Part shown: piece by piece, positions 1 to 64,000 of the stretch
How positions within the stretch are numbered: the stretch's first letter is position 1
How the letters are laid out: each line of letters begins with the position of its first letter
Source of the DNA: Lentinula raphanica
Lineage: Eukaryota > Basidiomycota > Agaricomycetes > Agaricales > Omphalotaceae
Length of the DNA: 64,000 bases
NCBI GenBank assembly: GCA_027919835.1
Contig: JANVFP010000023.1
Location: 186,001 to 250,000, forward strand
Direction: 5' to 3'
Made by a program: the position numbers and the translations under genes
The notes under the pieces: model-generated
Databases searched by the model: none
The model's input: the letters and a program-made list of their open reading frames with translations, nothing else
What the model was told of the DNA's origin: nothing

Positions 1-464
1 GCAAAGGGTCGATCCGTCGTCGAAATCTGGGTCCCGCATTGCATTGAGAGCTAGACAGATTTTCGATCCGTGTGGTCACATTGTTGAGAGCAACTCTACG
101 CACAGATCTGCCCAGTGGTGCGAGCATCCTTGCCGTTCTGCGTGTCACTGATTTCATCAATAACAAACAGAACATTAATGAAATCACAACAAGTTCTGAA
201 TTGCTTGTACCTGAAAGACAGTATTGAGGAGGTAGGGTGATACGTCCAGAGATTATCTTACCCAGCATAGGGATATACATGAGCCACTAACAGCTCGTTG
301 CAACTTTGCTTGAAGAATGCCTTTTGGCGGTCGACGAAGACATCATAGCTGTTAATCCATTCTGCGGATTCTGCACCAGCTTCTTTATAGTGAGGATTTA
401 TATCCCCCTCCAAAGGGCATACAGCAAAAAGGTCGGGAAGTGAGAATTGTCGGGTTTGAGACAT
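1..464 (-). CDS. Sesquiterpene synthase, 5' part only (runs off the left edge)
   Basis: Class I terpene synthase of the mushroom sesquiterpene cyclase type, which ionises farnesyl diphosphate. Exon 1 (464 to about 262) starts [13 protein letters not shown] and ends TYPYAG-like (HVYPYAG) at a GTAAGA donor. After a short intron, exon 2 carries the aspartate-rich motif as [13 protein letters not shown], the metal-binding motif at the usual distance from the start. Exon 3 ([11 protein letters not shown]) continues past base 1. The NSE motif and C-terminal half lie outside the window, so activity cannot be judged. It is clearly paralogous to the complete synthase at 51273-52570 (same exon borders, same [12 protein letters not shown] block). 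The acidic residue that often ends the D-rich motif is T here but E in the other copy. Confidence 0.85.
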
Positions 465-1379
465 TAATATTTAGGAATAGGTTGAAGGAAACCGCGAGTT
501 CGCCAGTGATATCTCAGCTGGATCGACATACCTTTTATACGGTCTCAGCTGAGGCACTGGGATCAGTTCAAAACCAAACTCCCATCCACACATATTGGCC
601 AGTACTAACGCTGGTATGAAGATGCTCCTGACTGCATAGGGAGCTCAAAGAATTGACGATAAGATTCGAGATGAATTATAGATGTGCAGTTAGTACTGTA
701 ACACGAAGTTGGTAAATTTACCAAAAGACCTTTTGATTGCCTAGCTAGGCTAGCCGCGACAATCCAGATATGAACCTACCTTGTGGTGGTAGGGTGTTGA
801 AAGAGGGCCCCTTACTAGTGTAAGCGCCGGGGTTGACCAAGTTTCCAGATTCCCAGGCTGCCCGTTCAAGCTCAAGCTCAAGACTAAGTGCACGAATGGC
901 TCCAATTGGCATTATTGAATCAATCTTTCTTTGAGATATATTCGAATGAACTAGTAGGCTTGAAGATTTCTCTTGCATTCCTACTACTAGGCCACTTCCG
1001 ACTAGTAGCAAAGCCCCTCACGCAAGGAGCTACAGGATTTTGAAGACAACTTTTGATAATACTTATCGAAACAAATCGTTATCGGTATGAGACTTTCCGC
1101 CACAGTAATTTACATGTGCATGAGAAGGACATCGGCAGTAACACACACACCACGTCGTAAGCTCATTCGTTTCTTGATAAGTTCATTGACAGAATGAATC
1201 AGTGCCAAACTCTCCAATATACCACCTGCTATTACACTCCGAGTCCATCGTCATCGAAGTTTCTGGTAGCGGGGAATCACTCAGCAGTGAGCGCAGATAG
1301 ATGGTAGTCCCCGTCTCTTTCGGCTCTGGGTGTCATACCAGAAGATTGTAGATTGGTGCATCTCCAAGCTCCAATCATT
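465..1379. other. Intergenic, upstream of the terpene synthase
   Basis: No supportable gene. The first 80 bases resemble the sequence upstream of the synthase start at 52570 and the relic at about 48560-48660 (a conserved stretch reading cgagttc...tgatat...cagctg), so it is probably duplicated promoter/5'-leader sequence. Short open frames here have no recognisable product. Confidence 0.5.
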
Positions 1380-2200
1380 GTGGCCGATATGGCATTACAT
1401 TCTAGTCCATCGAGTTCAAATGAAGGCCACTTACTCAAGTTTGCATGGATTGTAGTGTAGTGTTCAACGTCATAATGTAATGAGCAATGCCATCCTCAAG
1501 TTCAGAGTGCGGGCCCATGATGGAAGACGTTCTCGAGCGTCCGATGGATGATGACTCATGGATTCAGAATGTTTGAAAACTTTGAATGGCAGGACTCACT
1601 CATGTAGTCGGATGCAGCCCGATACAGCTTGTTGATTTCCTGTTGTACATACTCAGTTTCCATTTTTTGGAAGCAGTGTGACAATGTTGCTGCCATCATC
1701 TAGAGACTTTTCAGTTTTGCTCCATATCGGAGTATCATACATCCTGGAAGGTGAGGGAAAATAAGAATTAAGATATGAGACCCACACCTTCTCAAAACAC
1801 CGAGGACTCAGTCAATGGCAGCCCAGTAGTATTAGCATACCGAGGCTCAGAGCGTATTCAGACTGAGAATGTCATGAAGCAAAGTCGTCCAGAGCTACTC
1901 GACGAGACTCATGAAGACGATAGTCACAATTTCCTTCAGCCCTCAAAGCACAATTGTTATATCGTGAACAACAAATTTTGAAATAGTACAATTTGAACCT
2001 GCCCGAAAGTGGAAACGGTCGAACTTGTTATCGTTTTCTGAAACTAGTACAAAATGCCAGGAGTTATAATGCATATGATATCTACATAGTACTTACTCTG
2101 AGAATTTTTCGAAGTGTCAAACCAACTGGATCTTTTACATTGAGATCCAATCAGGTTGTCCATTGAGTCTGTAATCGAATCATCAGAAGCAAATTTACAG
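1380..2200 (-). pseudogene. Eroded terpene synthase copy
   Basis: Nucleotide matches to the complete synthase at 51273-52570 occur in the same order and orientation: around 1505-1545 (gatggaagacgtt...cgagc), 1600-1680 (ctcatgtagtcgg and the NSE-exon region ending ggaagca...acaatgtt), 1815-1865 (ggcagcccagta, gagcgtattc) and 2140-2200 (ttgagatc..a.ttaggttgtc, agaagcaaa). The reading frame is broken by stops and indels throughout, so this is a fossil rather than a gene. Together with the partial gene at the left edge it shows local tandem duplication of the terpene synthase followed by decay. Confidence 0.65.
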
Positions 2201-2211
2201 TAGCCTGCTAG

Positions 2212-2746
2212 CAAGGGACTGAGGGACCCCCATGCTCGGATTTTTCAAAGTCCGCCTGGTGTGCCGGTTGCAGCCGGTTATCATGGATAGATAAGATTAG
2301 GTGCTATATATCAGTTTGTATTGGAAACGACGAGGTCCGATAACACCAGCATGAGCGACTCTGATTCTGAAGGCTCCGATCTCCACTACAGAGATGACAC
2401 AATAGCCTTCTGAAGCTTTACAGTCTACAGATCCCCTGCAACACATAATTATGGATATTGTGGGGTAAACAAGGGCGAATTGAGGTCCAGATTAGATCTT
2501 GGAGTTAAGTATTGAAAGAGAGACTAAGTAGGAGGAGAGCCAGAGTGAAGGCTGTCCCCCATTCACATATCATAAGGCATGAAGTTGAACGAAGGTAGAC
2601 AATGATTTTGAAAGAAATTGACCACGCGAAAACATGCGATTGACATTTCACGTGAGGATATCCATGACTCATACATATGCTCGGAATCCTTCCGGCATCA
2701 CGTCGGAGTTTCAAAAATCCGAACATGGGGGTCCCTCAGTCCCTTG
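2212..2746. mobile_element. Non-autonomous TIR element (MITE-like), 535 bp
   Basis: The ends form a long terminal inverted repeat of about 43 bp with about three mismatches: left arm 2212-2254, starting CAAGGGACTGAGGGACCCCC, and right arm 2704-2746, its reverse complement. There is no transposase frame inside. The CAAGGG terminus resembles hAT-type ends and that of the MITE at 27681. The 8 bases on either side (cctgctag and caaccagg) do not match, so no target-site duplication is visible and the superfamily is not settled. It lies just beyond the terpene synthase relic. Confidence 0.7.
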
Positions 2747-4367
2747 CAACCAGGCTGTTATTCAATGAACGCGTTTACTCTTCGTTGAACTATCTGACTG
2801 GCTAGCGAGGCTAAATTTAGGCTCGATAGCGATGTTGGTGGGGTAAATTAAAATAATTAATTATTTCCTAAAAAGGAAAGAGAAAAAAGAAAGAAAGAGA
2901 AAAGCAGGAGCTGTACCCTACTTGTTACCATAATTTCTACATTACGAGCTCACCGCTACCATAAGGCATCACAATGACCAGTAGTTCATTCCTGAACTGA
3001 TGTGAGATGCCCATAACAGTTGATGTGAAGAATTCATCTCAAAAAACCATATTTGGAACGCTATATCTCGGATACCGATGTATCCGGTTTGCCGTTTTCT
3101 GCCGGGTCTGGATAGCGCTCCTAAAACGGAATAAATCCAGATTTTCTGAGCCGCGCCGCTGGGCATTCTCACAACAAGGATGAACTTCATAAAGAAGAAA
3201 TGCTACATATTTTTGAGTTGGATTGATGTCACCCTCATCTGGGTCTGTAAGCATCTGCAGAACTGTGTTGAGAGAGAGTTGGCAGGTGAGTAGATCCACT
3301 GAGAAACAGTTTTGAGGCCCTGAATAGTAGGGATTGAGGTGGATGTAGCAGTCACTTTCAAGGTTTACAAGGAAAGAGGAATTGTTCTAAATATATTATT
3401 GGTAACACTACAGCAAGAGGATGATAAGAGAGAACAGGCAAAAGTTTAGTATCCTGTAGCATACTTCTGCCCATTGTAACTTAGAATGGTCGAGCGTCGA
3501 GCGCCAAGATGTGAGAGATTAGTCGTGAGAATGTTTTCCTCAATTAGTGTATTACCTAATATTTTGCTATTCGCTATTCGCTATTCTCCACCAGCATCAG
3601 TATCGAGCCCAATTTACAGTGGCGTACGCACCAACCAGACCTTCTGGTCATCGCTGATTCCATTGACAATGAAGGAAAATTGAGATGAAGTTGTGAGAAG
3701 ATCGGCACAGCAATTCTGAGGAATGCACAAAGGTCAAACAAGTAGAATGTCAAGTCAAGTCAATATCTTACCCAGCATAGAATAGCACTAATGAAAGTTT
3801 GTTGCGAATCGCGACTTCTATGACAGCTATTCTGGGACTTTATTTGACTTCGACCGGTTCTCACACTTCTGGATTTGACTTCGACTGAATTTTAGCGGAT
3901 GCAACTGATGACTTTTGACTGAAATAACCAACACAGACTCCTGAGTTTTGACTGTTACTGGGATTGACATTGATGCTTGACTTTTGACTGAGATATAACT
4001 GGTACTCACACAGCATGAGTGGCACAAGACTGCCCAGATCTTGGCTAAACATATTCACTCCTTGCAATACTTGATTCACTTTGAGTTCTGATATATAGAG
4101 ATTTCACTATAGTCACTGTACACTAAACTCGTGCAAAAAGACTTATGGATTTGGCAGAGAGACTGACGCATGTGTTGGCAACACGCGTACCGTACGATAA
4201 GTGATCATCAGTTGCGAGGGCAGACTTTCGATCCTGACTCCTTTCAATTGAACATATGTTCCGGAAATCACGGATACTTCGCCTTGACTTCGCCTCTCGT
4301 TCTTTCTCCTTACTATACGATCCGGATCGTTGCCGTTTCGCTCCAGTGCTGACACACCCCGTTTTGC
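2747..4367. other. No recognisable gene
   Basis: AT-richer sequence with short frames on both strands. A minus-strand frame at 3039-3299 has no family I recognise. 3840-4000 holds several degenerate copies of a tgactt(t/c)gact motif. 3764-3783 repeats the terpene-synthase exon-1 border sequence (tatcttacccagcatag), which may be another fragment of the duplicated synthase. Confidence 0.4.
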
Positions 4368-5580
4368 AGAGTCCGTAATCTGGACAGAGGTGCCAAACAT
4401 CTACCTTCGCCTGCTTATTATCCACCAATTGCTCAAATCCAAGGAGAACGTTCCGAAAGCCAAAGATCTATCGGTCGAAACAGTCCAGAAGATGCAGGCT
4501 CTGAATTGCAGAAGCTTGGACTCGATCGCTGCCAAGGTTTGGTATGCTCTCGAACGCGCCTTCGAGATCAACGGAGATTTGGCGGAGGCTCGTCTGTGAG
4601 TTACCATGTAATGGCTACGTCTCACTCAAGTTACTCACACCTCCTTGCCTCAGACTGTTCCTAGCCGCACAGCAGACTGCAGCCCTTCGGCACGACGACA
4701 ATACTCAGGCATCCCTAATCAATCGCCTGCTTCGTTCATACCTGGCTTACAGTCTGTACGATCAAGCCGACAAGCTTGTATCAAAGACGACGTTCCCTGT
4801 CTCTGCCGGTAATCCCCAATACGCTCGATACCACTATTATCTTGGCCGGATAAAAGCCGTCCAGCTCAACTACAGTGATGCCCATACAAATCTACAACAA
4901 GCAATCCGTCGAGCGCCCCCTGCTACTGTTGCACCTGGTTTCTATCAGGCTGTTCATAAACTGTTTGTGGTGGTGGAGCTACTCATGGGTGATATTCCGG
5001 ATCGAGGGATCTTCAGACATCCTGTGTTAGAGAAACCACTGAAAGGATACTTTGAGATTGTGAAGGGTACGCAAAAATTACCGTTGGGAGCATTACTTCA
5101 ATTCACTCACTCGATATTTCGTCTTCTTTCTATATAGCTGTCCAAACAGGCTCTCTTTCACAGTTCCAACAAACAGTCTCCAAACACGCCGCACTTTTCC
5201 AAGCTGACAAGACGCACACTCTAATCACCCGACTACGTCAGAACGTCATAAAAACAGGAATACGACGCCTATCGCTTGCTTATTCTCTCATCTCCCTAAA
5301 AGACATCTGCGTGAAACTTCACCTGGATTCCGAGGAAGACGCCGAGTACATTGTCGGTAAAGCTATTCGGGACGGTGTTGGCGGTGTGAAGAGAGGGTAC
5401 GGTTCGGAGGTGACAGAAATATTTTCGAGAAGAATTGGATATTGTTTGGAACTGCATAATCAGAGTGTCAAGGTAAGTGGTAATGTACTTAGTCACAGTT
5501 CCCTATTGACCTGTCTGTCCCAGGAGTGCAATACACCTCCAGTACCGCCACTTTCATTGCAACTTCCTGCACTGGAGTGA
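4368..5580 (+). pseudogene. 5'-truncated copy of proteasome regulatory subunit Rpn3/PSMD3
   Basis: Rpn3 is a PCI-domain subunit of the 26S proteasome lid. Exons join in phase: 4368-4595 (IYLRLLIIHQLL..KAKDLSVETVQKMQALNCRSLD), 4654-5066 (LRSYLAYSLYDQADKL..ARYHYYLGRIKAVQLNYSDA), 5138-5472 (SLAYSLISLKDICVKLHLDS, the PCI winged-helix region, then GYCLELHNQSVK). The N-terminal third of a normal Rpn3 is not recognisable upstream. The last exon, from 5524, stops at 5578-5580 after a short proline-rich tail, while the charged DKDKDK reading of the following repeat is in another frame. A missing N terminus plus a frame problem at the C terminus suggest a duplicated, broken copy of an essential gene whose functional copy should lie elsewhere. 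An unusual first exon I failed to see is the alternative. Confidence 0.65.
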
Positions 5581-5615
5581 GCTTCGAGGACAAGGAGGAG
5601 ACGAAGACGAAGATG

Positions 5616-5674
5616 AAGACAAAGACAAAGACAAAGACAAAGACAAAGACAAAGACAAAGACAAAGACAAAGAC
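5616..5674. repeat. (AAAGAC)n microsatellite
   Basis: About nine uninterrupted copies of a 6-bp unit directly after the Rpn3-like exon. Read in one frame it gives (Asp-Lys)n, fitting the charged tail that Rpn3 proteins end with, but the spliced frame of this copy does not enter it. Confidence 0.8.
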
Positions 5675-6131
5675 GAGGACCCGGAGTCTAGGGATCTTGG
5701 GTAACGGGACTCGTTCGTGCGCTGTCCGTGCACCTCCGCCGAAATGAGGAAACGAGAGGCGATGCCTCTAACTCAACTACCAACTTCCTTTGTCAAAGTT
5801 TTTCTTCCACCCCTGAATGCTGCTGCAGTGCACACCAGACTCGCGCATCAGGGAAGAGCTTGCTGAAGTCTCACAAGGACTCGCGGCTTTGTTTCGCAAT
5901 ACATAGCATGTACTATATTTTCCAGTAAGAGCAAGACATGTAAAAATATTTACCGCATGAAATGACACAGTACAAGTGTACACAAACAATAAAATCATAC
6001 GTATATGTAAGAAATCGAGTACTTATGAGCAGTCTGTTTCGTATCCTACAGTAGATTTACGAGCAGTCTGTAGAGTCTGCAGTAAAGGCAATGAGTGGAA
6101 AGACTGACCATGATATACAAGTGGTGATTGA
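5675..6131. other. Intergenic, 3' flank of the integrase gene
   Basis: A weak plus-strand open stretch (5705-5930) has no recognisable product. The remainder is AT-rich and probably the shared 3' region of the convergent Rpn3-like copy and the integrase gene. Confidence 0.4.
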
Positions 6132-7049
6132 CTAGAAAGCATGAGCATAAGCACTTCGAGCAAATACAAGTCCTGCACGCCATAATTCCACTATATCTTC
6201 TTTAACAGCTTCTCGAGAAAACAAGCGCAGTTCTTCATCCATCAATTGTATATCAGCAGCTGACATTGGACCAGAAGGAGGATCGACGTCCACTTGGTTG
6301 AGATGTTGTGGAGGCCCATGTCGTCCAAGCCATGTGTTGAATCCTTCCTCATGTGCATAATTCTGACGAAGCAATCGCAATAATTCCCTGTCCTCAAGTG
6401 CTTCCCAATCAACTCCAAACACCTCAAGTTCTTCATCACTCATGGCGAAGTCATCCAATGAATCGCCTCGCAAACCACGAGCAAGCATATCAAAGCCCCA
6501 CATGTCCTCTGGGCTACGACCTGGCCCATCACCATGACGTTGAGAAATTCGATGGCAGTTCCATCCTTCGGCCCAGAAGCTCAAGGAACGATTAATAGTA
6601 TCGAGGAAGAGGTGCTGTAGGAGCCATATATGATTTTGATTGTTGACGTCGAGCTGATGATCGATTTCTAAATGGGTGAAGAAATCGTTCCAGTGCTGGG
6701 TAATGGAGTGTGACACATCTACCCATAACCTTTCGATCCGAACATTGTGTACAGATCTAGAAGAGTCAATGAGCATTATATGAACATGAAATTTACGAAA
6801 CACAGTACTGTCCCCAGATATATGATCCCCGTCCTGACCCCCGAGAATGTTCCATAAACGCGGCAACCCATATGTTTTCGACCCCATGGTCACCACGTAC
6901 CCGAGATGGAAGTCCGTAACGCGATGCAGCAGACAAGAAAAGGGAGAGCACCGTCGACGAACGATTGTTGTTGGCAGCTCGAAGAGCTGTAATCATTCTA
7001 GAGTAGCCATCGATAAAACCATGTATAACGATTCCCCACCTAATCAAGC
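6132..7049 (-). pseudogene. DDE integrase-core gene, 3' part (split by element 1)
   Basis: This is the 3' half of a gene whose 5' half is at 20195-21338. Exon 2 (7049-6809) encodes [19 protein letters not shown] and [18 protein letters not shown], an RNase H-fold integrase core with the second catalytic Asp. After an intron (6808-6757), exon 3 (6756-6132) gives SVHNVRIERLW with the catalytic Glu and a C-terminal domain ending SAYAHAF. Joined to exon 1, the coding total is 1,956 nt, exactly 652 codons. I see no stop or frameshift, so the gene was intact until the retrotransposon landed. The family resembles fungal and animal transposon-derived integrase-core proteins with an N-terminal HTH. 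Whether it was a transposase or a domesticated gene is unknown. Confidence 0.8.
7045..7049. repeat. Target-site duplication CAAGC of element 1 (left copy)
   Basis: CAAGC at 7045-7049 is repeated at 20195-20199, immediately outside the two LTRs. Five bases is the usual Ty3/gypsy duplication. The site is the first five bases of exon 2 of the integrase gene (GCTTG on its coding strand). Confidence 0.9.
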
Positions 7050-7915
7050 TGTAAGGAGTTGGTTAACAACGCCGATCACGGACCCAAAGCTGGTTCACCA
7101 GGAAGTAGATTATCCTGGGGTTATCACCAATAACGGCTTCTAGAAAACACACAGACCTTTGCTGGAATATTACTTCAGCAAAGTATAAAAGGATGTGGCT
7201 ACTTTGTCTGGAATATTACGTCAGACAGGTAATCACAGTTGTTGCAAGGCTGGGATGGACTTCAGGCAATGAACAAAGAGCAATCACAAAGCTGGGTTGG
7301 ACGTCAGTCGATGGATTGAGTATAAAGGCTTGCTGGGATGGACTTCAGACAAGAAAAACACAAAGTGCAGTCAAAAGATGTAGAATCAACAGTGGGTAGG
7401 TGGGGGTACAAGAATAACTAGTCTGGGATACAAAAAAGTTTCTGGGGTGTCTTATATACCAATCTATAATGCCTCATGTATGCCTCATGTATGCCTTGTG
7501 TCATGCCTCATGTCCTGGATCTGCCTCATGTCCTGCCTCCTGGAAAGCCTCATGTTGTAGGTTGCCTCATGGACTACCTCATGGGCTACCTCATGGGTTG
7601 CCTCATGGACTGCCTCATGGACTGCCTCATGGACTGCCTCATGGACTGCCTCATGGACTGCCTCATGGGTTGCCTCATGGACTGCCTCATGGGTTGCCTC
7701 ATGGACTGCCTCATGGGTTGCCTCATGGACTGCCTCATGGGTTGCCTCATGGACTGCCTCATGGGTTGCCTCATGTTGCATTTCCATGTTGGCTAAGTTG
7801 TATACTTGTTATTGCATCCATAATTGGAAGTATTCCGGAATCCTGGCCACTGGAGGAACAAGGGTTGGAACAATAGTTTGGTGTAGTCAGGTATGCAAGT
7901 TTCTGATTCCTGACA
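7050..7915 (-). repeat. 3' LTR of element 1 (with U3 tandem array)
   Basis: 866 bp, apparently identical to 19329-20194. About 7561-7780 is an array of some 18 copies of a 12-bp unit (TGCCTCATGGAC / TGCCTCATGGGT, partly alternating to give a 24-bp higher-order period). In element orientation this lies in U3 upstream of the TATA box. Confidence 0.93.
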
Positions 7916-7918
7916 GTA

Positions 7919-7930
7919 TTCCCTCCTTTA
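7919..7930 (-). promoter_or_regulatory. Polypurine tract of element 1
   Basis: Minus strand reads TAAAGGAGGGAA, three bases from the inner edge of the 3' LTR. This is the position and composition of the primer for plus-strand DNA synthesis. Confidence 0.75.
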
Positions 7931-9398
7931 CCAGGACCGAGCCCTCGAGGTCTGAGCATAGAGTGTAGTAATGAATCCATGAAATCCACAGTGAGTTGAA
8001 TAGGGGTAATTGAGTTTGAATACACTCCAAAGATGATGGGGATGCAGCTGGATGTATCATTGAAGGTATAGGATAGGGTTTACTGTGTAGTCAAGAGTGG
8101 TTGATAAACAGTTGAATGAGTTTTTGAAAGAATCAAGAGAAATAGGGGTCAGAATGCCAGTTTCGGCAACGTTCTTGAAACCTGCCGAAGTGCCGACATG
8201 CCAGTTGCCGAATTTCGTGTCACGTGCATCGGTTTAATATGTGCCGGTTCCGGATTCCCTTCCAGGGTTCTCTTATTCTTCGTCGCCCTCCATACCACAC
8301 CATTAACATCGTTAGGCATCGAGAAAGACACGCAAGGGGATTTCGGAGATTAGGAGGCTGATCGCGTGGGATTATGGATGCAAGAGGATACCGGTGAGTG
8401 CTTGGCTTACTCATTTGTTTTCCAGCCTAACGATATAAGGATAGGGATCTCCACCATTTTTCTCCGCACTCTATTACTTCTCCCAGGTGTGGACTTGTTT
8501 GGGGCCCTGCTTAGTTGTGGACTGAGCACTCGGTTAATCGCGCATTGGACAAAGCTGAAGATCACATCGCGGAACTGTTGTCTCATCGCAATTAACGCCA
8601 CACGAATATGGAATCGACGGCGACAAAGATGATGAGGATGACTCCGGTATGGGACGAAATTATTGGGAACGAGGGATATCTGAATTTCCGGGACAACCAG
8701 GTGAATGTTCATTGATCATCTTTTCCCGCCAACCTAACGATATGCGGATAGTGAACTCGCGACGATCTTTGAACATTCCTATCGGCTCTCACTCTCTATC
8801 GACCCTCATCATCATCACAGACACCCTGCTTTCCTCCTTCAGCCTGACCCTTTCAGACTTCTGTCAATCCCTGCTCGTTTGCGGATTACTCACTCGACTA
8901 TTCACGCGGTTATCAGAATAGCGGCAATAACACCTGGACAGAGAATCGGCGAAGGGTACGACCCCGATGACAAGGACTATTCCACAGTGTGGACGAAGAC
9001 TACTCGACTGTGCGGGCAAGGACAGCTGGATAATGTGGAAGAGGACGACTCAACGGCGTGTATGCAGCCGACTCGACGGCGGTGCCAATACAATCAGAGG
9101 ACCACACTAAATCGATGAGGGACGAGTCGTTTGGATGGTTTTGTGGCACACTGCCTCGTTGTCCAGGGTGCGTGAACTGCTAATATCTTCTGATTGTTCT
9201 GAATTTCTGACCACCAGTTTTCGTTCTAGTCCTCGTTCCTTCGGCTACGAACATGACAAGTCCTAACCCATTCCAACATCTGCCTGCATGTGGCAAGGGT
9301 CGCCATGTGTGCCGGCCCACTAGGCCATATTAGATGTTTTTTATGAACCTGCGTTTACGCAGAATACATTGGCGGGCTGACTGGCTTTAGTACGCCTC
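7931..9398. other. Element 1 spacer, probable upstream region of the antisense gene
   Basis: No convincing long gene. It contains a diverged direct duplication of about 320-370 bp: segments near 8420-8560 and 8730-8930 share ccaacctaacgatat.cggatag and (g/t)ctgctt..ttg.gga(c/t)t.a.cactcg. Short plus-strand frames at 8366-8632 and 8649-8921 fall on the two copies. They could be 5' exons of the antisense gene, but I could not join them in phase. Confidence 0.45.
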
Positions 9399-11437
9399 AT
9401 GTTCTTCCCATTCATCCGCGTTTGCTTACTCCAGGCTCAGTCCTCAAAAACAATCAGTTTCCACCAGTGTATTCCCCTTTTCTATTCCTTATCTGCCCTC
9501 TATGTCCTCATCTCCAACTCAACCTCTTTCCTCTGGATTGCCCTTACAGGGTTCCCCAATTTCTCAATCAACCACCACTCTCCTGCTATCGGCTACGGAC
9601 ATCGCTACGGCTGCGTTATCTGGAGCGGAGGAAACCATTCCTATGACCGTGTCCAAATCCTCACTTTCGTCGCCGGGTCGCACATCGATGTGAATGTCTC
9701 ACCGGTTCGCAACATCACTGCGAATGTCTCACCGGGTCGCAATATCGACGCAAACGTCTCGTCGGGTTGTGACGTCGATGCAAACGTCTTGCCGGATCGC
9801 AACGTCAATGCGAACGTCTCGTCGGGACTCGACATCACCGTGGAGTCGATTCGTTCGAGCTTTCTACAGTTCCTGGCAGCTAATCAATTATTGGACTCAG
9901 CGGCTATTGCTGCTGGGTTTTCGGATAGCTTTGTGGATGGTTTAGTATACTGCCTAGTTGGCCATGGAATTGGTATTCGTCAGTTGACTGGGTAAGCCTT
10001 CTATATTCCTTCACTAAACATTCTTGACTGACTCTTCATTATTTGGTATACTAGGACACATGATCTTGAGCGGACCATTATTATGCAGCAACTGGACGAG
10101 GCTCAAGTCGCTCAAGCAGCAGCTGAAACGTGAGTAGCGTTTCCGTAACTTTTCTGGCACCGCTGACCCATGTATTTTTTCTAGGGCTCGGGACAGTATG
10201 CAGTCTTTCGTGGATGCTGCTGCAGCCCATCAAGATCAGTGCGAGCAAGAGCTGCAGGAACTCCGCCTGAAGTATCATCAGTTGGAGGAACAACTCGATG
10301 ATGCAAATCTACAGTTGGCAGCTGCTCGGGGTGAGGTAGACTTTACGACTGCCCAGAACACTCTGATGGAGGATGAGAATACCAGGCTCGAGAATGACAA
10401 TGATCGACTGGTTGAAGACCGTAAGGTTTTAACTTCACAGAATGAGGTGCTTTTCAAGTAAGTGATTGTAGCTTTGTTTGAGGCTGTAGTTGACCTTGTC
10501 CTTTAACAGGAGTCTCCTTTCCCATCAGGAGACACTAGAGTATCTCCTGAAGAAGGACAGCCCTGCTGAGGTTCTTCATGAGCTTGGTCGGTCCAAGGAG
10601 GAGCTGGAACGAGTGCGACGGGACTTGGAACTTTCCCGTTCCTCTGTTCAGACCCTCCAGGAGACCATCTCCTTGCACCTGGATACTATCTCCGTTAAGG
10701 ATGAGCAGATCTATGTTCTGAACACCCTTATCAACACTTTGGAGAATAGAGTTTCCACGGTGCAGGCTTCTAGCCTTGTTGTCTCTCAACAACACACCGA
10801 CTTGGTTCTTGCCCACAATGCCACCAATACCACTCTCAATGGTGCCGTTTCCTTTATTCGGAAACTATCCCATGCATTACTGCTTCAGCGTTCACTTGAT
10901 TTGCAGCCATTCCTGGTTGCCATTCGTCGTGACCTTGCAACTCTTTCCAAACACTGCCGGGATGCCGATTGGACCCAGACCATGGGTATGTTTCATCACA
11001 TTGTCCAGTCCCTCCAAACCATCAGGGATATCACTACCTCAGCTGCCTATGCTCGTGCACGCCAAACCGAGTTGATAGACCTCGACGGTATGGTGGAGAG
11101 TGCCCAGCACATCATTGCAGAGGCTCATGGTGATGCTTCTATTCCTGCTATGGATTTATCTGTTCACCGTTTGGATCCGGAACTTCCCATTGCCCTTCGA
11201 AACACTCCAGACTCGAGCTGGGCAGCTCCTGATTCAGTTTCCTTTCCCCATGCCTCTTCCGATGCTAGTACTAGTATCTTTGGTGATGACTACTCCATGG
11301 CTACTCCTGAAACTGAGGTAGCTTCCCATCGTTCCTCTCCCCAATATCAGCCCTACTCTCCAGAGGTTGATATAGATGATTATAATGGTGATGAAGACTT
11401 CCGAGGTGACCTTGCATATCCCCATCTTGAAGACTAA
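9399..11437 (+). CDS. Antisense spliced gene of element 1, coiled-coil protein
   Basis: Four exons on the strand opposite gag/pol: 9399-9991, 10055-10129, 10185-10457, 10510-11437. All three introns are 52-63 nt with GT...AG ends and every join keeps frame (1,869 nt, 622 aa plus stop). The product has a five-times repeated 10-residue segment near residues 98-147, a short globular part (SIRSSFLQFLAANQLL), then about 200 residues with Leu/Glu/Arg heptads (ELQELRLKYHQLEEQL; ELERVRRDLELSRSSVQTLQ) typical of a coiled coil, and an acidic Ser/Tyr-rich tail ending AYPHLED. No catalytic motif is recognised. The first exon start is uncertain; another ATG at 9502 is in a different frame. The gene ends 160 bp from the pol stop, tail-to-tail. 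Its introns survive retrotransposition because the genomic RNA carries their complement. Confidence 0.75.
9692..9841 (+). repeat. Five 30-bp tandem repeats in the antisense gene
   Basis: Imperfect 30-bp units (gaatgtctcaccgggtcgca...) translate to NVSPGRNIDA-like decapeptides: NVSPVRNITA, NVSPGRNIDA, NVSSGCDVDA, NVLPDRNVNA, NVSSGLDIT. All three plus-strand frames are open over the array, which makes the exon-1 frame choice less certain. Confidence 0.8.
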
Positions 11438-11596
11438 GCTATCTTTCCTTTCTATAACCCAATTACATACTTGTTATGACTTGTGCATGATTTACGATAC
11501 TTGTGATGATCAATTTTCTGTTACGATTTCTTTTGTGTTGATTTCGGAAATAAGATAGGTGTTGTTACATGAATACAATGATTTGTTGCCATGGAA

Positions 11597-14500
11597 TTAT
11601 TGGGTTTCCCGTTCCCATTCCCCTTGTCGGAGTGGAGCTTTTCGGGGATGAGACCTGTAGAATTCCTCGATAGCTTCTTTTGCTCGAGGAAGATGTGCCA
11701 AGGGTTCCCATGTATCATCTTCAGGCCCATATCCTTCCCATCTAACCAAGTACCTTAGCTTTCCAGCTACTCGTTTACAATCTAAGATTTCCTGTACTTC
11801 GAATTCTGTTTCGCCCTCAATCTCAATTGGAGGTTGTGGAGCAGGTTTTCGCTGAGGGTAGAATTCAGGTGGATGTGGACTAAGGAGATCAACATGGAAG
11901 ACATTATGAATCCTTCCCATGGTTACAGGAAGCTCGAGTCGATATGCATGACTAGAGATCTTCTCCTTGATTTTAAATGGTCCCAATTTACGGTAATCCA
12001 ATTTCTTTGATGGCCGTTTTGTTTGTATATTTTTGGTGTTTAACCAAACTTTAGTTCCTTTCACCCAATCTGTACTTTCTTTTCTCCGATGTTTATTGGT
12101 CTGCCGTTCATATGACTGATTGGTGCGTGCAATCTCTTCTTTGAGATATGCATGTACTTCCTTCAACTCCTTAGCTTTCAAATGAGCAGAGTGACTAGGA
12201 ACATTTTTAAGGTTGAGTGTGATGCGTGGGTGATACCCTTTGTTTGCAAAGAATGGTGACATCCCTGTTGCATCACTTGGTGTATTGTTGTACACAAACT
12301 CTGCCAATGGCAACCATTCAGCCCAGTCATCCTGATCGTAATTTACAAAGATGCGAAGGTACTGTTCCAATGTCTGGTTTGTACGCTCTGTTTGTCCATC
12401 TGTCTGAGGATGATATGCTGTAGAGAAATTCTGCTTGATTGACAGAATTTCACATAGTGATTTCCAGAATGCAGAGACAAATAGACTTCCCCGATCGGAT
12501 ACTATATCGGCAGGTAATCCATGTTTGGAAAAGATGTCTCGAATGAATAATCGTGCAAGATCGGTGGCTTTGTCAGTGGTGTGACATGGAACAAAGACTG
12601 CCTGCTTGGTGAGTCTGTCAACTACCACCATGATAGCATCATAACCATCTGACAGAGGTAATTCCACAATATGGTCCACTGAGATTGAACTCCATGGTCT
12701 GTCACCAATTGGTAGAGGTTTGAGCAATCCCAACTTCTTCTGTCGAGCTGCTTTTCCTCTTTGACAATCATGACAGGAGCGTACATATCGTTTAACATCA
12801 CGATGAATTCCTTTCCAATAGTAATTCTGCATTATGAGTTTCTGAGTTTTTCGTATTCCTGGGTGTCCTCGTAACTTGTGATCATGATGAGTTTGTAGGA
12901 TTCGTAATCTAAGTCCATTCTCATCAGGGACATATATCTTTCCATCTCGCAGCAGCAGTCCATCCTCTGATCTGTATGGTCCTGGATTGTCTGACTCTGC
13001 TTTTTCCAGCATAGTCTTCCAGTAACTATCTTTGGGTGCTTTTCGGATTTTTGCAATGTCTGCTTCATCATTTAGAACCAGGGAGGCAAGTAGCTGTTCA
13101 GGTTGTAGGAAAACCTTGTGATTGGGATCATCTGCCTCTTTTATTCCCCCCTTTTTTGGGTAAACGTCCGCCCGTCGGGTGAGTGCATCTGGTTTCATTC
13201 CTAATCGACCTGGACGGTAGTTGATATGGAAGTTAAATCCAGAGAGGAATTCTGACCATCTTGCCTGTCGGCGAGTAAGAGCCTTTGTAGTTGTGAACCA
13301 CTGCAAGTTATTATGGTCTGTGAAAACCTCCACTTTATATTTGGAACCTTCCAGGTATGCTCTCCACTGCTTAAAGGACTCCACAATGGCTAACATTTCC
13401 TTGTCATATATATCATAATTGAGTTCTGCAGCAAGGAGACTTCGAGCAAAGAATGCAATGGGGTGGAATTCTCCCGTTTCAGGATCAAATTGTGAGATGA
13501 TGGAAGCAATGGCAAAGTCCGAAGCATCAGATTCCAAGATGATAGGAAGATCTGGTTGAAAATGTTTCAGAATGGGAGCCTCAGTGAATGCTTTCTTCAA
13601 CAATTCAAAGACTGATTGACACTGATCTGTCCAATTCCATGCAGAATTCTTTGATAACAACTTGGTGAGGGGTTTCGTAATTCCTGAGAAGTTATCAATG
13701 AAACGCCGGTAAAAATTTGCAAATCCCAAAAATGACTGAAGCTCCTTGATTGTAGCTGGTGTAGGCCAGTTTTGGATGATTTCCACCTTTTTAGGATCCA
13801 TTTTTATTCCTCTAGGAGAAATAATTACTCCCAGGTATTCCACTTCATCCCTGTGAAATTCACACTTCTCTGGCTTCACATGTAAATCATGTTTCTCCAA
13901 CCGTTTAAGAACCTCCTGAACATGCTGTTCATGTTCTTCCTCATTTTTGGAATATATCAGGATATCATCCAAGTATATGATGACATAGTTATCTGTGAGA
14001 TCATGAAAGATGTCGTTCATAAAGAATTGGAAATATGAGGGTGCATTTGTCAATCCAAAAGGCATAACCAAGTATTCGTATGAACCATAACGTGTCCGGA
14101 ATGCAGTTTTCCATTCATGTCCTTCAGCAACACGAATGTTATTGTAACCAGCACGTAGATCCAACTTGGTAAAAATTTTTGCCTCTTTTAATTGGTCAAT
14201 GAGATTTCCAATTAAGGGTAGTGGATATCGATTCTTTTTGGTGAGTTTATTGAGTGCACGGTAATCAACACAAAGCCGAAGACTTCCATCCTTTTTCTTT
14301 GCAAACAGAACTGGTGCACCAATAGACGATGAGGATGCACGGATGAAACCTTTGTCAAGCATTTCATCAATGTACTCCTTTAATGCTTTTAGCTCCAGTT
14401 CTGACATATTGTACAGTTTGCCAAGGGGTGGTAATTTATTATCCTCTGTGTTGATTTCGATATCATAAGGACGATGTTGGGGCAATGTTTTGGCTTCACC

Positions 14501-15604
14501 GGCTGCAAATGTTTTTGCAAAAGAATGGTATTGTGCAGGAACAAATTTTTTGAGTGAATCCTCATCAGAGGCTAAGGAGGCTCTTTCTTCCCACAAAACA
14601 TATCGTTTCTCCTGATCTGCAGGCTTGGGTTTGGCTTCCTCAAATGCCTGTCGAGCTTCTTCCTCAAACTTCTTCTGCTCTTCCCATTCATGAATTTCTC
14701 CACTTGGCTTGTAATGCAATGTGAAGGTTTCACAGCCTTCCTGCACCAACTTATTAAATGCCACTGCATTAACAAGTCCAATCTTTGCTCCACCAGTGGT
14801 TTCACTCCAACGTGTCTTTCGTTTTTTATGAATTTTTGTGGAATCAATAGGAGTTGATTTAGCAGTGTCAGAGGCAGGCTCCAGTTCCTTTTCCAATGGT
14901 GTAGGGTTGGGAACTGTATTAGTAGAACTACATTGCTGTGTAGTTTTCAAATTATTTTGTCTGCCCTGCTTTTCTGCAAAATATTGATCGATTTCACTGA
15001 TGTGCAGTAAAAGAGGATCGTCTGGGCCAAGAGAAAAGACATTGTTAATCTTTTCTTCTTCAACATCAATAATTTCTACTGCACGAGGCCTAATGGTTTT
15101 GGAATGTTGGGTTACTGCTGCTGAAAGTTGAACTCCATACTGGAAAGACACCTTCAAATTTTTCCAATCAATGATAGGATTGAATTTCCGTAACCAAGGC
15201 ATTCCCAGAACAATAGGTGCAGAGGGATGTAACTTCGTGATTAGAAATTCCACCAAATGAGTAGTTCCATCCTCGAAGGTGACATTCTTGACCAATTTAT
15301 GAGTGATGCTCCCAGCAGATGTGAGTTCACCATCAAACAATCGTAAGGGTATAGGTCGTGTAAGTTCTTGTTGTTCGTTTTCAAATTTTCTAGCCAGTTC
15401 TTCATCCACAAAATCCCGGGATGCTCCGGAATCAATCAATCCTTTTACAACCTCTTCTTCCATCTTCAAACCCAATATGAGTGCATCTCCAGACCGTGAA
15501 TATATTAGGGGCGATTCATCCATTGTATTTGCACACAATTGGATATGATTATTCTGGAGACCCTGAACCGCCCTGAGTTGTTCAGAATCCTCTACTCGTT
15601 TCCC
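11597..15604 (-). CDS. pol: Element 1 pol: protease, RT, RNase H, integrase, chromodomain
   Basis: Counted on the 1,313 residues read from 15538. Retropepsin site DSGAS at 36-40; reverse transcriptase from about 390 with LRLCVDYRALN and catalytic YLDD at 522-525; RNase H with ESDAS at 669 and TDHNNLQW at 740; H2C2 zinc finger (HDHKLRGHPG...CHDC) at 884-925; integrase D955, D1015, E1051; GPF-type C-terminal module near 1186; chromodomain at about 1245-1293 (LRYLVRWEGYGPEDDTWEPL). No stop interrupts it. The first ATG is at 15523, but the frame is open back to gag in the -1 frame, so it is most likely made as Gag-Pol by frameshifting at 15598-15604. The chromodomain should direct integration through histone binding. 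Confidence 0.95.
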   Translation of the reverse strand, partial: GKRVEDSEQLRAVQGLQNNHIQLCANTMDESPLIYSRSGDALILGLKMEEEVVKGLIDSGASRDFVDEELARKFENEQQELTRPIPLRLFDGELTSAGSITHKLVKNVTFEDGTTHLVEFLITKLHPSAPIVLGMPWLRKFNPIIDWKNLKVSFQYGVQLSAAVTQHSKTIRPRAVEIIDVEEEKINNVFSLGPDDPLLLHISEIDQYFAEKQGRQNNLKTTQQCSSTNTVPNPTPLEKELEPASDTAKSTPIDSTKIHKKRKTRWSETTGGAKIGLVNAVAFNKLVQEGCETFTLHYKPSGEIHEWEEQKKFEEEARQAFEEAKPKPADQEKRYVLWEERASLASDEDSLKKFVPAQYHSFAKTFAAGEAKTLPQHRPYDIEINTEDNKLPPLGKLYNMSELELKALKEYIDEMLDKGFIRASSSSIGAPVLFAKKKDGSLRLCVDYRALNKLTKKNRYPLPLIGNLIDQLKEAKIFTKLDLRAGYNNIRVAEGHEWKTAFRTRYGSYEYLVMPFGLTNAPSYFQFFMNDIFHDLTDNYVIIYLDDILIYSKNEEEHEQHVQEVLKRLEKHDLHVKPEKCEFHRDEVEYLGVIISPRGIKMDPKKVEIIQNWPTPATIKELQSFLGFANFYRRFIDNFSGITKPLTKLLSKNSAWNWTDQCQSVFELLKKAFTEAPILKHFQPDLPIILESDASDFAIASIISQFDPETGEFHPIAFFARSLLAAELNYDIYDKEMLAIVESFKQWRAYLEGSKYKVEVFTDHNNLQWFTTTKALTRRQARWSEFLSGFNFHINYRPGRLGMKPDALTRRADVYPKKGGIKEADDPNHKVFLQPEQLLASLVLNDEADIAKIRKAPKDSYWKTMLEKAESDNPGPYRSEDGLLLRDGKIYVPDENGLRLRILQTHHDHKLRGHPGIRKTQKLIMQNYYWKGIHRDVKRYVRSCHDCQRGKAARQKKLGLLKPLPIGDRPWSSISVDHIVELPLSDGYDAIMVVVDRLTKQAVFVPCHTTDKATDLARLFIRDIFSKHGLPADIVSDRGSLFVSAFWKSLCEILSIKQNFSTAYHPQTDGQTERTNQTLEQYLRIFVNYDQDDWAEWLPLAEFVYNNTPSDATGMSPFFANKGYHPRITLNLKNVPSHSAHLKAKELKEVHAYLKEEIARTNQSYERQTNKHRRKESTDWVKGTKVWLNTKNIQTKRPSKKLDYRKLGPFKIKEKISSHAYRLELPVTMGRIHNVFHVDLLSPHPPEFYPQRKPAPQPPIEIEGETEFEVQEILDCKRVAGKLRYLVRWEGYGPEDDTWEPLAHLPRAKEAIEEFYRSHPRKAPLRQGEWERETQ

Positions 15605-18600
15605 GGAAAGGGATTTTCATCACTTTCCAGGTTCCACATTTCGAGTATAGGATCATCCACATGGACAGGTTCGTCAAATCCTTCAACTTCCACATAAGGC
15701 CCATCATCACTGTCATATTCTTCTAGAAATGCACCTCTAGCTGTTACATTTCGAGGACCATCACGACGGAAGTGATCACGATATCTGTGATCCTTAGCAC
15801 CACATATGCCACAGAGTCCTTCTTTCATCCGTCGATTCCATTCTTCTCGAGCAACCCGAGGATAGGATCTTTCCTGATCATTGGAGCTAGGTTTGTTCGA
15901 GGAATCCTCCATGACAGCTGCCTCTAAGGTGACTTCAGGAATTTCATCGGTGGTGGCTTGGCGAGCATTAGGAGTTCGCACATTATTCTTGAACTTCTGA
16001 TTATTAGTGGAGGCTTCAGGAGTTTCATTTACATTGCTGGTGGAAGATGGCTCTGGATTTCGGTTCCATGTGCTTTTATTGGGTTTATATCCCAAGCCAA
16101 CTTGGTTGAATGCTTGCCTTGCTCCATCAAGGATCATAAGTTTATCCACCACTCCTGTAAGTGTATCAGGTATTTCTCCATGATCAACCAAACGGTTCCG
16201 GAGATGGTTCTGAATTTGTTTCAGTAATCTCCACCGAAGTGCCCGATCATCATATTCCGTCATGAGGGCGATATCTTCAAATCGGACCCAGAAATCACCA
16301 AAGGATTCATTCCATGCCTGGACACACTCATCCAATTTGGATTGAGCTTGGATTGTTTCATAGTGTAGTCCAAACATTTGTCCAAATAGAACTGCAAATT
16401 TTTCCCAATGGATAAGAGGAGTAACAACGTGACCAGATCGCTGTCTTCTCATGAGGTTCTGGTAGTATCTCTTTGCAGGTCCTTTCATATAGGATGCCGC
16501 AAATGTGATTTTTGAGATGTCATTAGAGTAGATTCGAGGTTTGGCAGCAAAGAAATTTTCACAGTTTTCCTTGAACTCGCGCCATTCATTTCGATCTTCT
16601 CCAGTGAACGGACTGGGTTTGTTGATATCCAGTTTGGATTCCCGATTCAATTCATCTCTTTCAATCTCCTTTAGTCTCCTTTCAAACTCCCGATCCTGAC
16701 GATCATCTATTGATGACCTTCTATCACAGGAACAAATGCCAAAGGCATCTCGACCATCCCTACCATCCCTACCATCTCGACCATCTCGACTAAACCTATT
16801 TTGTGGACAATAACATGGTCCTCCCTGGTTGCGTCTGTTATTGTTATAATCAGACCGACCAGAATTGGATGGGTTGGGACTATTTCTGTGAGAGGATGAC
16901 TGTTTTCCCCGATCGTCATCAGGTCCATCATCACTTTCATAGCCAGGGTTATCTCCAGCATCAGGGGGATCATTTCCACCACCACCACCGCCACTTGTCA
17001 TAGCAACAGGAATACTGGTTGCTTTTGGTGGACTACCTGCAGTAGAATTGGACTCGAATCCCGCCAATGACACTGATATCGGACTAGTAGGAGGTTGACG
17101 AGCAGATGCATTAGGTGTAAAGAATTTTTCAAAACTGCCTGATTGGGATTTCAATGCAGATGGCTGAGTTCCCATATCTTTATGACGCTCATTTTCAATA
17201 AAGCTGTCAATAATGCCTTGCTGAACTTCTAGGTCTATTTCCTCCAAGTCCACAGTCTTTGAGTGACGAGGAATCCTATCATCAAAGGAAACCTCTGGTT
17301 CCGCTCTTTGCTTTCCTTTGTTAGGAATGTGTGGATAAGAGGAGGTCCCAACACCTGGGCGATTATCACGTTGGTAGGGGTTGGTGTACCCAGTATCATA
17401 ATCAGCAGTACGGGACGTTTGATGTGGTGGAGTGTCACGCACAAAAGATGTCGAAATAGGTTTCCTTGGAGACAATTGTGGTTTAGGAGATTCCAAGGTT
17501 TCCTTATTAGTAGCAGGGATGTCATCAGAAAAAGGTTCTTCTGGCTTTCCTTGTTCAGGTTTTGGAGAAGCCTTTTCCTGCTCCTCCACATCTGCTGATG
17601 GATGCCATTCAATTGCTCTCCTACGACGGCGACTCGAGTTTCGGTTGCTAGAACTGGGAGTTGCATTACTGCGAACTTCACTGTTCACACTTTCAATAGT
17701 TGGTCCCTCTGGAATGGTTTCCATAGTTACTGGAGGTTGTCGACCCCTAGTTCCCTGTGAGATGGATGTAGCTCGGCTCCGATGACCAGCTGAAGTATGT
17801 GACATAACTGTTGGAGTATGATGCTCATATCGCCTCATAGCAACAAGTTGTTTTTCCACATCAGCCTGACTTCTTCCAGGATAGGGTGGTACTGGATCCC
17901 AGTCTTCTTCCATTTCAATGGAGGTAAAAAAGTCATCATCCTCATTTGATTGACTGTACCAGCCACTGCTTCCATAGACTCGACGACGAGGAATATTGCT
18001 TGGTCGGGGGATTTCAGATTCATCTGAAGGTGTCCGACGTTGAGGATATGGGTATCTCGGATTCCATGGAGTCCCTCTACGAATCCGGCTTCGTGGTTCT
18101 CCATGAATAGGTAATGAATCATATTCATCAACAATGTCATCTTCCCAGTGATGGATTCCATGATGACGTGGAGATGAAGAGTTAGGGGTGATAGTATGAG
18201 CAGTGGAATGGGATGAATAAAATGACGAAATTTCTGGATCGTTGATTAAATTCTCCACTCCTATCTGGTGGGAACGTTCTTCCAATTCTACCAATTCACG
18301 AACATTATTGCCATGCTGCAGGTTACGCATCAGTTCAGGTGTGACTTCATCATCAGTCAACCGTACAATCCGTTGCAGTAACCGTAGTATTCCAATATTT
18401 GTTCGACCTTCAGTATGGAAACCTAGAGCATTCAGAAGACTACGAGCAGGGCCCACCAGGTTCAACAATTCATTTTGAGAAGCACTGTCATCAACCTGTT
18501 GACGAGCAGCAAGACGTCGGATTGGAGTATCTGGTGCTACCCGTGGACTAGTATGGTGTGCTGGTGGAGACTCGCTCATGACTTCTCTATACCCTTCCGA

Positions 18601-19299
18601 GTATGTACGGAACGTTGGAGACCGACGAGTATTGGTATCATGAATGGCTGGTGTAGATTCTGCCAATGGACGACCCAATAGTGGTCTATGTGTTCGTCGA
18701 TCTGGGGGTTCATCCCTAGAACTATCTATGATATCATTGGTAGGATGATCCATGGAATCAAGGTATTCGTGAAACACTTCCGGTGTAGGAGGTGTGTTAT
18801 ACCGTGGACGACTATTGCTAACTGACTGTCGATTGGGAGGAGAGACACGACGTTCAGTTGCAACAAGGTCTGCAAGGAGTTCCTGGCCTCGAGTAGGTGC
18901 AGCAGGACTTCTCTGTACAGGAGGAAGTTCATCTGCTAGTTCCAACTCATTAGCCAGATTAGACTGCCCTGGTGCAGCTCGAACTGGAATTCCAGCAGAC
19001 TCTGGAGTATAATACTGATGCCTGAATGACCGCTCAGGTTCCTGAGAGGCAGCAGTACGTTGGACCTCAGTTCGAACATGAACTGGTGAAAGTGAACGAG
19101 GACGTGGAGCTTGACCAAGACGACGACCACGTTCTGGAAAGTGTAAGGGAGTAGTGTCCTCCACATTGTCACTGAAGTGTGCAGGAGTACCCCGTACAAT
19201 GTTTCTTGATGTAGGTGTAAGGATGTGGAAGGAGTAAGGAGTATAGCGAATATCCTCCTCGACCTCCACTTCCTCGAAGGTAAAAGTTCTAGTAGCCAT
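15592..19299 (-). CDS. gag: Element 1 Gag, very long
   Basis: 1,235 residues from the first ATG (19299), 29 nt after the 5' LTR. About 890 N-terminal residues are low-complexity and rich in Ser, Pro and Arg, including repeated RDG and a poly-Gly run. The conserved capsid-like domain sits at about 895-1070 (NKPSPFTGEDRNEWREF... SFGDFWVRFEDI). A zinc-knuckle-like motif follows near 1180: CGICGAKDHRYRDH, spaced like CCHC but with His in the last position. Typical chromoviral Gag is 300-500 aa, so the N-terminal extension is unusual. The final codons contain the frameshift heptamer. Confidence 0.88.
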   Translation of the reverse strand: MATRTFTFEEVEVEEDIRYTPYSFHILTPTSRNIVRGTPAHFSDNVEDTTPLHFPERGRRLGQAPRPRSLSPVHVRTEVQRTAASQEPERSFRHQYYTPESAGIPVRAAPGQSNLANELELADELPPVQRSPAAPTRGQELLADLVATERRVSPPNRQSVSNSRPRYNTPPTPEVFHEYLDSMDHPTNDIIDSSRDEPPDRRTHRPLLGRPLAESTPAIHDTNTRRSPTFRTYSEGYREVMSESPPAHHTSPRVAPDTPIRRLAARQQVDDSASQNELLNLVGPARSLLNALGFHTEGRTNIGILRLLQRIVRLTDDEVTPELMRNLQHGNNVRELVELEERSHQIGVENLINDPEISSFYSSHSTAHTITPNSSSPRHHGIHHWEDDIVDEYDSLPIHGEPRSRIRRGTPWNPRYPYPQRRTPSDESEIPRPSNIPRRRVYGSSGWYSQSNEDDDFFTSIEMEEDWDPVPPYPGRSQADVEKQLVAMRRYEHHTPTVMSHTSAGHRSRATSISQGTRGRQPPVTMETIPEGPTIESVNSEVRSNATPSSSNRNSSRRRRRAIEWHPSADVEEQEKASPKPEQGKPEEPFSDDIPATNKETLESPKPQLSPRKPISTSFVRDTPPHQTSRTADYDTGYTNPYQRDNRPGVGTSSYPHIPNKGKQRAEPEVSFDDRIPRHSKTVDLEEIDLEVQQGIIDSFIENERHKDMGTQPSALKSQSGSFEKFFTPNASARQPPTSPISVSLAGFESNSTAGSPPKATSIPVAMTSGGGGGGNDPPDAGDNPGYESDDGPDDDRGKQSSSHRNSPNPSNSGRSDYNNNRRNQGGPCYCPQNRFSRDGRDGRDGRDGRDAFGICSCDRRSSIDDRQDREFERRLKEIERDELNRESKLDINKPSPFTGEDRNEWREFKENCENFFAAKPRIYSNDISKITFAASYMKGPAKRYYQNLMRRQRSGHVVTPLIHWEKFAVLFGQMFGLHYETIQAQSKLDECVQAWNESFGDFWVRFEDIALMTEYDDRALRWRLLKQIQNHLRNRLVDHGEIPDTLTGVVDKLMILDGARQAFNQVGLGYKPNKSTWNRNPEPSSTSNVNETPEASTNNQKFKNNVRTPNARQATTDEIPEVTLEAAVMEDSSNKPSSNDQERSYPRVAREEWNRRMKEGLCGICGAKDHRYRDHFRRDGPRNVTARGAFLEEYDSDDGPYVEVEGFDEPVHVDDPILEMWNLESDENPFPGNE
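15598..15604 (-). promoter_or_regulatory. -1 frameshift site GGGAAAC at the gag end of element 1
   Basis: The gag frame reads CCG GGA AAC GAG TAG. G GGA AAC is an X XXY YYZ heptamer in the correct register, one codon before the gag stop, and -1 slippage enters the pol frame, which is open from a TGA 7 codons upstream. Ten bases downstream an inverted repeat (TTCTGAAC / GTTCAGGG with two G-U pairs, 11-nt loop) could form the stimulatory hairpin. Confidence 0.75.
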
Positions 19300-19315
19300 G
19301 ACTGATGACAACAGG

Positions 19316-19327
19316 AGACTAGTTATT
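19316..19327 (-). promoter_or_regulatory. Primer-binding site of element 1, self-priming type
   Basis: Minus strand reads AATAACTAGTCT one base after the 5' LTR. It does not start TGG, so it does not fit a tRNA CCA end. Its exact complement AGACTAGTTATT lies in the LTR at 19703-19692, where the transcript is predicted to begin. This is the Tf1-type arrangement in which the 5' end of the mRNA folds back and primes. Confidence 0.7.
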
Positions 19328-19328
19328 A

Positions 19329-20194
19329 TGTAAGGAGTTGGTTAACAACGCCGATCACGGACCCAAAGCTGGTTCACCAGGAAGTAGATTATCCTGGGGT
19401 TATCACCAATAACGGCTTCTAGAAAACACACAGACCTTTGCTGGAATATTACTTCAGCAAAGTATAAAAGGATGTGGCTACTTTGTCTGGAATATTACGT
19501 CAGACAGGTAATCACAGTTGTTGCAAGGCTGGGATGGACTTCAGGCAATGAACAAAGAGCAATCACAAAGCTGGGTTGGACGTCAGTCGATGGATTGAGT
19601 ATAAAGGCTTGCTGGGATGGACTTCAGACAAGAAAAACACAAAGTGCAGTCAAAAGATGTAGAATCAACAGTGGGTAGGTGGGGGTACAAGAATAACTAG
19701 TCTGGGATACAAAAAAGTTTCTGGGGTGTCTTATATACCAATCTATAATGCCTCATGTATGCCTCATGTATGCCTTGTGTCATGCCTCATGTCCTGGATC
19801 TGCCTCATGTCCTGCCTCCTGGAAAGCCTCATGTTGTAGGTTGCCTCATGGACTACCTCATGGGCTACCTCATGGGTTGCCTCATGGACTGCCTCATGGA
19901 CTGCCTCATGGACTGCCTCATGGACTGCCTCATGGACTGCCTCATGGGTTGCCTCATGGACTGCCTCATGGGTTGCCTCATGGACTGCCTCATGGGTTGC
20001 CTCATGGACTGCCTCATGGGTTGCCTCATGGACTGCCTCATGGGTTGCCTCATGTTGCATTTCCATGTTGGCTAAGTTGTATACTTGTTATTGCATCCAT
20101 AATTGGAAGTATTCCGGAATCCTGGCCACTGGAGGAACAAGGGTTGGAACAATAGTTTGGTGTAGTCAGGTATGCAAGTTTCTGATTCCTGACA
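19329..20194 (-). repeat. 5' LTR of element 1
   Basis: 866 bp, TG...CA, matching 7050-7915 base for base as far as I compared. The U3 12-bp array is at about 19840-20059, roughly 135-355 bp upstream of the predicted start of transcription, a position suited to an enhancer-like repeat. R-U5 would be about 375 nt. Confidence 0.93.
19692..19737 (-). promoter_or_regulatory. Core promoter of element 1 (TATA box and predicted start)
   Basis: TATATAA at 19737-19731 on the minus strand lies 34 bases upstream of AGACTAGTTATT (19703-19692), about the distance expected between TATA and start. That the sequence at the start is also the complement of the primer site supports both assignments. Confidence 0.65.
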
Positions 20195-20199
20195 CAAGC
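20195..20199. repeat. Target-site duplication CAAGC of element 1 (right copy)
   Basis: Matches 7045-7049; see that entry. Confidence 0.9.
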
Positions 20200-21338
20200 C
20201 TTGAAGAAGTTAGTCAACCTATGTAAGAACAAAAAGATTTGCCCTCACGATGATGGCCATCATGGTGCCAAAGGGAATTTGGACCAGGGACAGAGTAGCG
20301 ACGGCGACGGATTCTGATACGATCGAAGACACGGTGTACAGGATCAACCCTTAGGAGTGAATGGCGGATACTTTCATAGGGTATGATGTGTCCAAGCCTT
20401 CTGAGCATTCCGTGCAGTATCTGAATTCCTGCGCGAGGATAGTGTACCCGCAGTAATTGTACCAGTGAATCGAGAGCGTTATTAGACAAGTTAGAGTGTC
20501 GGTTAGATGAAGATGAGGTTTGAATAGAACTTGCTGCGGTTTCAATGTCGGGATGAAAATGACTGGGGAGGATGATGTTTGGGTCAAGGAGCTGATCAGT
20601 ATTTTCTTCCGAGACAAGCTCCTGGTCTTCGAAAGGGACAGTACCTGGGGTGACGATATTGTAGCTTAACAGCGCCCGCCGTACTGTTCTACGGCTCACC
20701 CCAAGAAAATCCGCAATCCCGGTATTGGTACGATGTGTAGAAGCCCATCGCAGGAAATCTGGGTCAATGACTGCTCGAGGACGACCAGCGGAACCGTTTT
20801 GTTCCCATCGTAAGACCTGCGGATGTCCATGGTGAGACTGTTCTATACGTTGACTATGTATTGTTTGGACGTCAAGTATCATGCGTTGAAGGTTGGTACA
20901 GAGTAGTTGCCACTCAGATGGGTTGGGAAACACATTAGATTGCTGTTGGAAAAAACATTGACTGACGAGTTTGATGGAGGAGAGATCACAAACCTGAAAA
21001 GCAAGGTGAGAGAACTCCTCCAAGTCCTCTAACAGCAATCGAAGATGAAAAACATCAGTTGAATCGTGAGCGACTTGTTGAACAGTTGAAGCAAAGGCAT
21101 GATAGTGGCGTCTGAATTCTTCGAGAACATCGGTTGAGCTGGACATTGGAAGTGTGATGACAGTGCTGTTATCAGCTTTGCAGAAACTCAAGCCGACAGA
21201 AGTGTAACAGGATAAGAAGAGAGCATAGATTATGAATCCGAGTGCTGTATCCACGTCAAGAGGACGGCGTACGGCAATTTCCATATTAGTAGAATTTTCA
21301 AAGTCCGACTGATTCACCAGCTTCCAATATTGGGCCAT
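20195..21338 (-). pseudogene. DDE integrase-core gene, 5' part (split by element 1)
   Basis: Exon 1 (21338-20249) starts MAQYWKLVNQSDF and encodes an N-terminal segment, a resolvase/Hin-like helix-turn-helix (IADFLGVSRRTVRRALLS, near residue 220), and the start of the integrase core with the first catalytic Asp in GPNSLWHHDGHH. The intron (20248-20200, GTGAGG...TTCAAG, branch GACTAAC) ends exactly where the target duplication of element 1 begins. The next exon resumes at 7049. The ORF reads on past the donor for 11 codons to a stop, so a truncated HTH protein could still be made. Divergent from the gene starting at 21548, 209 bp away. Confidence 0.8.
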
Positions 21339-21547
21339 TGATGATCATTATGATTTCATATGTAGGATACAGTACAGAATACATGATGGAAGAATATTCA
21401 GGTATCGAGCTCAAAAAACACTAGAGGACAGAGCGTGTCGCCGCCCGATTTGTGAACGATGAGCGGATGAAGGGGCGTGGGAAAAGGAAGGCTATGCGGC
21501 GGCATTATTTGCTAATGCGCCTCATTCCAGCTCACTCCCTATCCACT

Positions 21548-23698
21548 ATGGACTCCAACGTTGAGCAAGGGTTCTGGAACCCAGCTCTCACTTCAATCAA
21601 CCCTCAAGACCTTTCTTTCTCTTCCAATCCTGCTCATCATGATCAGAAACTCCCTGGACAACTTGCCTATGACTACTCAACAACTGGGATGGACCTTCCC
21701 ACCTTCCAAGCCAATTCAAGCGCGAATCGCGCCCTTTCCGCGGAACAACAGGCAGTGGTGAATGAGAAGTTGAATGTTGTACACCCAGGAGACGGAAATG
21801 GTCACGATGGTGCGTTGTCTTTTTCTAATATGTCAAAATGTGATGTTCATATTATTGTACAGCGTTTAACCTGTGCATCTGTTTAGTGTCACAAGGTCAA
21901 AAGTTTCCTCAGCTGTTGAGTGGAATGCAAATCCGCTCTCGATTCGCCTCCATCGATGCGAGCGACGGTGCGAACGACGGATCGTTTACGATCAGTGCGG
22001 CGACAACGATCTCGCAAATCGTCGAAGAAGAAGACCTTCAGCAAGACGTTAGGCAGGCGTTGAAGAATGCGACCACGACGCTCGCAACAGCACGGGACTT
22101 ACCAGCCATGTACATCCCAGTAGACAGTCTATCTGGCTACCGCCCGCTTGCATCTATTTTGGAAATCATGACTAGTAGAGCGTCTTCCTTCTCCCTTCTT
22201 TCTGTTCCTGTTGCCCAACTGCCCCAACATGGGATGATCAACCCACCTGCAGCAAAAACATTCATATTGATCGTTGAGCGCCCGGTATGTTTCCTCAATG
22301 ATATCACTCACAGTTGCTCATCTTTCTTGTGTTAGTCACACAACCACTCCAAAACACAACCTCCCCAGCCCACCTCTTCGTCTTCCTATTCGCTCTCTAG
22401 TTTCACTTCAGCTCCGTTAGGAACCTTCGTCGCGCAAGAACACCCCACCTCTTCCGCTCTCTCGGGAAGCGATTCGTACATCGCCGCGAGTTCGAGTGGC
22501 AGGACAGCGATTTCAAACGTATCGCCGCTTACTTCTTCGAAAGTGGGATTTCTGAGTCAAGGAAAAACCCACTCTGTACACACCGAATCGACCTCCTCCG
22601 AGTCGAATGTTGTAGCGCCGACTCGCTATCCATACGCAACGGCGGATTTCGAACCATACGGAGGTTCAATGGTAGAGAATACGGATACGTACGAATCTAT
22701 CTTGAGGGATATCATGCAGGAAGGTGTAATTCCTGAACCAAACCTAATGAATAGTTCTTCATTAGTCGACTCGTCGAGTTGGGTCAATGCGAACTCTGAC
22801 CAATCTACCTCTGCTCTGGTTCAACACTTCGTTGCAAAGACGCATCCTACCTCCTCAGGAAATTGTATTAACGTTGCGGCGAGTTCAAACAACCCTAGCG
22901 TTCCTGTTCTTCAGAACGAGGTTTCTGTTTCGCAGAATACAACGCAACCAGGTAAAACTGGTTCGCGGAGCTCACGTACTAGTAAAATCAATCAGTTCTC
23001 CGTTCGGCGTAAATCCACGCCACAACTTACCGTATCTCCGTCTCAACGGCCGATGTCTAAGAACCGCTTACGGTTGCCCATACGGGCTAAAGATATCAGC
23101 CACGCTTGCTCGATTCTTGGAATACCCAAACCATATGCTTCAAAGGGCTCAAAATCCGGGCCGCACGGTAAACTCTTCACGACGCTGCTCTAGGAATGGA
23201 ATCTCTTGAGAAAACTCGCCTCGAGCTTGGGCTTTGTCCTCGATGGTGTCGAAGGATATTTATATATCCAGACCATAGAATGGGAAGACGGTAGCAAAGC
23301 TACCTTTGAGTTCATTCTCAGAACACTGAACTGGACTCCCAATGATTACAATGCCAGGACCAGTTTATTCAATTGGGCAAAAGATGCTACTGCAACAAAA
23401 ACCTGGGATTACAGACTTCCCATACCTGATCCAGGTGAGTCCGAGTCTGTTTATTCGATGTCGCGAGATTTCTCACTGATTGTCCCACTCGAAATCAGGG
23501 GTACAACAAGTTGTTATGGCTGCTCATACGACCTGGCAAAGGTTAGTATGCTTATTCAATAAAACTTCTCTACAATACAGCGGTGACGTTCTTGCTTCCA
23601 CTTCTGGGTCAGTTGAATATACCCTCAGAGAATTAACCTACCTTGATGTCAAAGATCACCAAGAGTTGATCATACAAAAGCTCATGGATTGCCCATAA
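21548..23698 (+). CDS. Unrecognised multi-exon fungal protein, model uncertain
   Basis: Starts MDSNVEQGFWNPALTSINPQD at 21548. An intron from 21810 ends at one of two in-phase acceptors and leads into VSQGQKFPQLLSGMQIRSRFASID; another intron near 22286-22335 leads to a long Ser/Thr-rich stretch with a basic segment (GSRSSRTSKINQFSVRRKS). That frame stops at 23191-23193. A second block, RKLASSLGFVLDGVEGYLYIQTIEWEDGSKATFEF (from 23209) and GVQQVVMAAHTTWQR (from about 23500), looks coding and probably belongs to the same gene through an intron or a frameshift I cannot settle. No known domain is recognised. The composition (disordered, basic) could suit a nuclear regulator, but that is a guess. 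Confidence 0.45.
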
Positions 23699-23958
23699 AT
23701 ATAAGTACGCTCTTCTATCGCTTTGACTTTGCTGCGCTGTTTGGATTTTGCTATGCTGTTTGGACCATATATTAGCTATCAGCTATTGAACTTCTTGATA
23801 CATCAGAAACTTACTCACCTGTACTATCGTGCCATGTATTATAACAAATTGAGCTTATTCATCGCTACTTGAGTATACCGCTCATCTATCTCTTCTCAAG
23901 AAGAAGATAACATTCAAATACATATAGAATCAAACAGTTTGCCAAAATACAGGACAAG
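23699..23958. other. Convergent 3' intergenic region
   Basis: AT-rich, between the 3' ends of two convergent genes; a direct repeat of about 17 bp (ttttgctatgctgtttgga / tttgctgcgctgtttgga) near 23725-23765. Nothing else seen. Confidence 0.5.
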
Positions 23959-26172
23959 TTACAGTACTTGTAAGGTCTCAGTACTATCAATAGAACGAGG
24001 GATCGAGGCGGCACGAGAAAAAAGGCGTAAAAATGAGGTCGTATAAAAGATGGCCATAGATTGTTCGACTCTTTCAAGAAGGCTAGTGTAATCTTGTACT
24101 GTACAATCGTTGGCAGGAAATGCACAAATGAGTTCTTCTGGTTTGTCACCAGTCCAACTTGACATTACTCGGTGTAAAGCATGAAGATACGGTGCTCGTT
24201 CCTGTATAGTAGAAGCTGCGAGTCCTTCACCTGCCTGAGCGATGTCTACTTGATACCTAGATCCCACCCAACATGCATCCAGTAGTGCATCGCGCTTAGT
24301 CAATAAGAGGCCGCTCGTGTCCAAGTGTCGGTCCAACGTCACTAGTTCATGACGAAAACTGAGTTCCGATATTTCCCAGAGAATCTGAGATGAAACATTC
24401 TTCGGTGGGGGTCCTTTGCTGCAATCTACTGTGTAACCATGAAATTCCTCATTTTGGGGTAGGAGAAAATGGTCGGGATAGGACTGAGAGTGTGATCTCA
24501 TGAGATTTTCGAGGAGGGTTCGCATTTCAACACGATAGAGGGAATTTTTGTTTTTCGAGTGTTCTGTTAATGGACGTCCCCCGACCACATCAAGCAGGCA
24601 GCGCCACCACTTGGCAGACAAATTCACTGGCTTCAAAAAACCATCGAAAGATTTCAGAATCAATGGACGGGCTGTAAGCCAGGCATGATAGTAAAATGCC
24701 CTTGATTCCTTGTTTGATGGGCCATCGATCACTCTGGGAGGAGGAAGGAAATAAGTGGAGTCAACGTTTTCAGGAGGTCGGAATGACTGATTATAACAGG
24801 AGTGCAACGCGAGAGCTTTTGACCAGGCCATCATTGGAACTGGCATTGCTGGACCATCCGCATGAAGAAAATCGATGATTTCTTGCTTGTTATTTTGTAT
24901 CTTTTTCGTGGGTTTTGGTGTATCTATGCAAAGAACCATTTTGCTCAAACAAAGGACTACCCACTGAATGGTAAACTCTTACATGGTATGAATTTTGCAG
25001 AAGAGCGTGAGCCCGGTTGAGGATAACGATTAGAATGTGGGTAAGTTGAATTGGTCAGAAGAGGAGGGTACACCGCGGGTGGGGCTGCTTTCTGCTGGAA
25101 GGGTAAGCTTTGCAACCCCTTTGATCGCAAAACAGAGACAGGGTGTAACAAAGATTGCAGATAGGTATTCATTGCTACATAACGATCTGGCGTATCGAGT
25201 AATCCTTCCCATACAACCTTATGGCGAGGTTCGGCATCGGTTCCATCCACGACATAACCAGAAGGTAATGCTATAATTCGCAAGCTATCCTCGGTGATCA
25301 AGGGGACAGTACGATCGATTCGAGCATCGGGGGTGTTTTGAACGGGCCGCACGAACCAGACGGGAATTCCCAGATGGTATAGTGTATCGAGGATAGAGAC
25401 ATCATCTGTAAACGCTCCTATCACATCCAAACAATCTGGGATTTTGCCGTTCTGTATATGTCGATGTAGAGAATTCGTCCATTGTTGAGCGTGGTATGTG
25501 ATGCGAGCATCTAATTCGAGTATATTTCGTTGTAAAAATGCAACACGTAGACGAATAACTTCATGAGAAGCTGCTGTCTGTAATACATTGAGCATATGGT
25601 TCACCTGCACGGCACCTCGAGTAAGATATACATCCTCAGCGATATTATCCGAAGTTAAGGTTTTGAGTACAGTGGTCGCGAGGGATTTGAGACGTAGGTA
25701 GAACTTCGTGTCCAGGATGACAGCACCATACAATATATCTCCTGCTTCAGCGTCAAAATGTTCATCTAATGGTAGTTGCCAGGCAGCCGCAAATGGGTGA
25801 TCGGGGTCAGTGGAAGGAGCTCGAATCAAAGGAAGATGTGGTCGTAGTTCATCAAAGGGCTGCGGGTAGAAGAGGGGATCATCGTGCGAGAAATGCAAAT
25901 CTCTTCGTAAACGGACATGCCGAGTTGATATGGGTGGTTGGAAGAGCACGGATGCATTGGGGGTAGTTATTAGATGGTTGTTCTCCAGAATGGCGCCCAC
26001 TCGACCATCGAATGATTGCAGAGCTATACCATAGGAAGATTAGTTGAATGAACCAATTTCTGACCAAACTGACAAACGTACTTGATTTGGGGTCTGAAAA
26101 GCGTGTCAAAAGTTCTGGGTAGCGGCAGTATGCTGTATAACTGAGCTGGAGGGTGCTTGAGGCATTGGACAT
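23959..26172 (-). CDS. Conserved-looking basidiomycete protein of unknown function
   Basis: Exon 1 starts MSNASSTLQLSYTAYCRYPE at 26172 and joins across an intron (about 26081-26024) to LQSFDGRVGAILENNHLIT. A long exon follows with LPLIRAPSTDPDHPFAAAWQ, VIGAFTDDVSILDTLYHLGIPVW and IIALPSGYVVDGTDAEPRH, then a second long exon (24948-23959) with MPVPMMAWSKALALHS, AFYYHAWLTARPLIL and a C-terminal helical region. The junction near 24980-24950 is unclear: a GTAAGAG donor is present, but the only in-phase acceptor gives a 26-nt intron, so a frameshift is possible. The sequence recalls large unannotated mushroom families, but I assign no function. Confidence 0.55.
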
Positions 26173-26820
26173 AGTGAGATGACTGATATGATTGCCGCTC
26201 AATGGGAAGCTTGTATATACACCAGGCGCATAATCTGAAGAAAAAATAGAGTGTACCAGAGATACAACTAGTCCACTGCGCGATATATCAACCGCGTCAC
26301 TGCAGCGATAGACAACCGCTGGATGATGTGGTTGAAGGGAAAGGAGGGAAGAATGATAAATGATCCCAGTTTATCAGCATGTGAGACCGGTACCGGCATC
26401 AAAGTTACCCGTTTACCCCAAAGTTTACCCCGAAGTTTAACCCGATAGCCTTTTTTCTAGAAGAGATCATAACAAGGCCCAAGGGCCACAATAAAAGAAC
26501 AACGATGACATTAAAGGTTCACGCAAACATGCGTATGCTAGTATACGGTAGATGTTAAGTAGATAGAAACGATTGTATGATGGTGGCATGGAGAAACACT
26601 GTATGGTCAACTACACCATATTATAGGACCCGATACCGCTAAGTATTTGGACCAAGAGCCAATGGAAGATACTGTCTTTGGCGTTATGAGGCTCTGAGCT
26701 ACCGTCATCGTAAGAAGCAGTCAACAGCTTCAAAAGATAGGATGCTGGGATGTGCATAACACGCGTACAAGTCTTGAAAGAGATCGTTCCGTGGTTGAGA
26801 AGTCTTGTTCTCTCATCCGA
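26173..26820. other. Intergenic, upstream of 26172 and downstream of the HECT-like gene
   Basis: No gene seen. 26400-26450 has three degenerate copies of gtttaccccgaa. The rest is unstructured to the eye. Confidence 0.5.
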
Positions 26821-29800
26821 TCAATGGTCCTGAAGGGTAAAATACATTGGATCAGCATCATCTACAAGGACGACCTTTGATACATCAATCTGGTTAGAGA
26901 TGGTTCCATTCAGTGCTCGATGTCACTTACCTCAATTGGTTCTCCATCGGTCAAGATGTGAGGTGTACCGGTGGTCGCCCAACAAAACATTCGCATCCGA
27001 TAGCCTTTGTCTGATGCTCCATCGAGTGTGACATATACGACATCATCAAAACGACCTCGCAATTCGGCCATGAGTGAAGGACAGGGCAATCCAGTGCCTT
27101 CAAGAAACTCGCGGAAAAGATCTTGAAAATCAGACCCAGACCAGTCAGGAAGTACGTCGAATGCATCCCGAAGGGCCGCGCAAGTAACAGCGGAAGTTCG
27201 ATCAGTGAAATCGATCCGGAGAGCATTATAATCACCGGTGATGCGGGTTTCCAAAAGCAACAACACAAACTCGCCAGCTCCTCCAAAGAAACGACCCGCG
27301 ATCTGCAATGAAACAACAGGTTAGATGGTTAGGCAATGGAACAATTGAGAGTGAACAGACCTTAGTTAAATCAAGCCCTATGGGTTTACAAGGAAGCAAG
27401 AAGCCGTTCAAGAATGCTTTGAAGTATGGATGATCAATTTTGGCAGGAATAACAATGGCATTGTGCAGCATCGTCCAGGCAATGGAGCGATGATGCCTTC
27501 TGGAACGATGGTATAAGGCTGATACCTGATCGAGAGTCAGCATAGCGGAGATTGATGGAAGTACAACTTACAGAAGCATTATGATATGTCGCAAAATGTG
27601 GCTGAAAGAATGATAGATCGTTGTCTGTATGGTCGAGCGCAATCCATCGCGTGAGATTAAGATATAGCTCCGGAAACAATCAAGGGTCTTCACGAGTCCC
27701 GGACGAGTCATACCTGTGACCTGACCTGCAGGTATTTTGCCTCCAACAACCTGACCTGTGACCTGTTGCTGACCTGTGCTCACAGGTACCTGACCTGCGG
27801 GTCCAGGTATACCTGCAAGTAATTTGGCAATACCTGCAGGTTACCTGGACCTGTCCCTATAAAATAATTTCCTGAGTCTGACCTGTGACCTGTCATGACC
27901 TGTGCATACAGGTACCTGGACCTGCGGGTCACAAAACCTGCAGGTATTCCCACGGATCTTACCTGCGAGTACTCACAGGTTACCTGACCTGCTGAAGACC
28001 CTTAGAAACAATTGCAACACGAGGTTATTGGTTAATGACTTGAGATTACCAGAATTGAGAAGATAGACAAGAAGGAGGGGGTTGACATTTGCCGGGTAGG
28101 TTCCATGAACGAGAGCTAGTCCGATAGCAGCGCCAAAGAGGGTAAGTTCATTCTTCTTTGCTACGGAGAGATCTGCAGCGGAGGCAAGTGGCACAGTGGA
28201 AAGTGTTGTGTATTTATCGATGACTTCGATGAGATAGTCGTTCATGTGTTCTTCAATTGTTGCCTGAAAGAAGAGGTTCATGACTTCCTTCTCAAGGCCA
28301 GGCCCAGAGGTTATATACGTTTCGTCGCCTTGATCATCGATACCAATTCTTGATGGGGAAAGATGAGTATTTGTGAGAGGCGATAATAACGAGTGAAGAC
28401 TCACAGCTGAAAATGTCTGTTCTGCGAGAGAAGTGCCGAGAAATCCTCTTGATCTATCGCATGCTGTACGACAGTGAGATACCTCGGGAGCAACTTTTGT
28501 GGATTTTCTCCCTTGACTGAAAATCCTACAGGTTCCATGCCAGTAACTTCTCGAACACGATCGTCGACGACTCTGAAGAGTTTTGGTCTGTTATGATCGT
28601 AGACTAGATTATCGTTGTCTGACTGTCTAACTGGAACCCAATCTGTTTCCCAAAGAGTTTCAACCTCCTGGAGTTTCGAACGTGAGCATTGTGAAAGAAA
28701 AGCGGCGTATTAGTTACCTCCAGTTCTGTATTTTCAGTCAATACAACCGTTCGGGAAAGAGGGCTGTCGCGTAGATTTCCTTCAGGTCCTGTATTATCGG
28801 AGTTCAAAGCATTGTTCTGAGTTGCTGTACAGAGACGTGTTATGGTCAATATGACTAGATTATACGATTGTAGACTCACCGGGTAATGTTTCAGAGTGAT
28901 CATGAAGCATTCGAGCTACAACCCTAACTTCCTATGAACATGTGGCAATCAGTGGGTCATTACTCTGCGGTGACGTTGATACACACCTCAGCTTCATCGT
29001 TCGAATCCTCCTTGCGGCATCCCAATTCAATCTCATCTTCATCAAGTGCACTACACCCTTCGTCCACATATGCATCCGTGTCCGAGCGGAAGATTCCATA
29101 GATGCGCTTTGAGAGACAGAAATGCCGGGAGATGGTGTTGGGAGACCCAAGACCTTTCTCGGCCAGATTGACATTCAGCGAAACATTTGGGGATCGAATA
29201 ACTACACAGGAAAGCTTGTTTAGACTGAGAACTGAGAACATAAAAACTGCTCACTTGTATGAAGGACGAACTTCTTCGCACTGGTGATAACATATTTCTC
29301 GATGCCATATTCGTTTGTGTTGAAAACGACATCACGTAGAGTCATTTCCTCAGACTCCACCTTCCCGGTAATCAATCGTGGAGTTTTTGCATTGTTATTG
29401 ATGTTGCCTTTGCCTGTAAAGCGCAGCAACTGGATTGCGAGACGCTCATGTCGATTGAAAAAAGGCGACACATCTTGACTTTCTGGAAAAATCCAACCGT
29501 TGCGAACAAGGGAAGAGTGCAAGGCTTCGAGTAAGTCCACGACTTTGGTATCGAGAGGCAAATTGTCGAATCGGTGCAGAAGACTAAGCGAGTCGAGGAC
29601 GAATTGAAACGCATCACGATTCTGCAAGTAGTGGTGAAGTTCGACCGGAAGACCGTAGGTCTGTGAAGATATACATGGTCATCATCATAAGTAGTCTTTG
29701 TATAAAGAAACACGCACCATGCATTCATCAGGAGTGAGCCGCGGCGGGTACACTAAAACAACCAAGCTGATGACCTGTGTTCCATCATTTGCAACAGCAA

Positions 29801-30215
29801 CAGCATCTTCGATCTTAGGTGACTCGATGGCTGCATTAAGACGAGGTGCCTTCTTCCCGGGTCCTCTCTTTTTCTTCGGAGCTGTGGTCGTTTGGTGCAG
29901 CGTGGAGGCAGCGTGGCCTAGACGATCACGATTGGCTTGTTGAATAGCGGTGATACTCTGTGGGAAGGATGATGGTGCCGAACTCGAAGAGGAGCGCGAA
30001 GGTCCGCTGTCATTGGTTCTAGCAGTTACCGACGAAAGCATCGATAGTGGTGATACATAAGATGAAATGGGCTGGATTGCCTGGGATTGTGGCTGAGAAT
30101 CAGAACTCGGACTTGTGTTTGAAAGTGCTGCAAGGGTCATAGCCTGCGGAAAACTGTGGTTGGGAGGAGCAGCAGCCACCGAAGGTGCAGGATTGGGAGC
30201 AGCCATCAAGGGCGC
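26821..30215 (-). pseudogene. HECT-like gene, 3' part (interrupted by a MITE and by element 2)
   Basis: Continues from the 5' part at 47455-47827. Exon 30215 to about 29717 ends PRLTPDECM at a GTGCGT donor; the next exon begins TYGLPVELHHYLQNRDAF. Later exons give an acidic middle (DEDEIELGCRKEDSNDEAEV), then a HECT N-lobe-like region (LFGAAIGLALVHGTYPANVN) and, past the MITE, PELYLNLTRWIALDHTDND and a C-lobe-like exon with MFCWATTGTPHILTDGEPIE. After a last intron the frame ends DADPMYFTLQDH and stops at 26821. The region that would carry the catalytic Cys is not present. HECT ligases transfer ubiquitin; this one would be inactive even before the insertions if the early stop is real. Family assignment is moderate. 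Confidence 0.55.
27681..28004. mobile_element. hAT-type MITE, 324 bp, inside a HECT-like exon
   Basis: Ends CAAGGGTCTTCA and TGAAGACCCTTA form an 11-bp inverted repeat one base in from each tip. The 8-bp sequence GAAACAAT at 27673-27680 is repeated at 28005-28012, the duplication length of hAT elements. The interior is almost entirely made of ACCTGCAGGT/GACCTG units on both strands, so it can fold extensively. Removing it and one target copy restores an open frame (LVLQLFPELYLNLTRW) in the host gene. Confidence 0.85.
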
Positions 30216-31914
30216 TAACGAGGTATAAAGTCGGTTCTTAGTATAATGCCTTATGACAGGTCACTTAGCACGAACACAGAGTACGACTTCACGGATTCGT
30301 CAATCAAATTGTGTTTATAGCGAGGTGTGGGGCGTTGTCAGAGATTCCGCACTATCTTATATCTCAAGTCGAACGCAGTCTTGTAAGATCTTTTAGATCA
30401 GCAATACTGGTCAGCAGAACGAAGTGACACGGATATACCAGTCGTAAGATCTGGACTAAAGGGTTTGTTTTGAGTGGCTTCCACTCGGATAAGGGTTTTT
30501 AGGCTCGGAAAGCAACGGGGTACCAGACGTTATGGTAGACCAATCGATTCCGCTCCCGGGTGAAGCAGTACTGATCACTATTCTCAGTAAAACCTCGAAG
30601 ATCACGCAGATCACCAATCACTACGTGTCAACTTGAACAGAGCCACCAAAACTCTGCACGTTCACTCGGCACAACCTGAGACCAAGTCCTCTGTATCTCC
30701 GGAACGGAGTCTACCTTCAACTAGCAAGTGACAGACACCAAGTCAAACCACTCAAAAGTCGGGCTTATCGCGATGAAGTAACACACTTAATCTGCAAGGT
30801 CCGGTACGGCTTAGAAGCCTTTACTCCCACGTATGGATGAAAAGGATTACCAGTTCAGAGAGATCTGGGCGCGAAACTTGTTTCATTTGTGCGGATACAG
30901 GTCTTTAAGTACACTACGAAAAGTCCAATACCCGTATTTGTCCTTGATCTAGTAGATCTAGCTATTTCTACGGACGGAGTCCGATAATATACACTTAAAT
31001 AGTAAAATATGACTGAAACGATACAAACACGCAAGGAAATAGTAAAGAAAACAGCGAAAAAGATGAAACTTGTCCGTATTTTGTCGTACTTTCGCCAGAT
31101 CTAGAAGACCAAGCAAGTTCCGACCATGGTCTGTGCGGCATCCACATGCTAGGGTGCCTAACTCGTCAGAGTGGCTCCTGCCTGTGTTGCTCAAGTGTTT
31201 CCGACGAATTTGCTTCCGCGGAATGGTAGTGGTCTTCCCAAGTTAATGAGATAGACTTGTAACAGCGGTTGATCTCGCGGATCAGGTAGGTCTGGTCCGT
31301 AGCTTTCGAACGGTATGCATATAGCCTGGTGTTCTGGAGCGGACAACGAAGATAAATGCTTCAGAAGTGTTTTCCGTAGGTTTCCGCGCGTTTCCGTGAG
31401 TGCTGGTCAAAGCTGTACATAGCATACGCTATATCCCAGTTTAGAACTTGAACATATGCGTGTTTCCGCTGCGGGTTTCACCCGTACTGCCACGGAAATA
31501 CTAGATCATCATGTCTCCGACGGTTTCCGCTACTTTGCGTAGGGTTTCCGTGTGGTAACTCGTCCGGATAGGCTCTCATCGTGTCTGATCTGCTAGATCA
31601 AGTGAAATTTCCGTCATCACAGCCAAGTACCAAACTCAGTTGTGCCGATCCGGCAGATCTTGATACTAAGTCGATATTCCCTTGGTGTGCTCGTACCAGT
31701 AGTCAGCATTCTTGAAGGATCCCCGACCAAGGGTGCGAGCAATAGCTCTAAGTGGATATTCATGGCTGATCCTGCCAAAGGATCTGTATCCTAGCTTATA
31801 CTGATACAAGTTTGACTGCTAGTTCGGGCTCACTACAGTCCTTATTGATACTATGCAACGGTCTAAGTTGATCTTTTTGATCATTGCACGCCTGCGCGGA
31901 AAATCCGCGCAACA
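30216..31914 (-). repeat. 3' LTR of element 2
   Basis: 1,699 bp, repeated at 45756-47454. At its element-5' tip lies a perfect 8-bp stem palindrome TGCGCGGA-aaa-TCCGCGCA (31893-31911), three bases from the end integrase must recognise. It contains four GATC-N5-GATC motifs and many TTTCCG words. Confidence 0.92.
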
Positions 31915-31925
31915 TCTCCCCCAAA
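31915..31925 (-). promoter_or_regulatory. Polypurine tract of element 2
   Basis: Minus strand TTTGGGGGAGA directly abuts the 3' LTR, as expected for the plus-strand primer. Confidence 0.75.
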
Positions 31926-32373
31926 CTAAAGATCTGACCGTCCCCGGTCATCGCTATGGGTAGTGTAGGCTCGTATCCCTTGAAAGGAGTGGTACTGTAG
32001 CTGATCCGACAGATCAATCACTTTTCCGCAATATTCTGACTTGATTATACCCGGTGATCTAACAGATCAAGTTGATCCGTTGATCTTAGCACCCGTACCG
32101 ACAACTCCGCTGTCCTCTTGTCGAAGTCGCTAAGTCCTCGGTTTGTTATCGGCGCTTAATTTCCGAGTGTGATATCATGACGTAAATCACGCTTCTAATT
32201 CTATCACATCACATACACACTTCCTCGAAACAACTTCTTTTCAACATTTTACATACTATCCCTATGCCTAGGCCTGGGATTAGTAAGTGCTGACAAAGGT
32301 TCAACGGACTTGGAAAATTTTCTAAGTTCGTTTCTTTCTTTCTCCTCCCATCGTCGTCCACGTCTTCGACACG
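31926..32373 (+). promoter_or_regulatory. Leader/promoter region of antisense gene A
   Basis: No frame of note. It contains two GATC-N5-GATC motifs (32003, 32056), and the 40 bases before the start codon are CT-rich (tcgtttctttctttctcctc), the usual look of a highly expressed fungal start region. Confidence 0.5.
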
Positions 32374-35072
32374 ATGGCGTCGTCCTCGAAGGCTTCCACC
32401 TCGAAAGCAACTTCGTCCAAGAAGAAGACCGCGGCTCCAGTCCCTGTTCCCCCTGCTCGCAAGAAGTTTTCTGTTCGGCCGGTAGATACGCTGGATCTCG
32501 ACGCAGTACACCATGTCCATTTCGATCGGTCAGTCCGAGAGCTGGGGAAGCTGTCAGGCGACTCCGATGCTTTGTTTCTACCGGCTTCGGCTGAGGAGTG
32601 CTCCATATTGGTCAACCGCTGGAAACACCTTCCCAACAGTGCCAGCCCCGCCTTCAGCCTCCGACGCTACTCTCATCCTGATGAGGTAGATTTTAAGGCA
32701 CTCACTGAGCAGGACACCAATAATCAAACGCCAACTACCTTTTACCCCCCCCAGTTAACCTCCTTCTGCACAACTTTTGCTACTGGCTCCCCCTCTTCCG
32801 GCGAGGCGTACCAGTTGTACCAAGCCCTGGCCTTTTTACAACGCGGGTGCTCACGACTTATTCGCGGTCATCTTGCTAAGGCCGAGATTCATCGTCGACT
32901 TTTGGCCTTTACCGGAACTCCCAACTTTTCCTATAGCTTGGTGAGTCCTTCCTTTTGCTCTGAATATAGGCCCCTCGTTCTCATCTCATGCTGTAGCAGT
33001 ACTACCAACTGTTCTGGCATGGCCATCGGAACTGTCCCTTGGTTGCTCCTCTGCTCGTCATCCTCATTTGCGAGTTCTGTGAGGAACATTTGACCGAGAG
33101 CGAGTATGCTGCTCGCGTTTATGATCCTCGTATCCGTGATGGTCCAGGAATGAGTTTGAAGACCAGGGAACGGCTGCTCGAAGACATTACGGAGTTCTTT
33201 GAGCTTCAGGACCTCGCCATCCCCTTGCCCTTCGACCCCTCGACTCGCGAGGGCCAATTAATCCTTTCCGTGACCAGCAAAGGTTCTCGCGTAGATCGCA
33301 TCCTCCATCCCGCCTCTAACCAACCCCAGTTCCCGGATCCCTCTTTCCAGATTAGCTTTCCACCAGCAGCTCCCGCGGCTCCCACCGTTAAAGCCCGGCT
33401 TCGTCCTCTCTCGCCTGATTTTGACGCGGTTCCGCCTCACACTTCTCCTATCCCGGCACCGGCCATACGCAAACCTCCCCAGAAGCTACCTGTCTCTCCT
33501 GCTAGGATGGATGTGGATGACGAGGTAGAGGCTACTACGCCTGAGGTCTTCAAAAGCCCCGGAACCCCAGATGTCTTGGTGATTCGTCAGAGCCTAGCCC
33601 GTACCGCGAAAACCAAACCCAAAATCCCTGAGGAGTTTCGCAAGGCTCTCGCCCCAGTCGCGAAACGTGAGCGGTCTCCGGCTGGCGTACCTCCCGAACC
33701 CTCGGTTCCCGAACCTCCTTCCAAGAAGCGTCGCACGATAAAGGCTGGTGGTAAGACTCGAGCCAGCTCCTTCATCTCCACCCATGACGATGCCCCGGTG
33801 TTCGTCGAAAGAGAACGTTTGCGAATCCAGGACGGCGAACCCGATTATTTTCACGGGGACGACGAGGATGTGACTGCCCATAGTCGTTTCCTCACTAACC
33901 CGCGTTTCCAACCCAAAACCCCCTTTTCTGAGCTGATCCGTAAAACTACGGATGCCAACAAGCGGGGCTATAAACCTCCTTTCCTCCGGCCTCCCAAATG
34001 GAACGTTTCCGACGAGTTGAAGGATTTCGGAGCCTTCGCCAACATTGGTGACACCAGCTTTTCACTCCAGGGTTTGAGTCGTTTCGGCTACGCTAGTTCC
34101 CGGTTTCTTTGGCCTACCAATAATCGCACGCTGCCTTCCCCAGAATCCCTCTATTCTACCAATAATTGCGTGACCTGTATCAGTCGCGGGGAGGTATGCG
34201 AGGCCAGTGACAAACATGGCGGGGCCTGTCGTCAATGCAATGGTACCCACCGCTCGTGTCCCAGTTGCCTTTCTTTGGAAGAGCACAAAGATCGATTCCT
34301 GGCCATTCATAACCATATACAAGGTTACCCTGTTGGTAAGTTTTCGAGTCTTCTCTTCCTTTTTACTCGTTCCACCGCTAACTACCTTATTTCAGGTTAT
34401 GCTCATTCCCTCGATCAGTATGCTACTGCCCTCGATCACATCACCAAGCTCCAGTCCACCTTTGCCCCTCTCTTTCAGGATGCCCAGCAAGCCCTCTTGA
34501 AGAGCATGCAGACGGTTCGTAGCTCCGGCTTCGACCTGAACGTCGTGCTTTCTCGGTGGGCTGAGGACAACCCCAACCTTCCGCTGGACTACGACATCGT
34601 CACTTGGCTGGCTACCTTCTTCGGCTGGGATTCTTCGTGTAACCTCGTCGATTATCTGAGCAATCCCGAGGACCGGGAACGTCTGGAAGCGTTTATTCGT
34701 GAAAATCTTCCGGCTCCGGCGGATCCTGTAGCCCCCGCAGCTCCTTCCCTCATTTCTCCTGCCCCTCTGCCAGATCTCAAGGCTATCGAATCCTCTCCTA
34801 CGTCCCGTCGTCGACCTGCCGCGGCGACTCCCATTAACTTCGTTTCGGATGGCGAGTTCCATACCCCGCTGCCTGAGTCCACCACGGTCGATGACGAGCT
34901 AGAAGACGATGCTGAGAATGACGAGATTGAAGAGGCGGTGTCGCAACCTTCTGCGGGGCGGAGCCTCCTGGCTGAATATGATGATGAGAGTGACGACGAC
35001 GACGATCCTGACATCGAGATTATCAATGAAGACGCCTCGGGACTTTCTAAGCCCATAAAGACTCGTAAGTAA
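32374..35072 (+). CDS. Antisense gene A of element 2, Zn(II)2Cys6-like protein
   Basis: Three exons opposite to pol: 32374-32940, 33000-34335, 34396-35072. Introns of 59 and 60 nt, GT...AG; total 2,580 nt, exactly 860 codons. The 859-aa product starts MASSSKASTSKATSSKKKT, has a helical N-terminal part (EAYQLYQALAFLQRG; YYQLFWHGHRNCPL), long basic/proline-rich linkers with an NLS-like SKKRR, and at about 34167-34266 a cysteine cluster C-x2-C-x6-C-x9-C-x2-C-x6-C (CVTCISRGEVC...CRQCNGTHRSC), the spacing of fungal Zn2Cys6 DNA-binding domains, although the usual basic residues between Cys2 and Cys3 are mostly missing. It ends in an acidic tail (DDESDDDDDPDIEI). A nuclear DNA-binding regulator acting on the element itself is a reasonable hypothesis, not shown. 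Confidence 0.78.
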
Positions 35073-35799
35073 TACAGAGAACGGACTCCCATTCTGAGCC
35101 TCCTATATTCCTTTGAGTACTTTATCCGAACTTTGTATATAGCCAACATCTTGCTCGATCTCTAGACATCACCTAGTAGATCATACTTTTGTTTGCCAAT
35201 GACCATGCCCTGAGGGCTTTCTTCTTGAATCCTGTGTCTGATCCCTCATTGAGCCCCTAAGTGTTTTAAAAGACCTCAGAGTTCTCCCTTAAGTTTCCTA
35301 AGTTGCTTCAATCTCCTGAGGCTTCCTCTAGGTGAACCTCTAAGTTTTAGTTCCTTTGTCCTCACCCAACACCTGTTATAACACTATAAGTCCTTTATGG
35401 ATACCAGGTTGTTCTCCCACAAGTTTGTCTTTTGACCTTTCCAACGCTTTTGCCTGACTTTGTCATTCATGAAGCACGAATTTCGGTCTGATCTGCTAGA
35501 TCATTTTGATCTGCTAGATCAAACCCATCAATGTTGATTTTTCGGTTATCAAGTTGGTGGTTGCAGCCTCATATGGCATGTTAAATCCATTGGGCTTTTC
35601 AAATTGCAAGCTGCGTCGGTTTTAGATCTAAGTTTTTGCGTTGTACGCATGCTTAAGCTGTCAATGAGCACAGGTCTTTCAGATCTCGTAAAATTTTCAT
35701 GAAAATTTCTGAAATTTCGAAAATTCTTGAAACACCGTGTGTCCCCTCCCCCAGACTAAAGCTCAGCAGTCCCCTGCTGACCCGAAGCATCGGAAAAGG
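35073..35799 (+). other. Spacer between antisense genes A and B
   Basis: No frame of note. 35220-35430 is AG/CT-biased with repeated words (cctaagt, cctctaagttttag). A doubled GATCTGCTAGATC motif at 35490-35520 lies 280-310 bp upstream of the gene B TATA box. Confidence 0.5.
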
Positions 35800-35807
35800 T
35801 ATAAAAG
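35800..35807 (+). promoter_or_regulatory. TATA box of antisense gene B
   Basis: TATAAAAG 50 bases upstream of the gene B start codon, preceded by a C-rich stretch (cccctcccccagac). It implies the antisense gene has its own promoter and is not a read-through product. Confidence 0.65.
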
Positions 35808-35849
35808 CCCTTGATCTAAGAGATCCGACTCCCAACTCAACGAAAAAAA

Positions 35850-37870
35850 ATGGCTCCCAACTTCGAATACCACAATCTCCCTATCTCGCTTGAAGCTGAC
35901 TTTGCCAACTGGTGCGTCGACGCGGAGTACTGGGCTGCTCGTGTTAGCGATGACAAGAGCCTGGCCTGGCAAGGTGCCAAGTACAGTTCTAGCAAGGACA
36001 AGGTCGAGTTCACCACGTCCAACAAAACGATCTTTTTGAACGATGTTCGTTGCGCGTATACTCATTTGGTACGGAAATCGTTTGATCTGCTAGATCTAGC
36101 AAAATTAACCATTTTCCGTTAGCTCATTCGAGTGTCCCGCGACGCTGCGTGTATGAACAAGGAATATCTGCGGGCGTACGACAATCTCGCGGAGGAATTA
36201 CTTTCCGCCGTGAATGCGTACCGCACTATCCGTGACGAGATCCCTAAGCAGTTTCCCAAACTCTCCGAAGAGGGAGGGAAGAACGCTGAGATCGTCAGTT
36301 TCTACATCCAGCTGAACGACCTTCGTCGCAAAAAGCTCCGTGAGGACCAAGGCAGACAGGGTTCTCCTGCTGTCAGTACTCGCGGACCTAGTGTTCCACC
36401 TGCTGATCCTGAAGGACCGTCGAAATCCAAGTCGAAAGGCAAGGAAGTTGCGACTGATCCAGCAGATCCAGCAGTTTCTGATGCTGATGCCAAGTTCATG
36501 GCCGAGGTGGTGCGTTTCCGCAACTATTTTCGAAGATTCGTTTATTAACTAAAGGTTCCAGGATGCTGATCTTGCAGAACATGGTCCTTCTCCTCCAAAA
36601 GGTCCTCGAGGCGCACTTGCTAACCATTTACGAGGCCGCGGACTTCCCATGCGAGGCCACTTCCGTAGTCCACGCGAGCAACGCTTTGAAATGCAAGAAT
36701 CACTGCGTATGGGTGTGCCTGTTCCGCGGTATGACCCTCCGGTAAGTATGGTACCTTGATCTGTTAGATCAGCTGCTAACGGTTTATCCAGCCTCGTCGT
36801 GCTGAACTCGTCATCGATCATATTATTGGTATGGACGAAAGGATCAAGCACGCCAAGGAGGAACGTGAAAAAGGCGAGAAGGGGAAGAAGACCGCGGAAG
36901 CGACTCCTCCTCCTCCTACCAGGCCCTCTACTCGTTCCAAAAGCAAGAAGAAATCCCCTGACGACGACCCGGCTGCTCTGGCAGATCAGGATGTCTCTGT
37001 ACGTGGCTGGTCTTGTAGATCAGACAAATTTAGGACTAACCCGTGCCATAGATGGCTGACGAAGTCGAGGATTCTACTCCTGCGAAGGCTAAGACCAAAA
37101 CCAAAAAGCGCGACACCGTCGACGACGACGATGACACTCCGAAGTCTTCCAAGACCAAGAGCAAGCGCAAACGTTCCGAACGCGATGTTGGTCCCGCGGA
37201 CGGTAATGAGACTGAGCGGGCTCTGTCTCCTCAAGCACACAGTACTGTGCATGCTGTAACCGCGATCTCCCAGCCTCGTGCTGTTGGTGAAGATCTGATT
37301 AAGAGGGTGAAGTATTCGTTGGAACTCGCGGATACCAGTGAGTACTACTGCCATTTTCCGCTTTTTCGTACGGACTTCTACGGAAACTCGTTGATCTGCT
37401 AGATCACGCATTTTTCCGTTAGATATTTTCGCTTTGCATAGTCCGGAGTTCTTCCGCAAATCTTCGTGTTACTGATTATTGTTACAGGTACCCCCGACGA
37501 TACAGATCATCGAGATCTCGTGCAACTTCTTCACAACATCGGACTCGCCCACAACCCGGAGGTTGAATCGTACACCGAAGAGCAGTACAATGCCTTCATC
37601 AACTTCCATACGACCCAACTCTTCGACTGTGTTATGAAAGCTCGTTTCTATGCACACCGTGGGGAGGCTAGTCAACGGATCATCGACAACGCCAGGGCTG
37701 CTCGAAAGGCTGGTGAACCTCTGCCCAAAGACGAGGACACCACCATGACTCCTGCCGACGTTGAAGAGGTGTACGTGTTTTCCGCACCACCGTCGCTGCC
37801 ACCCGTAATTAAAATTGCGCAGACAGACTTAGAGGATCCCGAAATGCAAGGGCCACGCTCCGCACCTTAA
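35850..37870 (+). CDS. Antisense gene B of element 2, six exons
   Basis: Exons 35850-36068, 36123-36509, 36562-36741, 36792-36998, 37052-37337, 37488-37870 join with GT...AG introns and total 554 codons with no stop (553 aa). The start codon has a fungal-style context (gaaaaaaaATGG). The N-terminal half is globular (MAPNFEYHNLPISLEADFAN; NKTIFLNDVRCAYTHLLIRV; EYLRAYDNLAEELLSAVNAY), the middle is rich in K/S/P/D with basic runs (KTKSKRKRSERD), and the C terminus is helical (FDCVMKARFYAHRGEASQRI). No known domain. Most of its introns carry GATC-N5-GATC or related words. Ends 211 bp from the pol stop, tail-to-tail. Confidence 0.78.
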
Positions 37871-38081
37871 GCAAGTGCTTATCGAGGCTGACCATCTAGA
37901 TCATCGTTCATCCTGCCCTGTCGCCTATTTTTATACCTGTACTTTTGTCAAGTCAAGTATCATTGGTAGTTTTTGAGGTAATCCAGTGGCAACTAAATCC
38001 CTCGAGTGATTATTGAGATAGAATAAGTTGAAACATCGCGGAAACTCCCCCAAACTAACTGATCTGTTGGATCAGGCATGT

Positions 38082-41000
38082 TTAGAAAGATTTCCGTCGA
38101 CCACTTCGTCGTGGACCATTCATTAGAGACGGATTCGACTCTTCCTCTTGATCTTCGGACTCAGCAGCCTTCAGATCCTCCGGATCAAGCTGTTCAACAG
38201 GCGGAACCAGTGGTGGTTCAACGGAATTCGACTGATCATCACCGGAAATGTTTATTCGAGGGACAGTACTGAAAATAAAGTCCTCCACTTCCTCAGGTTC
38301 GTCTTCCTCATCCTGTACCATAGATTCTAACTGCTCGGGCGACAGATCTATCAGATCATGTATATTTTCCGGCAGTTCAATTGGTTCGTAACGGGCATGA
38401 TGCGGGATCACACGGAAAGCACCCACTTTGTCTTTAAGTACAGTGCCATCCATTTCCGCTATGATATATGCGCCTCCTCGTGTCCTCCGGATGACAACCA
38501 TAGGTCCACGATATCGAAGGTACATTTTCCGATCCAAATTCTTCTCGATAGCAGTGTTCCGTACCTGTACTAAGGTTCCCGGTTTGAAATCCCAGTCCTT
38601 AATGGTGTACTTGTACTTTTCCTCGAAAACTCTCGCTTCTCGACGTTTGTTCTCGTCGATCCGTGATTTCATGTTCTCGACGAAGGAACGATGTTTGGAA
38701 AGAGCCTGAGCCCGGAAGCCCAGTAACTCTTCCCGTGATAGTATTCGATTTGGTGGATTGACCAAATATGTAGATTCAACAATATCGAAAGGTAGCAGAG
38801 GTTCAGTACCGGTAGCTACGAAGTATGGTGAACAGCCTAGACCTCTCCGTGCAGTAATACGATCAGCCCAAAGTATCGGTTTCAAGAAGTAGTACCATTT
38901 TGACAGATCTCCCGCACACGCTTTCGCAAGTGCTTGTCTCAGATCAAAGTGAGCCCGCTCAATCTTTCCGTTAGCTTGTGAATTGTAAGGCGATATTTGT
39001 ATTCCACGGATCCCGTATTTCTGTTCGAGCCATCTCAACATAAGCTTCATCTGTGGTGCATTGTCCGAGACCACGATTTCCGGACATCCCCATCTACATA
39101 TGATGTCTTCAAAGAACCATTCCGCGAGTGATCTCGCGTTTTCAACTCGCAGTGCCCTAGCTTCCGACCAACTCGACAATGAATCCCTTCCGTGAACGAT
39201 ATATCTGCAACCATTACTGGCCGGAGACATAACCATAGTATCGATATGTATCTTTTGGAACAAGGATGGCGTGAAGGTCACCGTTGGAGGGATCCGTACC
39301 AAAGACCTAAGTCGATCTTGGCAGGCTTGACATGTTTTCACATACCACTCCACGTCTTTCTCCAGATCAGGCCACCAAAACCTCTTTTCTAAGAAGTCTT
39401 TCGTAGCATATGTACCCTTGTGTCCTAAGGCATCATGAGCACTGTGCAATAGATACATTCGTTTTTCCGGTTCAACCACTAAACGCAGTTGATCTGTGGA
39501 CGGTTTCCGATGGAACAGTCGACCTTCCGAGTCTATTGAAAAGGACAGTGTTTTCCGGTCCATTTCCGCTCGTTGTCTCTTGTCCAACTTCGCGAATTGC
39601 TCAGCATTCGGGTCCTTAAGCCATGCTCGGATTTCCGGTAACTGCTGATCTAGACGATTTCCGCCATCCGATCTATGAGATATCGGATATTTGTGATCAG
39701 GTCCCCACGTAGCATTGTCGGGGATCGCAGTATACTGCAGAAATTGAGAGGTCAAAGGCATTCCCGAGGCCTCTAAACGTTCTTTGAGGAATGCATGCTG
39801 GATCTCTTCCTCCCGGGCAACTTGAAGATCTTCCGCAAACTCATCTTCAATGGTCTCGCAAAAGTATCCTGTCCGGGGATCTATATGATCTTTGAATGAT
39901 TCAAAGGGCAATGGATCGTCCGCTTCGTCCGCTTTGAAGAACCTAACGTTGTTGGAGTCATCTGCATCTTCTGCTAGATCCTCCTCAGTTTCCCGACGAG
40001 GGGTAGTCCAACCTCCCGGAGGTCTTCGAGACAAACCATCAGGTCCAAAGGTTGCTCCTTTGACATGAATCAAATCGAAATGGAATTTACGGATATCTTC
40101 AATCCAACGGTTGATCGTAGCGTTTGGCCCACTACTCGGATTTTCAAGCATTCCTTGAATATAGCTAGCATCCGTTTCCACCGTGAGTTTCCGACATCCA
40201 TAAAGAAGATAGTGTGTTGCTCGGAGAGCAACCTTCAAACCATAGAGTTCACGCTTAGATTGAGAAAACCGAGCTTCACGTTCATTATACGGGATGGATC
40301 CGAAGTAATTATAGTAAATCTTCGTCTGATCTACAGGATCAATCTGATAGATGTAAAATCCCGTACCCATGTAAGAACTATCCACTGCTAAGTGTGTTTC
40401 CCAGTCATATACTATGACTCTTAAGGCTGGTGCATTACGGACCCCGTCTTTCAACAGGTCCATGGCTATGACATGCTCATCCTTCCACTCAAACGGAATA
40501 TTCGCCGTTAATTTGGTCAAAGGTGAGGCTTTCTTAGCGTAATTGTGAATGAACATCCGGAGCTGACCAACAGTTCCCAGAAAGGCTCGGACCTGTGTCT
40601 TAGAAGAGCACGGAGGCCAAGTCAGAACCGTAGTTGCGATTCTATCTTCCGGTTTCTGTCCTTCGTACGTGCAACGGTGTCCAACCACTACAGTTTCAGC
40701 GCAACACAGGAATGCTTTAGGTCCCGAGAAGGTTCCGCCGCAATACCGCATCCGCTGAATGATTCGGTTCACATTTTGGAGATGCTCCCAGACAAATCGT
40801 CTGATCAAAGGATTTTCAGGAATAGTTTCGTATCCGCCCCCCGGTAATTCATAACGAGTCCCGGGGCCTCTGATAGGAACATCATCGACGTAAGGAATAG
40901 TATATTCCGGAATTTCATCTCGCATCATGTAAGTTACATCGTCATGGAATATCGGAACAGAGTTCGTCCAACCCATAGGCAACTTCACGAGACGATGTGG

Positions 41001-42257
41001 TCCGTACGGAGTTTGGAATGTCGTCAGATCTCGCGAACTAACATCGAGTGGTCGTTCATCATAACCCACATAGATATCCAACAAACCACCACAGGCACGA
41101 CCCGCAAAATGACGAGCAATATCCGCGGTAGCAGGAGGAATCCCGGAGTGTTGAATGGTCACCTTATTCAAGGGTTCCAAACTATGTACTAAACGAAGAC
41201 TCGTTCCATCCTTCTTGACCACACAAAACCATTTTGAACGATAGCTCGAGCAAGATGGTTCATAAACTCCCGCATCAATCTTATCCTTGATGATCTTACA
41301 AACCTTTTCGAAGATTCCGGGAGGAATTGGAATATTTCGTTCGACCCAGGGCTCATGAGGTATGACCGGAATTTTCACGGGAGGAAAGAAGTCCTCTCTG
41401 AATGTTCCGCCCTCGGAAGCTTCCCAAGCAAAACCCATTTCCTGCACCTTCATCATATGATGAACTAGCTTCATTTCCTCGTCCGTAAGGAAACCTTCCG
41501 CATGGTTTTTCTCGATGATCTCTTTCCGTTCTTGCGTATACCGAATACCCGGCGTGAATTCCGGAGGATGAGTTGGTAGATCTGGCAGATCAGCCAAAGG
41601 ATCCCCGTAAATGTGTCTCCGCACACGGAACTCTTCCGGTAGATCAGCCTTGACAGGGCGAACTTTCACCGCTACAGGCTTATATTTTTGAGAACCGAAG
41701 ACCGAAACTGGCTGATCTGGCAAAAACACATCATTATATGCGCATATATGCTGGTCAATCGTCTCGTTCTTGAGTTCCCAGAGCTTAACACGATGCATCG
41801 CAGCCTCCAAATCTTGGGTCATTGAAGACAATTCCGCATCTTTTGTTTGATCTACTTGATCTGTTAGATCTTCCGTGTCATCATATGGACGAGTTAACCC
41901 GTGTAAGTCTTTCCACCTAACGTCCTTTGTCATGGACTGATAAAAGGTCTCCTTCAGGTCCTCAACGGTCGGATCAGCTCTAAATCCTTCCTTCCATGGG
42001 TTGATCACACGATTTTGTTGATGATCTACACCTTTGTTCAGGTATAGTGATATGGTTTCGGCAATTCCGGGGTGTGACTTCTCGATCGTTGGCAGACAGC
42101 ACTGTACATACACGTCCGCTAATTCTTCATCGGAGAAGGTACCTCGTTTCACCTGATTCGACTCTATAACCACTTCCTCCGCTTGAGCATCCCAGTACCC
42201 ACTAAGAGCGATTTCTACCTCTCCCTGGTCGCTACTCAGATCCCAGAGGTTATTCAA
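38082..42257 (-). CDS. pol: Element 2 pol: RT, RNase H, integrase (no chromodomain)
   Basis: 1,391 codons. RT from about residue 305 (KKDGTSLRLVHSLEPLNKV) with YVDD at 456-459; RNase H with LAVDSSY and VETDASYIQGML at about 610-720; zinc finger HSAHDALGHKG...CQAC at about 960-1005; integrase with KIHIDTM, EIVVSDNAPQM and NGKIERAHFD. The C terminus is acidic (SEDQEEESNP) and lacks a chromodomain, so this is a different gypsy lineage from element 1. The ORF begins with TTG at 42257 overlapping the protease stop; expression by -1 frameshift at 42257-42263 is more likely than initiation there. Confidence 0.93.
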   Translation of the reverse strand: MNNLWDLSSDQGEVEIALSGYWDAQAEEVVIESNQVKRGTFSDEELADVYVQCCLPTIEKSHPGIAETISLYLNKGVDHQQNRVINPWKEGFRADPTVEDLKETFYQSMTKDVRWKDLHGLTRPYDDTEDLTDQVDQTKDAELSSMTQDLEAAMHRVKLWELKNETIDQHICAYNDVFLPDQPVSVFGSQKYKPVAVKVRPVKADLPEEFRVRRHIYGDPLADLPDLPTHPPEFTPGIRYTQERKEIIEKNHAEGFLTDEEMKLVHHMMKVQEMGFAWEASEGGTFREDFFPPVKIPVIPHEPWVERNIPIPPGIFEKVCKIIKDKIDAGVYEPSCSSYRSKWFCVVKKDGTSLRLVHSLEPLNKVTIQHSGIPPATADIARHFAGRACGGLLDIYVGYDERPLDVSSRDLTTFQTPYGPHRLVKLPMGWTNSVPIFHDDVTYMMRDEIPEYTIPYVDDVPIRGPGTRYELPGGGYETIPENPLIRRFVWEHLQNVNRIIQRMRYCGGTFSGPKAFLCCAETVVVGHRCTYEGQKPEDRIATTVLTWPPCSSKTQVRAFLGTVGQLRMFIHNYAKKASPLTKLTANIPFEWKDEHVIAMDLLKDGVRNAPALRVIVYDWETHLAVDSSYMGTGFYIYQIDPVDQTKIYYNYFGSIPYNEREARFSQSKRELYGLKVALRATHYLLYGCRKLTVETDASYIQGMLENPSSGPNATINRWIEDIRKFHFDLIHVKGATFGPDGLSRRPPGGWTTPRRETEEDLAEDADDSNNVRFFKADEADDPLPFESFKDHIDPRTGYFCETIEDEFAEDLQVAREEEIQHAFLKERLEASGMPLTSQFLQYTAIPDNATWGPDHKYPISHRSDGGNRLDQQLPEIRAWLKDPNAEQFAKLDKRQRAEMDRKTLSFSIDSEGRLFHRKPSTDQLRLVVEPEKRMYLLHSAHDALGHKGTYATKDFLEKRFWWPDLEKDVEWYVKTCQACQDRLRSLVRIPPTVTFTPSLFQKIHIDTMVMSPASNGCRYIVHGRDSLSSWSEARALRVENARSLAEWFFEDIICRWGCPEIVVSDNAPQMKLMLRWLEQKYGIRGIQISPYNSQANGKIERAHFDLRQALAKACAGDLSKWYYFLKPILWADRITARRGLGCSPYFVATGTEPLLPFDIVESTYLVNPPNRILSREELLGFRAQALSKHRSFVENMKSRIDENKRREARVFEEKYKYTIKDWDFKPGTLVQVRNTAIEKNLDRKMYLRYRGPMVVIRRTRGGAYIIAEMDGTVLKDKVGAFRVIPHHARYEPIELPENIHDLIDLSPEQLESMVQDEEDEPEEVEDFIFSTVPRINISGDDQSNSVEPPLVPPVEQLDPEDLKAAESEDQEEESNPSLMNGPRRSGRRKSF

Positions 42258-43744
42258 AAATTTGGTTGCGGAACTTTCTCTGCCTCCTCGTGAGTGTCTT
42301 CCCGTCTTGATTCGGGTCGCAACTGTTGAGTTGGCTGTGATACTTTTCGTTCCACCACCTTTCTTGGTGCTCTCGGTCCATGTCCTTTCGGATATGTACC
42401 CATGGTATACCGTTTTCCAGTATTCGGATCCGTAATCGTAAGTTCCTGATCACCCGATCCAAAAGTCTGAATGACACTCTCAGTTAACACATCAAACGGA
42501 CGTCCCAACAGTATTTCAAAGGGAGCCTTTTCTTGAACATGTAACTGCAAATACACTGTGACTGGTCCAAATCGAAAGGGCACATTTCGGGCTAAACCTT
42601 TGGTCCGCGCGATCCCGCCATGTACATTTTGCATCTGTATGGTGATTCCGGGATCCCAACCTAGACCTAAGCCTAACGCCACGCTCATATCGATTGCGAC
42701 TATCTGTGATCCTGAGTCCAGGAGGTTCTCTACTTCGAGATCTTCCCGATCATTCACAACAGGCCACACTGCACGGAGACCATTGCCTATGGTGGCGACT
42801 ATGGTCATATCTCGTCGTTCATCATTCTCATCTACATCACTCAAGAATGATTCTACTGGATCTACTTGAACAAACGCTCCTGCTTTCATCCCATCCCTAT
42901 CCTCGGATAATCTCTCAAAAGCCCAAGCTTCGGGTAATGCTAGATCATCCACGGAAATGACTTGTTCGTCTTCGGAATCATCATTTGAAAGTATTTCCGT
43001 AGCTAGATCTTGTTGATCAGCCAGGTTCAGCAGCATTTTCTTTCGATCTTGCGGAAGTACTCGCTTATTCCGTATCTTTCGTGCTACGATCTGCCTGATC
43101 TTCCCCGAAAGCTGTAAAGCTTCGGAAGAAGTCAATTCAATCGTCTTTCGCACTATCCGGTCAGCAAGCTCTTCCTCTAGACCAGGCGTAAACAGTTCAT
43201 TCTGCAGCCGGTATTTTGGTGCCTTCGAAGATCCCTTAGATTCAGGTATCTTTTCCGGCTTGGGTTGATTTCGAGGGTGAGGTGTAACTTCTCTGGGCTG
43301 GACATCATCAAATGGTCTTCTCGGATTTTCCGTACGAGGAGGTGACGGATCGCGGAATCGTACTTGCTTCGATTTCCGTTGATCTGTCTGATCAGGCTCT
43401 CGTCCCGAGCCTAAAGCACTCTCATCCGTTAAATCGTCAATGGTCACTGACTGTATCCTTTCCAAAGCAGCTTCCCTCAGTGATTGAGAAGAATCGGGGT
43501 CTGATCCAGCAGATCTGTCATGATTAGGCGTAGAATTGTCCAGATTGGACTTCGGTTTTTCGGATGTTTTGTTTCTACTAGGGTTATTTCGATCTATGGG
43601 TATATGCACCCCGTCGAAGCGTTTATTCTTGACGGCAGGTATTGCTTTTGGTGAGTTAGGCTTCGAGGCACCCTCATGAGTTGTTGCCTGTTGCTGAGAC
43701 CGTGTCCTTGGCCCAGAGGTCAACTCAATCATTGGATTCCTCAG
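42254..43744 (-). CDS. Element 2 aspartic protease ORF
   Basis: A separate 492-codon frame between gag and pol. The first ~300 residues are polar and charged; the retropepsin domain is near 335-440, with active site LLDSGSQIVAID, a glycine-rich flap region (NVHGGIARTKGL) and ILLGRPFDVL. An ATG exists at 43732, but the frame is continuous with gag in -1 from the GGGAAAC site, so it is probably made as Gag-PR. A separate pro frame is unusual for gypsy elements, which normally fuse protease to RT. Confidence 0.88.
   Translation of the reverse strand: MRNPMIELTSGPRTRSQQQATTHEGASKPNSPKAIPAVKNKRFDGVHIPIDRNNPSRNKTSEKPKSNLDNSTPNHDRSAGSDPDSSQSLREAALERIQSVTIDDLTDESALGSGREPDQTDQRKSKQVRFRDPSPPRTENPRRPFDDVQPREVTPHPRNQPKPEKIPESKGSSKAPKYRLQNELFTPGLEEELADRIVRKTIELTSSEALQLSGKIRQIVARKIRNKRVLPQDRKKMLLNLADQQDLATEILSNDDSEDEQVISVDDLALPEAWAFERLSEDRDGMKAGAFVQVDPVESFLSDVDENDERRDMTIVATIGNGLRAVWPVVNDREDLEVENLLDSGSQIVAIDMSVALGLGLGWDPGITIQMQNVHGGIARTKGLARNVPFRFGPVTVYLQLHVQEKAPFEILLGRPFDVLTESVIQTFGSGDQELTITDPNTGKRYTMGTYPKGHGPRAPRKVVERKVSQPTQQLRPESRREDTHEEAEKVPQPNF
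42257..42263 (-). promoter_or_regulatory. -1 frameshift site AAATTTT between protease and pol
   Basis: The protease frame reads CCA AAT TTT TGA. A AAT TTT fits X XXY YYZ directly before the stop, and slipping back one base gives TTG AAT AAC, the pol frame. This is the only link to pol I can see. Confidence 0.65.
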
Positions 43745-45312
43745 TTTCCCGACTCGTTCGTGTACACCGTAGCCACACCATTGCTAGATCTCCCTTGCAC
43801 CATTTCCGCCAGATTGGCAATGACCATCCAAGCTGGGGATCCGGCCAACTGTTCCGAGTAATCCTCATTGTCCGGGATCATCTCGTTCATCATCGTCGAA
43901 ACCTCGGGCCATCCTTTAGCCTGACCATATTTCATGATCTTTTGGTATCTACTCTCACTTCCGAAGTTATTCGGTAGCGGAGACCCATCCTTCAACTTAA
44001 GACGCTTTGGATCTTGCGGATCACGCATAATCCAACCTTTCCCTAAGAGTTCCAAGAACATTGGACAACTTTGCATCATATGGTTCGGTTCCCGACAAAG
44101 GAAACACAACATCTCAGACCTTTGACCTTGTGCGTTATTCGGATTCGTGTTAATGATTCCACGGGGAGGCCCACTGTTTCCGGGATTACTACTACCAGAA
44201 GCGACAGTATGGGGCTGCGCCCGTTGCGCAGGTTGAACATTTCCGGTCTTGATGTTAGCCAGCATTTGAGCCAACGTCTCAAGTTCCTCTTTGTAGGTAG
44301 CCTTAAGTGCTCCCAAATCTTTGACCAACACACTGTACTGATCCCTATTTGCAGCTAGTGCTCTTTCCGTTTCCTCGGAAGCCTCTCGTTTCACTTCAAC
44401 GGGCTTAGCTGGAGACCGGAAGAAATGCGAGAGATCCGGTACTTCTTCTTTGATCACCGGAGGACCACCAATCGGAACGTATACACCTCCTCTTGAATGG
44501 GTTTCCGCATTGAAGACCACGCCATCCCGACTTGTTACCGTCCGGTACAACGATTCCAAGGGTGGGTGCCTTGCTACGGCCTCTGCTGCTTCCTTGTACT
44601 CTATGAACAGATATGGATCATCGACCCGACGTTTCTCTACGCGGAAAGCAGGTACCTGCTGTTGAACCTTACGATTCACAGCTTTCCGTAACTCGTCATC
44701 GAATGCTGACAGGAAAAGAGACACCAATTCCGTGTTTCCTATCGCCGGAGGCGGTTTCAACAACTTATTGGCTTCTACCTCCATCAACAGACAGTATCCG
44801 AGCAACCTATCTCCGTCCCGGACACCCAAAGGAGCATAGTTCTGTACGATCTGCAAGAGCGTATTCTTCGAACCCATTGGTCTCCCTAAAGATGCTGGGA
44901 ACCTTTCACACAGGGAACGCAGGAAACAGTCCGCGTCTTCCCTTCCCTCCTGCGCGCCGGGAAGATGCTCGAGAGCCTGCTTGGTCTGAAGGGTCATCCA
45001 AGAAAAGATCTTTTGCATCTTCACCTTCTCGGAGGTAACTTCCGTAGCCTGGAACGTGTTCAAACAGAACCTCACCCACTCGGGGATCATGCTCGGATTG
45101 GCCAAGTCCAGGATCATAGCAGTTTTGTGCGTAAGCGGAAACTTGGTATTGTTATACTCTGCCTGTTCCGCAGGAGTCAGTTCAGGAGGACCAAGCATCC
45201 TTATGATGTCGAGTTGATCCTCCGGTCGTTTTTGTTGGGCAGCCGGGTTTGCTGGTGCGTTAGCATTCGCTCCCGCGGCTCCCTGATCATTTCCGTTATG
45301 TACTTCGGACAT
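43741..45312 (-). CDS. gag: Element 2 Gag
   Basis: First ATG at 45312 (MSEVHNGNDQGAAGANANAP); 523 residues. The capsid-like region includes MIPEWVRFCLNTFQATEV and LGRPMGSKNTLLQIVQNY. A canonical zinc knuckle, CFLCREPNHMMQSC (C-x2-C-x4-H-x4-C), is near the C terminus. The frame stays open without ATG for about 100 further codons upstream toward the primer site (..RKRATKKPSVPVYDPRNL..), so a non-AUG start and a longer Gag are possible. Confidence 0.85.
   Translation of the reverse strand: MSEVHNGNDQGAAGANANAPANPAAQQKRPEDQLDIIRMLGPPELTPAEQAEYNNTKFPLTHKTAMILDLANPSMIPEWVRFCLNTFQATEVTSEKVKMQKIFSWMTLQTKQALEHLPGAQEGREDADCFLRSLCERFPASLGRPMGSKNTLLQIVQNYAPLGVRDGDRLLGYCLLMEVEANKLLKPPPAIGNTELVSLFLSAFDDELRKAVNRKVQQQVPAFRVEKRRVDDPYLFIEYKEAAEAVARHPPLESLYRTVTSRDGVVFNAETHSRGGVYVPIGGPPVIKEEVPDLSHFFRSPAKPVEVKREASEETERALAANRDQYSVLVKDLGALKATYKEELETLAQMLANIKTGNVQPAQRAQPHTVASGSSNPGNSGPPRGIINTNPNNAQGQRSEMLCFLCREPNHMMQSCPMFLELLGKGWIMRDPQDPKRLKLKDGSPLPNNFGSESRYQKIMKYGQAKGWPEVSTMMNEMIPDNEDYSEQLAGSPAWMVIANLAEMVQGRSSNGVATVYTNESGN
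43744..43750 (-). promoter_or_regulatory. -1 frameshift site GGGAAAC at the gag end of element 2
   Basis: The gag frame reads TCG GGA AAC TGA: the same heptamer as in element 1, here touching the stop. The -1 frame continues GGG AAA CTG AGG AAT CCA ATG ATT into protease. A possible long-loop stem GAGTTG/CAACTC lies downstream. Confidence 0.72.
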
Positions 45313-45736
45313 ATTGTTGGGTAAAAACAGTCGTATCAAATCAAATGGTTCGGGTTGTAATGTAGGATCTGAACTAGATTGCGGATCTGGTCCAACAGTA
45401 GCTGCCTTCTGTCTACCGTTTCCTGGCACTACGTTAGATCTCTTCGTTACTGGTTGTTCCAAAGATGGTCTAGGAGCTCTCCCGTTATCTGGATTGCTAG
45501 TACTCGCTCTTCCGAGGTTTCTCGGATCGTAAACAGGTACAGAGGGTTTCTTTGTTGCGCGCTTTCGCTGATCTGAAGCTTGTATCGCTGGATCAAAGAA
45601 ATCTACTGAGCCCGCGTTCTTCGAAGTCCGAGTAGCTCTTGGAGCTATTTTTAATGATCAAATAAATTCGATCAAAGGCAGTAGTTTTGAGAAATCAAGA
45701 AGATCTCTCGAGTTCGACCAAAATATAGATTCCACC

Positions 45737-45753
45737 CCTCGCGGTGGGCTCCA
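45737..45753 (-). promoter_or_regulatory. Primer-binding site of element 2, tRNA type
   Basis: Minus strand TGGAGCCCACCGCGAGG, two bases after the 5' LTR. TGG matches the CCA end of a tRNA; I could not assign the tRNA. This differs from element 1. Confidence 0.6.
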
Positions 45754-45755
45754 GA

Positions 45756-47454
45756 TAACGAGGTATAAAGTCGGTTCTTAGTATAATGCCTTATGACAGG
45801 TCACTTAGCACGAACACAGAGTACGACTTCACGGATTCGTCAATCAAATTGTGTTTATAGCGAGGTGTGGGGCGTTGTCAGAGATTCCGCACTATCTTAT
45901 ATCTCAAGTCGAACGCAGTCTTGTAAGATCTTTTAGATCAGCAATACTGGTCAGCAGAACGAAGTGACACGGATATACCAGTCGTAAGATCTGGACTAAA
46001 GGGTTTGTTTTGAGTGGCTTCCACTCGGATAAGGGTTTTTAGGCTCGGAAAGCAACGGGGTACCAGACGTTATGGTAGACCAATCGATTCCGCTCCCGGG
46101 TGAAGCAGTACTGATCACTATTCTCAGTAAAACCTCGAAGATCACGCAGATCACCAATCACTACGTGTCAACTTGAACAGAGCCACCAAAACTCTGCACG
46201 TTCACTCGGCACAACCTGAGACCAAGTCCTCTGTATCTCCGGAACGGAGTCTACCTTCAACTAGCAAGTGACAGACACCAAGTCAAACCACTCAAAAGTC
46301 GGGCTTATCGCGATGAAGTAACACACTTAATCTGCAAGGTCCGGTATGGCTTAGAAGCCTTTACTCCCACGTATGGATGAAAAGGATTACCAGTTCAGAG
46401 AGATCTGGGCGCGAAACTTGTTTCATTTGTGCGGATACAGGTCTTTAAGTACACTACGAAAAGTCCAATACCCGTATTTGTCCTTGATCTAGTAGATCTA
46501 GCTATTTCTACGGACGGAGTCCGATAATATACACTTAAATAGTAAAATATGACTGAAACGATACAAACACGCAAGGAAATAGTAAAGAAAACAGCGAAAA
46601 AGATGAAACTTGTCCGTATTTTGTCGTACTTTCGCCAGATCTAGAAGACCAAGCAAGTTCCGACCATGGTCTGTGCGGCATCCACATGCTAGGGTGCCTA
46701 ACTCGTCAGAGTGGCTCCTGCCTGTGTTGCTCAAGTGTTTCCGACGAATTTGCTTCCGCGGAATGGTAGTGGTCTTCCCAAGTTAATGAGATAGACTTGT
46801 AACAGCGGTTGATCTCGCGGATCAGGTAGGTCTGGTCCGTAGCTTTCGAACGGTATGCATATAGCCTGGTGTTCTGGAGCGGACAACGAAGATAAATGCT
46901 TCAGAAGTGTTTTCCGTAGGTTTCCGCGCGTTTCCGTGAGTGCTGGTCAAAGCTGTACATAGCATACGCTATATCCCAGTTTAGAACTTGAACATATGCG
47001 TGTTTCCGCTGCGGGTTTCACCCGTACTGCCACGGAAATACTAGATCATCATGTCTCCGACGGTTTCCGCTACTTTGCGTAGGGTTTCCGTGTGGTAACT
47101 CGTCCGGATAGGCTCTCATCGTGTCTGATCTGCTAGATCAAGTGAAATTTCCGTCATCACAGCCAAGTACCAAACTCAGTTGTGCCGATCCGGCAGATCT
47201 TGATACTAAGTCGATATTCCCTTGGTGTGCTCGTACCAGTAGTCAGCATTCTTGAAGGATCCCCGACCAAGGGTGCGAGCAATAGCTCTAAGTGGATATT
47301 CATGGCTGATCCTGCCAAAGGATCTGTATCCTAGCTTATACTGATACAAGTTTGACTGCTAGTTCGGGCTCACTACAGTCCTTATTGATACTATGCAACG
47401 GTCTAAGTTGATCTTTTTGATCATTGCACGCCTGCGCGGAAAATCCGCGCAACA
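45756..47454 (-). repeat. 5' LTR of element 2
   Basis: Matches 30216-31914 with one substitution seen (46347). The tip palindrome is at 47433-47451. Confidence 0.92.
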
Positions 47455-47827
47455 GCGCAGGATTAGGAGCAGCCGTTAAGGGCGCAGGATTAGGAGCAGC
47501 TGTCAAAGGCGCGGGATTGAGAGCAGCTGTCAAGGGCGCAGAATTGGGGGTAGCTGTCAAGGGTGCAGGATTGGGAGCAGCCGTAGGCGCAAAATTGGAA
47601 GCAGCCAACAAAGGCAGGGGCGCTGGAGCTGGAGCAGCTGGCAAGGGAGCCGGAGCAGGGGAAGGGGCAGAAGCTACTGGAAGATGAGGAAGCTGTGCGG
47701 TGGACGCCGATGAATGAGAGGATGCGACAGAAGGGGTTTGATTCTGCTGCAGCATTTGTATGAATAATTGAGGATTGTTGGCGAACATCGCCTGTAAAGA
47801 TTGTTGCATCCATTGCATATGGTCCAT
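47455..47827 (-). pseudogene. HECT-like gene, 5' part (cut by element 2)
   Basis: Starts MDHMQWMQQSLQAMFANNPQ at 47827. A Pro/Ala-rich region then contains about five 27-bp units coding NPAPLTAAP-like nonapeptides; element 2 inserted in this array. The same repeat continues beyond the element (MAAPNPAPSVAAAPP at about 30209-30165), giving a continuous frame TAAPNPA-LMAAPNPA across the empty site. In the present arrangement the frame runs into the LTR and stops at 47336. Confidence 0.7.
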
Positions 47828-49379
47828 ATTACTGTTCAAGGCGTAGATATCAGTATCATTGGAGAGAATGAAGGGAAAAAGTACATACGATTGACGAAAG
47901 AACGTACTATAAGAACGAGCGAAAAAGACAGAAAAGATGAAGAGTGTAAAGGGAGCTGGCAGCACAAGGGCTTTATGCATCGCAGGACAAGAAGGCGATA
48001 GCGGCGGCGGCAATAGCGGCGGCAATGGCAATGGCAATGACATTGAATACTAAGGAGATAGTGGGTGGTACTGTAGAGCTAGTCTTTTCGAGGATGAAGT
48101 GCTGAGTGTCCTGATGTTGGACTGCAGTCATCTACTTTTGTCGTTTTGCTAGTAGAAGAAGCGATTAGCTATCCATTAGCACTAAAGAGCTTCAAGTAAA
48201 TAGTGGTCGGGGTGTTTCAGATGGTTTAGGATTGCAGAGTATGAGTTTGGGAATGCAGACTGTATGTCGACAAGAGCAGAAATACCGATGGTCTAGCGTA
48301 CAGATGTTGTGTTCTGAAGTCCAATAGCATTCCTGGGAACTTCATGTCAAATATATCAAGTCGCATGATACGGATCAATTCCGATCAGTTCAAGTAATAT
48401 TTTTGTCCCAGAATTGCTGTCATAGACTTCGCATGAGAAAGCTTGGAAAGCTTGTTGCCGTTCGATGAAGGCAATTCACGGACTCAGCGCTCGGCACCGG
48501 CACATTTGTGATGAAAATCACATTCCGGAGTTCTTGCAAAGACCCGGGAATGCAGCGACAAAAAATGGGAGTGTCGGGTTCAATACAAAATTTTGGGATA
48601 GGAGAAAGGCCGCGAGTTCGATGATATTTCAGCTGTAGCAGTATACCTTCATGACGGTCAGGATCTGTTTAGTATCGATCAATCTCGGGCCTTCATCAAC
48701 ATCAACCAAAAACTTCCAAACCTTGAGCAGACAGCTTGAAACACAATGAAGTTCCCCACTGCCTTAGAAGCTTGAAGGGTTACGGGTAGCTCCCTGTAGC
48801 TCCTTGAAGATTCTGATCTGTGTAACACCAAATCGCCGTGGCTTCATTCCTGGCTCCTCGATTTGATGCAGATGGCTCTGAAAAGTTTCCAGGCGAAATG
48901 GAGATGGATGTTGGCGTTAACCCATAAGTACTAGCTAGTAGTGAATGCGGGGCACTGCCATAAAGATACTCTGTAGCTCTCTGTAGACCCTGGGGCTCCT
49001 TCAGATAAACCAAATATGAATATACAATAGAGTCATAGCATGGCCGATTCATCCTGAGCAGTGACGGCCTGAGGAAAAGTTAACGGTTTGAATGCTTTGT
49101 GCGCATTGGAATAGACAAGTGCCATGAGGAGTCCGAGTGAACGAACACTGAGGGCGCTTACTGTAGCAATCTCGTGCACGAGCGCTAAGCGCTCATTTAT
49201 GATTTAGCCAAAGCAAATGCCGGTCATGGCCGAAATGTAGTACTACTATAATGCGAGCGCTTGTGTACTTCTTTTTTGAGCTCAGAAAGTAGAGGCATTG
49301 TGGGATCTACTCCTCACTTCTCTACCCACAGCTACATCTCTACTCTACCTCTACCTCTAATTTGCTCGTTTTTGCTGGT
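47828..49379. other. Intergenic with duplicated terpene-synthase upstream sequence
   Basis: 48560-48970 aligns by eye with 52555-52920, the region upstream of the complete terpene synthase: shared words include gaaaggccgcgag/gatgatat, cgtggcttcattc, ttgatgcagatg and tactagc. This copy is not followed by a synthase. The remainder shows no gene; the HECT-like gene promoter would lie in 47828-48300. Confidence 0.5.
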
Positions 49380-50660
49380 GTGATTGTGAAAGCTCTGGTT
49401 GCTCGGCGGCAGGCCTTCCGAAAGTCTCGACAGGCTCTCAACACTACCGTAGCAGAGATGAATACAAGGTGAGTTCTGTTTTTTTCTATGTTTATTTTTT
49501 CAATTTCTCTGTTTGGCAAGAGTGGACTTCTTACAGTATCCACAGCCAATAGCTTTCACCATTTACTGTATCAGGAACGCCCTGGCTCGAATATTCTGGA
49601 TTTACAAGGAGTCAAAACAGTGCCCATACGTAAGGATTGCCGACGAACCGTCACTTTCCGTGTCGTCGTCACCACCCTGGTCGCCAAATTCACCAGTGCT
49701 AGTCTGATCTCTAATGGTCATGGACCGTATTGAGATTTCGGAAAGGAACTTGAGGAGAAACATTGGAAACTGGGCTTCGGACCAGTACCCACATTCATCT
49801 TCCTAAACAAGCTTCTCAATCCTGCGGGTCTAGCAGAAGATCTTTGTCGTCTGTGTGTCGGTACATCGGAGCCTGGCCTCCTGGATGATCTCGAATGCGC
49901 TCTCAGTGATGCTGGAGCTATAGCAGGGCCAAACTTATTTTGTCTGAGTTCCGCCTGCTCCGAACGCGGTGCGAATTAACTTGCCTTGGAAATAGTAGTA
50001 ACAGGGGGGTAAATCGGGAGTGGTTTGTCAGTCACGGACGGTGGACTTGGTAAAATTATCTTGTTTAGTAAACGTGCCTTTGCCCATCATGGAGTCCGGG
50101 TAAGTCCCTTAAATCTAATTTTCTTGCCCTCGTTTATATCACTGGCCCTCTACACTGACTCTTCAACCTTTTGTATTCTGTTCCAGACTATAGCTCAGCA
50201 ACACCAGGAAACTTCGCAACGTTGTCGGTTCCTTCTATTGATATAGGCAATCTCGAAGCGGAATGGGGTATCCACTTGCTGCCCAGACCGCATCAGCACT
50301 ACTGCACTGGGTGACAATGAAAAGCATCCAAAAGACATAGATTTGCACTGAGGCTGTGACAAACTAACTACTAACCAAACCAGCCACTGCTCGGGAATCC
50401 AGATACAGATAAGAGTCGAGCACAAGGCTGCATGGCAGGTGTGGATGATGAAGCAGGGGGACGATTTCGTTCTTTGTTGACGGAACTGTTGATCACGAAC
50501 TTTGTGTATCAACCAGAATTCGTCGGTTCCATACTCAACGCGATCGAGAATATCGATACTCAACTTGGCCAAGTGTTCAACGTCCCTTGGCCGACGTATC
50601 TGAGTTCCAATGCAAAAATTTGCTACGCGAGTTATCGTTCAACGCTTAGTTAACCGTCGA
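49380..50660 (+). pseudogene. Decayed coding remnants of an unknown gene
   Basis: Several short blocks look coding: FAGVIVKALVARRQAFRKSRQAL ending at a GTGAGT donor (49470); NALARIFWIYKESKQCPYVRIADEP; a block at 49740-49975 (EEKHWKLGF.PVPTFIFLNKLLNPAGL); and GGRFRSLLTELLITNFVYQPEFVG at 50455-50530. They do not join into one frame and stops intervene. I recognise no family. Confidence 0.3.
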
Positions 50661-51272
50661 CTCGAGTCTCAAGATCCCGGTATCTTCAATCCTGATGTTA
50701 AGTGACCCACGGCCTTCATACCTTATACATACTTTTAACCTTGCTTCCCTCGGCGATTCGTATCTTTGGTTGAAGGAACGACTGGCCGCAATGCGAGCAC
50801 GAAACTCATGGCACTGGGTGCTGCCAAAATGGTCATTCATTCTCTACATGGATAGACGGAGGTTCATTCGGATCGTTGTTCAAAATCAAAACGTTGGCCG
50901 AGCTTACAGGACAATGTGCAGATGGATGTCTTATTGGCCTGTTAAATATACTCGGATGGGATGCTATCTTCATAAATAGCATTTCGTTTGAAGATTCTTT
51001 TGCCTTCAGGAGTATGGGTTCAGTCTTACACTAAGTACCATAAGTCGACACTCCTCGGAACGTCTTCACTCAGGTCGTGCGATGAGAGGATATCGACTTC
51101 AGATCAAACGAGAGGTTTACGCCGTACGGGTATTAGATTTGAATGACAAGTGAGCATTGTACAATAGTTTAGATAATGTACATATTTGTTGTCAAGAAGC
51201 ATATGCCAGGCAGTATTACATAGACTATTGTTTTTGGAATCGTACATCGATAGATTGAACTATACTGTGATA
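50661..51272. other. No recognisable gene
   Basis: A short plus-strand frame (50695-50979) has no recognisable product. Downstream flank of the terpene synthase. Confidence 0.4.
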
Positions 51273-52570
51273 TCACTCGCTCTCAGATCCAGAGTCTACC
51301 ATCAAGTCGTTTGGAAAGCGAGGAGTGAGGTGAACGATGCCTGTCTCTTTGACTTCCAGGAATCTAGCACCAAAATAGCGCTGTGTTTCAAAGCTCCAGC
51401 TAGATGTGTAGTTATTGGAATACGTTCTGATTCATAGAATGGAAGCCGCTTACTCAAGATTGCCTCGTACCCAGTGAGCAGTAGCGTCCAGGTAACGAGC
51501 GACGCCAGCGTCGATTTCAGGGCCCCATGATGGAAGACGTTTTCGAGCATCCAGATAGCTATCCATAAGGACCTTGAAGTAGGAACCCACGTAGTCGGAA
51601 GCACCTTGTAGGTCGAGACTTTTCTCTTTCATGAGCACAGTAACGATGTTATTGCCTTCTAGTCCTTTACTTTGCTCCATGTCGTATGAATAGACATCCT
51701 GAAAGTGTGCAAATGAGCACTATCGCACATGTAAAAACACTGGACCTACATTTGCCCAACAGACCATGTCGGCGGCAGCCCAGTAAGCCTCCATGAAAGT
51801 CGGATTATCGAAAACCTCCTGTGGGAGATCGAGGCCAAGAGCGTATTCGAAAAGCCCAAAGCAAAGGCGTATGGCGCTATTTTCTCGACGAAGGTCAATG
51901 AAAGATGGGAGGTCAAGGACTTCGTCTTGTTCGCGGAGCTCCGCTTCCCTTGAAACACATTCGATATAATCAGCACAGTGGACCAAAAACCTTCGTGCCG
52001 CGTTAGGACCCGCCGAACTCATGAATCGTTCTCTGAAACTAGGGAACATCACGTTAGGAATTCCGAACACACAGCGAGTCTGTCAACGTACTCTTTGGTA
52101 ATTTTGCATAGCGTCGATCCGTCGTCAAAATCCGGGTCTCGCATTGTATTGAGATCTAGTTAGGTTGTCAATTAGTGTGGTCGAATCATAAGAAGCAAAC
52201 TTGCGTACAGATCTGTCCGGTGGCGCGGGCGTCGTTGCCATTCTGCTCGTCGCTGACTTCATCGACGACAAACAGAAGATTGACAAAATCACAGCAAGTT
52301 CTGAACTGTTCATACCTGAAACCCACAATATTGATGAACAGAATGATACGTTAAGAAATCATCTTACCCAGCATAGGGATACGTATGCGCCACCAGGAGT
52401 TCGTTGCAACCTTGCATGAAGAAGGCTTTTTTTCGGTCGGTGAAGACATTATAGCTGTTGATCCAATCTGCGGACTCGGCGCCAGCCTCTTTGTAGTGAG
52501 GATTGACGTCCCCCACCAAAGGACATACAGCAAAGAGATCAGGAAGAATGAAGTGTTCGGTTCGATACAT
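51273..52570 (-). CDS. Sesquiterpene synthase, complete
   Basis: Cyclises farnesyl diphosphate in the cytosol; product not predictable. Six exons: 52570-52368, 52315-52209, 52155-52092, 52038-51750, 51698-51454, 51399-51273. Joins are in phase and total 345 codons (344 aa), the usual length. Metal-binding motifs are both present: D-rich motif as VVDEVSDEQ in exon 2 and the NSE motif [20 protein letters not shown], formed across the exon 4/5 border. The C terminus carries the [10 protein letters not shown] block typical of the family, then ends DSGSESE. Start [13 protein letters not shown] chosen by match to the paralogue at 464. The DEVSD form resembles the clade containing protoilludene synthases, a weak hint only. 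No P450 or other pathway gene is seen within the window. Confidence 0.93.
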
Positions 52571-54567
52571 TGGGAATGAGAAAAAATCGGAAGTTTGATG
52601 ATATCGTAGCTGGAGCAACATACCTTTTATATGGAGAGTCAGGGTCTGTTGGGTTCGGGGAGCCTGGTGCGAGAAAAATTTGTTCCTCAGCTAGGCAACG
52701 CCATGCAGTTCCTCAGAGGGTAGCTCAAAGATCTGTAGATCCCGATGTAGATTAGCAAGGGAAGGTCTTGCATCGTGGCTTCATTTCGGCTTTGTCAATT
52801 TGATGCAGATGTTTCCGAAAGCACCAACCCAGAAGCTTGAGTAAAACCGGAGTGTTGACACATATGTACTAGCCAATGAGGGCCGCCGCCAGGAGGAGCT
52901 CGTCTGAAATCTCGAGCTGAAGAGCAAGAAATGAGCTTGGAAAATAAGAAGTTGACTTCGGAGTTACCTCACATCTCAAAGCACTACAACTTTCCATGAC
53001 GATTTCCAGACAAGCAGAAAATGTGTCTTGCGGCTATGTCCAGATAGAGAAAGATATTCAAATCCGTACGTACCTACTCCAGTAGTTTGACACCACTGTT
53101 TTGCCTCGAGTTCAATCATGTTCAGCTGTTCAATCAAAACACGCATTTTCCCCCATACGGAGGCGACAAACGAATTTCTATTCAGGGATTAATATCCGAC
53201 CGATACTGAGCAAAGCTCAGTCGCAAAATTGAATTTTCATCCCTATTCTAGAGTTTCAACATTTCATCCGGAATACAGAGAACATTCTAGGCCAACCTAT
53301 AACAACGCCGCGGGGGTACGGACGCTTGAGCTTGGTGTGTGGAGGTCCAAAGTCAGCTAGGAAACGCCGTCTAAGAACAGAACCTCGCTTGCTCGTTGTC
53401 ACTAAGCACAACCTTTGGAAAACAGACAAGTATCTAGGTATGTTTCACTATGAAGCGAAAATATACTCCTACACGTTGGCTGCAGTGGAGAACATCAATT
53501 ATTCTGAGGAACAGAGCGAAAGCGGCACTACCGGTTCGGCGAAGAGGCGTGTAACGATCTCATAGTGTTACTCCTTCCAGGGTCAATCGAAGGAAGTGTA
53601 ATTCGACCGATATAGATGGACCTGCTACTACCTGCTATCACAACGTGCTAGACAAAAACCGGCAAGGAATTTATTCTTTAAACCAAACGACACGTTGAAA
53701 GATTGCTTACCGATGGGATAATCCACAATGCTAAGAAACCCGCGCTATGGTGATCAAGGTATGAAAGGCGGAAGCATCCGGGACGCATCCGACATTGTCT
53801 TGCTCGTACTATCAGTATACAGGCTACGAATGCAAAGTTCTATCCACGTCTCAAGACAGGAGAAACGGCCACAACGTGTAGTCAAACTCAGGTCAATGTA
53901 CTGCAATAGACAGCCACAGACCATTGAATGACATTTGCACCCTCCGAAAAGATCGCGTCAGGGATTAGCGTCAGCGAAGATGAGTGAAGGAATGAGAGAA
54001 AGAGAGAGCGATGAATGGTACTGTTGGTCGCGAACTGCATTCCTGATAAGGTAGCATCAGGAAATCAATAGACAAACACGAGAAAAACAAATCTGACCAT
54101 CGAAAGTGGGCGGAAAATCGCAAACATTGCGTCGATAAATCGATAGGGCGTTCGGCATCGTCGCCGCTTCCGAATCACTCCCTAGTGCCTGCGAGTCATG
54201 AGAATGAATGTCGAAGCGATCCTCTCCAAACATGACAAATCGTATCTCAATTCCGAGAGTGAGATCATTGTGGAAAAACACATAAGGTCGCCAAGATCTG
54301 GCCGTTGAACTTCTTCTGAGAGTATCCGGCACGTCGCCTACATGTGTAAGATCTTCCAGGTCGAAAATCTTTGGAAATGTATAAAGCAAAAGCACGAGGA
54401 CGCAACGTTCCATGAAGGGCCAACAAACGCTGAGAGTAAATCACTTGTCTCCTAGTCCTTCACTGGGGCCCGAGGTTCAGACGGAGTCTGAAGATGTGGA
54501 TAAGATACATGCGATTAGTTCATATAAGTCAAGGATAGGGGAAGATAGACCAGTTGACTGGAAAAAA
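52571..54567. other. Intergenic: synthase promoter and unassigned sequence
   Basis: 52571-52920 is the synthase upstream region duplicated at 48560-48970. 52921-54050 has only short frames (53326-53565, 53728-53931) without recognisable products. A minus-strand frame at 54057-54413 is probably chance or part of the RPB5 3' region. Confidence 0.4.
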
Positions 54568-55461
54568 TCAAAAGCATATCCGATAACTAGCATAACGCCC
54601 ACTAGTCTCGCTTGGTCTTGTGATTTTTACCACCTGTCCTCGCCTCAGTCCATAATAACGCGCGACAGGGTCAGCTAATTGGATGCGAGGCAGTTGCGTT
54701 TCCTTCAATCGGCTGCAAAAAGATATGTCGAGAGACAGACCAAAAATTCATAGAAACGTACTATTTTTCCAAAAGATCCTTCTTCTCAGATGGAGTTAGC
54801 ACCTGATGATGTGGGACCAGCGAATGGTGGGTGATGTTGACCAGTAGATCCGATTCAGAGAACTCCTCCAATCGAAACTGGGACGCCATTGCGACAATGA
54901 CCTACAAAAGATCATCGATATCTTTCGTGAGAGAGATGAAGAGGCGGCGTTCTTACTTTTCTAGCAGATGGTGTCATATTTCCAGGAAATACGATGATGC
55001 CTTGTTGGATACCTTTTTCTTCCAGAATCAGAAGCATCCTAAAAACCGAGTTCTCAAGGTTGAACGGGTCTTCAGAGGGAGCAAATTGCCTTACTTTCTC
55101 ATTGTTTTTACGCCCACACTCTTTTCATCGGAAAAGAAGACGAAAAGCTGTTCCGCGGGGTTGGTCATGGAGTTTGAAAAGAAATTTAGTGAATTTCGAC
55201 TGACATTTGTGAGGATAAGTAGTAGATAGCGGAGCTATCGCATGGACTTACTCGACGAAGCCACTTTGATTTGCGAATGACTGACGAAAGGTAGCCAAGT
55301 CCATGTTGATTTCTTCATCGGAAACCGAAAAACCCTTGAAACTCGTTACATCAGTCAAAGCTGACAAAAGCCACTGAAAGGTCACCTACTCTGTCCTTAA
55401 CCATTTCATGCATTGTTCTGTTGACTTTCCATAGCTTCGCGCTTTCGTCTGCGTCGGACAT
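54568..55461 (-). CDS. RPB5: RNA polymerase subunit Rpb5 (RPABC1)
   Basis: Shared subunit of RNA polymerases I, II and III, at the lower jaw near downstream DNA. Six exons: 55461-55390, 55334-55252, 55199-55095, 55038-54957, 54901-54762, 54712-54568; joins are in phase, 627 nt, 208 aa, the family's usual size. N-terminal jaw domain: [57 protein letters not shown]. The conserved C-terminal assembly domain, homologous to archaeal Rpo[51 protein letters not shown]-like [20 protein letters not shown], ending RICF. No single exon is long enough to stand out, so it is easy to miss. Divergent from SWD2, with 127 bp between start codons, probably a shared promoter. Confidence 0.95.
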
Positions 55462-55588
55462 GGGTAAAAAGAGTGAAGGAAGACCGGAGGAAGATGAACG
55501 TTCGGAAGAAAAGGCGCTGGTTCAATTGTTTACCCTTTGACGCGAACCATCATCAACTCGGTCAATTTCGACCTCATTATTCATGGTT

Positions 55589-56942
55589 ATGGCACCTTCC
55601 ACCAATAATAATGGCTCGTCTACAACGCAGCTAGCTCTTAATAACGGTCTCATGGTGAGTTGGAGCTCAATCTCAGCTTGGACTGCTCGACGACGACGAA
55701 TCTCTAGCTCAAATTGAAGCCTTCAAGGATATTCAAAACTGCAGTGGAAAATCCCCCTGTATCTCCTGGACCACCGTCTTTCGGCCCTCGACATATCACT
55801 GGTATATGCTTCGATGATAGAGGGGATCAACTGTTGACTGCAGCTGAAGACGAGACATTCAGATTGTATAACTGTAAATCTGGCAAGCGAGTTCTCTCAT
55901 TATTGTCGTTTTTCGCTGTGCTGATGCTCTGCTTTTCTGCTTCCAGACACTTGAAGACATTGCAGTCGAAAAAGTACGGTATAGATCTGCCTCGGTTCAC
56001 ACATAAGAGCACAGCTATCATCCACGCCTCAACCAAAGAGGACGATGGACTACGTTACCACTCCCTGCACGACAACAAATATCTATCGTACTTCAAAGGT
56101 CATAAAGGGCGCGTCATTTCTCTGGAGGTTTCGCCCGTAGATGATGGCTTCATGTCTGGATCTCTGGACAAAACCGTGCGATTATGGGATTTACGTGCTC
56201 CAACTTGTAGAGGCCTGCTCACACTCCCTGCACCTCCGGTCATAGCCTACGATGCTTCCGGTCTAGTTTTCGCGGTTGCTGTTAACCATTACTCCAGAAT
56301 ACTCCTATATGATCAAGCAAACTACGACAAAGCACCATTTCTTGTTATCACACTCGACGATCCTTCGCTGAGTCTCATTAGCTATCCGCCCAGGCCGATA
56401 TACATGACCTCACTCTCGTTTTCATCTAATGGCAAATTCCTACTGGTCGGGTGCTCCGGCAACGCGCATTATATCTTAGATGCATTTGGTGGCGTTCTTG
56501 TCGCGAAACTGGAAGGACATATTGGTCTCGAACGACGATCGCTTACATCTCCTTCGACGATCCAACCTGAGAAAGGATGCAGTGGTGAGGAGGTTTCTTG
56601 GACTCCAGATAGCAAGTACATAGTAGGGGGAAGTCTGGACGGGAAAGTTCTTGTTTGGAATGTTCAGGATCTGCAGGTACCGCAGGGTCCGAACGTGAAA
56701 GCGCACCATTTACGGCCTCTGGTCGTTCATGATGGACATCCAGGGATTGCCAGATGTGTGAAGTTCAACCCTCGGTATGGAATGATGGCCACGGCTGGAG
56801 CAGAACTTGTAGGTCTTTTAGCTTCGTTCTACAGCATTCTGAAGTTAATTCTACTGTCCTCAAGGCGTTCTGGTTACCGGACACAGCGCCAGAATCTGAA
56901 GAGGTTGCTCGTGATCTTCTGAAGAGAAAAGCACCGGCGTAG
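55589..56942 (+). CDS. SWD2: Swd2/WDR82-like WD40 protein
   Basis: Swd2 is a seven-bladed WD40 subunit shared by the COMPASS H3K4 methyltransferase and the cleavage/polyadenylation factor. Exons 55589-55654, 55708-55886, 55947-56808, 56865-56942 total 395 codons in phase. WD repeats visible: GICFDDRGDQLLTAAEDETF; ISLEVSPVDDGFMSGSLDKT followed by VRLWDLRAP; MTSLSFSSNGKFLLVGCSGN; EVSWTPDSKYIVGGSLDGKV; IARCVKFNPRYGMMATAGAE. The C terminus AFWLPDTAPESEEV is typical of the family. A Ser-rich insertion (ERRSLTSPSTIQPEKGCSG) lies before blade 6. Intron 2 uses a GC donor (AA|GCGAGT at 55887). Start codon chosen as the second of two nearby ATGs (55583 also in frame). Confidence 0.9.
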
Positions 56943-57223
56943 GGCTCAATGCGACATACTGCACACAACTGTAATTTGTACCTTCTGCTTCTGCCACATA
57001 CATACTTAGCATGCTACGACGTTAGTCTTTGAGTATAATTTCAATCAGTAGAAATTGTTGGAACTTGTGGACGAGCTTTTCGTTGAGCGCTTAAATGATG
57101 TAATATCACGTGGATACAATTTCCAAGTGAACGTGGCAAAGGCCAACTCAACTTTGCTCTTCCAAAACTTCGATAAATATTCGTGGTCCAAATTAACTCT
57201 GGTGTGGTTCTGGTCATCTTGCA

Positions 57224-58379
57224 ATGCGTATCTACTCTCTGCTTGCTACTGCGCTGTATGTAGCTTCTTTCGCCTCTTTCGCTCTTGGGCAGGATGAAGT
57301 CGAAGAGGAACAGAGTACGTGTTTCTTCGCACTTGCAGCAATGCTTTCAAATGACTCCAATTCACCACAGTCATCATCGAAACCGAAGATCATGAACCTC
57401 AATTTGTGGCAGCAGCAGCCTGGCCTGAGACCAATCCATTCGGACGTATGTCGTGTCAACGCACCGCGAAGTGAACTTGATTCAAGTACCTCGTAGATGT
57501 TGTGAACGGTGAAAAGAACACGATTGGTGTACTAGTAGAAAACAGGCTTAACCGTAACACGACCCTTTTGAATGTTGCGGGAGCTTTCTACCAGCCAGAG
57601 ACGGATGTGCTGGTTCGGAATGTAAGTTACACTCGCGCTTTTATCTATATCAAGACCTGACTTACTCATCCAGCTAAGCGCGATGGCCTTCAATCTGGAA
57701 TTGATTGACGGTGTGAAGCTGCAACTTCCCTACGCTTTCTTCAGCGAGTACGTGTCCCCGTTATATTATTATCGTGCGCATGGTTCCTTACTGGTGTCTA
57801 CACCTACAACCTTAGATTCAAGGTAAGAATGATTCGTGATATATAGTGCATGTTCACGAACGGTCTATTAGCCTGGGGAGCTTCGCCTTACTGTATGGGT
57901 AGACCATTTGGACGAGGTGATCATGATTCTTCCGGGCTGGTCCACAATCATTCATATTCCTTGCTTAGGGCGAGAAGCAACGGGTTATCGCCTACGATTC
58001 TATTGTCACGATCGTCGAGCCTGAAGGCTCCTGGTTCGATTTTAAGCTGTAAGTGCATGTCTCATCACCGTTTTCACTTTGTGTTAAATATCTTACCAGG
58101 TTATCAACCTACTTGGTTGTATCTGGTCTCCTCGGGGGTCTCGGTTACATCGCATATCTGTCTTTCGTTCCTCAGCCGAAACGAACACGCAAGGCTGCAG
58201 TCAGTGCTCCTGTGGGTACCGTCACTGCAACAGGAGCAGGAGGATACCAGGAAGAATGGATCCCGTCGCATCATCTTCGCAAGAACAAGAAGAAAAGCGG
58301 CGTGGCGAGCAGTGGTGACGAACTCAGTGGGGCTGAAACTAGCGGGACAGAAGGAAAACGACGGAAGGGGAAAAAATAA
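57224..58379 (+). CDS. Translocon-associated protein subunit alpha (TRAP-alpha/SSR1)
   Basis: ER membrane glycoprotein of the Sec61-associated TRAP complex. Eight exons: 57224-57314, 57371-57445, 57497-57621, 57674-57747, 57816-57822, 57872-57916, 57969-58048, 58100-58379; 777 nt, 258 aa, all in phase. Signal peptide MRIYSLLATALYVASFASFA. Luminal beta-domain: NPFGHVVNGEKNTIGVLVEN, TTLLNVAGAFYQPETDVLVR, LIDGVKLQLPYAFFSEFKPG, YDSIVTIVEPEGSWFDFKLL. Single transmembrane helix TYLVVSGLLGGLGYIAYLSF, then a basic cytosolic tail with GTVTATGAGGYQEEWIPSHH and a lysine-rich end. Exon 5 is a 7-nt micro-exon (ATTCAAG) whose inclusion is needed to give SEFKPG in frame. Confidence 0.93.
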
Positions 58380-61370
58380 TTGTTAGCCTGTGAAAGGCTG
58401 CAATAAAGTATGTATGTACATCTTCACTCGTGTCGTAACGTCAATTGGATGAAGAATGTTATGCTATACGTCTTAATCTTCTTTCTCTAAGCATTGGATA
58501 TGGTTGCGTTAACGCATTCCCGAGTATAGCATTGGTAACATATCCACTTTTGAATCTGGTTCGGGACTTCCACGGAGCAGTATGGTGGGCAAGCTAATGT
58601 GGATTCGCGGCTTTCTAGGGCTTCAGTTTCAATGTCGAATCAGTGGTTTATCTGCTGTGGCACAAGTCAGTGAGGTCACCACTTCGATGCAGTTTGGATA
58701 CCCTCCCGATTGAACCCCCCCTCCAAGGGCCGACTTGTAAGGATATTCACACAGTCGGCTTCCCTCATTGAAAATTGCAAACAGTATGTCCACTACCAAG
58801 GAGTACCAAGGGCATGCCCTGCAGGATGAACGACTAGGATTCTTGCTTCGGAGTCCGTGCACCTTAACTGGAAGTTGGGAAATGAACGAAGCGTGCCACA
58901 CTAGTGTGCATCGATGATAGAAAATTGTTTTGAAAAATCAATCATTATCTTGATCCTAGTATTCACTTCACAGGGCGTCGAAAAGAGGTGCTTCTGTACG
59001 TGTCGTGCTCGGTCTTGCTGCGCATGCCGCAAGATTTTCATTCGACTTACCTTCCCGGACTTCCGCGTACGCGGTAGACATTCCCGAAGTTGTATCCACG
59101 ACAGCTCCGCTTGCTCCAGACATCGAAAGCGCTAGTTTCCGAAAAAACCGTGTATTCATTTCAGATTCAGGACGTAGAACTTAGGGGATTGTAACACGAC
59201 CTATAACACGATACCCCCTGCAATGTCGCCTGCTGGCCTCCGAAGGCTTTCGACTTCCGATTGACCTAGATACTCTTGGCCGGGTTCATTTCCGGTAATC
59301 TCTCTGCCATCTGGATTGAAACCACCTTTTCCGATGTGTTTTTTTTCTCTTGGAACTCCTCCTAGCACCCTCTCACGTGTGTTTGTTGGTCAGTCTAATC
59401 ATTCTAATCTCATTTCGAGAATTATTGATGAAATACCCATGCTTACATATTTTCTCCAAGCACCCAAAACGGGGACGAAAAAATGAATAAGTCTTACCTG
59501 CAGGTCAGGGATACCGCAAGGCGCAATTCCTTTGGACTGGGTATAACTTACCGTCATCGAGACGACCTCCATTAAGAATGGGATTCAGTTAGCCCTGCGC
59601 TTAGTTTGTGTAAGAAGGTAGACCGTTATGCGATTGCTGCATCCCTAATGCGGTTAAACACTTGCCTGGAGGCTCAGGAAATGAGCAGATCCCCGTATCA
59701 GTAGAAACTACTGTTTCTGGGATCTCGCTTCAACACACTGCAGACGAGGCGCATGTCAGTTACTTATCCGGGGATTGAGCTACAATCCTTACGACGAATC
59801 ACCTCCTCATGGCAGAGCCGTACATATTTGATTTTCTGGATCATCATGGCGTGCGTAGTAGGCAGGCCCTCCGAGTCTTTGAGGGTTTCCTAGACGGGCA
59901 ACGCCTTATCATTGAATGTCCGTATTTTCATCCACGAGGACTCTCAATACGTCTTACACTTGGAGCAGTTCTAATCTCTTTCAATCGCTCTAAGAAGAGC
60001 CTGCAGGCCAGCAAAACCAAAAATGCCCCTGTCGATACGACTGGCCGGGAAGTTCCTGGATTCCAGTTGCATTGAATACGAACCCGTAGTCTATGCCATG
60101 TCTCTGACGCTGAATTTGTCACCATAGAGCTACAGGAGCGAGCGCATTCTATAGCCACTCTCAGGGTATTCCTCAACACATTGGTTTCCTAGTGAAATCT
60201 ATGGCCTACACCCGGAGCTGGTGCGATATATGATACCCGAACACAAGGAAGCAAGCTAGACCATCGTTGGAAAGGTAAGTATGACTAGCATGACTTGGGC
60301 TGAATCATCCCATGTGCATTGTGCATCCTCTGACTAAAATACCGCTTCCCGAAAAACGTTGTATTATAGACCCAAAGAGCGGATTGTTACGAAATGTTTC
60401 TGTGTCTATTTTTTGCGGCGAGCGCGTCAGCCAGCACGATGAATCCCATTCCATCAGCTGCCTTATCTTCTCCCGTCGCCAGCAGAGATTCACATATCCA
60501 TGTTAGTATCTGTTTAATAGCATCTAGTCTTTTTTCCCGCCGGTACTAAACCCACTGCCCAGTCCGCAAATTTCCTCTCCCACCGGGAACGAGTGGAGTT
60601 GATAGTACGTACTATGCATATTCATAGTGTACATCGTACTCTAGGAAGTGCTATTTCGAGCTAATAGGCTGCTACAAGAGTACCAGTCCGCTATTGAAAC
60701 AGCGAGAGCACTGAGGGGCCAAAAGTAAGTTCCATATACGAAAAATTGGCGCCCAAACTCGGATCATCACGTAAAGCCGATCAAAAGAGTCGATTCCGAG
60801 TCAAACGGAGGACAGCCAAGCCGCTCGAGTTAGGGCCGCTTATGTTCAACCACTCCCAACCAGTTCGTTTGAACGAGGACCTTCACTGTCACGGAAGGAA
60901 AACTGAAAGAGATAATCCCACAACAAAACGTTGGGCAATAGGGCCAATATGTTCAATGTTATGTCTGTACATCATCAGCTCAAGCACCGGTGGGCGTCGA
61001 AGAGCAGTACAAAAAAGTACAAGTCCATTGAAAACAGAGCGAATCGTAACAACATGCAGACAGAGATGAGTGGAGGCTGGAAATCAAGAGGTTCATGGAA
61101 AAATGAAAACGGACAATAGAATGACGATAGCAGGACAGGAAAGCAAAGGGGAAGTGATGTAGTATATCACGAAGGATAACACGATTAAGTAGATCGCAAT
61201 AATATATATGCAAAGGGGAAGTGAGTTCTGGACTAGCCAAAGAGTCTTTGAACAAAGTAGAAAAATTTGATTCAGAATCAATCTGATGCAAACAGTCGCT
61301 TCAAAAATTCTGAAGCCGCTTGCTTAACAGTGGCATCGACTTTGTCATTCCCCAACAATTCCTGAGTAAT
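58380..61370. other. Long stretch without a recognisable gene
   Basis: About 3 kb with only short frames (e.g. 58629-58901, 59809-60075, 60312-60506) and no domain, splice-consistent model, TIR pair or LTR that I can see. 59500-59800 and 60100-60250 look like eroded sequence. A small unrecognised multi-exon gene or a non-coding transcript cannot be excluded. Confidence 0.4.
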
Positions 61371-63130
61371 TCATGAGTGAGGATCAAAACGATTGAGTCG
61401 CAAATAACCCACGATGGCTCTATCAGCTTTTTGCTTCGTATTTGCAGAGCTTTGTTTATGTTCAAACTCTGCCTTCTCACGATCCATCTTGAGTCTTTCC
61501 AACTCTCTACGTTGCTGACTGTCCCTCTCCTCCCTTTCTTCTCGTTTCCGCATGTACTCCAGCTTCATTTTGCTCGTCTGCGTTTGTACCTGCAAGTACT
61601 GAAGATATGAAGAGACCATGCTTTGGGTAATGGTAAGATTCACGACAGATGAATCTGACGAGGTCGATGGAACAGAGGAGGTTGACGATAATGATGAGCC
61701 AGAAGTTGAAGGGACGGAGTTTAAGCTGGATGAAGTCGAAGATGTGAGCGTGGAAGATGCCGTATTGGCAGAAGAAAGGGTGGAAGTAGTCGAAAATGAT
61801 GGAGAAGCGGTTTGAAGAAGCGCCGCGGGATTCAGTGCGTTGGGCAACGAACTCGATGAACCAAGCAAGTTGTTAGTTAAAGAGGCCGAAGCAGGAGTGG
61901 ATGATGACAGCACGGGGGATGTGTGAGAAGGCTGAGCAGACATATGGACGTTGGTATGCGGGGATATGGGCGGTGGATGCTGCATGTTGGCCGGACTCAT
62001 GAAGGACATCGCGATGGTTGATGACCGGTCATGGGACATTCCAGAAGCATTGTTAACAGAGAGGGATTCTGAAAAGTCAAGCCCGTTGTCCTCATTGTCA
62101 TCGGTGTCGTCACGAGGAACTCCACCAGGATCATTAGACTGGGTGTGGATCAAACGAGAGTTAGCTGTTCGTGTGGTGGCAGGATCTCCGTTCCATCTAC
62201 GTAGATCATTCAGCATCCCCTCGGGATGGACGAGAAGACGATGATGTACTTGCCTTGAATGGAACAGTTCATACCAGCCATTTCTATGCCACTGATCTAT
62301 AGTACGAGCAGTGATATTTCCAACATCATAGCCGGCTTTTCGTGCACTTGCTAGTCGCCGCTCGTATTCTCGAAGTGAATCGGCTTCGCTGAGATTAGCG
62401 TTGAGGTCCAACGAGCCGTTTCCGCCGAGAAAAGTTTCAAAAATGTGAATCTGCTTGAAGAGATTAAAATTGCGTTCATAGCAGCCCTTCAAGGCCTGAT
62501 AGGTCTTTTTACTGCCAAATACTTCTTGTGCACACTGCGGAAAAAATCAGTGAAAGCTTGGGAGATAAGAAAGATGGAAATACCTCTCTGAGACAAGAAT
62601 TCTTAGTGGCTCGCAATGAATTCCAATGATCGTCCTGACCGGGACCCATGAGCCATTTGAAGAGCTTGGATTTTTCATCGTCGGTCCAATGCTTAGCACC
62701 CTGCCCTCCTGAATCGTCGAAGCCGTCTGCATCTTCCGCATCCCTTCGACGCTTGGTAGATGCCTGACTGATAACACCCTCAGTCATATGTTTCCTCTTG
62801 ACCTGAGCGGCGGGAGGTGGAACACCATAGGGCATATTGAAATTCTCTTTCGGTTGTTGAGTGGGCTGGGCATTCTGTTGAGGATGAACGGGGGGAGAGG
62901 GAGAAACCCTGTATTCTTGAGCATGGGGACGAGAATAATTAGAGCCGATGTGATTATGGCCCAAAGCTTGGTTTAAACTAGGGACGTGGGACTGGAAATT
63001 CTGTGACTATGAGCGAGACGGTTAAGTGAAACAAACCAAGAAAAATTATTTAAACAAACGAACTCACTGTCGAACCATTGCCCATCCCCGAATCCCGTCG
63101 TTCTCCCATTCCCATGTGTCCATACTGCAT
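61371..63130 (-). CDS. SANT/Myb-like putative DNA-binding protein
   Basis: Exons 63130-63068, 63000-62584, 62534-61371 join in phase (548 codons, 547 aa). The N terminus is Gly/Met/Pro/Gln-rich (MQYGHMGMGERRDSGMGNGS). A basic NLS-like TKRRR precedes a SANT/Myb-like helical region, KHWTDDEKSKLFKWLMGPGQ through YQALKGCYERNFNLFKQIHI. The sequence ARTIDQWHRNGWYELFHSRQ follows. A long Ser/Thr-rich disordered segment is followed by a C-terminal coiled coil (KMKLEYMRKREEREERDSQQ), likely for dimerisation. Probably a basidiomycete-specific transcription factor; the target is unknown. Confidence 0.75.
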
Positions 63131-63478
63131 TACTGTATCGCTAATACATCGACAAAGATAAGTAAGTTGACTATTTCTTCATTGTAGGATAGGACTAAGA
63201 AAGCTGTTTGTACCTTCGCACCTGGCCTACTGGCATCCCGGGCTGGTCTGGGTCGCAAGCTGTGGTCCGCAGGCGGTTCGTTTGCGCGTGCGCCTAGCTT
63301 GTTTTGGAACCAAACAAGTGAGATAATCAGATTTATTATCAGTTCGTTTGGCTTATCAATCTTACGTACCACAACCAAACTACAAAGTTACAACACAGAA
63401 AGCCCCGTACAGCGAAGAGGGTAGCAAGTAAAGCACGATACAGAATATGTATAGGTATAATAAGGTAAAAAAAACCAG
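63131..63478. other. Promoter region between two minus-strand genes
   Basis: Separates the 3' end of the gene at 63479 from the start at 63130. A polypurine run (ggtaaaaaaaacc) is near 63462; no other feature seen. Confidence 0.5.
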
Positions 63479-64000
63479 CTAGCTGTCGCCATCATTAGCA
63501 TCATCTAAATCATACTCCCCATCGTCTACTGACCCATCCGCATCAAGGTCGTCATCTTCTTCCCCCTGGCCATCAACCATTCCTACGTCAATCTGTTCGT
63601 CACCTTTGTTCACTCTTGCGGATTGTGTATCACTTCCGAAGACAGTAACATCACTTGGGATGCTATGTCGACTCCCCATATCCGTATCCTCCACTTTGAT
63701 TTTGTAGTGAGTTCCATGGCCCATGTCAACACCCTCACCATTGAACACGACAGGTTTTGAATGAAGAAGAGACAGCAAGCTCGTCGCAGCAGTAGCTTCT
63801 TCTGATCCAGGACCTTCCAGGTTCGCATCACCTCTACTTTCGTCTTCCATGCTGTCAGTATTCGAGAGAATGGAGACGGCGACAGGCGATTCGGAATGAG
63901 CATCAGTTTCTGGTGAGCTATCAACTCGCCGCCGTTTTCGTGTCGATCCAGATCTTCGACCATTTCTCTCCTCTCCTCCTAAAAGGCCATCCGCAGGAGC
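63479..64000 (-). CDS. 3' end of an unknown acidic protein gene (runs off the right edge)
   Basis: The frame is open from base 64000 to the stop at 63479. It encodes a basic patch (STRKRRRVDSSPETD), then a Ser/Glu-rich stretch and a strongly acidic C terminus (GEEDDDLDADGSVDDGEYDL, ending DDANDGDS). The layout suggests the tail of a nuclear or chromatin protein, but no domain is visible in this fragment. Confidence 0.6.
   Translation of the reverse strand, partial: APADGLLGGEERNGRRSGSTRKRRRVDSSPETDAHSESPVAVSILSNTDSMEDESRGDANLEGPGSEEATAATSLLSLLHSKPVVFNGEGVDMGHGTHYKIKVEDTDMGSRHSIPSDVTVFGSDTQSARVNKGDEQIDVGMVDGQGEEDDDLDADGSVDDGEYDLDDANDGDS

Follow-up and report, generated by a model that had tools for sequence, protein, structure and literature searches.

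Why does a large fungal retrotransposon carry two multi-exon genes on the strand opposite to its own gag and pol, and what could these genes do for it? The element in question occupies 17.2 kb (30216-47454) of the window, by which we mean the whole 64,000-nucleotide stretch of Lentinula raphanica DNA analysed here, L. raphanica being a relative of shiitake. It reads on the minus strand from LTR to LTR and is a Ty3/gypsy LTR retrotransposon, as seen from its LTRs, the GCGC that flanks both ends as a short target-site duplication, and its domain order. The succession of gag, protease and RT-RNase H-integrase is that of Ty3/gypsy, with the protease, RNase H and integrase zinc domain above the Pfam cut-off, and the RT (E 0.1) and zinc knuckle (E 0.2) under it. 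Besides the polypurine tract next to the 3' LTR, similar tracts are found at 35743-35759 and 38045-38058. Two plus-strand genes, called A and B here, sit between pol and the 3' LTR, antisense to the element (Table 1).

Table 1. Features of the element, its antisense genes and its dyad clusters, in window coordinates.
Feature	Position	Strand	Basis or remark
3' LTR	30216..31914	-	1699 bp, 99.94% identical to 45756-47454
Seven GATC-N5-GATC dyads inside LTR	30387..31882		
Polypurine tract beside 3' LTR	31915..31930	-	read from sequence
Three GATC-N5-GATC dyads upstream of gene A (32003, 32056, 32065)	32003..32077		
Exchangeable hypervariable cassette: gene A and about 400 bp of 3' region	32374..35479	+	copy comparison; zero GATC-N5-GATC sites
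Gene A exon 1	32374..32940	+	in-phase splice model
Gene A exon 2, holds the six-cysteine cluster	33000..34335	+	in-phase splice model
Gene A exon 3 with stop; acidic tail	34396..35072	+	in-phase splice model
Cluster of three overlapping GATC-N5-GATC dyads where the cassette ends on its right, upstream of gene B	35490..35520		
TATA box of gene B, TATAAAAG	35800..35807	+	read from sequence, upstream of gene B
Gene B exon 1	35850..36068	+	in-phase splice model
Gene B exon 2	36123..36509	+	in-phase splice model
Gene B exon 3	36562..36741	+	in-phase splice model
Gene B exon 4	36792..36998	+	in-phase splice model
Gene B exon 5	37052..37337	+	in-phase splice model
Gene B exon 6 with stop; C-terminal domain kept in sister family	37488..37870	+	splice model and comparison
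pol: RT (weak), RNase H, integrase zinc domain	38082..42449	-	Pfam PF17919, PF17917, PF17921
Aspartyl protease frame	42254..43783	-	Pfam PF13650, E 2.1e-05
gag-like frame, CCHC-like motif below Pfam cut-off	43741..45657	-	
Candidate primer-binding site, TGG... just inside 5' LTR	45735..45753	-	read from sequence, inferred
5' LTR	45756..47454	-	one mismatch vs 30216-31914

The initial annotation of this locus had described both genes, with exons in phase and GT...AG introns, and its coordinates and codon counts proved right: gene A joins three exons into 859 codons and a stop, and gene B six exons into 553 codons and a stop, corresponding to the 860 and 554 codons given there. The TATA box that it had assigned to one of the genes is that of gene B, and the string TATAAAAG occurs in all 30 gene B loci, its position being known for the window copy only. 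Open three-intron models of gene A were obtained in nine further copies, and an extra intron after residue 249 splits exon 2 in nine of the ten open models, the window copy being the one that lacks it; the remaining intron positions match among the ten. Neither this missing intron nor the hypervariability of gene A described below had been remarked on in the initial annotation. Its proposal that introns of antisense genes persist because the packaged RNA carries their complement is a reasonable one and may hold; the window copy is nevertheless short of an intron present in the other models. No open model could be built for ten further gene A loci whose 5' region is conserved, as these loci have different introns or are broken. 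For this genome, gene A proteins have been deposited under Lentinula raphanica C8R42DRAFT entries, and the splice models of four other copies are letter-identical to deposited L. raphanica proteins (L015=P0017, L020=P0006, L023=P0011 and L026=P0016). Given these four identities and the nine further open models, chance frames are very unlikely.

Gene B lies within 7.5 kb downstream of gene A, on the same strand, at 50 of the 54 merged gene A places; two of the four places without it are at contig starts. Starting from pol, an opposite-strand gene B is found within 9 kb at 28 of 33 pol places, taken from the 38 rows of the pol match list. In addition, all database relatives of gene A at E values up to 1e-3 (51 in one list, and 65 in another that contains most of the first) are named L. 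raphanica. The two antisense genes are a regular part of this element family, and the one-off capture that the initial annotation had named as the outcome contrary to its reading does not apply.

Gene A carries a basic NLS-like stretch and an acidic tail besides the cysteine cluster C-x2-C-x6-C-x9-C-x2-C-x6-C already pointed out in the window copy, a set of features that fits a nuclear factor. The six cysteines are invariant in eight diverse gene A sequences, one of them from a sister family, and all six are kept in 22 of 26 deposited relatives (alignment A1); P0034 has a Phe at the fourth cysteine position, P0015, P0025 and P0037 are broken at the cluster, probably by mis-annotation, and among the five sister copies a stop takes the place of the fourth cysteine in one (C52s). 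The spacing agrees with the Zn2Cys6 (PF00172) consensus, C-x2-C-x6-C-x5-12-C-x2-C-x6-8-C, but none of the 26 relatives matches PF00172 at E values up to 0.1, nor do the gene A exons of the window at E values up to 1. Thus, of the Zn2Cys6 identity suggested initially, the cysteine spacing stands and the profile match does not, and gene A may be assigned to this family by spacing only. In the structure model of gene A (mean pLDDT 49), the N-terminal residues 44-300 are confident and helical, with low confidence over the cluster, and the cluster region modelled alone is likewise of low confidence (mean pLDDT 50); a structural search with gene A gave no convincing match. Neither a DNA-binding domain nor a gag family was found by Pfam in gene A or gene B. 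Along gene A, measured on 21 of the 26 rows of alignment A1, the linker and tails are the most variable parts (mean identity 0.40-0.45) and the surroundings of the cysteine cluster the least (0.67-0.68).

The comparison of copies reveals a marked difference between gene A and the rest of the element. In the family of the window copy (family 1), copies mostly agree at 95-99% in their LTR end, gene B and pol: among the pol matches listed, most have 97-99% identity and four shorter pieces 77-95%, and the gene B exon matches are mostly at least 90% identical, with decayed pieces down to 53%. In contrast, gene A matches are mostly 43-72% alike, apart from one 164-residue fragment at 91%. In a profile against 40 other copies (30-bp bins of aligned columns, with 3-19 copies per bin on the left and 2-39 on the right), identity starts to drop 15-45 bp before the gene A ATG and recovers 400-450 bp beyond its stop. 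On the left side it changes from 0.94-1.00 (31700-32329) to 0.82-0.83 (32330-32389) and about 0.5 (32390-32449), and on the right side from 0.56-0.87 (34900-35529) to at least 0.93 (35530-36200, except one bin at 0.89), the low values being upper bounds because unalignable stretches are not scored. The left flanks differ by 0.5-3.3% in 17 gene A pairs, and the right flanks by 0.7-4.5% in six.

We counted 19 gene A types at a 5% cut-off, and 13 at 15%, among 29 measured copies of one genome. Among the ten intact models, 37 of the 45 pairs, all between types, have pS of 0.72-0.78 and pN of 0.22-0.28, and four pairs are intermediate (pS 0.44-0.45). Synonymous sites between types are saturated and replacements are held back, which is purifying selection. 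The four same-type pairs have pS of only 0.02-0.07, close to the values of their own flanks, so that the divergence between types is old and allelic. The two element families differ in pol by pS 0.68, which would make the types roughly the same age as the family split, a comparison blunted by the saturation of pS.

The types have also moved. Gene A and gene B distances are unrelated among the 18 copies with both measured (Mantel r -0.04, p 0.63), and in one pair the gene B regions are 0.07% apart and the gene A cores 44% apart; from the window-equivalent position 35477 onwards, 2533 bp of this pair align at 99.3%, and upstream of it only a 45-bp stretch aligns. P0033 is a mosaic, which tracks P0032 at 93-100% in most windows and then P0005 at 88-100% at the C-terminus (in two windows, where the P0033 annotation departs, its identity to P0032 is 64-75%), and in P0022 and P0016 the nearest relative changes more gradually along the protein. 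One type is common to another locus-tag series (L010 vs P0005, 98.0% over 859 aa). Gene A types have been swapped between unrelated backbones, some as mosaics, and the old polymorphism of gene A sits on a backbone that was homogenised recently.

A sister family, with a pol about 76% identical to that of family 1, has the same layout. Its gene B is 32-45% identical to that of family 1 and its gene A core 36-42%, with matches to gene A of the window at 33-37%. In all ten pairs of its five copies, gene A DNA is 50-79% alike and the downstream stretch 92-96%; three of the five share gene A cores of 95-96% amino acid identity, and the other pairs are at 48-67%. Gene A sequences of family 1 and of the sister family form two separate groups, and therefore diversity grew separately in each family.

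Could this polymorphism be a neutral leftover? The backbone would then have become uniform through recent sweeps or gene conversion, and older diversity would have survived in gene A, with no selection for diversity as such, because diverged cassettes can no longer recombine internally. Uniform flanks and sharp borders are what is expected for a block too diverged to pair, and the purifying selection on gene A types is of the ordinary kind. However, so many types persist among the measured copies, one of them common to two deposited series, and the same contrast recurs in a second family whose gene A forms a separate clade, whereas drift in a multicopy element should lose types along with backbone diversity. 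Moreover, gene B was homogenised although it is equally antisense and intron-split, and the mosaic proteins indicate that diverged cassettes still recombine. We therefore consider a neutral origin rather unlikely, although it is the rival that survives best. The age and the sharing of the types would instead point to balancing selection on gene A.

The backbone carries, in addition, a dispersed sequence signal. The 13-bp dyad GATC-N5-GATC occurs 40 times in the element, with a Markov expectation of 0.6, and a single time in the remaining 46.8 kb of the window, and the preference for this arrangement is strict, with 40 GATC pairs at spacing 9 and at most five at any other spacing up to 30. The extended site resembles TGATCYnnnRGATCA, and GATCTGCTAGATC has 253 exact matches in the genome against two for the reversed control; no dyad was found at eight RT loci of other elements. 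Counting one LTR, there are 5.6 dyads per kb in the noncoding backbone, 1.6 in the coding backbone and none in the 3.1-kb cassette, and across the ten open models gene A contains no dyad in eight and one in two. The sister family has a related motif in a different arrangement, the contiguous AGATCT in a YAGATCTR context (33 seen vs 4.6 expected in 9.1 kb), and only two GATC pairs at spacing 9; in four copies, AGATCT is found four times in 10.5 kb of gene A and 34 times in 7.5 kb of flank. The change between families is partial, since family 1 too is enriched in AGATCT (26 seen vs 6.3 expected, 11 of the 26 touching a dyad) and, of the 14 sister AGATCT sites that could be aligned in pol, 5 have the same six letters in family 1. 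A dispersed, family-specific short motif of the VANC kind is thus present, its specificity being partial because both family motifs share the core AGATC.

The protein that reads this motif could be gene A itself, acting as a sequence-specific VANC-like anti-silencing factor, which is close to the concept proposed in the initial annotation. The invariant cluster with Zn2Cys6 spacing, the basic and acidic stretches and the very existence of a dispersed family motif would suit such a role, as would the enrichment in the element of the CGG-containing word CGGAAA (55 seen, about 11 expected), which is scarce in gene A (2). Yet the dyad stays the same in copies that differ in up to half of their gene A core, so that gene A is unlikely to be the motif reader; the backbone motifs are constant where gene A varies from copy to copy, and the profile search cited above speaks against it too. 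The argument weakens this role without ending it, as the cluster is little variable (mean identity 0.68) and could stay constant, and we regard gene A as a doubtful binder. The reader of such a motif would be expected to stay constant wherever the motif does and to change along with it. Gene B, which hardly varies inside a family and differs strongly from one family to the other, behaves in this way and appears to be the better candidate for motif binding, judging from the two families compared. What stands of the VANC-like concept is the dispersed motif, with its arrangement changed in the sister family, and the part of reader fits gene B better than gene A.

Selection could also act on nucleotides rather than on the protein, if antisense gene A transcripts paired with the genomic RNA into dsRNA and the resulting small RNAs silenced elements of the same type while diverged ones escaped. 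Gene A and gag-pol are convergent by position, and the 3' region of the cassette diverges too, but gene B is equally antisense and not variable, and replacements in gene A are held back, therefore the protein matters; such an escape is improbable. Hypermutation of gene A, as in diversity-generating retroelements, would confine diversity to one gene and its 3' region as observed, but it is contradicted by the low same-type pS, about equal to that of the flanks, and by variation over the whole gene with saturated synonymous sites, and can hardly be credited.

Plant Ty3/gypsy elements (Grande, RIRE2, Retand, PvRetro13) and the fungal Boty are reported to carry antisense ORFs in this same interval, after pol and before the 3' LTR (PMC7264820, PMC11963269). 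According to the cited part of PMC7264820, such ORFs occur in several plant families, and the plant ORFs are conserved about as well as other element proteins, with no function established. As far as these sources describe them, they resemble the present case in position, orientation, presence in most copies and a suspected nuclear or DNA-binding role. An own promoter was shown for Grande, and here a TATA box is predicted for gene B. What sets the present element apart is that it has two such genes, both multi-exon, that one of these is an old polymorphism which can be exchanged, and that a dyad is dispersed along the element.

VANDALs are Mutator-like DNA transposons and not LTR elements; the carrier studied here is an LTR element, and its system may therefore work like VANC but cannot be one. 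Both encode an extra protein and have a dispersed motif that is changed in a related family, as far as the accounts of VANC in Arabidopsis go (PMC5735166, PMC10398659). For VANC, binding and loss of silencing have been shown, and its motifs lie in noncoding tandem repeats (PMC5735166, PMC10398659), whereas here single dyads are scattered, coding DNA included, and their binding by a protein is a prediction. The idea of a protein and its motif changing together comes from these VANC studies.

For Ty1 and Ty1' of Saccharomyces, a diverged gene on a related backbone is described as spreading by recombination and altering who represses whom (PMC7055915). In the cited part of that work the variable gene is gag, with two subfamilies, whereas in the present element the variation falls on an antisense gene, with its 19 types (5% cut-off) in 29 copies, and pol is uniform; gene A, antisense and without a Pfam gag family, is not a gag-derived restriction factor of the Ty1 type. 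For crapaud of Podospora, too, one block is described as existing in several diverged variants while the rest of the element is common to them (PMC10787394); in the part cited, this block is the 5' half of the LTR and not a gene. We found no description of a many-typed antisense cassette in the passages cited here, nor in the titles and abstract openings of the open-access papers that our literature searches listed.

Taken together, our preferred reading is that of a large Ty3/gypsy retrotransposon with a regular two-gene antisense module, in which gene B would read the motif and gene A would be an exchangeable specificity factor under selection, and to which we assign a probability of about 0.5. 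Gene B would be the element's own DNA-binding factor; acting on those dyads that lie within the LTR or ahead of the two antisense genes, it would keep the element active in the manner of VANC. Gene A would be a partner nuclear factor, with a specificity under negative frequency-dependent selection: the host or sister copies would come to block common gene A types, rare types would spread, and recombination, whether of co-packaged RNAs or of genomic copies, would bring these onto the backbone that is best at the time. A more far-reaching version, which we put forward as tentative, is self/non-self recognition at the level of the retrotransposon, with gene A as a type-specific control or immunity locus, frequency-dependent and moved as a cassette, and with a code read by gene B (GATC-N5-GATC, or YAGATCTR in the sister family) that would mark self.

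Antisense genes in this position, past pol and before the 3' LTR, were noticed years ago and still lack an assigned function. The swapped versions of gene A suggest that a selfish element contains a system of recognition or control. An old allelic series on a recently homogenised backbone, together with a code that in both families all but stops at gene A, opens the function to experiment, with two questions in front: by which of the proteins is the code read, and is there interference among gene A types? If it is true that selection keeps the types, selfish elements within one genome would have evolved something like immunity groups.

In the main element, a Ty3/gypsy retrotransposon with gag-pol on the minus strand, the gag-like and protease frames overlap at 43741-43783 and the protease and pol frames at 42254-42449 (both within 38082-45657), so that production of a polyprotein requires frameshifting or splicing. 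The window copy of gene A, the hypervariable antisense gene, is without the intron after residue 249 (33000-34335), which is found in the nine other open models; probably this antisense gene of a retroelement has lost the intron precisely. In the related sister family, copy C52s (L073) presents a stop in place of the fourth cysteine of the cluster.

The word CGGAAA is five-fold enriched in the main element (window 30506-45296, counting one LTR), the majority of its copies being on the gag-pol strand; it is scarce in gene A, with 2 copies, and the sister family likewise has few, 6 across 9.1 kb. GATC-N5-GATC, the 13-bp dyad dispersed in the backbone of the main element, is found at one site in the gene A type of L010 and L011, the only such type among the ten open models.

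Insertion of the main element seems to have split a host frame that encodes Pro-Ala-rich repeats, with 27-bp units at 47455-47581; similar minus-strand frames flank the element on both sides (window 29685-30260 and 47336-48049). The window holds a second LTR element, whose LTRs (7050-7915 and 19329-20194, 866 bp each) are 100% identical; in both, TGCCTCATGGAC forms a tandem array of 12/24-bp units. Inside this element there is a minus-strand match to RT at ~13820-14299.

Coordinates of the second LTR element and of the polypurine-tract-like stretches
Feature	Window position	Strand	Remark
Second LTR element	7050-20194		LTR pair
Polypurine-tract-like stretch (CTCCCCCAAACTAA or variant)	31915-31930	plus	at LTR
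Polypurine-tract-like stretch (CTCCCCCAAACTAA or variant)	35743-35759	plus	between gene A and gene B
Polypurine-tract-like stretch (CTCCCCCAAACTAA or variant)	38045-38058	plus	directly past pol

The last two polypurine-tract-like stretches may be additional priming sites, or marks of how the two-gene module, formed by gene A and its near-constant antisense neighbour gene B, was acquired.
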